Positions 1 to 64,000 of a stretch of DNA of 64,000 nucleotides are shown here, one piece after another. The stretch comes from Zooshikella harenae. GTDB taxonomy: Bacteria > Pseudomonadota > Gammaproteobacteria > Pseudomonadales > Zooshikellaceae. A program made the translations under genes and the position numbers. The notes under the pieces are model-generated. The model saw only the letters and a list, made by a program, of their open reading frames with translations, was not told where the DNA came from and did not search any database. Location: NCBI RefSeq assembly GCF_018837975.1, contig NZ_JAGSOY010000020.1, forward strand, positions 1 through 64,000, in the 5' to 3' direction. Each line of letters opens with the position of its first letter. The stretch's first letter is position 1.

Positions 1-68
1 TAAACTTTTGTCTATAAACATAAATAGTGATGCCATGGGAGCATACACATATAATAATAAGTAACAGG

Positions 69-103
69 AAAAGCCGTTAATATCTCTTGTATTAACGGCT
101 TTT
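69..103 (-). terminator. Rho-independent terminator of the NRPS operon
   Basis: A perfect 13-bp inverted repeat (AAAAGCCGTTAAT at 69-81, its complement at 91-103) encloses a 9-nt loop and is followed by T-runs on both strands. It lies 90 bp beyond the last gene of the minus-strand operon, so it most likely ends that transcript. It could also stop a plus-strand transcript entering from outside the window. Confidence 0.8.
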
Positions 104-192
104 CTGCCTTCAAAACGCATTAAACAGTAGTATCAGTTATTTAATAGCCATTAATTAACGCTGAACTTTTGGTATTCATTTTTACGCTCAGT

Positions 193-1287
193 TTATTTAG
201 TTGCTTCAATAATGCCATGAGGTGTCCAGCCTTCACAGTCAATGGCTTTGGCATCTTTAAATCCGGCAGCATCTAACCATTCCATATACTGATGCCATGC
301 GTAAATCATTCCACCTTCAGCAGGAATAGCCGCAAAATAAACGCTATCTAAAGCTGCCATGAGTGGACCATCCCCTTTATCATTAGAGATAGAATTAAAG
401 ATGATAACTTTGCCTCCAGCAGGTAATACATCCTGAGCTTTTTTCAGTAGCTCAATATTTTGCTCAGGTGTCCAAATCACTAACTGATGAGAAAATAAAA
501 CACAATCATGTCCCTGAGGAAAATGATCATGGAACATATCGCAATGAACAACATGAATACGATCTTCCAAACCAGCTTTTGCAATACGTTGTCTAGCGAT
601 AGGCACTGTTCCGGCAATTTCAAGGATTGTAATTTCCAAATGAGGAAATGCTTTTGCCAATGCAATTGCATTCACGCCAGTCCCACCGCCAACATCGATT
701 ACTTTCTTGACATTACTAAAATCTGCGTGTTGCCATAAAAGCGGGTTACTCAACTCAGACCAAGAGTGCATATAATTATAAAATGCCTGCTCCATATGAG
801 GATTCTCTGACAAGCGGTGGTATAAATCTCTGCCCGAACCACGAATACGTCGGATACCGACATTACTGTTTGTTTTTAAAGACTCACTGAAGTCAACCTG
901 CCCCTCATAAACCACATGCTGCTCAAAACCAACGACATCTTTAAATATTTGCCACTGCCCAGCAGCAATCAGTTGCTCAATGACATCAGCATTAACATAT
1001 CCTTGTTCTTTTTTTTCTGTTAATCCCAGTGAGTTTGTGCCCAATAATAGAATATCAATAGCACGGGGTTGTAAATTCAACTTTTTAGCAATCTCATCTT
1101 TGCTTAAATTGGGTTTCTCGTGTAATAAATCTAATAAACCTATATCACATGCCGCATTCAAATACTGAAATGCAGATGCTCCAAATAGAATAGGCGTTAA
1201 ATCTTCCATCGTTAATGGTTTACGCTGATGAGCGATTGAGTGGGCATTTTCAGCAGTAGATATTACGTCTTTTTGTTGTAAACCCAT
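193..1287 (-). CDS. SAM-dependent C-methyltransferase, SfmM2/SacF-like
   Basis: A 364-residue class I methyltransferase of the O-methyltransferase family 2 fold: an N-terminal winged-helix/dimerisation part, then the SAM-binding motif VIDVGGGTG near residue 195. It is the last gene of the NRPS operon, with a good GGAG ribosome site before the ATG. In saframycin and safracin clusters a protein of this size and fold (SfmM2, SacF) methylates the tyrosine ring at C3, the first step to 3-hydroxy-5-methyl-O-methyltyrosine. Assignment to that step is inference from gene context; fold and SAM site are seen directly. An alternative would be an O-methyltransferase, but the cluster has a separate, better candidate for that at 19676. 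Confidence 0.75.
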   Translation of the reverse strand: MGLQQKDVISTAENAHSIAHQRKPLTMEDLTPILFGASAFQYLNAACDIGLLDLLHEKPNLSKDEIAKKLNLQPRAIDILLLGTNSLGLTEKKEQGYVNADVIEQLIAAGQWQIFKDVVGFEQHVVYEGQVDFSESLKTNSNVGIRRIRGSGRDLYHRLSENPHMEQAFYNYMHSWSELSNPLLWQHADFSNVKKVIDVGGGTGVNAIALAKAFPHLEITILEIAGTVPIARQRIAKAGLEDRIHVVHCDMFHDHFPQGHDCVLFSHQLVIWTPEQNIELLKKAQDVLPAGGKVIIFNSISNDKGDGPLMAALDSVYFAAIPAEGGMIYAWHQYMEWLDAAGFKDAKAIDCEGWTPHGIIEATK

Positions 1288-1405
1288 TGTTTAATCTCCT
1301 TATTCATTTACACGTTACTCAAAAGTTCTATGCCCTTTAAACGGGTATAGTAAACCTTTTCAGTTTTTATTATTTCGAAAAAATAATTATGGTTTAGTAG
1401 TTTTT

Positions 1406-1609
1406 TTATTCCGTGCGAATAGAACGTGGTCTCATATCAACCCAAACTTTATCAATATAAGCCACGCAATCCGAACGAACACCCTTAAATCCTTCCTCTT
1501 TCCACCCTAGAGGACAATGCTGTTCTTTGGGCCAAATGGAGTACTGCAGCTCTTCATTCACTACAACTTTACACTCAACACGATCATCATTTGAAAGAAA
1601 GCCAGACAT
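1406..1609 (-). CDS. MbtH-like NRPS accessory protein
   Basis: A 67-residue protein carrying the MbtH signature: NEELQYSIWP, then PLGW, a glycine-rich turn, C-x-x-YI and W-x-D-x-RP-x-S near the C-terminus. MbtH-like proteins bind NRPS adenylation domains and are needed for their solubility or activity. It sits between the third NRPS and the methyltransferase, in the same direction, with a GGGAG ribosome site. SacE plays this part in the safracin cluster. Its likely partners are the A domains of the three adjacent NRPS proteins. Confidence 0.95.
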   Translation of the reverse strand: MSGFLSNDDRVECKVVVNEELQYSIWPKEQHCPLGWKEEGFKGVRSDCVAYIDKVWVDMRPRSIRTE

Positions 1610-1675
1610 GTTTTTTTAACTCCCTGTTTCTTCAACTAATTACCTTTTAAACAATGCAACACCTAACACATAGCA

Positions 1676-4600
1676 TCACAAGACTACCTTTTCAGGTGTG
1701 GGAAGAAATTGAATATCGACTAAATACTGTAAACATTGATGAGCCAGCTTTTCGCTCATAGGAGGACAATTAATATCACTATCCGCTAATGCATTAATCG
1801 TACTTTGACATTCACGTGCAGGTTGTAATTCATCCATATGCATGGGGTCTAACGCCTTTTGTGGATTAGCCTCAGCATCACGAATAAGAGGCACCAATGA
1901 ATATAGCGGATGGTCAGCACTGACAGTTAATGCTTTTTCTCGCCCTTCTTCAAATGGCACAATATCAAAAGTATAACCAAATGAACGTACCCATTCGCAA
2001 AAGCGTAATAAGGAGACGGGCGCCGGATTAAATAAATGATAAAAACCATCCGTATTATTTTTATTTAAGGATATATGCACTATTGATTTAGCTACATAGT
2101 CAACCGGTACTGTATCAAAAATACGAGGATAATCTGGAATAATACTCATTGGTAAAAATCCACGTAAAGCTACCAATAAATAGTCATTCGTTTGAGTTGC
2201 ACCAGTTTCACTATGGCTAATCACCAAACCGGGTCTAAAAATAGTAATTGGAATACCACGTTGCCGACCAATATCAACCACTTTTTCGGCAACCCATTTA
2301 CTCCCAGTATAACCTTCAGGCACTGATACCGGATTTTGCAGAGGATCATTATTTTCAATAAATGGGCGTGGACTATGCGTTGATAGAAGTACATCAATTG
2401 TTGAGACATAATGTACAGCCTTTAACTGCTTAGTACATGCCAAGCGCAGCACTTCCTGTGTACCTTGCACATTAGGTGCACGCAGCGCAGAGTATGGGTA
2501 AACAAAATTAACTAAAGCCCCATTGTGGTAAATAGCCTGTAGTGTTTCAGCTAATGTTTCCCACTGAGCTTCATTGAGACCAAGTCTTGGTAAACCTAAA
2601 TCACCCACCAAAGGTTTAATACGGTGCTCGTAACGTTCATCCCAAATGAGATACTGCACCATTACCTGACGAATTCTTGTGAATGCCTGGTTTTCACTTT
2701 TAGCTCTTACCAAGCAATAAATATCAGCCTGCGTACGTAGTAAAAGTTGTTCTAATAAAAATGCCCCCAAATACCCCGTTGCTCCGGTTAATAATACAGC
2801 TGTCGGATTTTCAAAATCACGAACAGGTAAATTACTCGGTGAAATATCGTCCGCTAATGTTGCATCCTGCATTAAGCGGGAGGCATGTTGATCAGCAATA
2901 ACTGCCTGCACCCCTTCACGCTGATAAAATTCAATAACCTCAACCACTCCCGCAACTGTGGGTGTACTGAAAAATCGATGAATAGGAACAGGTATGTCGT
3001 ACCGTTTTAACAAACGTGCAGCCAATTGCGACAAAATAATAGAAGTGCCACCCAACGCAAAAAAATCATCATGAATACTGATCTCATTAAGACCGAGTAC
3101 ACTGATAAAGTCCTGCGCAATCACTCGCTCTAATGCCGTTCGTGGGGCAATGAATTTACCCAATGCCACCGAACGTTCTATTTGTGTGTCAGGTAACGCT
3201 GCTTTATCCACCTTTCCATTTTGCGTATGGGGTAACTGTTCTAGCAGTGTAATTATTGAAGGGGTCATGTGTGAAGGTAACAAATCAGCCAAAAATTGCT
3301 GTAAGCCTTCGGTTGTTAAGTCCATATCTTTCGTGGCCACAAAGGCGACTAATCTCGCAATACCTGAATCACTTGTGCGCACTACCACCACAGCATCGTT
3401 AACCGCGGGATGTAAACGTAATGCTGCTTCGACTTCCCCTAACTCAATCCTGTAACCACTGACTTTAACCTGATCATCAACACGACCTAAGTATTCAATT
3501 GTGCCATCAACTAAATAGCAGCCTCGATCACCCGTCCGGTAGATTCTTGCACCTGGTATTTTTGAAAAAGGATCAGGCAAAAATCGCTGTGCTGTCATAC
3601 CTGGTCGCTTATTGTAGCCTCGAGCTAAGCCAGCACCGCCAATAAAAATCTCCCCCGCAACCCCTACAGGCACAGGTTGAAAATATTCATCAAGAATATA
3701 AACCTGAACATTAGCCGTAGGTTTTCCTAATGGCACAATATCCCGCGTGGGTTCAGGATGCTCACAGCAGGTTACATCAATGGTTGTCTCTGTAGGGCCA
3801 TACAAGTTCAAGATTTTGGCTGGCACCATACTGTCCAGCTTATTAAAGACTTTGCGTGGAAATGCTTCCCCACCACTCAATATATACTTTAACTGAGAGC
3901 AAGCCGCAAAACTCGGTTCCTCAGCCAATAATGAAAATAACGAAGGCACGCCACCTAACAATGTAATTTCATAAGACTGGATATAATCAATCAATGCCAA
4001 GTGATCAGCACTGATTCGGGTTGGAGCAATAACAGTACAAGCACCTGCAATTAGCGGGAAAAATGTAGCCCAGATAGCAGGATCAAAACTAAATGAAAAA
4101 TTCTGTAAAACCCGATCACCCTCAGCGAGCGGCCAAACAGACTGTCGCCAGCTCAAATTATTAACAACACCTCGATGTGTGACCATCACCGCTTTAGGTG
4201 TGCCAGTAGAACCTGACGTATATATTAAATAGGCTAAATGCTCTGCCCTTATCGTTAACTGAAGATTAGCTCGAGAGCACTCAGCAATTGCAGGCCACTG
4301 CTGATCTATCTTAATCGTTTGCAATGACTGACCTGCTAGCAAAGGTTTTAGCGATACTTTATTTTGCAGCGTCTGCCATACTCCTTGCGCTGTTAACAAA
4401 CACTGAGCATCACTATCTGAGAGCATATGCGATAGTCGTTCTTCCGGATACGCAGGGTCTAACGGGACAAAAACCCCACCTGCTTTCAACACCGCTAACA
4501 TCGCTACTGTCATTTCTACAGTGCGCTCCAGACAAATGGCTATACGCGTTTCATCAAGCCCCTCCGGTTTAGCTAATACCTGACACAAATAACTGGCCAG

Positions 4601-6187
4601 CTGATTGGCATGCTCATTTAAATCCTGATAAGTCAGCTTTTCTCCCTCACATAACACACTCAGTGCTGTAGGGGTATTCGCTGCCTGATGCTCAATAAGG
4701 TGATGTAATGCAGCATCGGGGAAGAAGTGTTGCTCAGTGGCATTCCACTTCTGTAACAATGTAGTGTGCTCAGCCTGAGTTAAGAAGGGTAACAAATAAC
4801 TCATTTGCTGAGGGTCTTTAGCAATGCTGGAGATGAGTTGAACCCAATGTGCAAGTTGTCGCTGTATAGTCTCAGCGTTAAATAGGTCAGTGTTGTAATC
4901 AGCTCTTAACTGTAAACCATCAGAAGTTTGGGAGACCGTCAACGTCATATCCGTATGCGTATTTTGCTGCGGTAAGGATAAAGCTTCTGCTTGCAGTTCA
5001 CCTTTCGCAGTCATTTGCTGGTCTATACGCAAATCTTCAAATAAAAACATCACCTGATAAAAAGGTGTTCTACTCAGATCCCGCTCAGGTTGTAGCTGTT
5101 CAACCAGTGTGGCAAAAGGCAAAAAGCCCTGAGCCTTTACCGCCCTGCACTGAGCTACAATCGAGTTCAGAAAAGCTGAAAAAGGAACCTCTTGAGTAAT
5201 CTCAGTACATAAGGGCAACCAGTTATCAACAGGACCAATAATCTGTTGAAACGCTTGTTCCCGGCGATCGACTTTAATACCAATTGCAAATTTGGTTTGA
5301 TTTGTATAGCGGTTTAACTGTAAAAAAACGGTACTCAGCAGTATGTCATGCAAGTCAACCGTTAAGCTCTGACACTGCTTTTGAAGACAGTCCAAGACTT
5401 TATCCTCTAACCAAACAACCTCAGCGGCACAATGGTTAGTTTTAATGGCAGGTCGTGGAAAATCTGTTGGTAGTTTCAACGGGGGAACATCATCTAGTGC
5501 AGACTGCCAGAAACTAAGGGCTTTTTTCGCTACAGATGACTTTAGCCAGTTACGCTCATACAGTGCAAACTCAGTAAAAGAACTTGGTTCTGCCTGTATT
5601 TTTATAGTCGAAGCCTGAGGCAAACTTGTATTTAATGCTTGGTAATTAGCAAGCAGCTTTTTAATGATCAGTTGACCTGCCGTTAAATCCCCAGCTAAGC
5701 GTGATAGCTTAAGTAAAAGCAGGTAATGACCTTCACTTAACTCGATCAATGTTAATGCAGCGAGTTGGTCCTGGGTGATTTCCCCTGTGGTATGGTGAGA
5801 CTGTGAAGCAGCAGTGTCCAACCACGCTTTCAAAATATCATTGACTGTATGCTCTCCCAGTCTTGTCTCAACATTAAATGAGATATCTTTTTGCTGACAG
5901 GGAATACGCAGAGCCGTATGTGCAAAAGGCTTAAAATGACACCCCAGTACATCATGTTGACTGACCACCTCTGCCCAGCTTTGCTGAAGCCTTGCCAGGT
6001 CAATATTTCCTTTTAATTGATAAGCAAAAAAATTCAGCATGGGCATGGAGTTATCAAGCTGCAGAAGCGTCCATAAGCGCAGCTGCTCAACAGAAAGATT
6101 ACTTTTACCAGACTGAAGCATCTTCTGAAGCTCCTTGCGCTTCTGGGCAACAGCCTCCTGCTCCTTAGAACTCACTAACAAACTCAT
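1676..6187 (-). CDS. NRPS C(Pictet-Spengler)-A-PCP-reductase, SfmC/SacC-like
   Basis: A 1503-residue NRPS. Domains: condensation-like about 30-450, adenylation about 490-1000 (core YTSGSTGTPK near 658), PCP near 1043 (LGGTS), and a Rossmann reductase about 1110-1490 (TGATGYLG, later Y-x-x-x-K in GYTGSKW). The C domain has no HHxxxDG: the site reads S162-R163-x-x-x-D167, matching the known use of this domain in SfmC as a Pictet-Spenglerase instead of a peptide-bond former. The pocket code I extracted by aligning to GrsA is DPWGLGLIDK, one residue from the code I recall for SacC/SfmC (3-hydroxy-5-methyl-O-methyltyrosine). There is no thioesterase; the reductase should release an aldehyde. In the family this module acts repeatedly to build the bis-tetrahydroisoquinoline core. 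Its start overlaps the previous stop (ATGA), indicating translational coupling. Confidence 0.92.
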   Translation of the reverse strand: MSLLVSSKEQEAVAQKRKELQKMLQSGKSNLSVEQLRLWTLLQLDNSMPMLNFFAYQLKGNIDLARLQQSWAEVVSQHDVLGCHFKPFAHTALRIPCQQKDISFNVETRLGEHTVNDILKAWLDTAASQSHHTTGEITQDQLAALTLIELSEGHYLLLLKLSRLAGDLTAGQLIIKKLLANYQALNTSLPQASTIKIQAEPSSFTEFALYERNWLKSSVAKKALSFWQSALDDVPPLKLPTDFPRPAIKTNHCAAEVVWLEDKVLDCLQKQCQSLTVDLHDILLSTVFLQLNRYTNQTKFAIGIKVDRREQAFQQIIGPVDNWLPLCTEITQEVPFSAFLNSIVAQCRAVKAQGFLPFATLVEQLQPERDLSRTPFYQVMFLFEDLRIDQQMTAKGELQAEALSLPQQNTHTDMTLTVSQTSDGLQLRADYNTDLFNAETIQRQLAHWVQLISSIAKDPQQMSYLLPFLTQAEHTTLLQKWNATEQHFFPDAALHHLIEHQAANTPTALSVLCEGEKLTYQDLNEHANQLASYLCQVLAKPEGLDETRIAICLERTVEMTVAMLAVLKAGGVFVPLDPAYPEERLSHMLSDSDAQCLLTAQGVWQTLQNKVSLKPLLAGQSLQTIKIDQQWPAIAECSRANLQLTIRAEHLAYLIYTSGSTGTPKAVMVTHRGVVNNLSWRQSVWPLAEGDRVLQNFSFSFDPAIWATFFPLIAGACTVIAPTRISADHLALIDYIQSYEITLLGGVPSLFSLLAEEPSFAACSQLKYILSGGEAFPRKVFNKLDSMVPAKILNLYGPTETTIDVTCCEHPEPTRDIVPLGKPTANVQVYILDEYFQPVPVGVAGEIFIGGAGLARGYNKRPGMTAQRFLPDPFSKIPGARIYRTGDRGCYLVDGTIEYLGRVDDQVKVSGYRIELGEVEAALRLHPAVNDAVVVVRTSDSGIARLVAFVATKDMDLTTEGLQQFLADLLPSHMTPSIITLLEQLPHTQNGKVDKAALPDTQIERSVALGKFIAPRTALERVIAQDFISVLGLNEISIHDDFFALGGTSIILSQLAARLLKRYDIPVPIHRFFSTPTVAGVVEVIEFYQREGVQAVIADQHASRLMQDATLADDISPSNLPVRDFENPTAVLLTGATGYLGAFLLEQLLLRTQADIYCLVRAKSENQAFTRIRQVMVQYLIWDERYEHRIKPLVGDLGLPRLGLNEAQWETLAETLQAIYHNGALVNFVYPYSALRAPNVQGTQEVLRLACTKQLKAVHYVSTIDVLLSTHSPRPFIENNDPLQNPVSVPEGYTGSKWVAEKVVDIGRQRGIPITIFRPGLVISHSETGATQTNDYLLVALRGFLPMSIIPDYPRIFDTVPVDYVAKSIVHISLNKNNTDGFYHLFNPAPVSLLRFCEWVRSFGYTFDIVPFEEGREKALTVSADHPLYSLVPLIRDAEANPQKALDPMHMDELQPARECQSTINALADSDINCPPMSEKLAHQCLQYLVDIQFLPTPEKVVL

Positions 6188-9100
6188 GACATATTCTCCG
6201 CAAGAAGTGGGTCACTCAATAAACTATCAACCATAGCTTCTGTTAAGTGCGCAAAGGGGTCTTCAACGGCAGTGGCTTCTGCTGCTTGCTGCTTTAATCG
6301 GTCGATGGCCTGACTGAGGTGGGCAATAGTCGGCTCCAGAAAAACTTCACGCATAGGTAAAGCAACGTCAAAGCGTTGCTGAACGGCCTGTATCATCTGG
6401 CCTGCTAACAGTGAGTTCCCCCCAGCCACAAAAAAGTTGTCATCAATAGATACCTGCGGGCACTTAAGCAAACTAAGCCAGATTGCTGCCAATGCTCTTT
6501 GGGTATCCGTTGAAGGTAAGCGTTTACTGGTTTGAAAGGTTTGAGAAAATTCTGTAGGCGATGGGAGCTGCTGTTTATCAATCTTGCCGTTTGGTGTCAG
6601 AGGAAACGAGGACAGCGGGATGATGACTGAAGGCACCATAAAATCAGGTAGCCTCTTCTGTAGTTCAACAAATAACAGCTGTAGCAGTAGTTCATTGTCT
6701 TGATTAAGTAATTGCGCAGTTGCTGACCACACAATATAGGCAACAATTCGTTTTGTATGATTACTGTCTCCACTACTCATAACAACCGCTTCTGCCACCC
6801 AGGGCTGGTCCAACAAGATAGCCCTGATCTCTCCTAACTCAATGCGGAACCCTCTTAGTTTAATCTGTTCATCAACTCGTCCAAGAAACTCAAGCTCACC
6901 ATTCGCCAGACGCCGCACTCGATCACCTGTGCGGTATAACCGTTGCTCAGTAACGACACCTGATTCACTGTTAAATGGGTTAGGAATAAAAGCGCGTGCT
7001 GTCAGGCCTGGCTGCTGCCAATACCCTTGAGCAAGCCCCCGTCCGCCTATAAATAATTCACCACACATTCCTGGTGCAACCGGGAACAGGCTATTATCCA
7101 GTACATGATAAGTAGTGTTATCCAGTGGTTTACCCAGGGTCACTTTTTGCTGGGGTTGAAGTTGTTTGCACAGCGACCAAATGGTTGTTTCCGTCGGCCC
7201 ATATAGATTCCACACCTCAGCCCCGTTACTAAGTAGTTGACTTGCTAACTTATCGGTTAAGGCTTCCCCCCCACAAAGTGCAGTAAATGATGAAGGGGGG
7301 AGCCAACCAGCATCCGCTAACAGCTGCCAGGTTGCAGGTGTGGCCTGCATCACTGAAATATGATGTTGTTGAATAATATCAATGAGTGCTTGGCCATCGC
7401 CGGCCTGCTCTCTTGCGACTAGTACAACCTGTGCTCCACTCATTAAAGGTAACAATAGCTCTAGAACCGCGATATCAAAGGCGATCGTCGTTACTGCTAG
7501 CAGTCGGTCTTCAGGTTTGACGAGTGCGCGCCGATAAAATGAGGATAGAAAGTTGTTCACCCCCTCACGGGTAACCATGACGCCTTTTGGTTTACCTGTA
7601 GAGCCTGAGGTATACAGCAAATAAGCCAGTGATGTGGAATCTGAATAAGTCGATAATTCATCAATATCTACTGTTTGGGGTGAGATATTTGGCGCAGTGT
7701 CCAGCCGAGTAGGAAGCGAGCCTCCAGTATCATCGTATGCATCCACTAAGGCTATATTATTGACCTTGAGATTAATTTCCTGCAGCGACTCATAATCTTG
7801 AGATGTAACCAGTAACCAATGTGGTGCAGCATCAACCAGTGTCAACGTTACTCGTGCTGAAGGATAGTCTGGATCAATAGGTACATAAGCAGCACCCAGC
7901 TTATAAACAGCCAATAATGCAATAACCATTGTAGGTGTTCTAGGCAAGCAAATGGCAACTCGCTGACCAGCTCTCACTCCCTGAGCATCAAACCAAGCTG
8001 CCCATTGCTCCACCTGATCAACCAGTTGCTTATAAGTGAGCGATATACTTCCTGAGACCAGAGCCACCTTATCGGGATGGAGAGTTTTCTGTTGTGCTAT
8101 CACAGGCCAAAAACAACTGATAGCCTCATTTGATTGCTCTTGTTGAGAGCCACTTTCCAGAAACGACAGCGCCTCCTTAGTGTTTGATACCAGAGGCAAC
8201 TCAGCTACAGCACATAAAGGCGTTGTTGTAAGACTGTATAAAGCAGCACTATAAACATTAATAAATTGCCTAATCGTGTCTTCACTAAATAGCTGAGTAC
8301 TGTATTCAATCAGGCCTGACCAGTGCTCGCCTTGCTCAAACATAAATAGTGACAAGTCAAACTTTGATGTCTGATAAGCAACAGGTTGCTGTTTAATCTG
8401 TAAGTCATGGCAGCTAAACGCCGCAGGTGCTCCTGCAAATAATCCAAACATTGTCTGAAAAACAGGGTTATAACTCAGACTACGCTCAGGCTGCAGCGCA
8501 TTGACCAAAGCATCAAAGGGTAGCTGCTGATGATCCATTGCCATCAGTGTTTGTTGCCTTATTGCATTGAGCAACTCCAGTACTGATAAATCATCTTGCA
8601 GTAAGGCACGAACCACTAAGGTATTAGCAAAAAAACCAATAACATGGTTTAACTCATCTTGGACGCGATTGGCCACTGGCACACCGACTAAAAAGTCATC
8701 CTGACCCGAAAAGCGATGAAGCAAAATAATATAGGCTGCTAGCAGGGTCATGTAATTGGAAAAACCATGCTTTGCATTAAAGGCAGTAATCTGGGCTTGC
8801 AATGATTCAGGAATGGTAAAGGTGGAGGTTCGTCCTGCACAAGAACGTATTAATGGTCGAGGCTGATCTGTTGGTAAGTCAAGGTAAGGAGAGGCACCGT
8901 CCAGTAAGCGTATCCAGTAATCCTCTTGCGCTTTGGCCTCAGGAGTTTGCAACCATGTCTGCTGCCAACTCACATAGTCAGCAAATTGCAAAGGCAATGT
9001 AGGTAACGGCAAGGGTTGGTCAAGCAGTATCGCCTGGTAAGCGGCCAGTAGCTCTGACACCAACTGCTCCATAGACTGTCCATCCGCAAGTGCATGATGA

Positions 9101-9570
9101 ACACTGATATACAACGTTGCTAGCTCCTCTCTTTGACGAACGAGCACCAAGCGAACCAACTGCTGATTTTGTTCTAGTGAGGCATTTTGATTTAGCTCAC
9201 TAACCAAGTAAGCCTGACGTTGTTGCTGTTCACTGTCATCAAATAAGCGCCAATCCAAAACAGATATTGTAACCGTACCGTTAGGATCAATGACTTGCAC
9301 AAGCTGCTCATCAAGGATTGTCAGGTGCGTACGCAGGCTTTCATGCCGTTTCACTATTTCATTCAATGCACGCTGTAAAATGACCTGATTCAGTGGTCCT
9401 TCTATACTCAGCTTTACTAACATGAGATAGGCATTTAACCACTCTGGATCCAGAGTGCCTAAAAACCACAGCCGCTGTTGACCACTCGACGCAGGAAAAA
9501 CATAGCATTCTGCTAATTCCGTTGACGCTACCTGTTGTGGAGGATGCGTTGTCCTTTGCTGGTCTACCAT
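6184..9570 (-). CDS. NRPS C-A-PCP, glycine module, SfmB/SacB-like
   Basis: A 1128-residue single-module NRPS. The C domain (about 20-440) has an intact HHALADG near residue 158. The A domain (about 485-1000) has YTSGSTGKPK near 655 and yields the pocket code DILQLGLIWK, the usual glycine code. The PCP attachment serine is near residue 1053 (GGNSLL). It should add glycine to the alanyl chain made by the upstream NRPS. It follows that gene after 43 bp with a GGGAG ribosome site and overlaps the next by 4 nt. Length and layout match SfmB/SacB. Confidence 0.92.
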   Translation of the reverse strand: MVDQQRTTHPPQQVASTELAECYVFPASSGQQRLWFLGTLDPEWLNAYLMLVKLSIEGPLNQVILQRALNEIVKRHESLRTHLTILDEQLVQVIDPNGTVTISVLDWRLFDDSEQQQRQAYLVSELNQNASLEQNQQLVRLVLVRQREELATLYISVHHALADGQSMEQLVSELLAAYQAILLDQPLPLPTLPLQFADYVSWQQTWLQTPEAKAQEDYWIRLLDGASPYLDLPTDQPRPLIRSCAGRTSTFTIPESLQAQITAFNAKHGFSNYMTLLAAYIILLHRFSGQDDFLVGVPVANRVQDELNHVIGFFANTLVVRALLQDDLSVLELLNAIRQQTLMAMDHQQLPFDALVNALQPERSLSYNPVFQTMFGLFAGAPAAFSCHDLQIKQQPVAYQTSKFDLSLFMFEQGEHWSGLIEYSTQLFSEDTIRQFINVYSAALYSLTTTPLCAVAELPLVSNTKEALSFLESGSQQEQSNEAISCFWPVIAQQKTLHPDKVALVSGSISLTYKQLVDQVEQWAAWFDAQGVRAGQRVAICLPRTPTMVIALLAVYKLGAAYVPIDPDYPSARVTLTLVDAAPHWLLVTSQDYESLQEINLKVNNIALVDAYDDTGGSLPTRLDTAPNISPQTVDIDELSTYSDSTSLAYLLYTSGSTGKPKGVMVTREGVNNFLSSFYRRALVKPEDRLLAVTTIAFDIAVLELLLPLMSGAQVVLVAREQAGDGQALIDIIQQHHISVMQATPATWQLLADAGWLPPSSFTALCGGEALTDKLASQLLSNGAEVWNLYGPTETTIWSLCKQLQPQQKVTLGKPLDNTTYHVLDNSLFPVAPGMCGELFIGGRGLAQGYWQQPGLTARAFIPNPFNSESGVVTEQRLYRTGDRVRRLANGELEFLGRVDEQIKLRGFRIELGEIRAILLDQPWVAEAVVMSSGDSNHTKRIVAYIVWSATAQLLNQDNELLLQLLFVELQKRLPDFMVPSVIIPLSSFPLTPNGKIDKQQLPSPTEFSQTFQTSKRLPSTDTQRALAAIWLSLLKCPQVSIDDNFFVAGGNSLLAGQMIQAVQQRFDVALPMREVFLEPTIAHLSQAIDRLKQQAAEATAVEDPFAHLTEAMVDSLLSDPLLAENMS

Positions 9571-9613
9571 AATTCCTTGTTACTCCCTTACCAACTGATA
9601 CGTATTCCCAGCT

Positions 9614-12600
9614 TCACTGTTTTGAGTAAGTGACTCGCGGCTGGGCCTTTATCGATGTTGTTATTTGCTGCCCTTGCTGTTTAGTACGGGTAAGCAGCCT
9701 AGCCTGTTGAGCAATAGTGGGGGCCGAAAACAGTTCCTGTACACTCAACTTTATGCCCAACTGCTCATGCACTCGACTGGCTAGCTTGACAGCCAACAAT
9801 GAGTTTCCCCCCAAAAGAAAGAAGTCATCATGCACGCCTATTCTTAAAGAGTGCTCTTGAGAAGCTGCTTGGGAAAAACCAGAAGATATTCCTGACTGGC
9901 CACTTAGAAGCGCTTGCCAAATAGCATGAAGCTTCTGCTCTAACGGGGTTGTGGGTGGCAGATAATCAGATTTGTCTCTATGAGATACCATGTGATCAGT
10001 AAGAAGTGGTATTTGTTGTACCAACTGCTGGCGATCTACTTTACCGTTAGGCGTGAGTGGCAATTCATCTACGACTAAAAACTGAGTGGGTATCATGTAT
10101 TCAGGTAAATAACGCCCAAGGTAAGCACGAAACGCTCTCAACCGTTGATCTTCCTGCTCCAAAGGCTGATTTGGATGAGTGGCATTAACCACAAAAGCCA
10201 CTAGGTAACGTTGGTCATCATTACCCTCACTCACTAGTACTACAGCATTGCTAACACTAGGGTGCTGACCAAGCAACGACTCAATTTCACCAAGCTCTAT
10301 GCGATAGCCTCTGAGTTTCACCTGATGGTCAGTGCGTCCAATGTAGCGTAACAAGCCATCATCACCTCGACGAACCAAATCACCTGTCCGGTATAAACGA
10401 CTACCTATAGACTCAGATTGAAATGGGTCAGGAATGAAGCGTTCTGCCGTCACTCCTGGTTGTCCATAGTAGCCTCGAGCCACTCCTAAGCCGCCAATAT
10501 ACAACTCTCCCACCATACCTACAGGCACTTCGTTTAATGACTCATCCAACACATAAAGGGTGGTATTGGCAATTGGCAAGCCGATCGCTACAGGCTCACA
10601 GACCTGCACTGAGAGTTTGGCCATGGCTGAATAGGTGGTAGTTTCTGAAGGACCATAAAGGTTAATCACCTGAGCGACGTCTGTTTCCTGGTAAAGCCTA
10701 CGCACCAGAGAGGCACGTAGTGGTTCTCCAGCTAAATTAATGACTTTTACTGACGGTGGAATAGCTTGTTGGCTCAACAGGCTGGCAATGGCTGAGGGTA
10801 CGGTATTTATCAGAGTAACGTTTAAGCTTGATGGTAATGAAGGAAGTTGTAAGGCATTGTCGACCAGAATGACCCTTCCCCCATGGCATAACGGTACAAA
10901 TATTTCGAAAATGGATAGATCAAAACACACTGAAGTTGACGCTAGAACACCAGACAGTGTCTCCTCTGTAAACTCTTGCCCTGCCCAACGCACCAAGTTT
11001 GCTGCATTGTGGTGATTGATGCTGACACCCTTTGGCTGACCCGTTGAACCAGAGGTAAACAACACATAACACAACTGGTCAGGTTTAATTTGAGTAGTGG
11101 GACATTCGGGCACTAAGCTTGAAGAGGTTAGCGCCTCGATTTCAAACACGGGGCATGTAACATCCGGTAATTGGGGCAATAGCTTCGCAGATGTGAGTAC
11201 GACATCAACCTCACCGGCCTCTAAAATGTACGATATACGTGATGCAGGGTAGCTTGGATCAACAGGCACATAAACCAACCCTGCTTGTAGCACCCCTAAT
11301 AAAGCGAAAATTAAGTGCTGATCTCGAGCCGTAAATAATCCAACTTTACTCTCTGCTGATAAACCAAGTGCCAGTAAATATTCAGCAACCTGATTAGCAT
11401 GGCGGCTTAACTGCATGTAAGTAAACTGTGTTTGTCCCACCGTTAATGCGATACGGTCAGACGTTTTTTTAACCTGCCGTTGAAATAAAGCTGGCAGATT
11501 ATGTTCAGCCAAAACATCAACGGTTTTAGTATTATTCCATTCCGTCAAGCGCTGGTATTCATACTCAGAATAAGCAGCTGTTGACATCCTGGGTAAATCT
11601 TCCAAACCACCCGTGTGATCAAGCCAGACCCTGAGTAAGTCAACAAATTGTTCTGCATAGCGTTGCACTGTTGAGGTTGAAAGTTGACTCTGATCATAGT
11701 CAAAGGCACACCATAACCCATTAGCTGCTTGTGCTAATGCGTTATCAGACTGTTTGGTTTGAGAACCCGGTTTTGCTGCCACCGTCAGGCTGAGTAAAAA
11801 CTGAGGATCAGCAGGTGGTAAAGGATAAGCTGTCAGTTCTGCGGATCCGAGCAGCAGTGTACTATCAGCTGTAGACTCCTCCATCGCCAACGCTGACAAT
11901 GAAGGTAAAGAGGAATTATTTAAATAATTAAATAGCGTTTGAAATAAAGGGGTATGAGCACCGTCACGCTGTATCGCAAGCCGTTCTATCATTTTAGGTA
12001 AAGGAAAAGCTTGGTGTTTGAGTCCCCCTGTCACCACTGACTGTACACTCCGCATTAATTCAGTGGTAGAAAAAGAAGTATCTATTTTTATTCTTAATGG
12101 CAGTGTGTTTACACAACAGCCCACTATTTCAGCGGCCCCTGGAAAAGTGCGATTGACAACAGGTGAGCCGATTATAAATTCGTGATCACCTGAATAACGG
12201 TGTAGTAACACACTGTATACCGTTAACAATACAACATAAGGTGTTATACCCTGCTGATCAGCATAATCATTTAAACGTTGATGAAGTACTGCGTTCACTT
12301 CAAATTTGTAACGCATTGCACTTGTTCTAGCCGGAAAAGGTGCATTATTTGATGGCAAGGTAGACTCTTGAAAATCAGGCAACCGAAGTTTTGGCAACTC
12401 TCCCTTCAACTGTGTTTGCCAATATGGCCAGTCCTGCTCTTGAAAAAAATACTGGTGGGAATGTTGACTAAATATTGAAAAATCACTCCCTTTTAGAGAA
12501 AGCGTACACTTAGTCTCATCAAGCGGAGTATTAGTAGAGCTGTAATGATTATACTGTTGACAAAAGTCACGAAGAAATAAAGCCATCGACCAAAAGTCAA

Positions 12601-15130
12601 TAATACTATGATGACAAGCCAATAAAAAAATAGCATCTTGCGTTGACCGAGAAAACAGTACTGGTCTTATTAAATAATCATTTTCTAAGTCAAAAGGCTC
12701 ATATGCTTTCTGTGCAACCATTGCCTGAACTTTTTTTTCAGGCAAGCCCGTAATATCAACATTAATTACATCAACTTGTGCTGGCCATAAGTGTGAAAAG
12801 AAAGGCTCATTATTCTCCACGACATAGCGGCTGCGAAGTGCAGTATGTGCACTCAATAAGTCATTTAAAGTTTGTTGTAATGCCTGTTTACTGATTGCAC
12901 CTTTTATTTTTACGGCACGAGCAACAATATAAGCTGTTGATTCTGGTTCCAATTGATGTAAAAACCAAAATGAACGTTGCATTTCTGTTGGTTGGAAAAG
13001 CGAAAAATTCGACAAATGATGATTGGGAACAATAGCTTGATCAACCTTATTGGCATCATTTTTTTCAATTAATTTATTAGACAATAAGCTATCTATTTCT
13101 AAACACAACGCCTTAAGTGATTGTTTTTTAAGTAGCAACGGCAACGGAATTTCACACTGAAAATCTTCCTCCAAACCATGCTGTAGCCAAAGCAACGACA
13201 CCGAGTCAAACCCCAAATTGAATAATGTCATTGTCGGCTTAATTGAAGATATATTAATACCACAGTGTTTAGCAACATTGCCTAATAAAATTGAATAATT
13301 CCCCCCCAACTCTATTGAAAGTGCATTATTAATGGCTCTTTCAGCATTGATCCTCTCATTATTCATTATTTTTTCTGGTTGGCTCTCACTCACCACTGTC
13401 ACCAACTTATTATCCAAAAAGCGCTGTTTAGACGCACTTCTACGTATTTTCCCACTAGAAGTTTTTGGAATCGTGCCTGCTTGAATGAGTACCAATCGAT
13501 GAATGCTCAAGTCAAATTTTTCAGCAACTGCAGTGCGAATTGACATCACAACATCTGTACGTTGTTGTGCATAATGTTGACCTTGAAATTTTCTGGCCAA
13601 TTCCTGCACCACAACCAACTGCTCACCTAAATCACTATCGACTGTAAATACAGCTGTTGAAGCTGGACGTAATGCCGGATGACTATTTTCAACAACATAC
13701 TCAATATCCTGCGGATAAAAATTCTTACCACGAATCACCAACAAGTCTTTTAAGCGGCCAGTAACAAACAACTCATTGTGATCAAAAAAACCTAAATCGC
13801 CCGTACGTAACCAACCTATATCAGATTGTTTCGAATCAGTTTTTGAGTCTAATTTATGGTTCAGTTGTGCATTAAATAGTTCTGTGCTCTTATCATTCTG
13901 CCAATAGCCCTTTGCAACACTTTGCCCTTTAATCCAGATCTCACCAATCATATGCTCTGATAAGCGTTTATGTTGATTTGGATCGACTATCGCCACCTGC
14001 ACCCCAGCAACAACACGCCCACAGCTGACCAGCGATTTTGATAAAGCACCTTGATCTACAGGCTGGATAATTTTTGACTGATAAGACAGATTATCAACAG
14101 ATAAGATTCTTGTGCCTCGACCACGCGCAGACCCACAAACAATTAAAGTATTTTCGGCCAAACCATAACAAGAAGAAAAAGCATGAGAGTCAAAACCAAA
14201 TGGCGCAAAAGCATCACAAAATCTAGATATCGTTTCAGGTCGTATCGGTTCAGCTCCACAAAAAGCAATTTTCCATTCACGTAAGTCCAACGGGTTGTCA
14301 GGTTTGCGGCGCTTAAGAGCCCTGAGGCACAGCTCGTAGGCAAAGTTTGGTCCGCCACTAATAACATTAGTATAGTGTGAAATAATGGATAACCAACGAA
14401 GTGGAGATTGTAAAAAATAACGAGGCGACATTAGTGTCACAGGCACTCCACCGAAGAGCGGCGTTAAAATTGCACCAATTAATCCCATATCATGATATGG
14501 GGGGAGCCAGCTTACCACACGCGTATTTGCTTCTACTTCAAAATGGTTGAAAATACAGGATAGATTGTGCAGTAAATTGTTATGTGTAAGCACTACCCCC
14601 TTAGGTGACTGTGTTGAGCCTGATGTATATTGTAGAAAGGCAATATCATTGCCACATATAACAGGCAAATTAAAGCTATTATTGGCTGCTCTTTCAATTA
14701 AATCAGTATTTACCCACTTAAGCTTATTAGCTGAAACAATACTGTCTACAAGCAATCGAGTTTGTTCGCCTAATGTTGACGTTGTTAGTACCCCAGAAAC
14801 CTCAGAATCTTCAATAATTGTACTTAAACGCTCTAATTGCTTATCGAGTCTACTTTCATTTGTAGAATAAACAGGGACAGCTATCACATTCGCATATAAA
14901 CACCCTATAAATGCTTCAATATATTCACTGCTGGGTGAATAAAGCAATAGCATGCGTTTACCTTTTAACCCTGCAGAGAGCAAAACATCTGCAATAGAAA
15001 GTGCTGACTGATCCAACATCTGATAGCTCATGTGCTTATCTGATGTACCTTGATCAGCAATAAACGTATATGCTTCATCAGTTGAGTTATTATGTGCTCG
15101 ATTCCGAAGCACTTCTACCAGTGAATTCAT
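9614..15130 (-). CDS. NRPS FAAL-ACP-C-A-PCP, alanine module, SfmA/SacA-like
   Basis: A 1838-residue starter NRPS. An acyl-AMP ligase of the fatty-acyl type fills residues 1-590 (YTSGSTQSPKG near 169), followed by an ACP (GFDSVS near 642), a C domain (HHSIIDF near 840), an A domain (LFTSGSTGQPKG near 1357) and a PCP (GGNSLL near 1777). The pocket code read by alignment is DLFNNALTYK, an alanine code. In SfmA/SacA the ligase loads a fatty acid, so the scaffold is built as an N-acyl-Ala-Gly leader that is later cut off. A leader peptidase is not visible here. This is the first gene of the minus operon; GGATG precedes the ATG. Base composition is visibly less AT-rich than in the plus-strand tailoring genes. 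Confidence 0.92.
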   Translation of the reverse strand: MNSLVEVLRNRAHNNSTDEAYTFIADQGTSDKHMSYQMLDQSALSIADVLLSAGLKGKRMLLLYSPSSEYIEAFIGCLYANVIAVPVYSTNESRLDKQLERLSTIIEDSEVSGVLTTSTLGEQTRLLVDSIVSANKLKWVNTDLIERAANNSFNLPVICGNDIAFLQYTSGSTQSPKGVVLTHNNLLHNLSCIFNHFEVEANTRVVSWLPPYHDMGLIGAILTPLFGGVPVTLMSPRYFLQSPLRWLSIISHYTNVISGGPNFAYELCLRALKRRKPDNPLDLREWKIAFCGAEPIRPETISRFCDAFAPFGFDSHAFSSCYGLAENTLIVCGSARGRGTRILSVDNLSYQSKIIQPVDQGALSKSLVSCGRVVAGVQVAIVDPNQHKRLSEHMIGEIWIKGQSVAKGYWQNDKSTELFNAQLNHKLDSKTDSKQSDIGWLRTGDLGFFDHNELFVTGRLKDLLVIRGKNFYPQDIEYVVENSHPALRPASTAVFTVDSDLGEQLVVVQELARKFQGQHYAQQRTDVVMSIRTAVAEKFDLSIHRLVLIQAGTIPKTSSGKIRRSASKQRFLDNKLVTVVSESQPEKIMNNERINAERAINNALSIELGGNYSILLGNVAKHCGINISSIKPTMTLFNLGFDSVSLLWLQHGLEEDFQCEIPLPLLLKKQSLKALCLEIDSLLSNKLIEKNDANKVDQAIVPNHHLSNFSLFQPTEMQRSFWFLHQLEPESTAYIVARAVKIKGAISKQALQQTLNDLLSAHTALRSRYVVENNEPFFSHLWPAQVDVINVDITGLPEKKVQAMVAQKAYEPFDLENDYLIRPVLFSRSTQDAIFLLACHHSIIDFWSMALFLRDFCQQYNHYSSTNTPLDETKCTLSLKGSDFSIFSQHSHQYFFQEQDWPYWQTQLKGELPKLRLPDFQESTLPSNNAPFPARTSAMRYKFEVNAVLHQRLNDYADQQGITPYVVLLTVYSVLLHRYSGDHEFIIGSPVVNRTFPGAAEIVGCCVNTLPLRIKIDTSFSTTELMRSVQSVVTGGLKHQAFPLPKMIERLAIQRDGAHTPLFQTLFNYLNNSSLPSLSALAMEESTADSTLLLGSAELTAYPLPPADPQFLLSLTVAAKPGSQTKQSDNALAQAANGLWCAFDYDQSQLSTSTVQRYAEQFVDLLRVWLDHTGGLEDLPRMSTAAYSEYEYQRLTEWNNTKTVDVLAEHNLPALFQRQVKKTSDRIALTVGQTQFTYMQLSRHANQVAEYLLALGLSAESKVGLFTARDQHLIFALLGVLQAGLVYVPVDPSYPASRISYILEAGEVDVVLTSAKLLPQLPDVTCPVFEIEALTSSSLVPECPTTQIKPDQLCYVLFTSGSTGQPKGVSINHHNAANLVRWAGQEFTEETLSGVLASTSVCFDLSIFEIFVPLCHGGRVILVDNALQLPSLPSSLNVTLINTVPSAIASLLSQQAIPPSVKVINLAGEPLRASLVRRLYQETDVAQVINLYGPSETTTYSAMAKLSVQVCEPVAIGLPIANTTLYVLDESLNEVPVGMVGELYIGGLGVARGYYGQPGVTAERFIPDPFQSESIGSRLYRTGDLVRRGDDGLLRYIGRTDHQVKLRGYRIELGEIESLLGQHPSVSNAVVLVSEGNDDQRYLVAFVVNATHPNQPLEQEDQRLRAFRAYLGRYLPEYMIPTQFLVVDELPLTPNGKVDRQQLVQQIPLLTDHMVSHRDKSDYLPPTTPLEQKLHAIWQALLSGQSGISSGFSQAASQEHSLRIGVHDDFFLLGGNSLLAVKLASRVHEQLGIKLSVQELFSAPTIAQQARLLTRTKQQGQQITTSIKAQPRVTYSKQ

Positions 15131-15993
15131 TTTAACATCCGGTTTTTGATATCCACTTCATTCATTTTTTATTTTCTATATAATCCTAAACTTCTATATA
15201 ACACTAAACGACAACGAGCAGGTTTTATGTTCTAGATAACAAGCATACAGCAACATCCTAACTATTTACTGTCTTAGTATTTTTTATACAAATCAATATG
15301 GCAGGCATTAATATATTTTATTAAAACTAAAATAATCTCTTCACCAGTACAAAGTCAATCCCTTCAGTTATAATTATTTTCCAGGAAAATTAAAATCCAC
15401 TCATCCAAATAAGTAAAAAACACGTATACCACACTGACATCCAGCACCAAACTTAATTTATTAACCTTCGCTAAAATTACAATATTTAAACGTCAAAATA
15501 CGACTAACAAGTTCTTATTTATTATTATTCATTTCACCCAGCATTCAATACTTGCAGTCTATAGAAATTATATTCAGCCAAGAATTAGACTTTAGTCGTA
15601 TTGACTTTAAACGTACTAAAGGTTATACAGTCACTTATTAAATATATGGATTGTGCTAATAAATTATTACCAAACTAAAGCTAAGGATATCTTTAACTGG
15701 GCGTGGAATCTATTTTCATTGCAATTAATGTCTATACACTACCATCATATGCTTAAGTTTTACACGTATAAAGTGAACACAAAAAAATATACGAAACCAT
15801 GAGACTATGTTACTGTTACACAACGGAACATTTTTTCTTTTGGCTTTAAACACTAGCGCAAAGTTTTTGAAGATACATAGTAAAATCAAGTATATACACC
15901 ATAAAAACAATAATAAAAAGATAAACTACTTATATTACGGCATTAAAAACTATCAAAAGGGCACCTCTAACAAGTATAGGGATACAGGAGGAA
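15131..15993. promoter_or_regulatory. Divergent intergenic region between NRPS operon and plus-strand genes
   Basis: About 860 bp, very AT-rich, without a convincing gene (two short overlapping frames near 15725-16007 are on opposite strands and look like noise). It must hold the NRPS operon promoter. AATACGACTAA (15497-15507) recurs inverted at 15592-15602, and TTTAAACGT occurs at 15486-15494 and 15606-15614. These could be regulator sites, which is inference. I could not fix -35/-10 boxes with confidence. Confidence 0.5.
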
Positions 15994-15999
15994 ATGTTT

Positions 16000-17211
16000 G
16001 TGTATAAAAGTACCTCTAGGAAGCTTAATAAATTCTTATTTAACAAACAATTAAGCATTTATCTATCCTTGTTTGCCTGGCTGTTTATTGCATCTACCGA
16101 AGCTTCAAACTGTGAGAAAGTTTGCTATTCAGTTAGTCACGTTGGCAACTATCAAACCTTATCCCAGGCGAAAAATCGCCCTCTATGTATCAACTTATCC
16201 CACCAAACAGTTTCCCAGCATGAAATCAATTGGATTGCTAACACAAGAAACATTTGTAGCCTAAATTTAAGCTGGACTAATATTGCAGAGTTCGTTCCTT
16301 TTAAATCACCCAAAAGTATTCATGTGCTTTATCTATCTGGAACACCGTTAAAACATATCCAAAGTATCACACAGTTTCGCAACCTTGATACTTTATATTT
16401 GGACAACACTAATATTCAATCATTACAAGATATCGCTAAATTAACAAAGTTAAAAGTACTGGCATTATATAATACTCCTCTGCAATCACTAAATGGTTTA
16501 CAGCAACACCAAACACTAGAGTCACTTTTTGCAAGTCGCACTCAAATACAAGATTTATCCCCACTCAAAAATATTCATAGTTTAAAACAACTTCACTTAA
16601 GAGGAACACCTGTTCGTTCATTGATCCCACTTTTTGGACTGAGCAAGCTTGAAAAACTGAATATACAAGAATCAAAACTAACCTCTCTAAATGGTTTAGA
16701 GAATTCCAAGTCACTTCATGACTTAAATGCACGTTACAGTGAACACCTTGAAGATATCTCTGCTATTCGATCATTAACTTCACTAGAGAAACTCAACCTA
16801 GGTGAAACACCTATTAAAGAAGTTGAAACGATTAGTAGACTTGAATATCTTAAAACGTTACATCTTAATTGGACAATCAATGTTCAGGACTATAGCCATC
16901 TTGCCCAGCTGACTGAGTTAAAAGAACTTGAACTCAGTTTTATTCAAGATCGATCGCTGGATTTTATTTCTAGTCTAAATAATCTTTCATCACTTTATAT
17001 CAGTTTCTCTACGGTTCCTCCACTCGATACGCTCATTAATAAAACATATTTAACTCATTTAAGTTTAAGAGGTACAGCCATTCACAATGTTTTACCGCTT
17101 ACCTCAATGCAACAGTTAAAGTGGCTAGACCTCAGGGAAACAATACTCCCCCCAGATCAAGTTCAACAGTTAATATACCAGCTACCACAAACAGATATAC
17201 TATTTGAGTAG
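16000..17211 (+). CDS. Exported leucine-rich repeat protein
   Basis: About 403 residues. An N-terminal basic and hydrophobic stretch with a possible cleavage after STEAS suggests export. From about residue 65 the protein is a run of 22-23-residue leucine-rich repeats of internalin type (L-x-x-L-x-L-x-x-T-x-I), for example LKQLHLRGTPVRSL. An ATG at 15994 lies only 2 nt after GGAGG; the in-frame GTG at 16000 has an 8-nt spacing and is the better start. No enzyme domain is seen. It stands between the NRPS operon and the tailoring genes, but nothing in its sequence ties it to biosynthesis; protein binding outside the cytoplasm is the likely role. Confidence 0.8.
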   Translation: MYKSTSRKLNKFLFNKQLSIYLSLFAWLFIASTEASNCEKVCYSVSHVGNYQTLSQAKNRPLCINLSHQTVSQHEINWIANTRNICSLNLSWTNIAEFVPFKSPKSIHVLYLSGTPLKHIQSITQFRNLDTLYLDNTNIQSLQDIAKLTKLKVLALYNTPLQSLNGLQQHQTLESLFASRTQIQDLSPLKNIHSLKQLHLRGTPVRSLIPLFGLSKLEKLNIQESKLTSLNGLENSKSLHDLNARYSEHLEDISAIRSLTSLEKLNLGETPIKEVETISRLEYLKTLHLNWTINVQDYSHLAQLTELKELELSFIQDRSLDFISSLNNLSSLYISFSTVPPLDTLINKTYLTHLSLRGTAIHNVLPLTSMQQLKWLDLRETILPPDQVQQLIYQLPQTDILFE

Positions 17212-17219
17212 CTATTATA

Positions 17220-17247
17220 CCTAAAATAAATACAACTTCATTTTAGG
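17220..17247 (+). terminator. Weak hairpin after the LRR gene
   Basis: CCTAAAAT (17220-17227) and ATTTTAGG (17240-17247) form an 8-bp stem just after the stop codon. It is AT-rich without a clear T-run, so it may be a weak terminator or an mRNA-end hairpin. Confidence 0.35.
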
Positions 17248-17274
17248 CATATTACATAGAATGGAACTTTAAAA

Positions 17275-18459
17275 GTGAACAGTACACTACCTCATAAAGA
17301 CCATAAATCTAAAAATAAACTTAGCATCCTATATTTACAAATACTAAGCTTTTACTTTCTAACAAGTTTACATGCAAATGCTGAAACACCATATAATGAC
17401 CATGAAAAATATTTGTTTGACGACACCCCAAAAATATCTGTACAAATCGAGCGTTTGAAAGCCGCTAAACGTCTATCGGACACAGGTTTGTATCTAGCGC
17501 AAACTAATACTAACCTTAAACAAGCTGCAATAAACCCAGCTGTTGACCTACATATTCCTATCTATCCTCTATTTTCAGATGGTGAACGTAAAAAACGTCA
17601 TATTTACCTTCCGCCAGGCACTCAAATTGATACCACAAATATTAATAATTGGCAGTTCCCTGTCGGTACAGTATTATGGAAATCATTTAGTGATAAAGAC
17701 CGTTATTTAGAAACACGTATTGCTTATAAAATATCTTTGAGTGGTGCATCAGCCAGTGATCGATGGGAATACAAAACCTATCAATGGAACGAAGAACAAA
17801 CCAATGCATTTATAACCCCTGCAGATCAACGCGTGAAAGTACCCAATAGTTTTCATACAATCCCAAGTAAAGCAGACTGTGAAAGCTGTCATAGTACTCA
17901 CAATGACTATGACTTTGCTTTGGGCTTTGATACCATTCAGCTCAGCGCCCACCCTCAAATGATTACTGGGGGAATTAATTTAGTAGATCTCTGGCTTAAC
18001 AACCGCATAAAAACAAATAACCCCAAGTTTTTTGTACAATTAATGGACTACCAACTACCTGGCTCTTCAACTGAAAAGTGGCTGACAGGCTATATGCACA
18101 CCAACTGTGGTTCTTGTCATAACAGTTATAAATATAGTTGTAGCAGTGATGAAAAACTAAACTTACGCCATAAATTACCCATTAATGTTAATAAACTTAA
18201 CGCAGCAGAAAACAGCAATGTTTTAACAAGCAGTATAAATCAAACAATGGGTTCAGGTTACCTTATTGATACATATACTAAAGGCTACCAGCGTTTGCTA
18301 AATAGTGATCTATATTTACGTGTAGCTGAAAGTAATATGCCTTATGATCATGGTATAAGACGCAATATTGATCGAAAATTTTTAAAAAAACTTGAGGACT
18401 ATATCCTTAAACTTTCTGTAGCGCCAAAAATGAACAACAACATAAATTCAAACGAATGA
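17275..18459 (+). CDS. Periplasmic dihaem c-type cytochrome family protein (SO2930-like)
   Basis: A 394-residue protein starting at GTG, with a signal peptide (hydrophobic segment then LHANA|ETP). Two haem c attachment motifs are visible, CESCH near residue 203 and CGSCH near residue 281. The overall layout, with the IYLPPGTQI segment and haem motifs in the second half, resembles the TIGR03806/SO2930 family, whose function is unclear. It should be matured by the Ccm system in the periplasm. It lies 63 bp after the LRR gene and before the SfmD-like gene. It could pass electrons to or from an exported redox step, but a role in the alkaloid pathway is not shown. Confidence 0.75.
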   Translation: MNSTLPHKDHKSKNKLSILYLQILSFYFLTSLHANAETPYNDHEKYLFDDTPKISVQIERLKAAKRLSDTGLYLAQTNTNLKQAAINPAVDLHIPIYPLFSDGERKKRHIYLPPGTQIDTTNINNWQFPVGTVLWKSFSDKDRYLETRIAYKISLSGASASDRWEYKTYQWNEEQTNAFITPADQRVKVPNSFHTIPSKADCESCHSTHNDYDFALGFDTIQLSAHPQMITGGINLVDLWLNNRIKTNNPKFFVQLMDYQLPGSSTEKWLTGYMHTNCGSCHNSYKYSCSSDEKLNLRHKLPINVNKLNAAENSNVLTSSINQTMGSGYLIDTYTKGYQRLLNSDLYLRVAESNMPYDHGIRRNIDRKFLKKLEDYILKLSVAPKMNNNINSNE

Positions 18460-18599
18460 TTATTGTATATAAATAACAAAATATATAGTATAAAAAGCTC
18501 ACAACAAATAATAACACCACACATTCATCACTAAAGATAGAGTAATTCATCTATAGGTGTTAGATAAAACCAATATACCCAAAGGGTAAATATGGAATT

Positions 18600-19637
18600 A
18601 TGGATTTTACAATGCCTCAATCAACTAATTTTTATTTGGCTGTCCCAGAGTTAATACCTGAGCATGCTAAATCACTAGATATTTTACCCATTGTTTTAGA
18701 GACCGCTAATAACTTATTAGATTTCCCCCTTACACTACCAGCTAAAAAATTTCATCAAACGCTACAAAAATACCTTAATACGCTAAATACATCACACACT
18801 GGTTTTTCTAAAGCAGATTGCGTATATATAGGAACAAAAGGTAATGAAGATAATGACCATGCCTTTAATATTATTCGCTCAACAGATAACCTTTCATTAC
18901 TAATGCTAAGTAGTGCGCTTGAAGCCTTTAATTTTATTTTTAAAGAAGCGATGCAAGGAGGAACAACTTTAGATCAAACACAATGGGGACGTCTTATTTA
19001 TGCACTATATGCCCTTTTGAAACTGTTCAAGCAAGAGCAATCACATACTCATAATCCACCTTTAATCCCCCCCCCAGTAATGGAAAATACTCAGCGTGAT
19101 GCACTTCAGCGTTGGACCAAAGGTCACTATGTATTTATGGTTTTTTGTCAAGGACTTATCATAGCCATAAATAGTTTTCGCAATGAAGTAAACGCTGGCA
19201 ATACTGCAGCAGCACGCTATTATTTAAGTATAGCTACATCTATTATGTGGGGAGTTGAGTCTAGCTTCCGCTTTACTGGTGATTATACTTACAGTGAGTA
19301 TGAAAAGTCTGTGCGTCCAACACTCACTCCACCCATTGCTCCTGAAGATATGAGTGGCCTACATTGGCGAGATCATGAACAACTCGTCAAACAACTTATC
19401 AATACGAAAAAAATATTCAATCAATTACCCTCAGAGCTACATGAAAGCAGAGACTCATTTTATGAGGCCATGTCAGAAAGTTACGATGCTCATAAATTTG
19501 TTTGCACACAATTTGTTGGAGATGAATCTCCAAGCTTATTAATGCAATCCAGAAACCAAATATCAGCAGCAGATACATTAACCAATTTTAAAAAGTCTCG
19601 GCTAAATACAATTCATACTAAATCGACTATTTCTTAA
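18600..19637 (+). CDS. SfmD/SacD-like haem-dependent 3-methyltyrosine hydroxylase
   Basis: A 345-residue protein with no signal peptide. Two features identify it: H259 and H298 lie exactly 39 residues apart and H298 is followed by x-x-x-C302 (HKFVC). This is the H-xn-H-xxx-C pattern of SfmD, which holds a haem by two histidines and a single thioether bond and hydroxylates 3-methyltyrosine to 3-hydroxy-5-methyltyrosine with peroxide. Numbering is mine; the spacing agrees with what I recall for SfmD (His274/His313/Cys317). Start is ATG 18600 or the in-frame ATG at 18612; neither has a strong ribosome site. The next gene is the O-methyltransferase expected to act on its product. Confidence 0.88.
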   Translation: MDFTMPQSTNFYLAVPELIPEHAKSLDILPIVLETANNLLDFPLTLPAKKFHQTLQKYLNTLNTSHTGFSKADCVYIGTKGNEDNDHAFNIIRSTDNLSLLMLSSALEAFNFIFKEAMQGGTTLDQTQWGRLIYALYALLKLFKQEQSHTHNPPLIPPPVMENTQRDALQRWTKGHYVFMVFCQGLIIAINSFRNEVNAGNTAAARYYLSIATSIMWGVESSFRFTGDYTYSEYEKSVRPTLTPPIAPEDMSGLHWRDHEQLVKQLINTKKIFNQLPSELHESRDSFYEAMSESYDAHKFVCTQFVGDESPSLLMQSRNQISAADTLTNFKKSRLNTIHTKSTIS

Positions 19638-19675
19638 AATTAGTATCAACAACTATACTGTAAAGGATTAACCAC

Positions 19676-20335
19676 ATGATACATCACGTTGAAACCAATC
19701 AAACGATTCTTAACTATATCCGTGATAACTCGCTAAGAGAAAGTAGCATTCTTAAAGCACTCCGTGATGAAACGGGAGAAATGCCTGAGTGCAACATGCA
19801 GATCATGCCAGAACAAGGACAATTTATGGCGCTACTGACAAAGATCACACATGCTCAGAAAGCGCTCGAAATAGGTGTTTTTACCGGATACAGCACACTT
19901 TGTGTAGCCCAAGCATTACCCGAAGATGGCTTACTGATTGGTTGTGATATCAATGAAGAATGGGTAAATATAGGCCGCCGCTATTGGCATGAAGCAGGAA
20001 TTGATCATAAAATAAAAACCATGATTGGTGATGCTAAATCAAGCTTAACCAGCTTACTCGATGAAGGATTAGCAGGTACATTTGATATTGCCTTTATAGA
20101 TGCAGATAAAGAAAACTATGACAGTTACTATGAGTCTGCATTGCAGTTAATCAAAAAAGGTGGTCTGCTTATTTTAGATAACACGCTCTGGTCTGGCGCT
20201 GTTGCAGATCCATCAATAGAGGATGAAGAAACCACATCACTACGTCAAATTAATAAAAAACTTCATCATGACAATCGAGTTGAGTTAAGCTTTTTACCTT
20301 TTGCTGATGGTTTAACACTTGCCTTAAAGTGTTAG
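19676..20335 (+). CDS. Catechol-type O-methyltransferase, SfmM3/SafC/SacG-like
   Basis: A 219-residue class I, metal-dependent O-methyltransferase of the caffeoyl-CoA/catechol type: [11 protein letters not shown] motif [11 protein letters not shown], metal and substrate residues in FIDADKENY and [13 protein letters not shown] lies 9 nt before the ATG. In saframycin Mx1 and safracin pathways the homologue (SafC, SacG, SfmM3) methylates the 4-hydroxyl of 3-hydroxy-5-methyltyrosine. Its position directly after the SfmD-like gene fits that order of reactions. Confidence 0.88.
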
Positions 20336-20504
20336 TGTACGTAACAACTAACAAATACTATTTGTGGACTTTGTCAGAAAATATCCATCGTGACTCAATA
20401 TTTAAGTTTAATAAACAAATTACAAACGATAGGTAAATCTACAATAGTCCACTCATGTCTTACTCACTGTTTATTTACTAGCCCACTACTTAATCATATA
20501 AAGT

Positions 20505-21998
20505 ATGGCGTATAACTCTATGTCTCACTTACCAACCTCCCTTAAAGCAACCACTAACGTTGAACAAACTAGTCACTCTCATCAGACTACTGCAACTACA
20601 TCTAACCTTCATTTAATACCAGGTTATCGGCATACACCACTGATTGGTTGGCGTTGGCAAGGGCTTCGCATGCTAAACGATCCTATTGGTTTTTTTATGA
20701 AAACATATAAAGCCTATGGACAAATAAGCAGCTGGGATAATACTGATCCAAAATATATTGCTATCTTTGGCCCAACGTTTCACCAAGCGTTATTTACCCA
20801 GTCAAAACAGTTTATTGCAGATGCATTTAGGGAAAGTCAATTTCCGGCTGGGTCGCCCATGGAACGGCTCAGTCTGGGATTACTGAGAATAAATGGTGAA
20901 AAACACCGCCAACACCGTCGACTAATGCAGCCTGCTTTCAAAAAAAACAGCATTGATCAATATCTCAATAGTATTACTTCGATCACTCAGGAAACTCTGG
21001 ATACTTGGAGTTTAAACGAAGTTCGTCGTATTGATCAGGATATTACTTGCTTAATCACCCGAATTTCACTCAAGACTATGTTTGGGCTTGAACAAAATCC
21101 ACTGTCGAAAAAGCTTGAGCATTACATAGCACTTTTATTAAAAACAGCGGGTTCCTCCACTACACTACTTTTTCCTGTTGATATTCCAGGAAGCACCTAC
21201 CGTAAAATGTTGCAATGTGCTGCATCTATTGAAGCAATCATTAGAAATATGATCCACCAAAAATGTAAGGCTTCAACGCAAGACTATGATATATTATCAG
21301 CACTTATTGCAGCTCGAGATGATCAAGGGATTGGCTTCAGTGAAGATGAACTTATTGGTGAAGCATACACTGTACTATGTCATGAGAGCAGTGCCTCTGC
21401 AATTTTATGGACGTTATTTTTATTAGACCAACATCCAGAAGAATATGCCCAATTACTCACAGAGCTACAAACAATCCTTAATAGTAAACCGCCTACCATA
21501 GAAGATTTATCAAGATTAAACTATCTTGACTGGGTAATAAAAGAAAGCTTACGTTTATTTCCTCCTGCAGCTTTTGGTATTCGTTATGCTAATGAAGATG
21601 CCGAGCTAAATGGCTATCCTATCAATAAAGATACAACTATTTTTTTCAGTGCGTATGTTTCGCACCGCATACCAGAAGTATTCAATCAGCCTTTACGTTT
21701 TAACCCCCAACGCTGGGCATCACTTAAACCCTCTCCTTTTGAGTATATTGCATTTGGTGCAGGAGAACATAACTGTATGGGGCGCCATTTCGCCTTACTT
21801 GAAGTAAAACTTATTTTGATTTTACTCTTACAGCGTTTTAGGCCCTCACTTATTACAGGTAGCAAGGTCGATCGTTCTATGCGAATTTCATTAGTCGCCA
21901 AACAAGGTTTAACTGTAAGGCTGGAAAAACCTAGTCGTTTTTTAAAAGCACCTAAAATAAAGGGAAATATTTTGGAGTCATTTGAAAAAAATGCATAA
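20505..21998 (+). CDS. Cytochrome P450
   Basis: A 497-residue P450 without an N-terminal membrane anchor. The haem loop is FGAGEHNCMGR with thiolate Cys424 and the ExxR motif is E347-SL-R350. The I-helix motif reads LCHESSAS (H293-E294-S295-S296) where A-G-x-D/E-T-T is usual, so the conserved alanine-glycine is replaced and threonine is serine. It is co-directional with and overlaps the next methyltransferase, so it belongs to the cluster. The safracin cluster, as I recall, has no P450, so this gene may set the product apart. No ferredoxin partner is seen in the window. Start could also be ATG 20520. Confidence 0.88.
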   Translation: MAYNSMSHLPTSLKATTNVEQTSHSHQTTATTSNLHLIPGYRHTPLIGWRWQGLRMLNDPIGFFMKTYKAYGQISSWDNTDPKYIAIFGPTFHQALFTQSKQFIADAFRESQFPAGSPMERLSLGLLRINGEKHRQHRRLMQPAFKKNSIDQYLNSITSITQETLDTWSLNEVRRIDQDITCLITRISLKTMFGLEQNPLSKKLEHYIALLLKTAGSSTTLLFPVDIPGSTYRKMLQCAASIEAIIRNMIHQKCKASTQDYDILSALIAARDDQGIGFSEDELIGEAYTVLCHESSASAILWTLFLLDQHPEEYAQLLTELQTILNSKPPTIEDLSRLNYLDWVIKESLRLFPPAAFGIRYANEDAELNGYPINKDTTIFFSAYVSHRIPEVFNQPLRFNPQRWASLKPSPFEYIAFGAGEHNCMGRHFALLEVKLILILLLQRFRPSLITGSKVDRSMRISLVAKQGLTVRLEKPSRFLKAPKIKGNILESFEKNA

Positions 21999-22602
21999 AT
22001 ATATAAAACGAGACCCTGGTTATATTGACATTTTTAATCGCATAGCCCCGTTATATGATCAAAAATATGGTCAAGATTGCGTAACAGCGCAAACTAAGGT
22101 GTTTAATTGGGCAACTAATAGTTACTCAACTGCCCCCGCCAAAATATTGGATATAGGCTGTGGAACAGGTACTTTGTTACAACAACTATCAAATTTTTGG
22201 CCTGAATCTCAAGTTATTGGTCTTGATCCAGCCCAAGCAATGATTGAACAAGCCAGTAAAAAATTGCCACATGCTAAATTTATTACTAAAAAAGCAGAAA
22301 CAATTCCACTCGCCAATAACACCATTGATCTTGTAATCTGTACAACATCATTTGGTCACTTGCGTAACCAGCTTTCGGTATTAAAAGAAATAAATCGAGT
22401 TCTTTGCCACAGTGGTATTTTCATTCTTGCAGAGCACTGCCCTCCAAATTTTTTTGTTAAGTTCTTCCTCTATATTATTCAACGTTTACCCAATTTAAAA
22501 GCACTACCAGACATTAAAGTACTACTCAAGAAATCAGGACTAACGCCAATTCAAGAAGAGATAACCGACGATCATTTTATTATATTAAAGTCAATAAAAT
22601 AA
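21991..22602 (+). CDS. Class I SAM methyltransferase, candidate N-methyltransferase (SacI/SfmM1-like)
   Basis: A 203-residue methyltransferase: SAM motif ILDIGCGTGTLL, then GLDPAQAMIEQA and the UbiE/Methyltransf_11 pattern. It overlaps the end of the P450 gene by 8 nt from ATG 21991; a TTG at 21982 is also possible, but GGAG at 21974-21977 is only 4 nt from it and 13 nt from the ATG. Small UbiE-like enzymes in THIQ clusters are assigned to N-methylation of the core amine; that role here is inferred from context. Confidence 0.75.
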   Translation: MHKYIKRDPGYIDIFNRIAPLYDQKYGQDCVTAQTKVFNWATNSYSTAPAKILDIGCGTGTLLQQLSNFWPESQVIGLDPAQAMIEQASKKLPHAKFITKKAETIPLANNTIDLVICTTSFGHLRNQLSVLKEINRVLCHSGIFILAEHCPPNFFVKFFLYIIQRLPNLKALPDIKVLLKKSGLTPIQEEITDDHFIILKSIK

Positions 22603-22644
22603 AAATATTATATACCTAATACTTCTACTACTATGGCACTTTTT

Positions 22645-22673
22645 TATACCTAAAATGATTCTTGATGAGTATA
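22645..22673 (-). repeat. Dispersed intergenic repeat, copy 1
   Basis: Read on the minus strand it gives TATACTCATCAAG then AATCATTTTAGGTATA. It lies between the small methyltransferase and the monooxygenase genes. Member of a family with the approximate pattern TATACCCTTCA, one or two variable bases, GAATCATTTTTAGG. Confidence 0.55.
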
Positions 22674-22701
22674 TTTAAAGTATTTTTGTATGGAGCCAGC
22701 A

Positions 22702-24213
22702 ATGTCAAAAACAGCAAACGTTATCATAGTGGGCGCAGGTCCAGCTGGATTAACACTCGCTACCGAACTTGCCAACGCAGGTATTCAAACACATATTATC
22801 GAACGAAGAGCTAAACCCAGTAATTTATCTCGAGCATTTGGCATTTTACCACACACCCTTGAATTACTTGATATGAGGGGACGTGCGGATATACTCATTA
22901 ATAATGGGACGCCTTGGGTACATGCACCACTGGGTGATGGCAAACATAGCCTTGACTTTAGTCGTTTACAAAGCCGATTTCCATTCATGCTAATCATTCC
23001 ACAGTGTAAAGCTGAAGCTCATTTTGAAGCGATGGCATTAAAAGCGGGTGTAAAAATTACTCGAGGCATGGAAGTAATCGATATAAAACAAACTTCTCAA
23101 CACGTTATAACTACTGTAAAAACGGCTAAAGGTATCAACCATTTACAAGCAGACTATGTGATTGGTTGTGATGGAGTGAAAAGCACCATTCGTCAGTTAC
23201 TAAATATTGAGTTTCCAGGGTTTCGCTATGACTGCACATTAAGTATTGCTGATGTTCATTTAACTTATCCTCCAGAACCTAAAGTTTATGCTCGTACCAC
23301 TAAACGAGGTATGGTTGCTGTTTTTCCATTTGATGATGGATCTTTCCGCCTTATTGTACTTGACCATCACTATATGCATATCCCGGTAGAAAATCCACTC
23401 ACGCTCGATGAACTTAATGATAGTGTACAAGGTATTCTTGGCAGGGACTTGGGCATTCACCAACCCACCTGGATGTCACGCTTTCGCAGTGAACAACGCC
23501 AGGCAGATAAGTACCAGGTCGGTCGTGTATTTTTGGCGGGTGATGCTGCCCATACTCATATACCCTCAGGCGGACAAGGTCTGCAAATAGCCATTCAGGA
23601 TGCAATCAATCTAGGTTGGAAATTAATTGCTGTACTAAAAGGCCAAGCACCAACTGAGTTATTACAAAGCTATGAACAAGAACGACGCGCAATAAATAGT
23701 AAAATACTCAAAAACACAGATAAAATATTTAAATACGAAATATCCCGTAGTCTTCCAGCTCGAATACTTCGTCATTTAAGTGTACTACTAATGAGTGTTC
23801 CATTTATTCAATTATTAGTTATCAAACAACTTTCAGGTGTAACATTACGCTACCCATTTCCAAAACAAGGATCACATAAGCTAGTAGGAAAAAGAGTACC
23901 AGATATCATGTTAATTGATGAGTTTGGTCACACACATCGTATTTATGAGACGTTAAGAAGACAGCAATTTATATTAATTGATCAAACCACGAATAGTCAT
24001 TTTATTAAAAATTATATCAATACTGGTAATGAACAGCTTGTAGTGTTAACAGGTCAAATTCAACCGCCACACCAATTACCATGTGCCCTATTGATAAGGC
24101 CTGATGGCTACATATTGTGGACGGCCCAATCAGAAAACAACACCACCCTACCAAGCGTACTGGAAAAGTGGCTTCCTAAAAAAGTGCATAAAGACCAACC
24201 ATTGGCTGCTTAA
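22702..24213 (+). CDS. FAD-dependent aromatic monooxygenase, SacJ/SfmO-like
   Basis: A class A flavin monooxygenase of about 503 residues: N-terminal GAGPAGLTLA for FAD, the central DGVKSTIR motif, and LAGDAAHTHIPSGGQGLQ for FAD phosphate, with a C-terminal thioredoxin-like extension typical of the PheA/RdmE group. GGAG at 22692-22695 fits ATG 22702 with 6-nt spacing; ATG 22690 would overlap that site and is rejected. SacJ and SfmO proteins of this class oxidise the phenol ring of the THIQ scaffold, giving the hydroquinone/quinone. This is the last intact gene of the tailoring run and is followed by a terminator. Confidence 0.85.
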   Translation: MSKTANVIIVGAGPAGLTLATELANAGIQTHIIERRAKPSNLSRAFGILPHTLELLDMRGRADILINNGTPWVHAPLGDGKHSLDFSRLQSRFPFMLIIPQCKAEAHFEAMALKAGVKITRGMEVIDIKQTSQHVITTVKTAKGINHLQADYVIGCDGVKSTIRQLLNIEFPGFRYDCTLSIADVHLTYPPEPKVYARTTKRGMVAVFPFDDGSFRLIVLDHHYMHIPVENPLTLDELNDSVQGILGRDLGIHQPTWMSRFRSEQRQADKYQVGRVFLAGDAAHTHIPSGGQGLQIAIQDAINLGWKLIAVLKGQAPTELLQSYEQERRAINSKILKNTDKIFKYEISRSLPARILRHLSVLLMSVPFIQLLVIKQLSGVTLRYPFPKQGSHKLVGKRVPDIMLIDEFGHTHRIYETLRRQQFILIDQTTNSHFIKNYINTGNEQLVVLTGQIQPPHQLPCALLIRPDGYILWTAQSENNTTLPSVLEKWLPKKVHKDQPLAA

Positions 24214-24232
24214 TCTACATTGTAGATACAGA

Positions 24233-24268
24233 TACTCTCTCTTAAAACTATAACGGTAAGAGAGAGTA
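24233..24268 (+). terminator. Terminator after the tailoring genes
   Basis: A perfect 12-bp inverted repeat, TACTCTCTCTTA (24233-24244) with its complement at 24257-24268, loop 12 nt, followed by AT-rich sequence. It lies 20 bp after the monooxygenase stop. Confidence 0.7.
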
Positions 24269-24276
24269 AATTTTAA

Positions 24277-24572
24277 ATACTCCACTGTATACACAACTCA
24301 ATCGTAAAAAATTATTTTATTAATCCTAAAATTGCTTTTGGTTTATTGCTTTATTTAGCCAGTTTGTCTCGTCTTATGCATCCAATAACATGACAAAGTC
24401 ATTACTTATCATTATCCCCTTCTTGTTTGACAGGCTATGGTACTCAACAATTGCTGTATTGCTTTCTAAACCTACAGTATTAAATAAGCTTAATAAAAAT
24501 GCTATTTGGTTAGATCGAATAATGGGATGTATTTTATTACTGTTAGCGTTAAAGGTTGTTTTAACTTCGTGA
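24277..24572 (+). pseudogene. Decayed LysE/RhtB-type amino-acid exporter fragment
   Basis: Two adjacent frames give pieces of the C-terminal half of a LysE/RhtB exporter. The first, open from 24277 to the TGA at 24391, contains INPKIAFGLLLYL, matching the family's NPK-x-x-x-F-F motif. The second, from 24390, gives LFDRLWYSTIAVLLS and WLDRIMGCILLLLALK, matching the final two membrane helices. The pieces need a frameshift near 24390 and the N-terminal half is missing, so this is a relic. The 60-residue second frame has an ATG but is unlikely to be functional alone. Confidence 0.55.
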
Positions 24573-24694
24573 TCGCCTTATTAAATGCCTAAACATCAAG
24601 TTTCGTACTACTCTTAACATAAAGAAAAAGCACTAAGGAAGGTGGAACCTACAACACACTATAGTAAGTATGTATCCCAAAGGCAGCACTATGT

Positions 24695-25456
24695 ATGAAA
24701 CATATCTTAAAATTTTTATTAATATTGTTATGTAGCCATATCGCAATTGCTAGAACGGTAGACATTGGCTACACCTCTCATGGACTACCTTTTGATGAAG
24801 AAAAAGACGAAAAATTGATTGGGGGATTAATCTTCGATATAGCCTCTCTTATTGTGTCAACAGCCAAGCTTGAACCTGTCTTTCACTCACTCCCCGTTAA
24901 TAGAGTTGAAGAATTTTTAGTCTCTGGATACATTCAGATGTTGTGTTTATACAACCCCAGCTGGTTAATATCTCCTGATCATTTCACTTGGGGACCACCA
25001 TTATTAAGACAACGTGAGTTTTTTATTATTCGTCAGCAAGATGAAAACATTACCCACTATGAGCAACTCAAGGGCTTTAACATTGGAAGCCATCTAGGTT
25101 ATATCTATAGTGATACATTGATGTCGCTCTTTGACGATGGTGAAGCGACTCGCATTTCAAGACTCTCAACGCTAGAGCTTTATAAACTAATAAAATTGAA
25201 TCGTGTTAATGTTATTATTGATAATGACTACTCTTTTTTTTATTTAAAAAGTCAAGGTAAAGCTAATGGGTTACAATTGACCTCCCTTATAGATAACATA
25301 TACCCATTGCACTGTGCTTTAAGTAAGATAAAACCAACACTGAATAAAAAATTACTTTCTGCAATGAATATAATTGCCAATCAAAATGATGTAGCAAAAG
25401 TATTAATTCACTATAAAAATTATTTACCCTCTTCGGCTAACAGAACATCGAACTGA
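24695..25456 (+). CDS. Periplasmic solute-binding-like protein (SBP family 3)
   Basis: A 253-residue protein with a signal peptide (cleavage likely after IAIA) and the general pattern of amino-acid-type periplasmic binding proteins: VDIGYTSHGLPF at the start, GGLIFDIASLI, and a second lobe with ELYKLIKLNRVNVIIDN. No permease or ATPase gene is beside it, so it may be one of the stand-alone family 3 proteins common in marine gammaproteobacteria. Its last 33 bases overlap the convergent rbsR gene. Confidence 0.65.
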   Translation: MKHILKFLLILLCSHIAIARTVDIGYTSHGLPFDEEKDEKLIGGLIFDIASLIVSTAKLEPVFHSLPVNRVEEFLVSGYIQMLCLYNPSWLISPDHFTWGPPLLRQREFFIIRQQDENITHYEQLKGFNIGSHLGYIYSDTLMSLFDDGEATRISRLSTLELYKLIKLNRVNVIIDNDYSFFYLKSQGKANGLQLTSLIDNIYPLHCALSKIKPTLNKKLLSAMNIIANQNDVAKVLIHYKNYLPSSANRTSN

Positions 25457-26428
25457 CAGCTTTGTTTCTAAAAGTAATGTTCTTCCTTTTTTTCGTTTAC
25501 GTTTAATTTTATCAACAAGTGTGGTAACGGCCATTTTTCCTAATTCACGCTTTGGCTGAGAAATACTTGTAAGTGGCGGAATAAAATATTTCGCCATAGG
25601 AATATCATCATATCCAATGACTGATAATGCTTCAGGAACCTTTACCCCTCCTTTATAAGCAGCACTAATCATTCCCATTGCCATAACATCATTACACACA
25701 AACATCGCAGTTGGGCGTTCGGTTAACGACCAAATCGCTTTAAATGCCTGTTCTCCACTCACTGCTTCAAAATCTCCAGCGATAATCCACTCAGAATTTA
25801 TAGTAAGCTTTGCTTCCTCCATAGCCTGTTGAAATCCAGTAAGCCGTTGCTGGCTGGGTAATTTTTCCATAGGTCCCGTCAAACAACCAATAGCGGTATG
25901 TCCCTGCTCAATTAAATAACGTGTTGCAAGGTACCCACCTTGCGCAGAATTATCCTGAATTTTATCCATAAACTCATTACTGGGCCCCCAGTCCATAATC
26001 ACTTGTGGCAATGACTCATAGGACTCCAATAGTGAAAATAATAAAGGATCATATTCTGTGCACATTAATAGCAAACCATCAATACGCTTTGCAACTAATG
26101 TTTCCAAGTAATGGCGAAGTTTTTGACGATCCCCTTCAATGGTACAAAGTAAAAGCGAATAACCTTCTTTGAAACATGCCGCTTCTACCCCCTGTACCAC
26201 TTCCGCAAAAAAAGGATTTGAGCTTGAGGTGACAAGCAAACCCAATGTGCGTGTTTGATTAACCTTTAAACTTCGAGCAACGGCACTGGGCGCATAGTTT
26301 AATGACTTAACGGCGTCATACACTCGTTCCTGCGTTTCTTTTGCAACAAACCGTGTATTATTCAACACATGAGAGACTGTTGTTGTAGAAACACCAGCCA
26401 GTTTTGCCACATCTTTTATCGTTGCCAT
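25424..26428 (-). CDS. rbsR: Ribose operon repressor RbsR (LacI family)
   Basis: About 334 residues. An N-terminal LacI-type helix-turn-helix, MATIKDVAKLAGVSTTTVSH, is followed by a periplasmic-binding-protein-like effector domain. The frame opens at 26449 but the family always starts with MAT-x-KDVA, so ATG 26428 is preferred. It is the last gene of the rbs operon, directly after rbsK, and the obvious ligand for it is the palindrome upstream of rbsD. The C-terminus ends in SVRCSVSRRG and its coding sequence overlaps a convergent gene. Confidence 0.92.
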   Translation of the reverse strand: MATIKDVAKLAGVSTTTVSHVLNNTRFVAKETQERVYDAVKSLNYAPSAVARSLKVNQTRTLGLLVTSSSNPFFAEVVQGVEAACFKEGYSLLLCTIEGDRQKLRHYLETLVAKRIDGLLLMCTEYDPLLFSLLESYESLPQVIMDWGPSNEFMDKIQDNSAQGGYLATRYLIEQGHTAIGCLTGPMEKLPSQQRLTGFQQAMEEAKLTINSEWIIAGDFEAVSGEQAFKAIWSLTERPTAMFVCNDVMAMGMISAAYKGGVKVPEALSVIGYDDIPMAKYFIPPLTSISQPKRELGKMAVTTLVDKIKRKRKKGRTLLLETKLSVRCSVSRRG

Positions 26429-26445
26429 AACATGAATAGCCTTTA

Positions 26446-27372
26446 TCAAGCCTTTTGCTGTTTACAGTACAGCTCAACCTCTGCTCTTTCGGGTATTGCA
26501 CTTTGTGCACCAAGACGTGTCACACTAATCGCTGCGGCTGCTTGAGCCAAATAAATAGCCTCTGCCATCGATAGATCTTCTGTCAAGGCAACGGCTAAAG
26601 CACCATTAAATGTATCGCCAGCGGCCGTTGTATCTACAGTTTTAACATCAAACCCAGGATAATAATGCTGCTCTCCTGCATGACTGAATAATACGCCCGC
26701 TTTACCCATCGTAATTAAAACCTTTGATATCCCTTTTTTATGGAGCATATCAGCCGCCATTTTTGCAGAATCAATGTCATTAACCTTTACACCTGTTAAG
26801 AGAGAGGCTTCTGTCTCATTCGGTGTAATAATATCCACTGCCGACAAAAGCTCATCATTTAACGGTTGCGCTGGCGCAGGATTCAGAATGACATTAACCC
26901 CCTGTTTCTGTGCAGCCTTAGCCGCTAAGGTAACCGTTTCTATTGGCGTTTCTAGTTGCATTAATAATGTATGAACGGATTCTAACTCTGTAAGCCAAGG
27001 CATAATACGAGAAGGTGTTAATTCACTGTTCGCACCAGGATGGAGTGCAATACAATTTTCGCCTTGGCTATTAACTAAAATTAATGCAGTTCCTGTAGGC
27101 ACATCTTTAATTGCTGTTACCCGATTGGTATCTATACCATCAGTTTGAAAATCATGACAAAACTGATGACCAACCGCATCATCCCCCACACAGGCAACAA
27201 ACGCAACATTACCTTTTAAACGGGCTGCAGCGACGGCTTGATTGGCCCCTTTACCCCCCCCCGTTAACTGGTAATGATCACCCGCAAGGGTTTCTCCTGG
27301 TTTTGGGAAATAAGGCACTTGTAACATATGGTCAGCATTAACACTACCTAACACCCATAAGGTATTAGCCAT
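26446..27372 (-). CDS. rbsK: Ribokinase
   Basis: A 308-residue PfkB-family sugar kinase. The N-terminal signature GGKGANQAVAAARL and the C-terminal DTTAAGDTFNGALAVAL with catalytic Asp are intact. It phosphorylates imported ribose to ribose-5-phosphate. GGAG precedes the ATG. Located between rbsB and rbsR in the ribose operon. Confidence 0.95.
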   Translation of the reverse strand: MANTLWVLGSVNADHMLQVPYFPKPGETLAGDHYQLTGGGKGANQAVAAARLKGNVAFVACVGDDAVGHQFCHDFQTDGIDTNRVTAIKDVPTGTALILVNSQGENCIALHPGANSELTPSRIMPWLTELESVHTLLMQLETPIETVTLAAKAAQKQGVNVILNPAPAQPLNDELLSAVDIITPNETEASLLTGVKVNDIDSAKMAADMLHKKGISKVLITMGKAGVLFSHAGEQHYYPGFDVKTVDTTAAGDTFNGALAVALTEDLSMAEAIYLAQAAAAISVTRLGAQSAIPERAEVELYCKQQKA

Positions 27373-27424
27373 TACTTACTCCTAAATCAGCGCATTTGGG
27401 CAGGTCTAAATATACACTTTGACT

Positions 27425-27455
27425 GTTAAAAGCCCGGTATTTCCAGGCTTTTAAC
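27425..27455 (-). terminator. Intercistronic hairpin between rbsB and rbsK
   Basis: GTTAAAAGCC (27425-27434) pairs perfectly with GGCTTTTAAC (27446-27455). On the minus strand it follows the rbsB stop. Such hairpins after binding-protein genes commonly stabilise the upstream mRNA or end part of the transcripts, raising binding protein over kinase; that role is inferred. Confidence 0.6.
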
Positions 27456-27464
27456 GTTGTCGTT

Positions 27465-28376
27465 TTACAATGTAATCAGTTTTAATGGTACTGAAATAGA
27501 AGGATCAACCGTTTCACCTTTCAGTACTTTTGCGGCAATTTCAATTCCTTTTTCACCAATTAAAGCAGGCTGTTGTGCTACAGTACCCGCAAGAGAACCT
27601 GACTTAACCGCATTCACGCCTTCATCAGTCCCATCAAACCCAACAACCAAGACATCACGTTGCGCAGCTTCAATGGCTTTAATCGCTCCTAGCGCCATTT
27701 CATCATTTTGAGCAAAAACAGCTTGTACATCTTTATTGGCTTCCAATAAATTTTCCATGACATTCAAGCCTTTTGTTCTATCAAAGTCTGCAGGTTGGCT
27801 AGCAAGAACAGCTAAATGTTTCGCTTCAGCAGCTTTATTAAAACCTTCACCACGATCTCTTGCTGCCGAAGTTCCAGGAATACCCTGTAATTGAATGACT
27901 TTGGCTCCAGCACCCAGTTTTTCAGCAATATAGTTACCTGCCAGCTCACCACCCGCAACATTATCAGATGCAACGTGCGATGAAACCTCCCCACCATTGG
28001 CACCACGGTCTAGCGTGATAACAGGGATTTTAGCTTGGTTCGCCACACGAATAGCATTAACAACGGCAGAAGAATCTGTAGGGTTAATCAAAATAGCTGC
28101 AACTTTTTTTACCGTAAGATCTTCTACATTTGCCAGTTCTTTGGCAGGATCATTTTGTGAGTCTAAAACCAGTAACTCATAGCCTAATGCATTCGCTTTC
28201 TGCTCTGCACCATCTTTTAACGTTACAAAAAAGGGATTATTCAATGTGGAAATAACCAACGCCAACTTTGGCTTTTCTTTTGTTTGTTCAACAGTAGCTT
28301 TTTCCTCTTTTTTATCGCACCCCATTAACCCTACCGTTAACAAAATACCCGTCATTAACATTATTATTTTTTTCAT
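27465..28376 (-). CDS. rbsB: Ribose ABC transporter, substrate-binding protein
   Basis: A 303-residue periplasmic-binding protein of the sugar type ([52 protein letters not shown]), typical of RbsB. Unlike E. coli RbsB, its signal peptide ends in a lipobox (GLMGC with Cys20) followed by DKKEE, so it is probably a lipoprotein. It works with RbsC and RbsA, whose genes lie just upstream in the operon. Confidence 0.94.
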
Positions 28377-28397
28377 TATTTCCTCCTACTGTCCATT

Positions 28398-29387
28398 TTA
28401 TTTACTACGTGTATCAACCAATACTGCTAACAGAATTACAGTTGCTTTAGCAATCATCTGATAGTAAGACGATACATCTAATAAATTAAGCGCATTATTT
28501 AAAATACCAATAATCAATGCACCAATTAATGTACCTACAATTCGTCCTTTACCGCCAGCTAAACTTGTACCGCCCAAAACAACGGCTGCAATCGCATCCA
28601 GCTCATAGCCAGCACCTGCTGTTGGTTGTGCTGATGCTAATCGTGCTGTTGCAATTATCCCTGCTAGCGCCGCTAGCATACCGCATAAGCTGTATACAAT
28701 CAGCTTAATATTATCAACATTGATACCAGAAAGTCGGGTTGCACTCTCATTGCCTCCTAGCGCATAAATGTAACGTCCTAAGCGGGTATGATTTAAAATA
28801 AAATAACCACCCGCAAACACTATCACCATTAAATACACCGGCACAGGAATACCAAGCACATAACCAGTTCCTAACCAAGAAAACTGATCTGCTGTATGAT
28901 GAAGCCCTGTTGAAATCGGCCGACCATCAGTAAATACCATGGTCACACCACGAAATAATGTCATTGCCACGAGTGTTGCTATAAAGGGCTGTACTTTACC
29001 TTTAGCGATAACAATCCCACTACAAGCTCCCATAAAACTGCCCATCAGCAAGGTGATGAGTACCGCTCCGATCACTGGGACCTCATAACCTATTAAGCTG
29101 GCACAAATAGCACCCGACAATGCCAATACCGACCCAACACTTAGATCAATCCCCGCCGTCAAAATAACCAATGTCATGCCGACCGCAATAATGGCATTGA
29201 TTGATGTTTGTCGTAAAATATTGAGTAAATTATCAACCGCAAGAAATTGAGGATTAAACAGCGAAACTATCGCTACTAAAATAAGTAATGCTAAAAACGA
29301 CTTATGACGAATTAAATTCTCAACAGAAAACCACTGAACCCAGTGCTCAGCTGAGCTTTTTTTAGTCGACTGTACAGGGCTATTCAT
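28398..29387 (-). CDS. rbsC: Ribose ABC transporter, permease
   Basis: A 329-residue inner-membrane permease of the BPD_transp_2 family with about ten hydrophobic segments; [18 protein letters not shown] and [14 protein letters not shown] are characteristic of RbsC-type permeases. Its start overlaps the rbsA stop by 4 nt (ATGA). Confidence 0.95.
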
Positions 29388-30895
29388 ACATACTCCTCTT
29401 CAGTGGTCTTACCTACTGCGTAACGCATGATATGTTCCTGATTTGCGCTTTGGCCTTCAAACTCACCCACTAAACGCCCAGAATACATGACTAAAATTCG
29501 GTCACTCATTCCCAAAATCTCAGGCATATCAGACGACACAAGAATAATTCCCATTCCACTGCGTTTTAACTCATTAATCAAAAGATATATTTCTTTCTTA
29601 GCTCCTACATCGATGCCTCGTGTAGGCTCATCCAGAATTAACACCTTTGGATTAGTTAATAATCCCTTGGCAATGGCTACTTTTTGTTGGTTGCCACCCG
29701 ATAAATACTTAATTAATTGGTATGCAGAAGGTGTTTTTACTCTAAGCCGTTGGATAAACTGCGCAATGGCTTCTTGTTCTTTTGTTTTATTAATCACACC
29801 CATTTGCCGAGAAAAGGTTTTCAGTGAACTAAGCACCATATTTTCACCGACTGAAAGCTCTGTAACAAGCCCCTCACCTTTTCGGTCTTCAGAAATATAG
29901 GCAATTCCAGCCTTAAGTGCTTGCTGTGGATTCGTACAATTTAATTTCTGACCATTAAGGGTAATGCTTCCTTTCGTGAGTGGATTAGCACCATAAATAA
30001 TCTTCATTAATTCAGTGCGTCCAGCTCCCATTAACCCTGCAATACCAAGGATTTCACCTTCAAATAACTCAAATGAAGCATTTTGAACCCCAGGACCACT
30101 TAAGCCATTAACAGCCATCAGTGTTTTTTGACCACTCTGTTGAGGTTCCCTTGGATATTGCTCAGTGAGTTTCCGGCCAACCATCCACTCAATTATTTCA
30201 TCCTCATGGGTATCCTTTACAGGCACTTCTTTAATAAGCTCTCCATCTCTTAATACAGTAATATCATCACATACAGTAAAAATTTCTGCCAAACGGTGCG
30301 AAATATAAACAATGCCGCATCCTGTCGCACGTAATTCGCGAATAATACGAAATAGGCTCTGAGACTCAGTATCGGTTAACGCATCAGTCGGCTCATCCAT
30401 AATAATGACCTTGGCATTAACAGCCAAAGCTTTGGCAATTTCGACCATTTGCTGCGTACCAATATTTAGGCTGCCAACAGGAGTACCAGGATCAAGTGAT
30501 AACCCAAGTCGCTGCAATAGATAATGCGCTTCCTGCTTCATTTTTGACCAGTCAATTCTTCCTGGCCAACATATAAATTCACGTCCTAAAAAAATATTTT
30601 CCGCCACAGACAGTTCAGGAAGTAAATTTAACTCTTGATGAATAATACTAATGCCTGCATCTTGAGATGCTTTTGGCGAGGAAAATACACAGTTTTTTCC
30701 CAAGTAACAAATGTTACCTGCATCAGCCTGATAAATACCTGTTAATACTTTCATCAGGGTAGATTTACCAGCACCATTTTCGCCTACCAAAGCCATAACT
30801 CGCCCTTGATAAACATTAAGGCTAACTTCATGGAGTGCTCGAACCCCAGGAAATGACTTACTTATTGACTGCAATTGTAGTATTGTTTCTGGCAT
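29384..30895 (-). CDS. rbsA: Ribose ABC transporter, tandem ATPase
   Basis: About 503 residues with two ABC domains. The first has Walker [13 protein letters not shown] and Walker [12 protein letters not shown]; the second has the degenerate Walker [13 protein letters not shown] usual for RbsA/MglA, then [15 protein letters not shown] and [14 protein letters not shown]. The frame opens at 30919, but GAGGG just after the rbsD stop fits ATG 30895 (MPETIL) and gives the family's normal length. It powers ribose uptake through RbsC. Confidence 0.95.
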
Positions 30896-30905
30896 TCTAC
30901 CCTCA

Positions 30906-31325
30906 CTAAAATACGACACCTGCTTTAATTATAACATTAGCATAGGGTGTGAATTCACCAGTACGTACTACAGCTGTAGCACCATGAGTATTGGCTTTAA
31001 ATAATTCATGAGAAATATAAGAAATTTTAATAGGATGTCCTTGCGCTTCTTCTTGTTGCTTGACGAGTTGAATAAAGGACTCATACAGCGCTGGACTTTT
31101 AACCACGAATTCTTCTGCCAAAATTAATGATTCTACTTGTACTTCACCAAACACAGTAGTACAAGTTTCAATAAATGATGGCGTACCAGGGCAAAGTGCC
31201 AAGTCAATACGCGGCGTTGTATTAGGTATAGGTAATCCACTGTCTGCAATGGCCAACATATCATTATGGCCTAATTTAGCTACACAATAGGATAACTCCG
31301 AGTTAAGCAGTCGACCTCGTTTCAT
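30906..31325 (-). CDS. rbsD: D-ribose pyranase
   Basis: A 139-residue RbsD/FucU protein: [30 protein letters not shown] with the catalytic His, and a C-terminal [15 protein letters not shown]. It speeds conversion of beta-pyranose to beta-furanose forms of ribose so that ribokinase can use it. First gene of the rbs operon, downstream of the palindromic operator. Confidence 0.95.
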
Positions 31326-31993
31326 AGCTTACGTCTCTTGGCATAAAGTTTTTTTATTTTTTAACCACAGCAAAAGAAATGATGACTAAACACCTAACAT
31401 TAGCTTTTACAATAAAGCCTGAATGGATAGCTAAATGTAAACATCACCTGTTCTTATAAACTCTGTTTCAGAAAAACAAGCTCTTTATTTGTGTCCTTTT
31501 ACAAGCCACCCATGTCACTTTGACTCATGCTGAAGTTAATACACACTCTATTCTAGGCAAACGATTGCGCAATCGTTTGCCTAGCACAATAATGAATATT
31601 CTTAAATACTGTCAACTCATTTCTAATACTAAATATGCCTTAAATGATTTATAGCTAGACATAATAGTTATGAATCTAAGATCACTAACTGGTGGAGTGC
31701 CCAAAAATACGTTCCCTCTCACGACAAACTTTGATAATAACCTTTTCTTTTATAAGTCATATTTCATCCCACTTTACGATAGAATATCGATCTTTTGCCA
31801 GAGATTGGCAATAAGCCCTAAAGTCGTTCGTGCAGGGTAATTTGTGCTACGGTATATTCCTGCGCCGGTTAACAGTGTTATGGATGAATGGTCATACTGT
31901 TATAAGCACAAAACTAACCAAGCAAGAATTGTACATACTGTTTTTTTGTATAAGAAGAAAGAACATGAACTCACTGAGGTATCTGCCCTAGTT
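31326..31993. other. Intergenic region upstream of rbsD and folM
   Basis: About 670 bp without a credible gene. It holds the 32-bp rbs operator (31553-31584). The frame of folM is open back to 31844, but residues before 31994 do not look like family sequence. No clear sigma-70 boxes could be fixed. Confidence 0.5.
31553..31584. promoter_or_regulatory. Perfect palindromic operator, probable double RbsR site
   Basis: CTAGGCAAACGATTGC (31553-31568) is followed immediately by its exact reverse complement (31569-31584). Each inner half (31557-31568 and 31569-31580) by itself fits GCAAWCGWTTGC, a LacI-family-like 12-bp site, so two repressor dimers could sit side by side. It lies 228 bp upstream of rbsD. 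RbsR in the same operon is the obvious ligand. Confidence 0.75.
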
Positions 31994-32716
31994 ATGCTGA
32001 AAGTGTCTAAATCCCCCATAGTCATTACAGGAGGAGCACAACGAATTGGCCTTCATTGTGCGCTGAGGTTTGCTGAATTAGGTCAACCTATAGTTGTCTC
32101 CTACCGCACACCAAGAGACACACTCAAACAACTCGATAAAGCAGGTGTCACTTGTATTGCTGCTGACTTTAGCCATCCTGATGGCGTAGAAGCATTTACT
32201 CGCACGCTTAATCAGCGCTTTGGTAAACTTCGGGCAATTATCCATAATGCATCAAGCTGGCATACCGAAGCCGAAGGCATTGAGCCTGCAGATCTCATGC
32301 AACGCATGACACAAATTCACATGGTGACGCCCTATCTTATTAACCGCCGTTGTCATAACTTACTTTTGGCCAACAAGCCTGAGGCCACAGATATTATTCA
32401 CATCACTGACTGTGTCGTTGAAAAAGGTAGCTATTCCCATATTGCATATAGTGCAAGCAAGGCAGGTATGGATAATATGACTCGGTCGTTTGCCAAGAAC
32501 TATGCACCCGACATTAAAGTGAATGCAGTTGCGCCTGCACTGATTATGTTCAATGAAGGTGACACACCAGACTACCAGCAACACTCACTGAACAAATCGC
32601 TTCTGAAGATCGAGCCAGGGCCAGAAGTCATTTTTGAAACATTATGCTTTTTATTAAATTCCAGCTACATTACTGGGCGCACTATCGGCCTTGACGGTGG
32701 CCGACATATTAAATAG
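31994..32716 (+). CDS. folM: Dihydromonapterin reductase FolM (SDR family)
   Basis: About 240 residues of a short-chain dehydrogenase: IVITGGAQRIGLHCAL for NADPH, then a Y-S-A-S-K catalytic segment (HIAYSASKAGMDNM) and the C-terminal YITGRTIGLDGGRHIK typical of FolM. FolM reduces dihydromonapterin to tetrahydromonapterin, the usual pterin cofactor of phenylalanine hydroxylase in gammaproteobacteria. The frame is open from 31844, giving 50 extra residues, but the family starts just before the glycine motif, so ATG 31994 is chosen. folE follows after 13 bp. Confidence 0.88.
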   Translation: MLKVSKSPIVITGGAQRIGLHCALRFAELGQPIVVSYRTPRDTLKQLDKAGVTCIAADFSHPDGVEAFTRTLNQRFGKLRAIIHNASSWHTEAEGIEPADLMQRMTQIHMVTPYLINRRCHNLLLANKPEATDIIHITDCVVEKGSYSHIAYSASKAGMDNMTRSFAKNYAPDIKVNAVAPALIMFNEGDTPDYQQHSLNKSLLKIEPGPEVIFETLCFLLNSSYITGRTIGLDGGRHIK

Positions 32717-32729
32717 TTGAGATTACATT

Positions 32730-33305
32730 ATGAGCAACGAAAAAGTTCAAACTGTTCTTGCAGAAAACTATCGCACAATTATCGCTTCATTAGGAGAAGA
32801 CCCTAATCGTGAAGGACTGCTTGATACTCCAAAACGCGCCGCCAAAGCAATGCAATTTCTCACCCAGGGATATCATCAAGAATTAGAAAGCATTGTTAAC
32901 GGTGCAATATTTGAGTCTGACAATGAAGAAATGGTCTTGGTTAAAAATATTGAGCTTTATTCTTTGTGCGAACATCACCTACTACCCTTTATTGGTAAAT
33001 GCCACGTAGCCTACTTACCTGCAGGAAAAGTGATTGGCCTATCCAAAATCGCTCGGGTAGTTGATATGTTTGCCCGTCGCTTACAGATTCAGGAAAATCT
33101 TACATCACAAATTGCCAAGGCTGTTGAAAGCGTTACAGGTGCTCGGGGTGTTGGCGTTATTATTGAAGCCAAACATATGTGTATGATGATGCGTGGTGTT
33201 GAAAAGCAAAACTCTGTTATGAGCACATCCGTTATGCTTGGTGATATGCGTAAATCTCAGGCTACCCGCCAAGAATTTTTAACGCTCGTTAATCATCACA
33301 ACTAA
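32730..33305 (+). CDS. folE: GTP cyclohydrolase I
   Basis: A 191-residue type I GTP cyclohydrolase: zinc ligands in [14 protein letters not shown] and in HMCMMMRG, plus [17 protein letters not shown]. It opens GTP to dihydroneopterin triphosphate. Pairing with folM suggests that this copy feeds the monapterin branch; a second folE could exist elsewhere. Confidence 0.96.
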
Positions 33306-33733
33306 GACATAACATGGATGGCATCAAAGCCTTTTACCTCAACTGTTTTGCTTCGCCCGTTAACGCATTTATTGTGAGGGCTATCAGGGGTATTAGGCTA
33401 GCCTTCATCAAGCGGCTTTTAGCAAAACCATTCATAAGTCAGCATAATGTGTGTGCTGTATTCTATCCGAGCTCAACTACAACAAAGCTATCAGTGCCAT
33501 TCTAAAAAAAAACATACCAATACATAATTTTCTGCAACACATGTAGCTTGTTATCTATTAGGGGTTATTACCAGCTTTCACTGCAAGATACTGCTCAATC
33601 TTTAGCATAGGGTGATCAGTAAATACTTTAGTAAAATGCTTAATATAGACCCACTAAAAATTTTGGATGCCATAAAAAAAGCAGGCTGAATGCCTGCTTT
33701 TTTTATCACTGAACAATCAAAAAATTGTTTGTG
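33306..33733. other. Intergenic region between folE and nhaC
   Basis: About 430 bp. A 63-residue plus-strand frame (33314-33505) has no recognisable motifs and is not called. The only clear feature is the shared terminator at 33674-33704. Confidence 0.5.
33674..33704. terminator. Bidirectional Rho-independent terminator
   Basis: Seven A, GCAGGC (33681-33686), a 5-nt loop, GCCTGC (33692-33697) and seven T. Works for the minus-strand nhaC gene, which ends 30 bp away, and for any plus-strand read-through from folE. Confidence 0.9.
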
Positions 33734-35323
33734 TTATTGCTTACTGGAGATTATTTTCATGATCCCAATAGCAATAATAAAAGTGACAGCCGATGCCGAT
33801 AAGGCCATCAGAGTTGACTCAGTAAAGCCTAAAACCAAAAAGCCAACAGCAGCAATAAATGCAGTAATTAAGGCATAAGGTAACTGAGTCACTACATGAT
33901 CAATATGATGACAGGAAGCACCTGTTGAAGAAAGGATAGTCGTGTCCGAAATAGGTGAGCAATGATCACCAAACACTGAACCCGCTAATACAGCCGCAAA
34001 CATGGGTAGCATCATTGCAATCTCAGTAGCACCAGCCATATCACCCGCAATAGGTAACATAATACCAAACGTGCCCCAGCTAGTGCCTGTAGCAAAGGCC
34101 ATAATGCCAGAAACAATAAATAAAATGATTGGTAGATACGCAAGATTAAGTACATCTTTAACCAAGCTCGCAAGGTATTTACCTGTTTCCAGTTCACCAA
34201 TAATGCTAGTCAACATCCAAGCAAAAACCAAAATATAAATCGCTGGTAACATTGCTTTAAGGCCATTCATCAACCCTTTAGCATAGTCTCCTGCAGAAAG
34301 CTTTCTAAATGCGGATAAAACGAGGGAAGTCGCAAAGCCACCTAAACCACCATATACCAGTGATTTTGCAACATCAGTCAGCTCAAAAGCACCTAAAATG
34401 CTAAAAGGCTTACCATCTTTAGCCAGCGCATCAGCACCTGTTGAAATCATAAAGTAAATTGTAGCTAAAATTAGTACAACAACAGGCAATACTAAATCTA
34501 TAACTTTACCTTGCCGGTCTGTTTGCATTTCTATTGAACCCGGCGGTGTTCCTCGATCAACGCTAAAAAGCTGTCCATTATGTGCATTATGAGTATGCTT
34601 ACGCATTGGACCAATTTCCAATTTCAGCAAAATAACCGCTAATACCATCAACAACGCAAACAATGGATAAAAATTCATGGGAACAATGGTGATAAAGGCT
34701 GAAAGTGCAGTATAGCCAGTCACTTCATGCGCAACCAATAAACCACCAATCAATGCAATAATATAAGCGCCCCAGCTGGAAATAGGGGTTAAGACGCAGA
34801 CAGGGGCCGCCGTCGAGTCAATTAAATACGCCAATTTTGCACGAGAAATATTCTGGCGATCAGTAATAGGTCGACATATGTTACCAACCGCTAAGCTGTT
34901 AAAGTAATCATCAATAAAGATAAAAATTCCAAGGAAAAAGGTCATTAACAACGAACTTTGTTGCGACTTGACACGCTTCCTGGCCCACTCAGCAAAGGCA
35001 TTACTGCCCCCCATCATGCTGATAAAACTGGTGATAATACCAAGCACTACTAAAAACAGAAGAATATAAATATTCCAGGTGTTTGGAGCTCCCTCTTTCC
35101 AAAATACCCAAGCATTAGGCACGCCATCTTCCCAAAATACTCCTTTAAATGCTTCAGCAATATGTATAATGGCCGCCAGAGGGTCAATATTGGTCAGCAG
35201 CAATGCGCCAACAACTATGCCCGCCCCCAAAGAAAATAGTACATGCCGTGTAATAACGGCTAAACCAATGGCAACGACTGGAACAAGTAGCGACCAGGCA
35301 CTGTTAATATATGTTGATTCCAT
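33734..35323 (-). CDS. nhaC: Na+/H+ antiporter, NhaC family
   Basis: A 529-residue membrane protein with roughly 11-12 hydrophobic segments. FIFIDDYFNSLAVGNICRPITD, DSTAAPVCVLTPISSWGAY and GSVFGDHCSPISDTTILSS are conserved pieces of the NhaC superfamily. The family mainly includes Na+/H+ or malate/lactate-type antiporters; the exact substrate cannot be read. A charged loop near residues 245-275 separates the halves. Single gene, ending at a strong terminator. Confidence 0.85.
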   Translation of the reverse strand: MESTYINSAWSLLVPVVAIGLAVITRHVLFSLGAGIVVGALLLTNIDPLAAIIHIAEAFKGVFWEDGVPNAWVFWKEGAPNTWNIYILLFLVVLGIITSFISMMGGSNAFAEWARKRVKSQQSSLLMTFFLGIFIFIDDYFNSLAVGNICRPITDRQNISRAKLAYLIDSTAAPVCVLTPISSWGAYIIALIGGLLVAHEVTGYTALSAFITIVPMNFYPLFALLMVLAVILLKLEIGPMRKHTHNAHNGQLFSVDRGTPPGSIEMQTDRQGKVIDLVLPVVVLILATIYFMISTGADALAKDGKPFSILGAFELTDVAKSLVYGGLGGFATSLVLSAFRKLSAGDYAKGLMNGLKAMLPAIYILVFAWMLTSIIGELETGKYLASLVKDVLNLAYLPIILFIVSGIMAFATGTSWGTFGIMLPIAGDMAGATEIAMMLPMFAAVLAGSVFGDHCSPISDTTILSSTGASCHHIDHVVTQLPYALITAFIAAVGFLVLGFTESTLMALSASAVTFIIAIGIMKIISSKQ

Positions 35324-35662
35324 GAGTTTACTAACCTTTGTTGCTAGGGTTATCTCTACCCTCAGCAGCCAAAAGCTGTTCGCGTGGCACAGATGTCAAG
35401 ATACTGAAACCATCTGAGCAACAGACTGAAGCTTCGCGTTTCACTGTATTACTGGTAAAAACCAGCAAATCAGATATCTGTTAACCATAACCGTCAGTTT
35501 CCACCCAATAGTAAAGTGGTAATTGAACCTTATGGAAAATATTCGCAAACCGCTTAAAACTGCATTGATCAAATTCTTGTTAATGGCTAAATCAAGCGTT
35601 CCTGGTAAGTACACCCGAATTAAACTAGAGGCATTATACTCAAGACGCTCAAAATGAACAGA
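35324..35662. other. Intergenic region upstream of nhaC
   Basis: About 340 bp. Contains a small CTGGT/ACCAG hairpin near 35453-35466. It should hold the nhaC promoter; nothing else recognisable was found. Confidence 0.4.
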
Positions 35663-36196
35663 TCATTCAGTTACTGCCTGTAACTCATCATTGATGATGG
35701 TATAAGTCAACTGTTTACTCTGAGAAGGACAACAGATACGATCTTCTTCATCATGTTGCAGCACAGACAACAGAATCTGTTGATTTTCCACCACCAGGCT
35801 CTGCACCTTGGTACGATCACCTAAGTTAACGGCAGGAAGCGCTTTTCTTTCTTCTCCCCCCAGTACCACAGATAGTTCCCGATAATAACCAGAGCCACCA
35901 GGATCAGAGATTAATATCGCAACAATATCCAAGTGTCCGTCATTATTAACATCGGCTAGTACACGCTGGCTTGAAAGACGAACCAGTAAATCCTCACCAT
36001 TTTCAGCCCCTTTTTTATGGCGATAGAGTCCATTACTTAAAGGAGCCCATCCGGATTTAGTAAAGGTTGTCCGATAATCACCATCTACAACATCTGTTTC
36101 AGTAAATTCAACAGGCTTGGTTTGTAATAGCTGACAGCCACTCAATACTAGACTAACTGCAAGACATACTGCCCATTGAGTCAATGACTGCATCAT
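35663..36196 (-). CDS. Putative lipoprotein of unknown function
   Basis: A 177-residue protein with a lipoprotein signal peptide (LVLSGC, Cys21). The middle contains VLADVNNDGHLDIVAILISD, a pattern like a single FG-GAP/VCBS-type calcium-binding repeat. No enzyme family is recognised. It stands alone, between two terminator-bounded genes. Confidence 0.7.
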   Translation of the reverse strand: MMQSLTQWAVCLAVSLVLSGCQLLQTKPVEFTETDVVDGDYRTTFTKSGWAPLSNGLYRHKKGAENGEDLLVRLSSQRVLADVNNDGHLDIVAILISDPGGSGYYRELSVVLGGEERKALPAVNLGDRTKVQSLVVENQQILLSVLQHDEEDRICCPSQSKQLTYTIINDELQAVTE

Positions 36197-36280
36197 TCAC
36201 TCCTGACAACTTATACAAAGTTAAACGTTCAAAACAACTCTGACCGTTGATTCATACCATCTACGTTAACAGGTTAGTAT

Positions 36281-36317
36281 AAAATAATGCCCACATAAGA
36301 GTGGGCATTATTTTTTT
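36281..36317 (-). terminator. Terminator after dps
   Basis: AAAATAATGCCCAC (36281-36294) pairs with GTGGGCATTATTTT (36301-36314) around a 6-nt loop, with T-runs at both outer ends. Located 60 bp beyond the dps stop on the minus strand. Confidence 0.88.
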
Positions 36318-36375
36318 CCCCTTTACGAGTCATGTAGTATACATCACTCAGGGTATCTCAAAAGCAAAGTGCTAT

Positions 36376-36852
36376 TTATAACATGCTACGTAGCATCCAC
36401 ACATTTTTCTCGTGCAAGCGCATTCTATCAGAAATCAACCCTGCTGAGGACTCATCGTTAACATCCTGAGCAGTAGGTAAAACACTTCGAGCAACACGCA
36501 CAACTGACTCATTGGCTTCAGCCAAAATACGTAACATGTCCTGAGCTGAAGGAACATTATCAGGCTGCTCTATACTGGACAACTTTGCAAATGCTTTAAA
36601 TGTTCCTGGTGCAGGGAAACCAAGTGTTCGAATCCGTTCCGCAATTTCATCTACAGCATTTGCAAGTTCAGTGTATTGTTCTTCAAATAACAAATGCAGA
36701 TCACGAAAACTCGGACCCGTCACATTCCAGTGAAAGTTATGGGTTAAAAGATATAAGGTGTAACTGTCCGCTAATAGTTTACTTAAGCCGTCAGCAATCT
36801 GACCCCGAGCGTCATCTGTGATACCTAAGTTAGGTGTATGAACATCAGCCAT
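36376..36852 (-). CDS. dps: Dps-family ferritin-like DNA-binding/iron-storage protein
   Basis: About 158 residues. The Dps ferroxidase motif is intact: [20 protein letters not shown], with H, D and E in the usual spacing. Dps assembles a dodecamer that oxidises iron with peroxide and protects DNA. The frame opens at 36882, but AAGGAG lies 6 nt before ATG 36852 (MADVHTP), which is chosen. Monocistronic. Confidence 0.94.
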
Positions 36853-37357
36853 GGTCATCTCCTTAAAGCTGTTTTCTTGCAAAGTTATTGTTAGAGGTGA
36901 AGTTAATTTCAGTTCAGTTTAATCAACAACAAACGAACAAGAAAACTAATTATATAAATAGAAATGATTAACTTTTTCTATAACAAACATGTTAAAGCAA
37001 CATAAAATACTTACGCTTCCTCAGTGACTTCTCAAGAACGCTGTCCGTAATTCATAAAAGCCAAAGGCAATACAAAATAGGCAAGAGCGAAGTTTGTTGT
37101 TAAGAAAAGTTTACAAAACACAGTAAGTATAACAATGTTGAACACTTACTAGATGACACTCATCATAGTTGATTTGTACTCAAGAAAGATTCGTCTCGCT
37201 CCATAAAAATGGAGTGACAAAAACACGACAGGCCAGCATTATGGCTGGCCTGACTATGTACACTTTATATGGAGTATTTATTGACTAGAGACAAATAAGT
37301 GCACTTATTACTTGAAACCAAGCATCATTAACGATAATGGTACTTGGGAAACAGCAA
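36853..37357. other. Intergenic region between guaA and dps
   Basis: About 500 bp, AT-rich. It contains the guaA terminator at 37229-37252 and must hold the dps promoter. I did not find a clear OxyR or Fur site. Confidence 0.45.
37229..37252 (-). terminator. Terminator of the guaBA operon
   Basis: CAGGCCAGC (37229-37237) pairs with GCTGGCCTG (37244-37252), loop 6 nt; on the minus strand the stem is followed by TCGTGTTTTTG. It lies about 105 bp after the guaA stop. Confidence 0.75.
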
Positions 37358-38935
37358 TTACTCCCACTCAATCGTCGCAGGTGGCTTACTGGATATATCG
37401 TACGTCACTCGTGAAATACCACTGATTTCATTGATAATCCGATTAGAAACCCGCTCCAAAAATTCATATGGTAAATGTGCCCAACGGGCTGTCATAAAGT
37501 CAATGGTTTCAACTGCACGCAATGCAATAACATACTCATAACGCCGTCCATCACCCACAACTCCGACTGATTTTACAGGTAAAAATACAGCAAATGCTTG
37601 ACTGACTTTGTGGTATAAATCAGCTCTATGTAGCTCTTCAATAAAAATAGCATCTGCTTTACGCAGTGTATCTGCATATTCTTTTTTCACTTCCCCAAGT
37701 ATTCTTACTCCAAGACCAGGCCCAGGAAATGGATGACGATAAACCATGTCATAAGGTAAGCCTAACTCCAATCCAAGCTGGCGAACCTCATCTTTAAAGA
37801 GTTCGCGCAGTGGCTCTACCAGCTCAAACTGCATATCTTCAGGTAATCCACCCACATTGTGGTGCGACTTAATCACATGGGCTTTGCCTGTTTTAGCACC
37901 GGCAGATTCAATAACATCAGGGTAAATAGTGCCTTGCGCAAGAAATTTAACATTTGTTAGCTTGGTCGCTTCCTGGTCAAATATTTCAATAAATGTATTA
38001 CCAATAATTTTCCGTTTTTGCTCAGGGTCAGCCACGCCAACCAGCTTGGATAAAAATAGTTGCTCCGCATTAGCACGAATCACTTTTATCCCCATGTTTT
38101 CAGCAAACATCGCCATCACCTGATCACCTTCGTGCAAGCGCAATAAGCCATTATCAACAAACACACAGGTTAACTGATCACCAATGGCTTTGTGCAATAA
38201 TGCAGCTACAACGGAGGAATCCACCCCCCCAGAAAGCCCTAACAACACTTTATTGCTACCCACTTGTTCACGGATACGCGCAATTGCATCGTCAACAATA
38301 TTTGATGATGTCCAAAGCGCATCACAGTCAGCAATACTACGCACAAATCGCTCAAGAATACGCTTACCCTGCTTAGTGTGGGTCACTTCTGGGTGAAACT
38401 GCACGCCATAGTAAGCTTTCTCATCATTAGCCATGGCTGCGATGGGGCAACTATCTGTAGTGGCAACCACAGTAAAACCTTCAGGTAGAACAGCCACTTT
38501 ATCACCATGACTCATCCAGACATCCAGTGATAATGTGCCGTCTTCTTTAACATGGTCTTCAATACCTTCGAATAGCCGACAGCTGTCTGCTAAATTCACC
38601 TCAGCATAACCAAACTCTCGATGATCCGAAGTGCTTACCTGACCACCAAACTGCTCTGCCATGGTTTGCATCCCATAACAAATACCCAACAGCGGCACGC
38701 CAAGCTCAAAAACGATTTGTGGCGCACGAGGTGTGTCATCACCCGTAACTGACTCAGGACCACCGGCTAGAATAATGGCTTTAGGTGCAAATGCCTGAAT
38801 TTCAGACGCATCAACATCATAAGGATAAATCTCACAATACACTCCAATTTCCCGAACTCGTCGTGCGATGAGTTGCGTGTACTGAGAGCCAAAATCCAAA
38901 ATAAGAATACGTTGAGCGTGGATATCCATTGACAT
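37358..38935 (-). CDS. guaA: GMP synthase (glutamine-hydrolysing)
   Basis: 525 residues, the normal GuaA length. An N-terminal class I glutamine amidotransferase (GICYGMQTM with the catalytic Cys; His in [12 protein letters not shown]) is followed by the ATP-pyrophosphatase domain ([15 protein letters not shown]) and the dimerisation domain ending in PPATIEWE. It converts XMP to GMP. It follows guaB in the same direction as in most gammaproteobacteria. Confidence 0.98.
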
Positions 38936-39082
38936 AGGTGTTCTCTACTGTAACTAAATAAAATACTGTTTTTTTTGCTATGTGCTTTTTTCACATCAAG
39001 TTGTGTACTTACCATGACTCTCCATCTTCTATATGGAAGCCAATCTGGCTTACACTTTTCAGCTTTAAAAGGTAAATAGCAA

Positions 39083-39105
39083 ACGGGGCTGAAATTCAGC
39101 CCCGT
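39083..39105 (-). terminator. Hairpin between guaB and guaA
   Basis: ACGGGGCTG (39083-39091) pairs with CAGCCCCGT (39097-39105). It has only a short T-run on the minus strand (TTTG), so it may lower read-through into guaA instead of ending the transcript. Confidence 0.55.
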
Positions 39106-39118
39106 GTTTGTGTATGTT

Positions 39119-40624
<1,506 letters not shown>

Positions 40625-40815
40625 TCATTTATTATAACGTCCGCTATAAAACCTCACAACACAAAACGAGGACTCATCATGATTTTTATTGTGTCCTGCT
40701 GTAAAATCATTCGCTCTTACAGCAACTTAAAGATGCAGTAAAAAAACACTGATTAATCAATCAACATTGTGTCCCTATTTAACACATTCATATTTTCAAA
40801 TAAGGATCTGCCGTT

Positions 40816-42177
40816 TTGAGTATAGCTGCAACCCAAGAGACTGAAACACGCGATATTTTATCTGTTTCGGCGCTTAACCAAAGGGTCAGGCGCTTACTTG
40901 AAGTCAGTTTTGCACAAGTCTGGGTTGAAGGTGAGATTTCCAACCTGGCGATTCCCAGTTCTGGTCATTGGTACTTCACGCTGAAGGATAGCCAGGCCCA
41001 AATCCGCTGCGCCATGTTTAGAGGCAGAAACCGGTTGCTGGGTTTTATTCCTGAAGACGGGACTCAAGTGTTGGTACGCGGGAAAGTGGGCCTTTATGAA
41101 GGGCGTGGCGATTACCAGCTAGTTGTCGATTTTATGGAAGAGTCTGGGGATGGCGCCTTAAGACGAGCATTTGAACAGTTAAAATTAAAGCTAGCCGCAG
41201 CAGGATTATTTGCAACCGAAAACAAACGCCCTATCCCTTCAGGGCTACAACATATTGCTATTATTACTTCTCCAACAGGTGCAGCCATTCGTGATGTACT
41301 CACCGTGCTCAAACGCCGTTTTCCAGCACTTGAGGTCACGATTATTCCTAGTGCTGTTCAGGGTAAAGAAGCACCTGCACAATTAATTCATGCGCTAAAA
41401 CTTGCCAATAGTGGTATTGGCGACTGGCAAGCCGTTCTTCTTACTCGTGGTGGGGGCTCTCTAGAGGATTTATGGGCATTTAATGATGAGCAGCTTGCTT
41501 ATGTCATTCAAGATAGCAAACTGCCTGTCATAAGCGCTGTTGGTCATGAAATCGACATAACCATTGCAGACCTGGTTGCCGATTTACGGGCAGCAACACC
41601 ATCAGCTGCTGCCGAATTGTTAAGCTTAGATCAAGCAGAATTAATGGCCAACTTCCAAGGCTATCAACAAATATTTCATGACATTATTGCAACACAGCTA
41701 CAACGTCATCAGGAACGTTTACAGTGGCTTCAAAAACGTATGCGCCATCCAGGACAGCGTATACAAGACCAGCAACAACGACTGGATGACATAGAATTAC
41801 GTCTGCAACAGGCTATACGACATAACTTTCTCCAAAAACAAACCCAATTACACACCCAACAGGCTCGAATCCTCCAACAATCTCCGCAGCAACACATCCG
41901 TTTATTACAGCAACGTTTAACTCACCAACAACAAAGTTTAAGCAAAACGATTCAGCATTTACTGCCAAACTACCAACAAAAATTAGTTAACCTTGTACAA
42001 CGTCTTCAAACTCTTAGCCCTCTTGCCACACTTGAGCGAGGCTATGCCATTATTAAAAAAGACCAGCAAATTATACGTACAACACAAGAGGTTATTCCTG
42101 GCGACCAAATAACCGCCCGGTTATCCGATGGCGAGCTTATCTGCCATGTCGTCGAAACACATCAAAAAAATAAATAA
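40816..42177 (+). CDS. xseA: Exodeoxyribonuclease VII large subunit
   Basis: 453 residues. An N-terminal OB-fold (VWVEGEISNLAIPSSGHWYFTLKD) is followed by the catalytic domain (IITSPTGAAIRDVL, LTRGGGSLEDLWAFN, VISAVGHEIDITIADLVAD) and a Gln-rich coiled-coil tail. It degrades single-stranded DNA with XseB. It starts at TTG 40816 with AAGGAT 8 nt upstream. Confidence 0.97.
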   Translation: MSIAATQETETRDILSVSALNQRVRRLLEVSFAQVWVEGEISNLAIPSSGHWYFTLKDSQAQIRCAMFRGRNRLLGFIPEDGTQVLVRGKVGLYEGRGDYQLVVDFMEESGDGALRRAFEQLKLKLAAAGLFATENKRPIPSGLQHIAIITSPTGAAIRDVLTVLKRRFPALEVTIIPSAVQGKEAPAQLIHALKLANSGIGDWQAVLLTRGGGSLEDLWAFNDEQLAYVIQDSKLPVISAVGHEIDITIADLVADLRAATPSAAAELLSLDQAELMANFQGYQQIFHDIIATQLQRHQERLQWLQKRMRHPGQRIQDQQQRLDDIELRLQQAIRHNFLQKQTQLHTQQARILQQSPQQHIRLLQQRLTHQQQSLSKTIQHLLPNYQQKLVNLVQRLQTLSPLATLERGYAIIKKDQQIIRTTQEVIPGDQITARLSDGELICHVVETHQKNK

Positions 42178-42643
42178 ACCTATTTATTGTATGCCTTTTA
42201 CCCAGCACATTATAATTTATATGTTTTTGTAGGATTTTACCTCTTTCTCAAGAGGTAAAATGTTTCTTTTCTTGTAGCTTTAAAACCCAAAAAAGGATGT
42301 TTCTACACCAAAAGTTACTTAGGCCTTGTTTTGCGCATATTCTTAAAGCTTATTAAATTTATCCTAAACCTGATTTCACCGTTAAAATGTGTAGAAAAAA
42401 TAATTTTAGTGGTTTAGTATACAAGGTAAACATATCTACGTGGTATTTACACAGTAAAAATGCAGTCAAAATTTCTTTTCAGAAATTAATTAAAAAAGTT
42501 GAACTACAAACTGTTTGCTATGTCATAGACGTCATAATGAATATACTACTTATCGTTTTATGGCTGTAGAATCTGCATTCAACAAAGGCTAACAACGGTT
42601 TTTTGGATAAAGCAATCATGTGTAATGGATTACAGGCGTTGCT
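42178..42643. other. Intergenic region after xseA
   Basis: About 465 bp. Holds the xseA terminator (42234-42261). A 60-residue plus-strand frame at 42387-42569 has a hydrophobic tail but no ribosome site or known motif and is not called. Confidence 0.45.
42234..42261 (+). terminator. Terminator of xseA
   Basis: ATTTTACCTCTT (42234-42245) pairs perfectly with AAGAGGTAAAAT (42250-42261) around TCTC, followed by a T-rich tail. Confidence 0.88.
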
Positions 42644-42994
42644 ATGAAGCTAACAATTCAATTACTGTTACTTTCTCTAGTGCTTCTTGCGCTACACTTT
42701 TTAGTAAGTAAGCTCCATATAGAGAATACAAGCTCTTTTACCAATAGCTTGCAGTTAATTTCTACTGAAAGCCATATTCATAGTGCGCACTCACAAATTG
42801 ACCATATTATTGAGGAGCATGAAACGAGCAGTGACGACTGTCATGGCTGTTATGGAAATTGTTCTCCCTTAACCAAATATAAAGATATTACGGTTATCTG
42901 TAATACAAATCTTTATTGTGTATCTCAACCCTCTTTCATAATAACAGGCTATTACGCCTTACCCTTTCGTCCACCTATCATCTTCCATGTTTAA
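42644..42994 (+). CDS. Small exported Cys/His-rich protein
   Basis: A 116-residue protein with an N-terminal hydrophobic segment (signal peptide or anchor). The mature part is His-rich (SHIHSAHSQIDHIIEEHE) and has four closely placed Cys residues (DDCHGCYGNC and later ICNTNLYC), ending FRPPI. The size, His/Cys content and FRPP-type end resemble small periplasmic proteins that accompany metal-efflux systems (CzcI/DUF2946-like). No efflux gene is adjacent. Metal binding is inferred. Confidence 0.55.
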   Translation: MKLTIQLLLLSLVLLALHFLVSKLHIENTSSFTNSLQLISTESHIHSAHSQIDHIIEEHETSSDDCHGCYGNCSPLTKYKDITVICNTNLYCVSQPSFIITGYYALPFRPPIIFHV

Positions 42995-43356
42995 GCTCGT
43001 TGGCAATGTCAACAGATAAACAGTGGTGTCTAAAAAAACAGACTGCTATCAGTAATTCATCACCCTTAGCAACTCTAGAAAACTAAATTGCAGCTTTATG
43101 ATGAATTAAAAAGCATTATGTATTTTCTAATAAAGCTATTTTAGATTTTTCAAGCAGCCATATAGCTTTTTGAGACCAACTAAAAAAATCTAACAACATT
43201 AATAATTGCCACGAGAATAACACTTAAACAACATATTAGAGAAACACATTTTCCCTATGTATCTAATCACATGGGTGAGATTGTTTTGCTTAAAAAAAAT
43301 ACCCACACACAAATAGGTTAGCTATTTGCAAAGGGTATATTTTAAGAGGAAAAATC
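42995..43356. other. Intergenic region upstream of the DUF1015 gene
   Basis: About 360 bp without a gene. It ends in AGGGTATATT (43332-43341), a motif also found just before the genes at 45820 and 50830. Otherwise nothing was recognised. Confidence 0.4.
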
Positions 43357-44355
43357 ATGTTACTTCATCAAGCATATCAACAAAGAAATATCAGCGCAAA
43401 AACAGTGCTTCATAACAATTTTACGATGTCGCACCTACTGCTTTATCGTATCTCAGGCCACATTAAAAATAATTATCATTCCAGTATTGGTATTAGCTGT
43501 TATTACAATCAGTCACATTCTCATGTGAGATCCAAAATTGTTCCACATGAAAAAATAGACGAGTATCATGTAAAAGAAATTGAGCGAACCATGATATATG
43601 AACCCATTAATTCACCATGTTACTTGGTAACACAAAGTAAACTCTTTCTATTTAATCGTTTGTCTGCATGGTTTAAGCAATACTCTCCTACTTATTCTGT
43701 TTCTATTAATGGTTTAACACACTCCTTTATAAAAATTAACAACACTGAATATACCAGACAGCTCATGTCTTGCCTTAATAGTATTGAACACTTTATGATT
43801 GCAGATGGGCATCACCGTTTTGCAGCCCAGAAACAATTATTTCACGACCAGGGTGTATCTCCATCACTTCCCGTGTTTATTACACATACTACCCAAGCGG
43901 TGGTTAAAAGTTTCGATTTGGTTGCTTCCATGAACCAACAACTCTGTTGGTTTGCATTCCTTCATCACCTAAAAAAATCAGGTTTAGTCAGCTGTGCCCA
44001 AACACACGAAGACTACCATATCCTGTTTAATGGTCTGCATGCTAGTTTTAGGATAAACAACTATGAGAATGGCAAACAGTTTAGCGATTCATGTCTTCAA
44101 TATATGCATATTCTAAACGCATTAAAAACATATAAAGGCCTTGATGGTATCACTAGTGAAGACTTAATAGAAAATAATGTTCCACACAATAACATGAATC
44201 CAACTAACCAGCTCCGTATAAAAATAAAACCTCCTAGCGTTTCTGCCATGTATAACACAGCATTAAATGGCTCATTATTGCCAAAGAAATCAACTTGTTT
44301 TCTCTTTAAACCAGTAGAACATGTGACTCCTTTTTTAGCCACACCTGGAGAGTAA
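43357..44355 (+). CDS. DUF1015-family protein, possible free-serine kinase
   Basis: A 332-residue protein, shorter at the N-terminus than typical DUF1015 members (about 400). Visible family motifs are KIVPHEKI, IADGHHRF (D150-G-H-H-R154) and a C-terminal LLPKKSTCFLF, matching the family's P-x-KST-x-F. The DGHHR motif is shared with ParB/SbnI-type enzymes, some of which phosphorylate free serine. The next gene is an SbnA/CysK-like PLP enzyme, a class that can use O-phosphoserine; serine kinase activity is therefore a reasonable but unproven inference. AGAGG precedes the ATG. Confidence 0.7.
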   Translation: MLLHQAYQQRNISAKTVLHNNFTMSHLLLYRISGHIKNNYHSSIGISCYYNQSHSHVRSKIVPHEKIDEYHVKEIERTMIYEPINSPCYLVTQSKLFLFNRLSAWFKQYSPTYSVSINGLTHSFIKINNTEYTRQLMSCLNSIEHFMIADGHHRFAAQKQLFHDQGVSPSLPVFITHTTQAVVKSFDLVASMNQQLCWFAFLHHLKKSGLVSCAQTHEDYHILFNGLHASFRINNYENGKQFSDSCLQYMHILNALKTYKGLDGITSEDLIENNVPHNNMNPTNQLRIKIKPPSVSAMYNTALNGSLLPKKSTCFLFKPVEHVTPFLATPGE

Positions 44356-44394
44356 TAAGGGTTATTGTCCCTTTCAAAAAAGCACGACAATAAA

Positions 44395-44422
44395 CTCTAA
44401 AGATGATTCTTGAAGGCTATAC
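44395..44422 (-). repeat. Dispersed intergenic repeat, copy 2
   Basis: Minus-strand sequence TATAGCCTTCAA then GAATCATCTTTAGAG. Located between the DUF1015 and PLP-enzyme genes. Confidence 0.6.
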
Positions 44423-44483
44423 TCAACCATAATTTTTACATACACCCTGTTCTATGGGTCTAGATAATATTAAAGGGAATAAA

Positions 44484-45617
44484 ATGTTATCTTTAGCATC
44501 AGACGCTTCAACAGTGATATCCAATAGTTTTATTGCCAAATCTGTTGATCACGCAATAGGTCATGTACCTTTTGTTCAACTTAACCGAATTCATTCACTT
44601 TGCAAAAAACATCGCGTTTTTATGAAACTTGAATCGTGTAATCCTTCCGGTAGTATCAAAGACAAAAATGCCGCCTATCTGATTAATCAAGCAGAAAAAG
44701 AAGGCTTACTTAAACCAGGAGGCACTATTATTGAATCAAGCTCAGGGAATTTTGGTTTAGCACTCGCCAGTATTGGCGCGGCAAAGGGTTATCATGTCAT
44801 CATTGTTATTGATGCCAAAACGCCACCGCCCGTGTTAAAAATGCTAAACGCTTATGGCGCACAACTGGTGGAAGTTCCCTTAAACCAAGCAGATGCTGCT
44901 GGTTCAATGCAAAAGGCACGTATGGCCAAAGCCAAAGAATTATCTCAAAAAATCAGTAACTCATTTTATCCTTGCCAGCACCTTAATCCTAATAATCCTG
45001 CTGCACATCAAGTATACACCGCACAGGAAATTACGGCTGCATTTAATCCAATGCCTGATGCAATTGTATTAGGTGTCAGTACTGCTGGGCAGTTGGCAGG
45101 CATAGCCCGCCATTTTCGTCAACACTCACCTCATACTGATATTATTTGTGTTGATGTCGCTGGTTCAGGTGTACTCGGTATGCCCCGTCATCCCTATAAA
45201 ATGACAGGTCTAGGCTTATCATTTGTGCCTCCTGAATTTAGTTATGATTTTTTAGACTATGGTTATAATGTCACAGACCAAATTGCTTTTTCAATGTGTC
45301 ATTATTTAGCACGAATGGAGGGATTATTATTAGGTGCATCAACAGGGGCCATTGTGAGTGCGGGTCTTGCATACTTACAACAACAGTCGCACAACGTATC
45401 TATAGTACTTATTAATCCTGATCGGGGAGACCGTTATTTAGATACTGTTTTCAATCCACAATGGTTACAAAAAAATAACCTTCCCCTTCTAGAGCAGCAC
45501 GAACTTAATGCTGCTATTCAGCAACAACTACAACCTATTTACTCACCTACTTCACACATTAGTATTAACCAACACGTACCAGCGATTAGCTTTTCAGGTC
45601 AACATCAGAATGAATAA
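44484..45617 (+). CDS. PLP-dependent cysteine synthase/SbnA-like enzyme
   Basis: About 377 residues, fold type II PLP enzyme. The PLP lysine is K59 in NPSGSIKDK; the substrate loop is ESSSGNFGLAL and the phosphate-binding loop is GVSTAGQLAG instead of the CysK GTGTGG. These features resemble SbnA, which joins O-phosphoserine and glutamate on the way to 2,3-diaminopropionate, more than housekeeping CysK. AAAGGGA fits ATG 44484; the frame opens at 44454. It lies between the DUF1015 gene and a MATE-type transporter. The product cannot be read; no SbnB-like dehydrogenase is nearby. Confidence 0.75.
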   Translation: MLSLASDASTVISNSFIAKSVDHAIGHVPFVQLNRIHSLCKKHRVFMKLESCNPSGSIKDKNAAYLINQAEKEGLLKPGGTIIESSSGNFGLALASIGAAKGYHVIIVIDAKTPPPVLKMLNAYGAQLVEVPLNQADAAGSMQKARMAKAKELSQKISNSFYPCQHLNPNNPAAHQVYTAQEITAAFNPMPDAIVLGVSTAGQLAGIARHFRQHSPHTDIICVDVAGSGVLGMPRHPYKMTGLGLSFVPPEFSYDFLDYGYNVTDQIAFSMCHYLARMEGLLLGASTGAIVSAGLAYLQQQSHNVSIVLINPDRGDRYLDTVFNPQWLQKNNLPLLEQHELNAAIQQQLQPIYSPTSHISINQHVPAISFSGQHQNE

Positions 45618-45677
45618 ATAATGCTTATGCATCAAGATATCTAAACACTGTTGTTTAGATCTCCACTAAGCCAAAAG

Positions 45678-45711
45678 CTCCCTTCACACGCTTTTGTTTA
45701 TGTGAAGGGAG
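45678..45711 (+). terminator. Hairpin after the PLP enzyme gene
   Basis: CTCCCTTCACA (45678-45688) pairs with TGTGAAGGGAG (45701-45711), loop 12 nt rich in T. Lies 60 bp after the stop; no long T-run follows. Confidence 0.6.
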
Positions 45712-45712
45712 T

Positions 45713-45740
45713 TATAACCCTTCATGAATCATTTTTAGGG
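45713..45740 (+). repeat. Dispersed intergenic repeat, copy 3
   Basis: TATAACCCTTCAT then GAATCATTTTTAGGG, upstream of the MATE-type gene. From 45726 it shares 23 identical bases with copy 4. Confidence 0.75.
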
Positions 45741-45819
45741 TTTGTTGTGAATATTTTTTAGGGCGATTGCCCCAAAAGCAAAAACGCCCTTAAATTAAGG
45801 GTATATTAAGGAGTTATTT

Positions 45820-47166
45820 ATGAGCAAGGTTAATGGCTCATCCCGTAATTTACTAAAACAATTTATACCAATGGCCACCAGTGATATCGTCATGGCTCTG
45901 GGTGACCCTATTATTATATTTGTATTGGCGAGTTTACCTGATAGTACACACTATCTTGCTGCATTTGCATTAGGCAAAAGCATTGCTGTTTTTTTTGAGA
46001 GCCCTATTATTCCTATTTTACCCACTGCGAATGCCATGGCTTATCAAGCAAGAGCACGCAAGCTTTTGTTTCAATTTACTCTGATCCTGAGTATCGGTCT
46101 GATGATAGGGATGCTACTCATTGGTTGCTTTCCAGCGCTTTCCATGTTTTTCCAAGTTGATACATCCCTTTGGCAATCAGCTTCACTACTCGTTTTATTA
46201 CTCTGTCCTTGGCCATTGGTTATCAGTCTACGTCGATACTGGCAAGGCCAAATTATACGCGCAGGGTTTACTCATATTATTGCCAAGGGTTCATTACTGC
46301 GATGTTTACTATTAACCATTACCGCTTTTACGATGGCCTTCTTCACCCACCAAGGTGCATGGATTGCCGCAGCCGCTTTATTAACTGGCGCTGTGAGTGA
46401 ACTGTTATTTATCCGAAATAAAATTAACAAAATTACACTGCAGGAGGACTGTAGTGCTTCACCTTTACCTGACAATTTAATGGCAATGAGTCGCTATTAC
46501 TGGCCGTTAGCACAATCAATGATTTCACTGTGGGGAGCCCGTTTATTACTGCCTCTATTAATCGCGATGACAAGCACTTTAAATGTTGCTATTTGGGCAG
46601 CAGGTTGGGCATTAGTCATCAGTATCAGTAATGGTGTAAGAATGTTGCAACAACTTGTCATACGTAACATAAACCACACACACAAAACAACACTTTGCCT
46701 ATTTTCGATAAGCATTGGCTGTAGCTTTAGTTTACTTTTATTTCTGCTAGCCACTACGCCTTGGGGTCATGAATTCCTTCACTATTATGCAGGTAAACAG
46801 GATAAGTTACTTTTAGGCATTCAGGATATTTTACTTGTCTGTAGCCTGCTACCATTATTGATGTCTCTGCAAAACTTCTGTCAAGGTTTACATATGGTAC
46901 AAAGCTCAACAGCGGTCATTGGGCGATCAGCACTTATTGCCAACCTAATGCTAATTGCAGGTGCTCTTTTCATGATGTATTTAAATGCAAGCCCTGCTTG
47001 GTTTGCAATCATTGTTTGCCTGACAACACTACTTGAAGTCTTCTTATTAGCCTATCAATTAAAAAATAATATCAATGATGGGCACACAATATCCCTAATG
47101 AGACTAATACGCATGATTCCCTTAAAAATCACAACAAGAACATCGATAAAAACCATAAACAACTAG
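45820..47166 (+). CDS. MATE/MOP-type multidrug or metabolite exporter
   Basis: A 448-residue integral membrane protein with about 12 hydrophobic segments. Spacing of the segments and the N-terminal LLKQFIPMATSDIVMALGDPIII are like MATE/MOP-superfamily exporters; it is not a close match to NorM or to a flippase by eye. AAGGAG precedes the ATG. Because the two genes before it could make a small amino-acid-like compound, it may export that compound (inference). Copies of a dispersed repeat lie on either side of it. Confidence 0.68.
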   Translation: MSKVNGSSRNLLKQFIPMATSDIVMALGDPIIIFVLASLPDSTHYLAAFALGKSIAVFFESPIIPILPTANAMAYQARARKLLFQFTLILSIGLMIGMLLIGCFPALSMFFQVDTSLWQSASLLVLLLCPWPLVISLRRYWQGQIIRAGFTHIIAKGSLLRCLLLTITAFTMAFFTHQGAWIAAAALLTGAVSELLFIRNKINKITLQEDCSASPLPDNLMAMSRYYWPLAQSMISLWGARLLLPLLIAMTSTLNVAIWAAGWALVISISNGVRMLQQLVIRNINHTHKTTLCLFSISIGCSFSLLLFLLATTPWGHEFLHYYAGKQDKLLLGIQDILLVCSLLPLLMSLQNFCQGLHMVQSSTAVIGRSALIANLMLIAGALFMMYLNASPAWFAIIVCLTTLLEVFLLAYQLKNNINDGHTISLMRLIRMIPLKITTRTSIKTINN

Positions 47167-47202
47167 TCACTTAAATTTCATAATAAGACAAACAATGGTA
47201 TC

Positions 47203-47228
47203 TATACCCTCACGAATCATTTTTAGGG
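47203..47228 (+). repeat. Dispersed intergenic repeat, copy 4
   Basis: TATACCCTCAC then GAATCATTTTTAGGG, downstream of the MATE-type gene; identity with copy 3 runs on to 47236 (TTTGTTGT). Confidence 0.75.
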
Positions 47229-47454
47229 TTTGTTGTCAGCGTTTTTGAACACCAAGGATAGTGTGAATGCAGTTTATGCAGGAGCATTTAACTGCCACCC
47301 CAGTCACATATTAATATAAACTCCTGGAGTTTCATCGCTTGACGGCCGCCCCTTTAAACTCTTCGTATTGGGTATACTTGAAAAAGTAGACACCATTTTT
47401 AATAAAATATATCTATACTACTGTGATACAAGGATATCCTGCGCAAACTCATTT

Positions 47455-50400
47455 ATGATGAAATCAAGAAGGCATTTTTTTGTAAAGTATCTGGCTAGAA
47501 TTTTTTTGCCCGTTGCTATTTTAATTTCAGCTCTTACCTATTTAGGTTATGAACTTGAGAATGAGCGTATTTATAATAGGCTGATGCTTACTGGCCAAGA
47601 AGTAGTTAGAGCAGGCAATACCACTGTTTTAAGAAGTCTTGACTTGATCACAAGCGATGTCATTTTTCTCTCTCATGAGTCAGAACTTAACGAATATATT
47701 AACGCCCCCAAACCAGAAACCTTACATAACATCCACAACGAGTGGATCAATTTTATTCGCACTAAAACCATATACGATCAAGTCCGCTGGATCGACGAGC
47801 ATGGTTTGGAGCGTATTCGCGTCAATAGTAACAACGATGGTCAACCAACCTTTATTCCTATAAAACAGCTACAAAATAAAGCTGATCGTTATTATTTTTC
47901 TGAGACAAACAAATTATCGCGTGATGACACTTTTCTTTCCGCGCTTGATTTAAATATTGAGCATCACCGTATTGAAGAACCACACAAGCCAACGCTGCGG
48001 GTAAGCACACCTGTTTTTGATAGTAATAACAACCGACGAGGTATCGTTATACTTAACTATGCGAGCGGAGATATGCTTACCTTACTGCGCTCAATAAGCA
48101 ACAACCATATCTGGCTTACAAATGAGGATGGTTATTGGTTATTAGGTCCTAGCAAACCTGATGAATGGGGCTTTATGTTTGATCGTACAGATCTGACGAT
48201 GGTAAACCGTTTTCCAAAAGCCTGGACCTATATTGTTAGTCACGAAAGTGGCAGCCTTGAGACCGAGTCTGGTTTTTGGACATTCTTAACGGTTAATCCA
48301 TTATCAACTCAAAGCTCAGCACTTCATCATAACCAAAAGGCTTCGCAACAACCCAATTCTCTCCCTCATAACACCTGGAAGCTGATTCACTTTATTCCAG
48401 CGAGTGAGTACTGGCCTTTGTTAAAAGAAACCCGGATTCAATTTATTACTTCAACGCTTTTACTATTTTTGGTTTTATTAGCCATCACATGGCGTTATTC
48501 GTTAGTACAACGAACAAAAACACATGCATTATATCAAGTAGCGCATTCCAATAATGCCAAACGAAAAGCAGAACAAGCGCATGTAATAGAGATCGCCAAA
48601 CACGCTTACGAATTACAAGTCGCTAAAGACAGCGCAGAACGAGCGAATCAATCAAAAACCAATTTTCTTTCAAATATGGGACACGAAATACGTACCCCCT
48701 TAAACGCAATTCTAGGTCTTACTTACTTATTAGAAAAACAAGAAGATTTATCTTCTTCCGCTCAAAGTATGGTACAACGCATTTACAGTGCAGGTCAGTC
48801 TTTAATGGGTGTAATCAATGATATTCTCGATTTTTCAAAGATTGAAGCTAACAAACTGGAAATAGAAAGCATTCCCTTTCAACTGTCTGAAGTACTTGAT
48901 AACCTTGCCAGCATTATGGCTACAACCGTGGGCCAAAAACCAATCGAAGTGGCCATTGCACCACCACCGTCCCATGCTGAACACCTAATAGGAGACCCAC
49001 TCCGCCTTGGACAAATCCTGACTAACCTTGTTAGTAATGCCATTAAATTTACCGAAAAAGGAGAAATCATTGTAAATGTTTCTCCCGTGAATAACGAACC
49101 GGTTATGGCACCTATTCTATTACGTTTTTCTGTGATTGATACTGGAATAGGTATCCCCCAAGAAAAACAGCAACAAATATTTAACTCATTTACACAAGCC
49201 AATTCCTCTCAAACACGCATATACGGAGGTACTGGTTTAGGCTTAACGATTAGCCGGCACTTGATCGAAATGATGGGTGGAGAAATTGGCGTAAAAAGTG
49301 AAGTAGGTAAAGGCAGCGAGTTTTTTTTCGTTATTCCTTTTGAGTCAAGTAATCCAGCCCTCAATCAGGTTGACCCAGCATTTCACCAACATGTCTTAGT
49401 GATTGATGACAATGCGTCTGCTCGCACGTTAATCTCTGAAAGTGTTGAGAGTCTTGGTTGGACTGCTTACTCAACCTCTTCATGTGAAGAAGCTTTAAAG
49501 TTAGTAAGTCAATGTAATGACAAACCATTTGATCTTTTATTAATCGACTGGCAAATGCCTGATATGGATGGAGTGACTTTTGCGACAAAAGTGAATGAAA
49601 CATTTTCTCATATGTCTTTCCAGACCATCTTAATGACCAGCGCTTATAAGCGAAAATCTCTGTATGACAACACTCAATCTTCATTTATTGATTATGTTTT
49701 GACAAAACCTATCACCGCCTCCACTTTATACAATGTAGCACTCGAGTCACAAATGCGACGTTCTGCCCAGTATAAATCTGAAAAAATACCAACACAGAGA
49801 TTAAAGGGGATTCAGGCTCTTGTCGCTGATGATAGTGAAATCAACCGTACAATAGCGCGAAATATACTCGTTGAAGAAGGTGCTCATGTTGCACTTGCTG
49901 AAAATGGTGCAGATGCATTATCAATCTTGCGAACACACCCAGACCAGTATGATATTGTTTTTATGGATTTACAAATGCCGATCATTGATGGTTATGAGGC
50001 TATACAACAAATAAGAACTGACCCCACTATCGCCTCAATACCAATCGTTGCTATTTCTGCAGAAGACATGAAACACCAGCATTCAAAAGAATTTATGGCA
50101 GGTATTAATCAATGTATTCCAAAGCCATTTAATCATAATGAATTAGTCTATGTTACGCGCAGTCTTACTAAATTAAGTAAAAATGACATCCCCTTTATTG
50201 AAGAATACAGCACTCAAAAAACCAGCGAGTCAAACCATATACCTTTACTTGACATAGATGATGCAACAGAAAAGTGGAATGAACTTGACAAATTTTATGT
50301 CCAATTAACAAACTTCACAACAGATCACAACAAGGATGTACAAAAAATTTGTGATGCTTTAAGACATAACAACATTGAATCTGCAAAAATAATTACTCAT

Positions 50401-50625
50401 ACATTACAAAATGTTGCCAATAACTTATCACTAACACGTGTTGCTCAAGACGCGCGCGCATTAGAAATTACTTTTCGAAAAGAAGTGGAACCCAGTAAAC
50501 GCGTTGATCATAAAAAAGTACAGACATTATGTTCCACACTAAACCAGACAATCAGCACTGTAAACGAATATCTTACAGACAGCGCTAATACCAGCTCAAG
50601 TAAAACACCCACACTAACCTCATAG
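47455..50625 (+). CDS. Hybrid sensor histidine kinase (Cache-HisKA-HATPase-REC-REC-Hpt)
   Basis: About 1056 residues. Two membrane helices flank a periplasmic sensing region of about 300 residues, probably Cache-like. Then come HisKA ([18 protein letters not shown]), HATPase_c ([16 protein letters not shown]), two receiver domains (phospho-Asp in [12 protein letters not shown] and [12 protein letters not shown]) and a C-terminal Hpt ([12 protein letters not shown]). A TTG start at 47368 would add 29 residues, but the paralogue next door begins right at the matching HFFVK, so ATG 47455 (or 47458) is preferred. The ligand is unknown. In the Hpt motif the usual glycine after HxLK is Asn. Confidence 0.9.
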
Positions 50626-50829
50626 TTTTTCCTTGGGTCAGGGTAATTCTTCTGTATTATTAGTTTTGAAGAATGACGACTAAAATTACACTATAATAGT
50701 ATTCAATAAACCTTTTTCCAAAATATATTCATCTACGAAGTTCACTTTCAGGTAAAAAACGATCAAGTGTATTAATCTATACCCATAACAAATAAAGGGT
50801 ATATTAAATAACAATTTGGTAGTGAATAC

Positions 50830-53800
50830 ATGTCCCAAACACGCCATTTTTTTGTCAAGCATTTTTTGATTTTATTTTTACCTGTATCCTTTCTGCTTTT
50901 AGGAATTGCTTATTTTTTCTATCAAGTTCAAGCAGAACAAATATATGGCCAACTTAGACTTACCAGCCAGGCAAGTGTTGATGCAGGTCGAGCGACTATT
51001 TCTCGAAATTTTGATTTGATCACCGGTGATTTATTATTCTTAGCCAAAGAAAAAGAGCTAAGTAAATTACTTAATAATAAAACACCGTTGTCACTTAAAA
51101 ATATTAAGCAACAATGGATCAGTTTTTCTTACGTGAAACAAGTTTATGACCAAATCCGTTGGATTGATGAAACGGGTATGGAACAAGCACGTATTAACTA
51201 CAATAGTGGTAAATCATTCGCAGTATCAACGCAACAATTACAAAATAAAGCTAGTCGCTATTATTTCACTGAAACGCATAAGCTTAAAAAAGATGAAATT
51301 TATATTTCTACGCTTGACCTTAATGTTGAACAAGGAAAAGTCGAATTACCACGAAAACCAACCATTCGCATAGCCACCCCATTAATTAACGAAGGAGGTG
51401 AAAGACGTGGCATTATTGTTCTTAACTTTAACAGTACAGATATGCTGGAACAGCTCCGTATTGTTAATCGAAATCATCTTTGGTTAACCAATAAAAAAGG
51501 GCACTGGTTACTTGGACCTACCCATAAAGATGAGTGGGGGTTTATGTTCGAAAAGCCAGAGTTAAGTGTCGCTCATCGTTATCCTGAAGCTTGGGCTGAT
51601 ATATCGACCAAGGAAAGTGGTGCATTTGAAACATCTGAAGGGTATTGGGTATATCACACTGTGTATCCCCTTCATACCATTAAAGTCAGTCAACAAAATA
51701 GTCAAGATCAATACGAACCTACTCCACTTCAACTTCATAAACTCAAGTATTCCTGGTACTTAATTCATTTCACACCTAATAACCAATATTTACCTCAGCT
51801 TGAAGTAAAAGCCTCACAGACAATTGCTATGACCATGCTGCTACTCGTCATTTTATTTATGGGAACATTGAGGCTTACTCGCCTACAGCAAAAAGAAGCA
51901 ACTGCCTTGAAGGAGGCCGCCAACGCGCTGGAATTACAGCGAAAGACTGAGCATACCTATGCAGAAGAAATGGCTAAACGCGCCGATGAACTTCAAGCCG
52001 CTATGAGTACGGCAGAACAAGCCAATCAAGCCAAATCTGACTTTTTATCCAATATGAGTCACGAAATTAGAACGCCCATGAATGCTATTCTTGGATTAGC
52101 CTACCTATTAGAAAAACAAGAAAATTTATCGCCATCAGCTATTGCAATGGTACGAAAAATACATAGTTCAGGACGAGCGTTACTGGGTATTATCAATGAT
52201 ATTTTAGATTTCTCTAAAATAGAAGCTAGCCGACTTGAAATTGAAAACATACCTTTTCAACTATCTGAAGTACTCGACAACTTAGCCAATATTATGTCGT
52301 CAGCTGTTGGTCAGAAGTCCGTTGAAGTCGTCGTTGCACCTGCTCCAGATGGTGCCGACTTTTTAAAAGGTGATCCATTACGTCTTGGACAAGTACTTAT
52401 TAATTTAGTCAGTAATGCAATCAAGTTTACCGAAAAAGGTGAGGTTGTCTTGGGTATCACTCGAGTCAACAGTGATCAACCCAATAACACTATACATCTT
52501 CGTTTTTCAGTCAAAGACACAGGTATTGGTATTCCTAAACACAAGCAAAAGCAAATTTTTGAGTCATTTAGTCAAGTAGATGCCTCTACCACAAGGAACT
52601 TTGGAGGATCAGGGCTAGGACTAACGATCAGCCGACATTTAGTTAAGTTGATGGGAGGTCAGTTACATTTAAATAGTACATTAGGTAAAGGCAGTGAATT
52701 TTTCTTTACATTGTCTTTTGGCTGTAGTGATCCTTCCTATAGTTCAGTGCCAGAAATGTTACATCAACGTATTTTAATTGCTGATGACAATAATACAGCT
52801 CGGCTGTTACTTTCCGATACTGCCGCAAGTTTAGGGTGGAATGCAGTTACAGTTGATTCAGGTATTAAAGCCATTGAAGCTGTCAATAATATCCATCAAC
52901 CGTCCTATGATATTTTATTGCTCGACTGGCGAATGCCCGGAGTAGATGGTCTTGCAGCCGCAGCCGAAATTAAAGAAAAATTTCCAGGCTGGAAGTCGCC
53001 CATCATTATTATGGTTACGGCCTATGACCGCCAACAGCTATTTGAGCAACCAGAACATTATCTGGTTGATGGTATACTGACTAAACCCGTCACCAGTTCC
53101 TGCCTGTATAATGCTGTTTTAGATGCCAAAAATCGTCGATCACCAACAAAAACACAGAAAAATCTACCTCCCACACAACGCTTGAAAGGAATACGTATTC
53201 TTGTTGTTGATGACAGTGAAATAAACCGTGATGTAGCTGAAGATATACTGACAGGAGAAGGCGCAATTGTTGATGTTGCCGAAAATGGACTACATGCATT
53301 AAAAGTTCTGGAAACTGAAAACACATCATTTGATGTTGTTTTGATGGATATGCAAATGCCTGTTATGGACGGTTACGAAGCAACCCGAAAAATTCGTTCA
53401 ACACCTTCACTTCACCACTTACCTGTTATTGCATTGACAGCAGGTGCATTTAAAATACAACAAGATGAAGCCTTTAAAGCAGGTATCAATGAGTTCGTAT
53501 CCAAGCCTTTTGATATCACTGAACTCGTTAATGCTACACTACGGCTGTGTGGTAAAAAACTTGCCTCCTCCTCAAGCAGTAACAAAACACAAGAAGACAA
53601 CAGCTCAAATCAACCACCAGATATTCAAACGCCCCATACAGATCAAGAGGCTCACCTTGAACATTCAGCAGAGCCCAATGCGATCACTGAAAAGCCATTA
53701 GTTGATATTGAAGATGGTAAACGCAGATGGCGAAAAGTTGCGTCATACCATAAGCAGTTAAACGTTTTCATACATAGTCATAGTGACGATGCTATACAAG

Positions 53801-54321
53801 TAAACAATGCTCTCCATCAAGGTGATACGGAACAAGCCAAGGCCATTGTTCATAAGTTAAAAGGTGCTGCGGGTACACTCTCATTATTCCGTGCCGCCAA
53901 TGAAGCTGATGCGTTAGAGCAAGCACTACAAGACTCTCAACATAAAAGTAACCAACAAAACAATGAAAGTTTAGCTCAAGCCTTACAGGCGACAATGCAA
54001 AAAACCCTTTCCATTATTCAAAACTATCTTTCCTCTCAAATTCAAGATGTGAGTGGTCAACAACAGGCTGTCCCTCCACCAGTAAAGTCTAAAGAAATTA
54101 AAACGTACTGTGATCAACTTCTACAAGCATTAAATACAGATGACCCTGAGATTATTGAACCACTTTTGCATAAACTTGAAGGGAAATTACCCAAAGAATT
54201 TCAGTCAAAACTGGTAACCTGCATTGAAATGTTCGACTTCCGTGGAGCCGAAATACTGATTCGCACCTTGCTGGAATCAAGGACGGTAAAACATGAACAG
54301 AAAACCCATTCTATGCATTGA
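50830..54321 (+). CDS. Hybrid sensor histidine kinase, paralogue with extended C-terminus
   Basis: 1163 residues, same architecture as the preceding gene and closely similar along the whole sensor and kinase part (RHFFVK start, QVRWIDE/QIRWIDE, NKA-x-RYYF). His[20 protein letters not shown], HATPase GSGLGLTIS, two REC domains ([12 protein letters not shown] and [12 protein letters not shown]), and a canonical Hpt ([12 protein letters not shown]). A tail of about 80 residues after the Hpt, absent from the paralogue, contains [13 protein letters not shown]. Its last 29 bases overlap the HD-GYP regulator, its probable phosphorelay target. Confidence 0.92.
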
Positions 54322-55297
54322 TGATGAACCTTGTAATCTTGCACTCGTCCGCGAAATTCTGCAGGGCAGCTATAGGCTTGTTTTTGCACGCAATGGAACA
54401 GAAGGCATTGAAGCCGTAAATAAACATCAGCCCTCCCTCATTCTTCTAGATGTTGAAATGCCTGGGATGAATGGGTTTGAGGTAGCCCAATACTTAAAAA
54501 GCTCTCCCAGTAGCGTGGATATTCCTATTATTTTTGTCACATCATTAAATCAGGAAATTGATGAACAAACAGGCTTTGATGTAGGTGGCGTTGACTATAT
54601 ATCTAAGCCAATATCACCGCCAATTTTGCGAGCAAGAGTACGTACTCACTTATCCTTGATACAGGTATCTGCATTGGAGGCAAGTCACCGGTCAGCCATT
54701 CATATGTTAGGGGAAGCAGGCCATTTTAATGATACAGATACCGGAGTTCATATTTGGCGGATGGCTGCTTATACCCGGCTTATAGCAGAAGAAGTTGGCT
54801 GGAGTGAAGAAGATGCCAAGCTACTAGAACTAGCAGCGCCAATGCATGATACAGGAAAAATTGGTATTCCTGATGCGATTTTACAAAAACCAGGTAAGCT
54901 CACGAGTGACGAGTGGTTGATTATGAAAAAGCACTCTCAAATTGGCTTTAATATTCTTAATCAAAGTCAGGCACCAGTATTCCGACTTGCCGCAGAAATT
55001 GCGTTAAACCATCATGAACGTTGGGATGGAAGTGGTTATCCGAATGGGCTCGCTAACGAACGGATTCCAGAAACAGCTCGAATTGTTGCCATTGCTGATG
55101 TTTTTGATGCCTTAACAATGCGTCGTCCTTATAAAGAACCCTGGCCTTTAGAACGTACGCTAAAAACAATGGAAGAAATGGCCGACAGCCATCTTGACGC
55201 CCACTTAGTAGAAGTGTTTTTTAACATTCTTCCTAACATTCTTGAAACCAAGAAAATATGGGATGAAAGAGAAAAAAAAATGAAAGTGGCAGAATAA
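54293..55297 (+). CDS. Response regulator with HD-GYP c-di-GMP phosphodiesterase domain
   Basis: 334 residues. Receiver domain about 1-120 (phospho-acceptor D53 in [10 protein letters not shown]), then HD-GYP with H185-D186 ([11 protein letters not shown]) and [11 protein letters not shown] (G248-Y249-P250). All metal ligands visible are in place, so it should hydrolyse c-di-GMP. RpfG-like. Its start lies inside the end of the hybrid kinase gene, so the two are probably co-translated and form a signalling pair. Confidence 0.94.
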
Positions 55298-55359
55298 TTA
55301 CCCAAAGTAGTTAGCGCTGTAAAACTATAAAATTGATAACAATTCTAAGCATAAATAAC

Positions 55360-57234
55360 TTATAAGCACTGAGTTTTATAACAGAAGTCAGAATCCTTCA
55401 CTCGCTTGGATACGATATGATAAGGTAATGGCTTACTGATTAAAAAGCACTGCACCTGGTCACACCCTAAATCTTTTAAAATACTAAGTTGTTCATTATT
55501 TTCAACGCCTTCAGCCACTACAGCCAGTCCTATATCATGACTTAAGTTTATTATATTGTGTACCAGCATGCAGTCAGCATTTTCCTTGTCAATATTGATG
55601 ATAAAGCTACGATCCAGTTTAACCTTATAGATAGGCATCCTTTGTAAATAACTCAATGAAGAGTAACCCGTACCAAAATCATCAATTAAAAATTTAAACC
55701 CTAAATTTGAAAGTAAATTCATATTCATAAGGGCTGCATCAAAATCTTTTAAAATACAACTTTCGGTCACTTCAAACTGGACAGCATCACACCCCACATC
55801 ATACTCTTCAAGTATCCCCAACAAAACAGTAACAAGCCCCTTATCAACCAACTGTACTCCAGAAAGATTGACCGTAATAGGCTTACAGAAAGTACTGGAA
55901 ACCTTTTTCCACTGACAAATATGTTTGCAAACTGTTTTCAGCACCCACTCTCCAATGAGCGAAATCAACCCTGTTTGCTCTGCCACAGGAATAAATTCTG
56001 ATGGAGAAACATCACCCAGCACAGAATCACAAAAACGTAGCAATGTTTCGAAGCCAATAATCTCTCCTGAGTTTATACAAACAATCGGTTGATATACTAA
56101 ATAAAAGTTATTATTTTCAATCCCTTTCTGTAAATGTTGTTCTAAAATAAACTGGCGACTTATAAGCTGAGATGACTCATCCGAAAAATAAACAACACAA
56201 AGGGCACTATCCTTATTACTTGATTTAGAGCACATTCTTGCATTTTCAAGTAAAGTCAATGCATCTTTACCATCACCTGGATACTCTGACACACCAACTC
56301 TTACTTTTAAGTACAAATCAATGCCATTTACACAAAAGCTTTTTTGAAAAATTGAGCATAATTTTGAAGGAAGTACATACTTAATATTTGTTGTATTATT
56401 AGCTTCTTTAGCTCTACGTGTGAACCCTAAGACAGCAAATTTATCTCCTTCCAAATAAGCAACGGTATATTCTTTCTTTAATTCACTTTTAAGGCGAACA
56501 GCTACATCCTGTAAAACCTGATCGCCGATTTTTCTTCCCCAAGCGTTTATTAAATGTGAAAATCGACATATATTTATAATACAAATAACAATATTAGAGA
56601 AAGAATCATTGTTGATTATTGTTTGTTGAAACCTATCGATCAATAACCGTTGGTTAGAAAGTCCTGTTACAGGATCATAAAATGCGTTTGAAATAGTTTG
56701 TTCTTTTAATTGAAAAACATTGTAATTATGTAACAGCTCACTTTCTACCAGATCAGAAAAAATTAATAAATGGTTTCGCTGGCGCCCTGTTAGTACTCTT
56801 GGTTTTCTATCAATAATACAGCATGTACCAACAGGATGTCCCATAGGTCCTCGTAAAACAACACCCGCATAAAAGCGGATGTAGGGCTCCCCCACTACAA
56901 GAGGGTTATTGGCAAAGCGATTATCTTTATAAGCATCTTCAATAACAAGAATTTCTGATTCTAGAATAGCATGTCCACAAAATGAAATATCACGTGATGT
57001 TTCAGAAGCCTGGAGTCCACATGTTGACTTAAACCATTGCCGATGAGAGTCAACCAGTGAGACCAATGCTATAGGAACGTCAAGCACATCCGCCATCAAC
57101 TCTGTAATGCGATCAAAACGCTCTTCTGAAGACGTATCTAAAATATTAAGTAACTTTAAGTCATTAATACGCTCGTCTTCATTTAGAGAAAGAGGAGGCT
57201 TTTTAAAAGTAGCAATTGCTTCCGTTTGAACCAT
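55360..57234 (-). CDS. GAF-GGDEF(degenerate)-EAL c-di-GMP phosphodiesterase
   Basis: 624 residues. GAF domain about 20-170 (ISFCGHAIL, GTCCIIDRKPR), GGDEF about 185-340 and EAL about 365-610. The GGDEF signature reads EGDKF, so cyclase activity should be lost. The EAL domain reads ETL but keeps the catalytic set: NLSG, EVTES, DDFGTGYSS, KLDRSF and EGVE, so phosphodiesterase activity is likely. It is convergent with the HD-GYP gene, giving two c-di-GMP-degrading proteins side by side. Confidence 0.9.
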   Translation of the reverse strand: MVQTEAIATFKKPPLSLNEDERINDLKLLNILDTSSEERFDRITELMADVLDVPIALVSLVDSHRQWFKSTCGLQASETSRDISFCGHAILESEILVIEDAYKDNRFANNPLVVGEPYIRFYAGVVLRGPMGHPVGTCCIIDRKPRVLTGRQRNHLLIFSDLVESELLHNYNVFQLKEQTISNAFYDPVTGLSNQRLLIDRFQQTIINNDSFSNIVICIINICRFSHLINAWGRKIGDQVLQDVAVRLKSELKKEYTVAYLEGDKFAVLGFTRRAKEANNTTNIKYVLPSKLCSIFQKSFCVNGIDLYLKVRVGVSEYPGDGKDALTLLENARMCSKSSNKDSALCVVYFSDESSQLISRQFILEQHLQKGIENNNFYLVYQPIVCINSGEIIGFETLLRFCDSVLGDVSPSEFIPVAEQTGLISLIGEWVLKTVCKHICQWKKVSSTFCKPITVNLSGVQLVDKGLVTVLLGILEEYDVGCDAVQFEVTESCILKDFDAALMNMNLLSNLGFKFLIDDFGTGYSSLSYLQRMPIYKVKLDRSFIINIDKENADCMLVHNIINLSHDIGLAVVAEGVENNEQLSILKDLGCDQVQCFLISKPLPYHIVSKRVKDSDFCYKTQCL

Positions 57235-57948
57235 AAGCTTAAATATAATCTTAGAACCAACACTTAAATATCTTCACCTTTGCTATTAAGATCACTTCTA
57301 AAAAAGTACATTTTTAGAAGACCCCTTAAGATAAACGTTACAGATGACAAATAATGCTACAACTTGAGGTATTTATAATTCTGTTATAATTTATATCTTT
57401 TTCCTTAATTAGCTTGTTACTTTATTGGTAACGCTGTTCTTTTTATTATAGCCTACACTCCCATTCTGTAACAATTAAGTCGCTGTGAAACACACCTTTT
57501 AAAAACTACGTTACTTCCCTTCACGAATCGTCTTTATGCATGCAATCCTTAGTGTTTACCCTATCCTCATACCTAAAATTTGCACGCACATCCATTTGGG
57601 ACACAAGCTCCACAAAAAAACCTAGTTAAATCTATTAATTAATGTACAATGTTACAGCTCAGCAAAATAAATAGCACAAAAGTACAATATTAGTATACGC
57701 GAGGACTGCATGCAATATTAGTAAACTATACAATACAGAGTAACTAGAATTTTTAAATATTAATTGAGACATCAAGGCATTGTGTTGACTAGAAACTAAA
57801 AGGCAGTTCCACGATCTATCATCAGTGATGTTTATTGTCTTATAGATGAGATAAGCAATTAGTTATACACTCACAACTTGCAATTATGTATAAAAATCAT
57901 TCAAAAAATTTTATTAGTAGCATTAGGTATTTGTAAAAAATTCAGACA
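57235..57948. other. Long intergenic region, no gene seen
   Basis: About 710 bp, strongly AT-rich. It contains one degenerate copy of the dispersed repeat (57516-57537) and CAATATTAGTA twice (near 57685 and 57715). No small RNA or gene could be supported. Confidence 0.45.
57516..57537 (+). repeat. Dispersed intergenic repeat, degenerate copy
   Basis: TCCCTTCAC then GAATCGTCTTTA, a partial match to the family, in the gap upstream of the orphan gene at 57949. Confidence 0.4.
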
Positions 57949-58560
57949 ATGAATGACTCATCATCATTAAATAACTCCCAAGAAAATCCAGATTTATTCT
58001 GGGATATATCATCGATAACAAATAAAACTAAAGCTATTCGTTTTTTTCAGTCTGTATCGTCTTCTTTTTGTGTGTATAGTCCTACAGTTGAAAAAATATA
58101 CAGCAACTTTGAGGTTATTCTACCTAAAGATCATAATAGTAACTTAATTGTTCTACCCAATCCTTTTGCATTCCATGATACTTTTAACCGCGTAAACGAG
58201 GAAGCTATCAAATCCACAGGGATTTTATTATTCCCCGGTGAAGTTTTTCAAAAAAAAGGATTAATTATTTGTCTAACACAAGCAAAAACTAAAAAAATAC
58301 AACATATTGAACTTGATAGTGCATCTATTTTTCTAAACAGATTGTACCTACGCCGTTTTAATACTCCATTTTTACCTATTTTACTCAATGGTGATCTAAA
58401 AGAGTTTAAAGCAAACTCACCTTATTTGCACTTACATAGGTTCGATCCTACTGCAGTCACGGAACTGAGCCAATTTGATATAAGGTCAATCAGCAATACC
58501 ATTACTGAGCGCTTTCAAACGATGATAAAAAAGAAAACTCATAAACATACTTATATTTAA
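57949..58560 (+). CDS. Hypothetical protein
   Basis: 203 residues, no signal peptide or membrane segment, and no family I recognise. The N-terminal 20 residues are polar and the C-terminus is basic (KKKTHKHTY). A central stretch, IKSTGILLFPGEVFQKKGLIICL, looks like beta structure. There is no clear ribosome site and codon use is very AT-rich. It is followed by a dispersed repeat and the chagasin-like gene in the same direction. Confidence 0.5.
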   Translation: MNDSSSLNNSQENPDLFWDISSITNKTKAIRFFQSVSSSFCVYSPTVEKIYSNFEVILPKDHNSNLIVLPNPFAFHDTFNRVNEEAIKSTGILLFPGEVFQKKGLIICLTQAKTKKIQHIELDSASIFLNRLYLRRFNTPFLPILLNGDLKEFKANSPYLHLHRFDPTAVTELSQFDIRSISNTITERFQTMIKKKTHKHTYI

Positions 58561-58581
58561 AAATGATTCACTTTAGGTATA
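58558..58581 (-). repeat. Dispersed intergenic repeat, copy 5
   Basis: Minus strand reads TATACCTAAAGT then GAATCATTTTTA, directly after the stop of the orphan gene at 57949-58560. Confidence 0.5.
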
Positions 58582-58711
58582 CTATAAGAAAACGTATGTT
58601 GTAACATCGTATCTATAAATGTTAATAACATATAATACTCTTTAAATCCTCCCATAATCTTCTGCTACACTTTAAACAACAACTATCTGATAAAAGCAGG
58701 GATACCACATT

Positions 58712-59038
58712 ATGAAAGAAGGATCGGGTATACTACTAAAAGAAAACTTTATTAATAGCCTTAGTGTTGGTGGCGAGCAAGCATGGTTCATTGTTGATAA
58801 CAATGGTGGATCAACAGGCTATTCGTGGAAGTGTGTAGTCGACAATTCGGGTATTTATAAGCTTGTCAAACGCATTGTCTTACATCCAAGTGTATTAGCG
58901 GTAGGTGTGCCTGGAAGTGTCGTTTGGCAATTTGAAGCCGTTAAGCCTGGAGAAGGCCAAGTGCTCTTTCAACTTTATCCCCCAGGCGGCATTAAACCAG
59001 TAAAAAGTGTTCGAATTACCATTGAAGTAAAAAGTTAA
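58712..59038 (+). CDS. Chagasin-like cysteine protease inhibitor (I42)
   Basis: 108 residues. The chagasin/I42 loops are visible: NGGSTGYSWKC (family NPTTGYxW) and VGVPGSVVWQFEAVKPGEGQ (family G-x-G-G then AVAPGE). The third loop (RPW) reads PPGG, so it is altered. These proteins block papain-like proteases; bacterial ones are often exported, but no signal peptide is visible here, implying a cytoplasmic target or non-standard export. AGGGAT precedes the ATG. Confidence 0.75.
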   Translation: MKEGSGILLKENFINSLSVGGEQAWFIVDNNGGSTGYSWKCVVDNSGIYKLVKRIVLHPSVLAVGVPGSVVWQFEAVKPGEGQVLFQLYPPGGIKPVKSVRITIEVKS

Positions 59039-59112
59039 TTCGTCATAATAATGCTAAAAACACTTTTTTAGTAAGAATGACAAATTTTTATTTATATCAA
59101 GAATAAACGCTT

Positions 59113-60348
59113 TTACAATAAGGGAGGTTGAAAAAATTCAACCTTCACTTTCTCACCAGAGCTCACATTTCCTTGCCCCTCATCAAGTACTATAAAACAG
59201 TTAGCGTCAGTTAATGAAGACATAATTCCACTACCTTGCAAACCTGTAGATGTTACCATTAACGCTCCCACGCTATTGGTTGTATAATGAGCACGGATAT
59301 ACTCGGCACGCCCTGGTCGTTTACGTAAATCATGAGTGATATTTGCTAATAAGTGCATTGGTGGCTGATAATCTCCACCTTGCATTTTAGTAATGGCTGG
59401 TAATGCTAATTTATAAAATGTAACCAAAGCTGATACTGGATTACCAGGTAATCCCAAAAATAACGTCTGTGACAACTTACCATATGCGAAAGGTTTTCCA
59501 GGTTTTATTGCCACCTTCCAAAGGTGTAACTCACCCAATTCACTAATAATATCTTTAATATAATCGGCTTCTCCGACAGAAACCCCTCCAGATGTTATAA
59601 TAACATCACACAGGTCCCTCGCTTCAATTAAAGTATCTCTTAATAATTGAGGATCATCTGCAACAATACCAAAATCATGTACATCACAGCCGATTTTTGC
59701 TAATAAAACAAGTAGCATGTAACGATTACTATCATAAATATCACCCATTTTAAGTGTTGCCTCTAAAGGCTTAAGCTCATCCCCCGTAGAAATTAATCCA
59801 ATCTTTAACCTTCGGTAAACGCTAACGGTTGAAATACCCTGAGCAGCCATGAAGCCAATATCAGTTGCAGCACATTTATGTTTTACTGGGAATAATAATT
59901 TTCCTTGTTTAATATCCTCTCCCTGTATTCTAATATGATCACCTTGTGTAACCGTTCCTGAAAAAATGACTTTTCCAGGACTTACTTCTTGGGCCTTTTC
60001 CTGCATTACAACGGTATCCGTTCCATTAGGTATAGGTGCTCCAGTCATAATTCGCACACATTGCCCAGGCTCAACAGTACCTTGGTAAGGATGGCCTGCA
60101 AAAGCTTTACCTACTAACGTAAATGGCTGATCTTGGTGAAAGCATTTGAAATTAATAGCATAACCATCCATAGCCGAATTATTCCACGCAGGGCTATCCA
60201 TTTGAGCATATATCGGTTGAGCTAAGTACTGATTGATCGCATTTAACAATGACACTGACTCATAATCTGTAAGGGTGTCTACAGCAGCTAAGAGCATATT
60301 GACTGCCTCATCTACAGGTATCAGTCCTGGCTGATTACAACAACTCAT
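59113..60348 (-). CDS. moeA: Molybdopterin molybdotransferase
   Basis: About 411 residues. MoeA features: MDSPAWNNSAMDGYAI, AGHPYQG, IMTGAPIPNGTDTVVMQE, STGDEL, TSGGVSVGEADYI, KPGKPFAYG and GLPGNPVSALV. It inserts molybdenum into molybdopterin, needed by nitrate reductase, which fits its place next to narL. The frame opens at 60369; GGTGA fits ATG 60348 (MSCCNQPG) better. Confidence 0.95.
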   Translation of the reverse strand: MSCCNQPGLIPVDEAVNMLLAAVDTLTDYESVSLLNAINQYLAQPIYAQMDSPAWNNSAMDGYAINFKCFHQDQPFTLVGKAFAGHPYQGTVEPGQCVRIMTGAPIPNGTDTVVMQEKAQEVSPGKVIFSGTVTQGDHIRIQGEDIKQGKLLFPVKHKCAATDIGFMAAQGISTVSVYRRLKIGLISTGDELKPLEATLKMGDIYDSNRYMLLVLLAKIGCDVHDFGIVADDPQLLRDTLIEARDLCDVIITSGGVSVGEADYIKDIISELGELHLWKVAIKPGKPFAYGKLSQTLFLGLPGNPVSALVTFYKLALPAITKMQGGDYQPPMHLLANITHDLRKRPGRAEYIRAHYTTNSVGALMVTSTGLQGSGIMSSLTDANCFIVLDEGQGNVSSGEKVKVEFFQPPLL

Positions 60349-60415
60349 ATAAATCACCTTACCCAACAATATTCAGACAATTTGTATACTCTTCACTATT
60401 AGTTATATCAATTTT

Positions 60416-61063
60416 TTAATTTTTTTGTTTGTTAACCATCCATACCGCAGCTTCAACACGTGAGCGCATATTCAACTTCTTTAAAAGATGTTTTACATGG
60501 ACTTTTACCGTTCCATCAGAAATACCCAACTCTCGTGCAATAATTTTGTTACTATACCCTTGGGCAATGCGCATGAGTATTTCATACTCTCGACTAGTGA
60601 GTGTTGCCAACAGGTTATCATCAGAACGATCTGGCTTGCGCAGTGCAGTTGCCAACACTTCTGCTAAGCGCTCACTAATCACCATCCTGCCCAAAACGAC
60701 TTGCTTTATTTTATCAAGGATATCTTCAGGCTCCATATCCTTTAATAAGTAACCATCAGCCCCCGCTCGAATACACTGAATGACGTCTGCATCGTTATCA
60801 GAAACAGTTAGCATAATGATACGAGCAGCAACCCCCTGCGCCCTCATCATCCTAAGCGTTTCTAAGCCGTCTAAGCCCTGCATATTCAGGTCTAATAAAA
60901 TTAAATCTGGTTCATTATTTTTTACAATCTCAAGAGCATCCTGTCCCTTACTGCACTCAGCTATAATTTTCAGACTATCCTCTAGTTCGAGTAACTGTTT
61001 TAATCCTTTCCTAAACAAAGGATGATCATCAACCATTAAAATAGTAGCAACTTCAGAAGGCAT
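60416..61063 (-). CDS. narL: Nitrate/nitrite response regulator NarL
   Basis: 215 residues. Receiver domain with D58 as phospho-acceptor (LILLDLNMQGLDG) and a C-terminal LuxR-type helix-turn-helix (LTSREYEILMRIAQGYSNKIIARELG). Length and motifs match NarL/NarP. The partner sensor narX lies 2 kb away on the same strand with narK inserted between them. Confidence 0.93.
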   Translation of the reverse strand: MPSEVATILMVDDHPLFRKGLKQLLELEDSLKIIAECSKGQDALEIVKNNEPDLILLDLNMQGLDGLETLRMMRAQGVAARIIMLTVSDNDADVIQCIRAGADGYLLKDMEPEDILDKIKQVVLGRMVISERLAEVLATALRKPDRSDDNLLATLTSREYEILMRIAQGYSNKIIARELGISDGTVKVHVKHLLKKLNMRSRVEAAVWMVNKQKN

Positions 61064-61456
61064 TACGTTAATCTCTAGACATTTTTTTATGGATATAATA
61101 TTTATTGTCCAAATTTGTCATAAAGCATTTCATTTAGGTTATGACTAACTTTTGATCTACATCAGCATTATGACTAATAACTATTATAGTAGATAAGGGG
61201 TCTTATCCCTTATGTGAATAGTTTTTATACCCCTTAGTAAGTATTTTTAACTTTGTTTTGCATGTTATCAAATTAACACATTGCATTCTACAAACGGTAA
61301 TACGGCCTTCTTAATTTATTACTAATATAAAAAAATGTATTCTCTTCATTGATCATTAGAAAAGCGGTCTACCCCTTTCTAGGCATTGTCCCATACTCAC
61401 CATCCACTCATAGTCAGTTTACATTTCGTTATGCCTCATTAATGGGGGAGATTGCT
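61064..61456. promoter_or_regulatory. narL-narK divergent control region
   Basis: About 390 bp. Contains the FNR/ANR box at 61152-61165. A TATAGT at 61185-61190 is placed about right for a narK promoter driven from that box. TACCCCT at 61228-61234 and AGGGGTC near 61196 resemble NarL heptamers. Ribosome site GGGGGAG at 61444-61450 precedes narK. Confidence 0.6.
61152..61165. promoter_or_regulatory. FNR/ANR-type binding site
   Basis: TTGATCTACATCAG matches the FNR consensus TTGAT-N4-ATCAA at nine of ten fixed positions. It is 88 bp from the narL start and 292 bp from the narK start and could serve either or both. Confidence 0.75.
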
Positions 61457-63070
61457 ATGACTGATATATCACATTGGAACCCTGAAGATACCCAACAATG
61501 GGAAAACTCAGCCAAAAATATTGCAACGAGAAACCTGTGGATTTCGATTCCATCATTACTATGTGGATTTGCTGTTTGGTTATATTGGGGTGTTATTACT
61601 GTTCAGATGTTAAATTTAGGCTTTCCTATTGCTAAAGCTGAACTTTTCACTCTGATGGCTATCGCCGGTTTAACAGGCGCAACATTACGTATTCCTAGCA
61701 GTTTTTTTATTCGTTTATGTGGTGGACGAAATACTATTTTCTTCACAACTGTTTTGTTAGTTATTCCTGCTTTGGGAACTGGAATGGCCTTACAGGATAA
61801 AAATACCCCCCTCTGGATATTCCAGCTTTTAGCACTCTTATCAGGTATCGGAGGTGGTAACTTTGCCTCTTCAATGTCAAATATTAGCTTTTTCTTTCCT
61901 AAAAAGAAGCAAGGCCTTGCACTTGGCCTTAATGCAGGACTAGGTAACTTTGGCGTCACAACAATGCAGATTGTCGTACCCTTATTCATGACCTTTGGTG
62001 CATTTGGTGCACTTGGAGGTGAGCCTATGGTATTAATCAATGGCTCGGGTACTCTGATAGGAAAAATTTCTGCAGGCTCGGAGACATGGATACAAAATGC
62101 TGGTTACGTTTGGCTGCTCCTACTGATCCCTCTCGCTTTTCTAGGCTGGTTTGGTATGAATAATTTGTGTACTCCCGAAGTGTCTCCAGATATAGGCAGT
62201 ACATCAAGTGCATTCACCAAAATAACCTTTATGTTTATCATCGGTTTTCTTACAGCAGGATTAGGGTTATGGTTAATGCTACCAGAATCGGCTAACGGCT
62301 CTGGCTGGGGTGTCCCAAAAGAAATTGTACTCATTGGCGTGATCACGGCTACTGTTTTTGCGTTAAAAAACTTGCCTGGGCAAATTAAAACAAGCTTATC
62401 CCGTCAGTATAAAATATTTAATAATAAACATACCTGGGTTATGAGTATTATTTACACCATGACCTTTGGCAGCTTCATTGGCTACGCTGCGGCTTTCCCT
62501 TTAGCTATCAAAGTCATATTTGGTTACAGCCATATCATGGTTGATGGTCAGATGACCCATGATGCCGCAAATCCTAATGGTCCAAGTGCACTCATGTATG
62601 CCTGGATGGGACCTTTTATCGGTGCGCTCATTCGTCCCGTAGGGGGCTGGATAGCAGATAAGGTTGGTGGCGCAATAGTAACTCAGTTCTGTTCTATTAT
62701 TATGGTCATCAGCGCGCTAGGGGTCGCCTATTACATGCAGGCAGCTTATAATTCTGCGACACCTGAAAACTTCTTTGTTCCCTTCTTCATTTTATTTCTT
62801 GTTTTGTTCACTGCAACAGGCATAGGAAATGGTTCAACATTTCGTACCATTGCCATGGTTTTCCCTAAAGAGCAAGCAGGACCAGTGTTAGGATGGACGT
62901 CTGCGGTAGCCGCTTATGGGGCATTCTATATACCACAAGTTATTGGCGAACAAATTACCGCAACCACACCAGAAGTTGCCCTCATTGGGTTTGCAATATT
63001 CTATGCTGTTTGTGTCATTATCAATTATTGGTTTTACCTACGCAAAAACGGCGAATTTTACAACCCTTGA
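61457..63070 (+). CDS. narK: Nitrate/nitrite transporter NarK (MFS)
   Basis: About 537 residues, 12-14 hydrophobic segments. The two NarK nitrate signatures are visible: GIGGGNFASSMSNISFFFPKK and GIGNGSTFRTIAMVFP. The frame opens at 61349, but GGGGGAG 6 nt before ATG 61457 (MTDISHWNPED) marks the start. It imports nitrate or exchanges it for nitrite, supporting anaerobic respiration. Confidence 0.95.
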   Translation: MTDISHWNPEDTQQWENSAKNIATRNLWISIPSLLCGFAVWLYWGVITVQMLNLGFPIAKAELFTLMAIAGLTGATLRIPSSFFIRLCGGRNTIFFTTVLLVIPALGTGMALQDKNTPLWIFQLLALLSGIGGGNFASSMSNISFFFPKKKQGLALGLNAGLGNFGVTTMQIVVPLFMTFGAFGALGGEPMVLINGSGTLIGKISAGSETWIQNAGYVWLLLLIPLAFLGWFGMNNLCTPEVSPDIGSTSSAFTKITFMFIIGFLTAGLGLWLMLPESANGSGWGVPKEIVLIGVITATVFALKNLPGQIKTSLSRQYKIFNNKHTWVMSIIYTMTFGSFIGYAAAFPLAIKVIFGYSHIMVDGQMTHDAANPNGPSALMYAWMGPFIGALIRPVGGWIADKVGGAIVTQFCSIIMVISALGVAYYMQAAYNSATPENFFVPFFILFLVLFTATGIGNGSTFRTIAMVFPKEQAGPVLGWTSAVAAYGAFYIPQVIGEQITATTPEVALIGFAIFYAVCVIINYWFYLRKNGEFYNP

Positions 63071-63072
63071 TC

Positions 63073-63098
63073 TATACCAATCGTGATTCATTTTTAGG
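63073..63098 (+). repeat. Dispersed intergenic repeat, copy 6
   Basis: TATACCAATCGT then GATTCATTTTTAGG, directly after the narK stop. Confidence 0.6.
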
Positions 63099-63149
63099 AG
63101 TAATAAAAAATTATAATACCCACAGCGAAGGGCATATAGTAAAGAATAT

Positions 63150-63181
63150 ATTGTCAGTAAAGCGCCCCCTTTGCTGACAAT
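63150..63181. terminator. Convergent terminator between narK and narX
   Basis: ATTGTCAGTAAAG (63150-63162) pairs with CTTTGCTGACAAT (63169-63181) with one G-T-type mismatch, loop CGCCCC. Lies between two convergent genes. Confidence 0.7.
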
Positions 63182-63201
63182 TATTTAAAAACACGAAAAA
63201 T

Positions 63202-64000
63202 CTATTTTTTTTCTTGTAAACAGTCAGGTATAAACTCAAAGAAAACCCCTGTCCCCCCCTCTTTTAAGCGCTTAATTTCTAGCATTCCCTTCAGGTGTCG
63301 ACTTCGTTCACGCATGATCGCTAAACCATAATGATTGAGTTTGTCTGGATAATCCTTAATACCTATTCCATTATCTATGATCGAAATATTAATATGTTGA
63401 GGATCATTTAAAGCCAATGATATTTGTATACAATTACCTTGTGAGTGATGTACCGCATTCTGTACAGCTTCTCGTATAAGCTGTAATAAATGGATTTCTT
63501 CATTAGGGGTTAATGGTAAATGGTGGATTTGATAGTCTAGCTTAATATCAAAATTAGGCTGCTGTTCAGAGGCTTGTTTAACTGTTTGTTCTAAAGCTGC
63601 CGATAGCCCCTGCTCTGGAATTTGTAGACGAAATGTCGTTAATAATTCTCTCAGTTGTTGGTAAGCTGATGTAATGCCTTCTCTTAATTCAGTGACAATA
63701 TCCACAATATGAGGTGGTTGATGCTCTTCAGGTAAAGCTCGTTTTAATCGTGTCACCTGAATCTTTAAATAAGACAGTGCTTGTGCAATAGAGTCATGTA
63801 GCTCTCTAGCAATAACCGTTCGCTCATTCATTAATGCCATTCGCCTTTCCTGATGCATTTGCCCCCTCAGACTAAGTGCTACAGCAACTTGACTTGCAAA
63901 TGACTTTACCACTTGATGCTGCCATGCCTCCAGTTCACAGTGGTCTTTTAAGGTAAACACTAACACACCATAATGATTATTATCTTTTATTAATGGGTAG
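63202..64000 (-). CDS. narX: Nitrate/nitrite sensor histidine kinase NarX, partial (window edge)
   Basis: Only the C-terminal part is present. The frame runs open through the window end; residues just before the GTG at 63966 (YPLIKDNNHYG) continue a GAF-like domain, so that GTG is not the start. Visible: HisKA_3 with IARELHDSIAQALSYLKIQ (phospho-His) and HATPase_c with EAVQNAVHHSQ and DNGIG. This is the NarX/NarQ-type kinase that phosphorylates NarL. Confidence 0.92.
   Translation of the reverse strand, partial: YPLIKDNNHYGVLVFTLKDHCELEAWQHQVVKSFASQVAVALSLRGQMHQERRMALMNERTVIARELHDSIAQALSYLKIQVTRLKRALPEEHQPPHIVDIVTELREGITSAYQQLRELLTTFRLQIPEQGLSAALEQTVKQASEQQPNFDIKLDYQIHHLPLTPNEEIHLLQLIREAVQNAVHHSQGNCIQISLALNDPQHINISIIDNGIGIKDYPDKLNHYGLAIMRERSRHLKGMLEIKRLKEGGTGVFFEFIPDCLQEKK

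Follow-up and report, generated by a model that had tools for sequence, protein, structure and literature searches.

What does the marine bacterium Zooshikella harenae make, and what does it export, at a locus where genes for a DUF1015 protein, a PLP enzyme and an exporter follow one another? The locus lies in a window of 64,000 nucleotides (the whole stretch of DNA analyzed), and a preliminary description had likened it to SbnI-SbnA, in which free serine is phosphorylated and then used by a PLP enzyme. In the staphyloferrin B pathway of Staphylococcus aureus, SbnA combines phosphoserine with glutamate to form ACEGA (PMC12414870, in excerpt). We tentatively read the locus, with a little less than even confidence, as a make-and-export cassette for a serine-derived chelator acting against excess metal, and in the Zooshikellaceae equipped with its own serine kinase. 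From serine, the gene set probably forms an unusual amino acid, which is then exported. Because relatives of two of the genes are often found with metal-resistance genes on plasmids of cyanobacteria, this product may be a secreted metal binder.

Organization and Conservation of the Locus

Table 1. Open reading frames of the locus, in window coordinates.
Feature	Position	Strand	Length
Small Cys/His-rich protein	42644-42994	+	116 aa
DUF1015 protein	43357-44355	+	332 aa
PLP enzyme	44454-45617	+	387 aa
Exporter	45820-47166	+	448 aa

All four ORFs are intact, and codon-position divergence from Z. ganghwensis indicates purifying selection; a later ATG of the PLP ORF, at 44484, corresponds to the position where the Z. 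ganghwensis orthologue begins. The three genes first noticed are real, but a conserved fourth member of the set, the small Cys/His gene, had been overlooked, and it is found directly upstream of the DUF1015 gene in all five family genomes. In the Zooshikellaceae, this gene and a compact DUF1015 gene precede the PLP-exporter pair. Loss of gene order had been named beforehand as an observation that would count against the proposal, and the four-gene order proves to be kept in four of the five family genomes. The fifth (G002) keeps the first two genes, followed by a different SbnA-like enzyme, with SbnA-like plasmid matches at 40-41% among the matches listed, and by a different membrane protein, with weak, partial Gate matches on plasmids. 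A pattern-based genome scan returned one locus, that of Z. ganghwensis, and alignments of the upstream regions revealed no convincing operator shared by the operons of the family.

The PLP beta-replacement enzyme and its ANKH-like transporter form a conserved pair found in Zooshikellaceae, one Vibrio and 11 cyanobacterial plasmid records. In all 12 records of the plasmid collection that hold an exporter homologue, the gene directly follows that of the PLP enzyme, and the same records supply the 12 best PLP matches (55.5-63.9% identity; the next is at 39.4%). They correspond to about nine distinct loci, with Leptolyngbya boryana present twice and three Tolypothrix/Microchaete records looking like near-copies; nine loci were examined, NZ_CP092420, NZ_CP064880 and AP018234 falling outside this count. 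At E 1e-10, the exporter is found in its own genome only among 369 genomes of the class and 398 of the phylum. Of 390 genomes of the order, 12 have a match: four Zooshikellaceae and eight weak ones. In all eight weak neighborhoods (5.4-14.5 kb each, one contig ending near the gene), tblastn gives no match to the PLP, DUF1015 and small proteins of the window.

A Putative Serine Kinase

The DUF1015 protein of the window matches PF06245 at 42.9 bits (cut-off 25.8), the match being confined to positions 88-221 of the 325 in the profile. All five family members match PF06245. The DGHHR motif already pointed out in the preliminary description lies at residues 150-154, within IADGHHR (148-154), and PHE at 63-65. 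These two motifs and T313/F315/K318/P319 are kept in six of six DUF1015 sequences, one of them adjoining SbnB and SbnA. In this last case (genome G183, a frame of 346 aa) a dedicated test bears out the neighboring SbnB. The archaeal SerK (TK0378) also has DGHHR, and its PKTTRH resembles by eye the C-terminal PKKST of the window protein; however, SerK is a shorter protein of 242 aa, the window protein belongs to the DUF1015 family, and its match to the 1VK1 profile is insignificant (E 0.72). The idea of serine phosphorylation is thus favored by the motifs and by the DUF1015-SbnB-SbnA cluster, but not by the SerK model NF053625, which gives 14.2 bits, far under its cut-off of 380. From these sequence features, we infer that the compact DUF1015 protein is probably a free-serine kinase producing O-phosphoserine. 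The ParB-like active site of SbnI has the conserved acidic residues Glu20 and Asp58 (PMC9641203, in excerpt), of which the acidic residues of PHE and DGHHR may be the counterparts. The predicted model of the protein (pLDDT 48.1) is too poor for a fold search.

DUF1015 was also considered as a marker across Gammaproteobacteria and rejected: since 121 of 369 genomes (own included) have a match, mostly full-profile ones in frames of 400-500 aa, its presence is uninformative alone. Apart from the window's own, the compact form of G183 is the one examined in context. The plasmid collection gives no match to the DUF1015 protein, which is therefore an addition to the cassette and not part of its core.

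The PLP Enzyme

The PLP enzyme matches PF00291 at 221.5 bits, and its residues 33-341 align with SbnA (5D84) at 185.8 bits. SbnA is also its best NCBIfam model, at 293.3 bits, without reaching the cut-off of 349.95; three plasmid homologues score 295.2-307.1 bits, and two SbnB-linked SbnAs score 391.3 and 392. In ten of ten aligned exporter-linked sequences, SbnA residues Arg132 and Ser185 are kept, while Tyr152 (placed via the Y152F chain 5D86) is replaced by His, so that use of phosphoserine by the enzyme is not assured. The set of three residues is itself not strict, because the two SbnB-linked SbnAs have Gly at position 185.

In the tree, the 12 exporter-linked rows (four Zooshikellaceae and eight plasmid copies) form a clade with support 100/100, whose placement next to any one relative is tentative, as several outgroups are long branches. 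The Scytonema copy, whose PLP gene is cut by the start of the record, was left out, as were NZ_CP092420, NZ_CP064880 and AP018234. PALP-family genes occupy ten further places in the genome: its SbnA is in the tree, four of six others tried entered it (own_L093 and own_L099, which gave no frame, were left out), and the remaining three stayed outside, as did outgroup H16. At least one of the ten groups with CysK. CysK and CysM (O-acetylserine sulfhydrylases) are likewise fold type II PLP enzymes, to which the window enzyme is homologous over most of its length; it differs by its separate clade, its SbnA-like residues and its linked exporter.

Judged by curated cut-off and tree, the enzyme is not SbnA proper. 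A member of the CysK/SbnA superfamily, it probably couples a nucleophile with the alanyl part of phosphoserine or of another activated serine. The proposed parallel with SbnI-SbnA is partly supported: a predicted serine kinase stands beside an SbnA-like enzyme. Unlike the S. aureus SbnI-SbnA-SbnB system, the locus has a DUF1015-type protein in place of SbnI, a dedicated exporter and, in many relatives, a metal-resistance setting.

The Exporter

The window exporter has no Pfam match, either to ANKH (PF07260) or to any other family. Its likeness to ANKH (SLC62A1), a citrate exporter of the MOP superfamily, comes through homologues: three of the four plasmid copies scanned reach 27.9-44.2 bits, above the cut-off of 22, and ANKH is matched at E <= 0.1 in four of ten aligned homologues, the window's own not being among them. 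Foldseek aligns a poor model of the exporter (pLDDT 55.6) with MATE and MurJ structures (best E 6.7e-7). There are 52 PDB matches at E <= 0.001, and the best 50 are all MATE, MurJ or other MOP-type proteins, except for one titled “protein A.” A MOP fold (MATE/MurJ superfamily) is thus provisionally assigned. Given the homologues above the ANKH cut-off and this low-confidence model, the original label of MATE exporter is right at the superfamily level, within which the protein is nearest ANKH. Human ANKH exports citrate and, to a lesser extent, malate and succinate (PMC12174118, in excerpt).

The Small Cys/His Protein

The small protein has a hydrophobic N-terminus, a DCHGCYGNCSPL core and FRPPI close to the C-terminus, and judging by eye it is probably secreted. 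Residues C66, H67, C69, C73 and F108-I112 are invariant. One of the five family copies matches nearly the full profile of the metal-binding regulatory family CopL (NF033807; E 3e-4), at 21.4 bits and so under the cut-off of 40; the window's own copy has no such match. A search of the plasmid collection with the L009 copy found nothing, and a DNA pattern for the Cys core gave mismatched matches elsewhere, little above the reversed control.

The Metal-Resistance Setting

The preliminary description gave no functional context, and the metal-resistance setting is derived from the loci of relatives. Metal-related genes adjoin the pair at seven of the nine plasmid loci examined, and P-type ATPases, RND/cation efflux genes, DUF305 genes or a phytochelatin synthase gene occur within 10 kb of it. 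At six Nostocales loci, a divergent RppA/RppB two-component system adjoins the pair, both proteins being above cut-off in all six cases; because these loci are related by descent, they count as about one observation. We take RppA/RppB to be the metal-sensing NrsR/NrsS of Synechocystis. The Tolypothrix RppAB pair does not reach the cut-offs of the heavy-metal models cztR_silR_copR and cztS_silS_copS, and the DUF305 protein of Tolypothrix is above cut-off for the CopM model. The Oscillatoria copy is adjoined by RND genes and by a MerR-type regulator, which falls under every curated cut-off among the matches listed. Of 20 metal genes on a hand-made list for pANACY.02, 10 are found 15 kb or less from the pair, where random points give 3.4 (fraction 0.046), a modest enrichment. 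Nostocales plasmids carry large metal islands in any case. In Leptolyngbya, the nearest metal-resistance gene encodes a P-type ATPase and is some 8 kb beyond the exporter; around the Vibrio copy, none is annotated within 12 kb.

The copper resistance operons copMRS and copBAC of Synechocystis (PMC4284471) offer a comparison: a CopM-type protein is encoded near the Tolypothrix pair, and the two-component systems at the six loci are of the OmpR type. However, these systems match RppAB best, and the excerpted account of the known operons mentions neither a PLP enzyme nor an ANKH-like exporter (PMC4284471).

A Proposed Pathway and Its Alternatives

A model can be proposed by comparison with these systems. 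In the Zooshikellaceae, the DUF1015 protein would phosphorylate free serine, whereas cyanobacteria and Vibrio would draw activated serine from central metabolism. The PLP enzyme would eliminate the phosphate to give aminoacrylate, to which Asp, Glu or a different amino acid would add as the amino nucleophile, yielding an N-(2-amino-2-carboxyethyl)-amino acid akin to the product of SbnA. Without SbnB, the adduct would stay uncleaved and no diaminopropionate would form. The transporter would export the resulting polycarboxylate, which would probably bind excess metal outside the cytoplasm, copper or nickel being the most likely, and in the plasmid hosts the cassette would be under the control of a metal sensor. 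The [S,S]-EDDS zincophore and aspergillomarasmine are also aminopolycarboxylate chelators made from activated serine via CysK/SbnA-like enzymes; this comparison is at the level of chemistry.

The same chemistry could serve metal acquisition, the product being a metallophore of the zincophore or siderophore type secreted under metal starvation. The EDDS zincophore pathway uses Dap-like genes, and Leptolyngbya has a ferrichrome receptor gene, accompanied by an AraC-type regulator, some 4 kb beyond the exporter. The use of SbnA-type chemistry for staphyloferrin B (PMC12414870, in excerpt) points the same way. We nevertheless consider acquisition unlikely: the Nostocales and Oscillatoria neighbors are mostly of the resistance type (P-type ATPases, RND/cation efflux, DUF305), and the annotation tables, themselves incomplete, name a TonB-dependent receptor at none of the other eight plasmid loci examined. 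If the metal genes merely reside on the same plasmids, the cassette might instead make and export an amino-acid antimetabolite or a signal. This would fit the surroundings of the Vibrio copy, and also G002, where the enzyme and membrane protein are swapped but the DUF1015 and small-protein genes kept, as for alternative products. The directly divergent RppAB at six loci and the weak CopL likeness of one Zooshikellaceae small protein speak against such a role, which is improbable to a similar degree.

Supply of cysteine, by a stress cysteine synthase with an exporter of cysteine or a thiol, is a still more doubtful reading. The CysK-type models TIGR01136 and TIGR01139 do reach 226-249 bits in the four members scanned, and in Scytonema the exporter is followed at about 8 kb by a phytochelatin synthase gene; but in the same four members the SbnA model beats TIGR01139 by 55-80 bits, and the genome's ten other PALP-family places include at least one that groups with CysK. 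Retention of Arg132 and Ser185 argues in the same direction: in CysK, the second of these residues is usually Gly, as it is in the one cysteine synthase aligned here. Finally, the cassette could supply plain 2,3-diaminopropionate by cooperating with an SbnB from elsewhere. The reported lack of SbnB holds for the locus, yet SbnB is encoded on another contig of the genome (389.6 bits, cut-off 326.9). There it already adjoins an SbnA and a SerK/SbnI-like protein of its own, and the annotation tables name no SbnB at the nine plasmid loci examined, which makes this supply role very improbable. A chelator acting against excess metal remains our preferred reading.

Implications

Pumps, oxidases, chaperones and metallothioneins are the usual explanations of metal resistance in bacteria. 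The cassette is not named in the literature searched, consulted mostly without full texts. With somewhat more reserve than for the locus itself, we suggest that the mobile PLP enzyme and ANKH-like exporter unit could be an undescribed type of metal resistance, in which an aminopolycarboxylate chelator would be made from activated serine and exported under copper or nickel stress, and to which the Zooshikellaceae would add a DUF1015 kinase and a secreted Cys/His protein. If this is true, the plasmid-borne synthesis and secretion of a small detoxifying chelator would be a further resistance strategy, and a function would be suggested both for the ANKH-like bacterial exporter and for the compact branch of DUF1015.

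A conserved four-gene locus in Zooshikellaceae

The preliminary description had proposed that a DUF1015 kinase-like protein, an SbnA-like enzyme and a MATE exporter make and export a serine-derived non-protein amino acid. The three ORFs have the coordinates and plus strand given there, and a small Cys/His protein gene completes the locus. The DUF1015 match scores 42.9 bits (cut-off 25.8) over profile positions 88-221 of 325, the second gene encodes a PALP-fold enzyme (221.5 bits), and Pfam and NCBIfam scans of the exporter returned no match. The two Zooshikella differ by codon position in a way that points to purifying selection on each of the four genes. Two copies of a direct repeat bracket the exporter gene, which is followed immediately by a tandem pair of long sensor-kinase-like ORFs.

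Coordinates of the locus and of related features
Feature	Position	Strand	Remark
Small Cys/His protein	42644-42994	+	hydrophobic N-terminus; fourth gene
DUF1015 protein	43357-44355	+	candidate kinase
PLP enzyme	44454-45617	+	
Exporter	45820-47166	+	
Direct repeat, copy 1	45719-45758		40 nt; copies 85% identical; PLP-exporter gap
Direct repeat, copy 2	47207-47246		past exporter gene
Sensor-kinase-like ORFs	47368-54321		first: HK_sensor_dom_bact, HisKA, HATPase, two receiver stretches; second: assigned by eye
Alternative module, L011 (family relative G002)	10291-12169		SbnA-like enzyme 295.6 bits, under cut-off; Gate-domain membrane protein
G183 cluster, L043	1041-7618		all genes in one direction
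SerK/SbnI-like-SbnA-SbnB set, L047 (own genome)	8659-11188		contig 1 end
CopL-like small protein beside DUF411 protein, L113 (own genome)	668-1884		contig 350; CopL-like protein 25.1 bits, under cut-off

The DUF1015 protein was found in 5 of the 56 genomes searched (own included), all within the family. Gene order is conserved: four of these genomes (own, L008, L009 and L010) have small protein, DUF1015, PLP enzyme and exporter in that sequence. The flanks are the same in both Zooshikella and different in the other genus, and the exporter has one genome-contig match, in Z. ganghwensis DSM 15267 (74%). The fifth locus, L011, retains the small protein and DUF1015 next to a different PLP enzyme (39% identity), followed by a gene for a Gate-domain membrane protein, so that enzyme and membrane protein have apparently been swapped.

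The enzyme and exporter as a plasmid-borne pair

In the plasmid collection, exporter homologues occur in 12 records (31.7-49.0% identity), always directly after a PLP homologue; the Scytonema pair spans the start of its circular record. The same records hold the 12 best PLP enzyme matches (55.5-63.9%, the thirteenth reaching 39.4%), and their hosts are cyanobacteria apart from one Vibrio europaeus. For L009, L010 and the plasmid copies L049-L051, the two ORFs overlap or almost touch. Since neither the DUF1015 protein nor the small protein (L009 copy) has a match in this collection and the pair is always adjacent, enzyme and exporter form the core, to which Zooshikellaceae appear to have added the candidate kinase. 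Eight other genomes of the order encode weak exporter relatives, none of them beside a PLP gene.

SbnA is both the best NCBIfam model for the PLP enzyme, under its cut-off, and the top PDB match, at 185.8 bits nearly equal to the top cysteine synthases (183.5). The 12 exporter-linked enzymes examined form a single clade (support 100/100), separate from CysK and from three SbnAs that are linked to SbnB (in the own genome, G183 and Pantoea). SbnA Arg132 and Ser185 are retained, and Tyr152, placed in the alignment through the Y152F chain 5D86, is replaced by His within a YPCQH-NP motif in all ten aligned members.

The exporter model (pLDDT 55.6, low confidence) matches MATE and MurJ structures. 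Pfam ANKH was detected at E 0.1 or less in 4 of 10 aligned homologues, and when four plasmid homologues were scanned one by one, three exceeded its cut-off. PMC12174118 describes human ANKH as an exporter of citrate and, to a smaller extent, of malate and succinate, so a polycarboxylate product would suit the exporter.

A candidate serine kinase

The family DUF1015 proteins keep PHE and IADGHHR and end in a PKKST-F-KP motif, which by eye resembles PKTTRH in archaeal SerK. The DGHHR aligns with 1VK1 without significance (E 0.72), and the curated SerK model gives 14.2 of 380 bits, far under cut-off. SbnI requires Glu20 and Asp58, according to PMC9641203; in the DUF1015 proteins, PHE and DGHHR may be their counterparts. 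DUF1015 matches occur in 121 of 369 genomes of the class, where full-length proteins are common, and the candidacy does not extend to the DUF1015 family as a whole. The compact protein of the gammaproteobacterium G183 shares PHE, IADGHHR and the C-terminal T, F and KP, and its gene directly adjoins SbnB (370.9 bits, cut-off 326.9), then SbnA (392 bits).

The G183 cluster comprises SbnA, SbnB, the compact DUF1015 and three further genes: FMN-dependent hydroxy-acid dehydrogenase-like, 4-hydroxyphenylpyruvate dioxygenase-family (over the HPPD cut-off) and, by eye, aminotransferase-like. It perhaps uses diaminopropionate and hydroxyphenylglycine.

Metal-related neighbors of the pair

Nine plasmid loci were opened, six of them from Nostocales (Anabaena cylindrica, Tolypothrix, Nostoc sp. 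C052, N. carneum, N. linckia, Scytonema). At all six, the pair is preceded immediately upstream by divergent genes for a response regulator and a sensor kinase, which exceed the cut-offs of the RppA and RppB models; general heavy-metal two-component models stayed under theirs for the Tolypothrix regulator and kinase. RppAB is presumably the nickel-responsive NrsRS of Synechocystis. P-type ATPase, cation/RND efflux or DUF305 genes lie within 10 kb at five of the six, with the CopM model over cut-off in Tolypothrix; phytochelatin synthase lies within 10 kb in Scytonema, and a P-type ATPase just beyond the record start in Anabaena. On the whole plasmid pANACY.02, 10 of 20 hand-listed metal genes are within 15 kb of the pair (mean at random points 3.4; 10 reached by 4.6%). 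In Oscillatoria, RND genes and a gene annotated as a heavy metal-responsive regulator adjoin the pair, this MerR-type regulator scoring under the cut-offs of curated models. Two loci do not fit a metal setting: no metal-resistance gene is annotated up to 12 kb from the Vibrio europaeus pair, and in Leptolyngbya a P-type ATPase appears no nearer than about 8 kb beyond the exporter, a ferrichrome receptor being closer.

Within Zooshikellaceae the metal link rests on the small protein, as one of the five family copies is similar to CopL (21.4 bits, E 3e-4, under cut-off). The CopL-like protein on contig 350 of the own genome adjoins a DUF411 protein and shares an RPPI ending with the small protein of the locus.

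Proposed function

The best-supported reading is that a serine-derived amino acid adduct is made, then exported. Thiol supply is one rival, and diaminopropionate supply another; the locus is probably not the genome's source of the latter, because a separate SerK/SbnI-like-SbnA-SbnB set lies at the end of contig 1. There SbnA and SbnB both exceed their cut-offs, the SerK/SbnI-like frame reaches the end of the contig sequence examined, and the set is probably a true diaminopropionate cassette.

In the window locus, without SbnB, the adduct would stay uncleaved, and such compounds may be of the type that chelates divalent metals. The product could also be a metallophore made under metal starvation, or a metabolite unrelated to metals. 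Given the metal setting of the plasmid relatives, the exported adduct would most likely serve as an extracellular chelator against metal excess.
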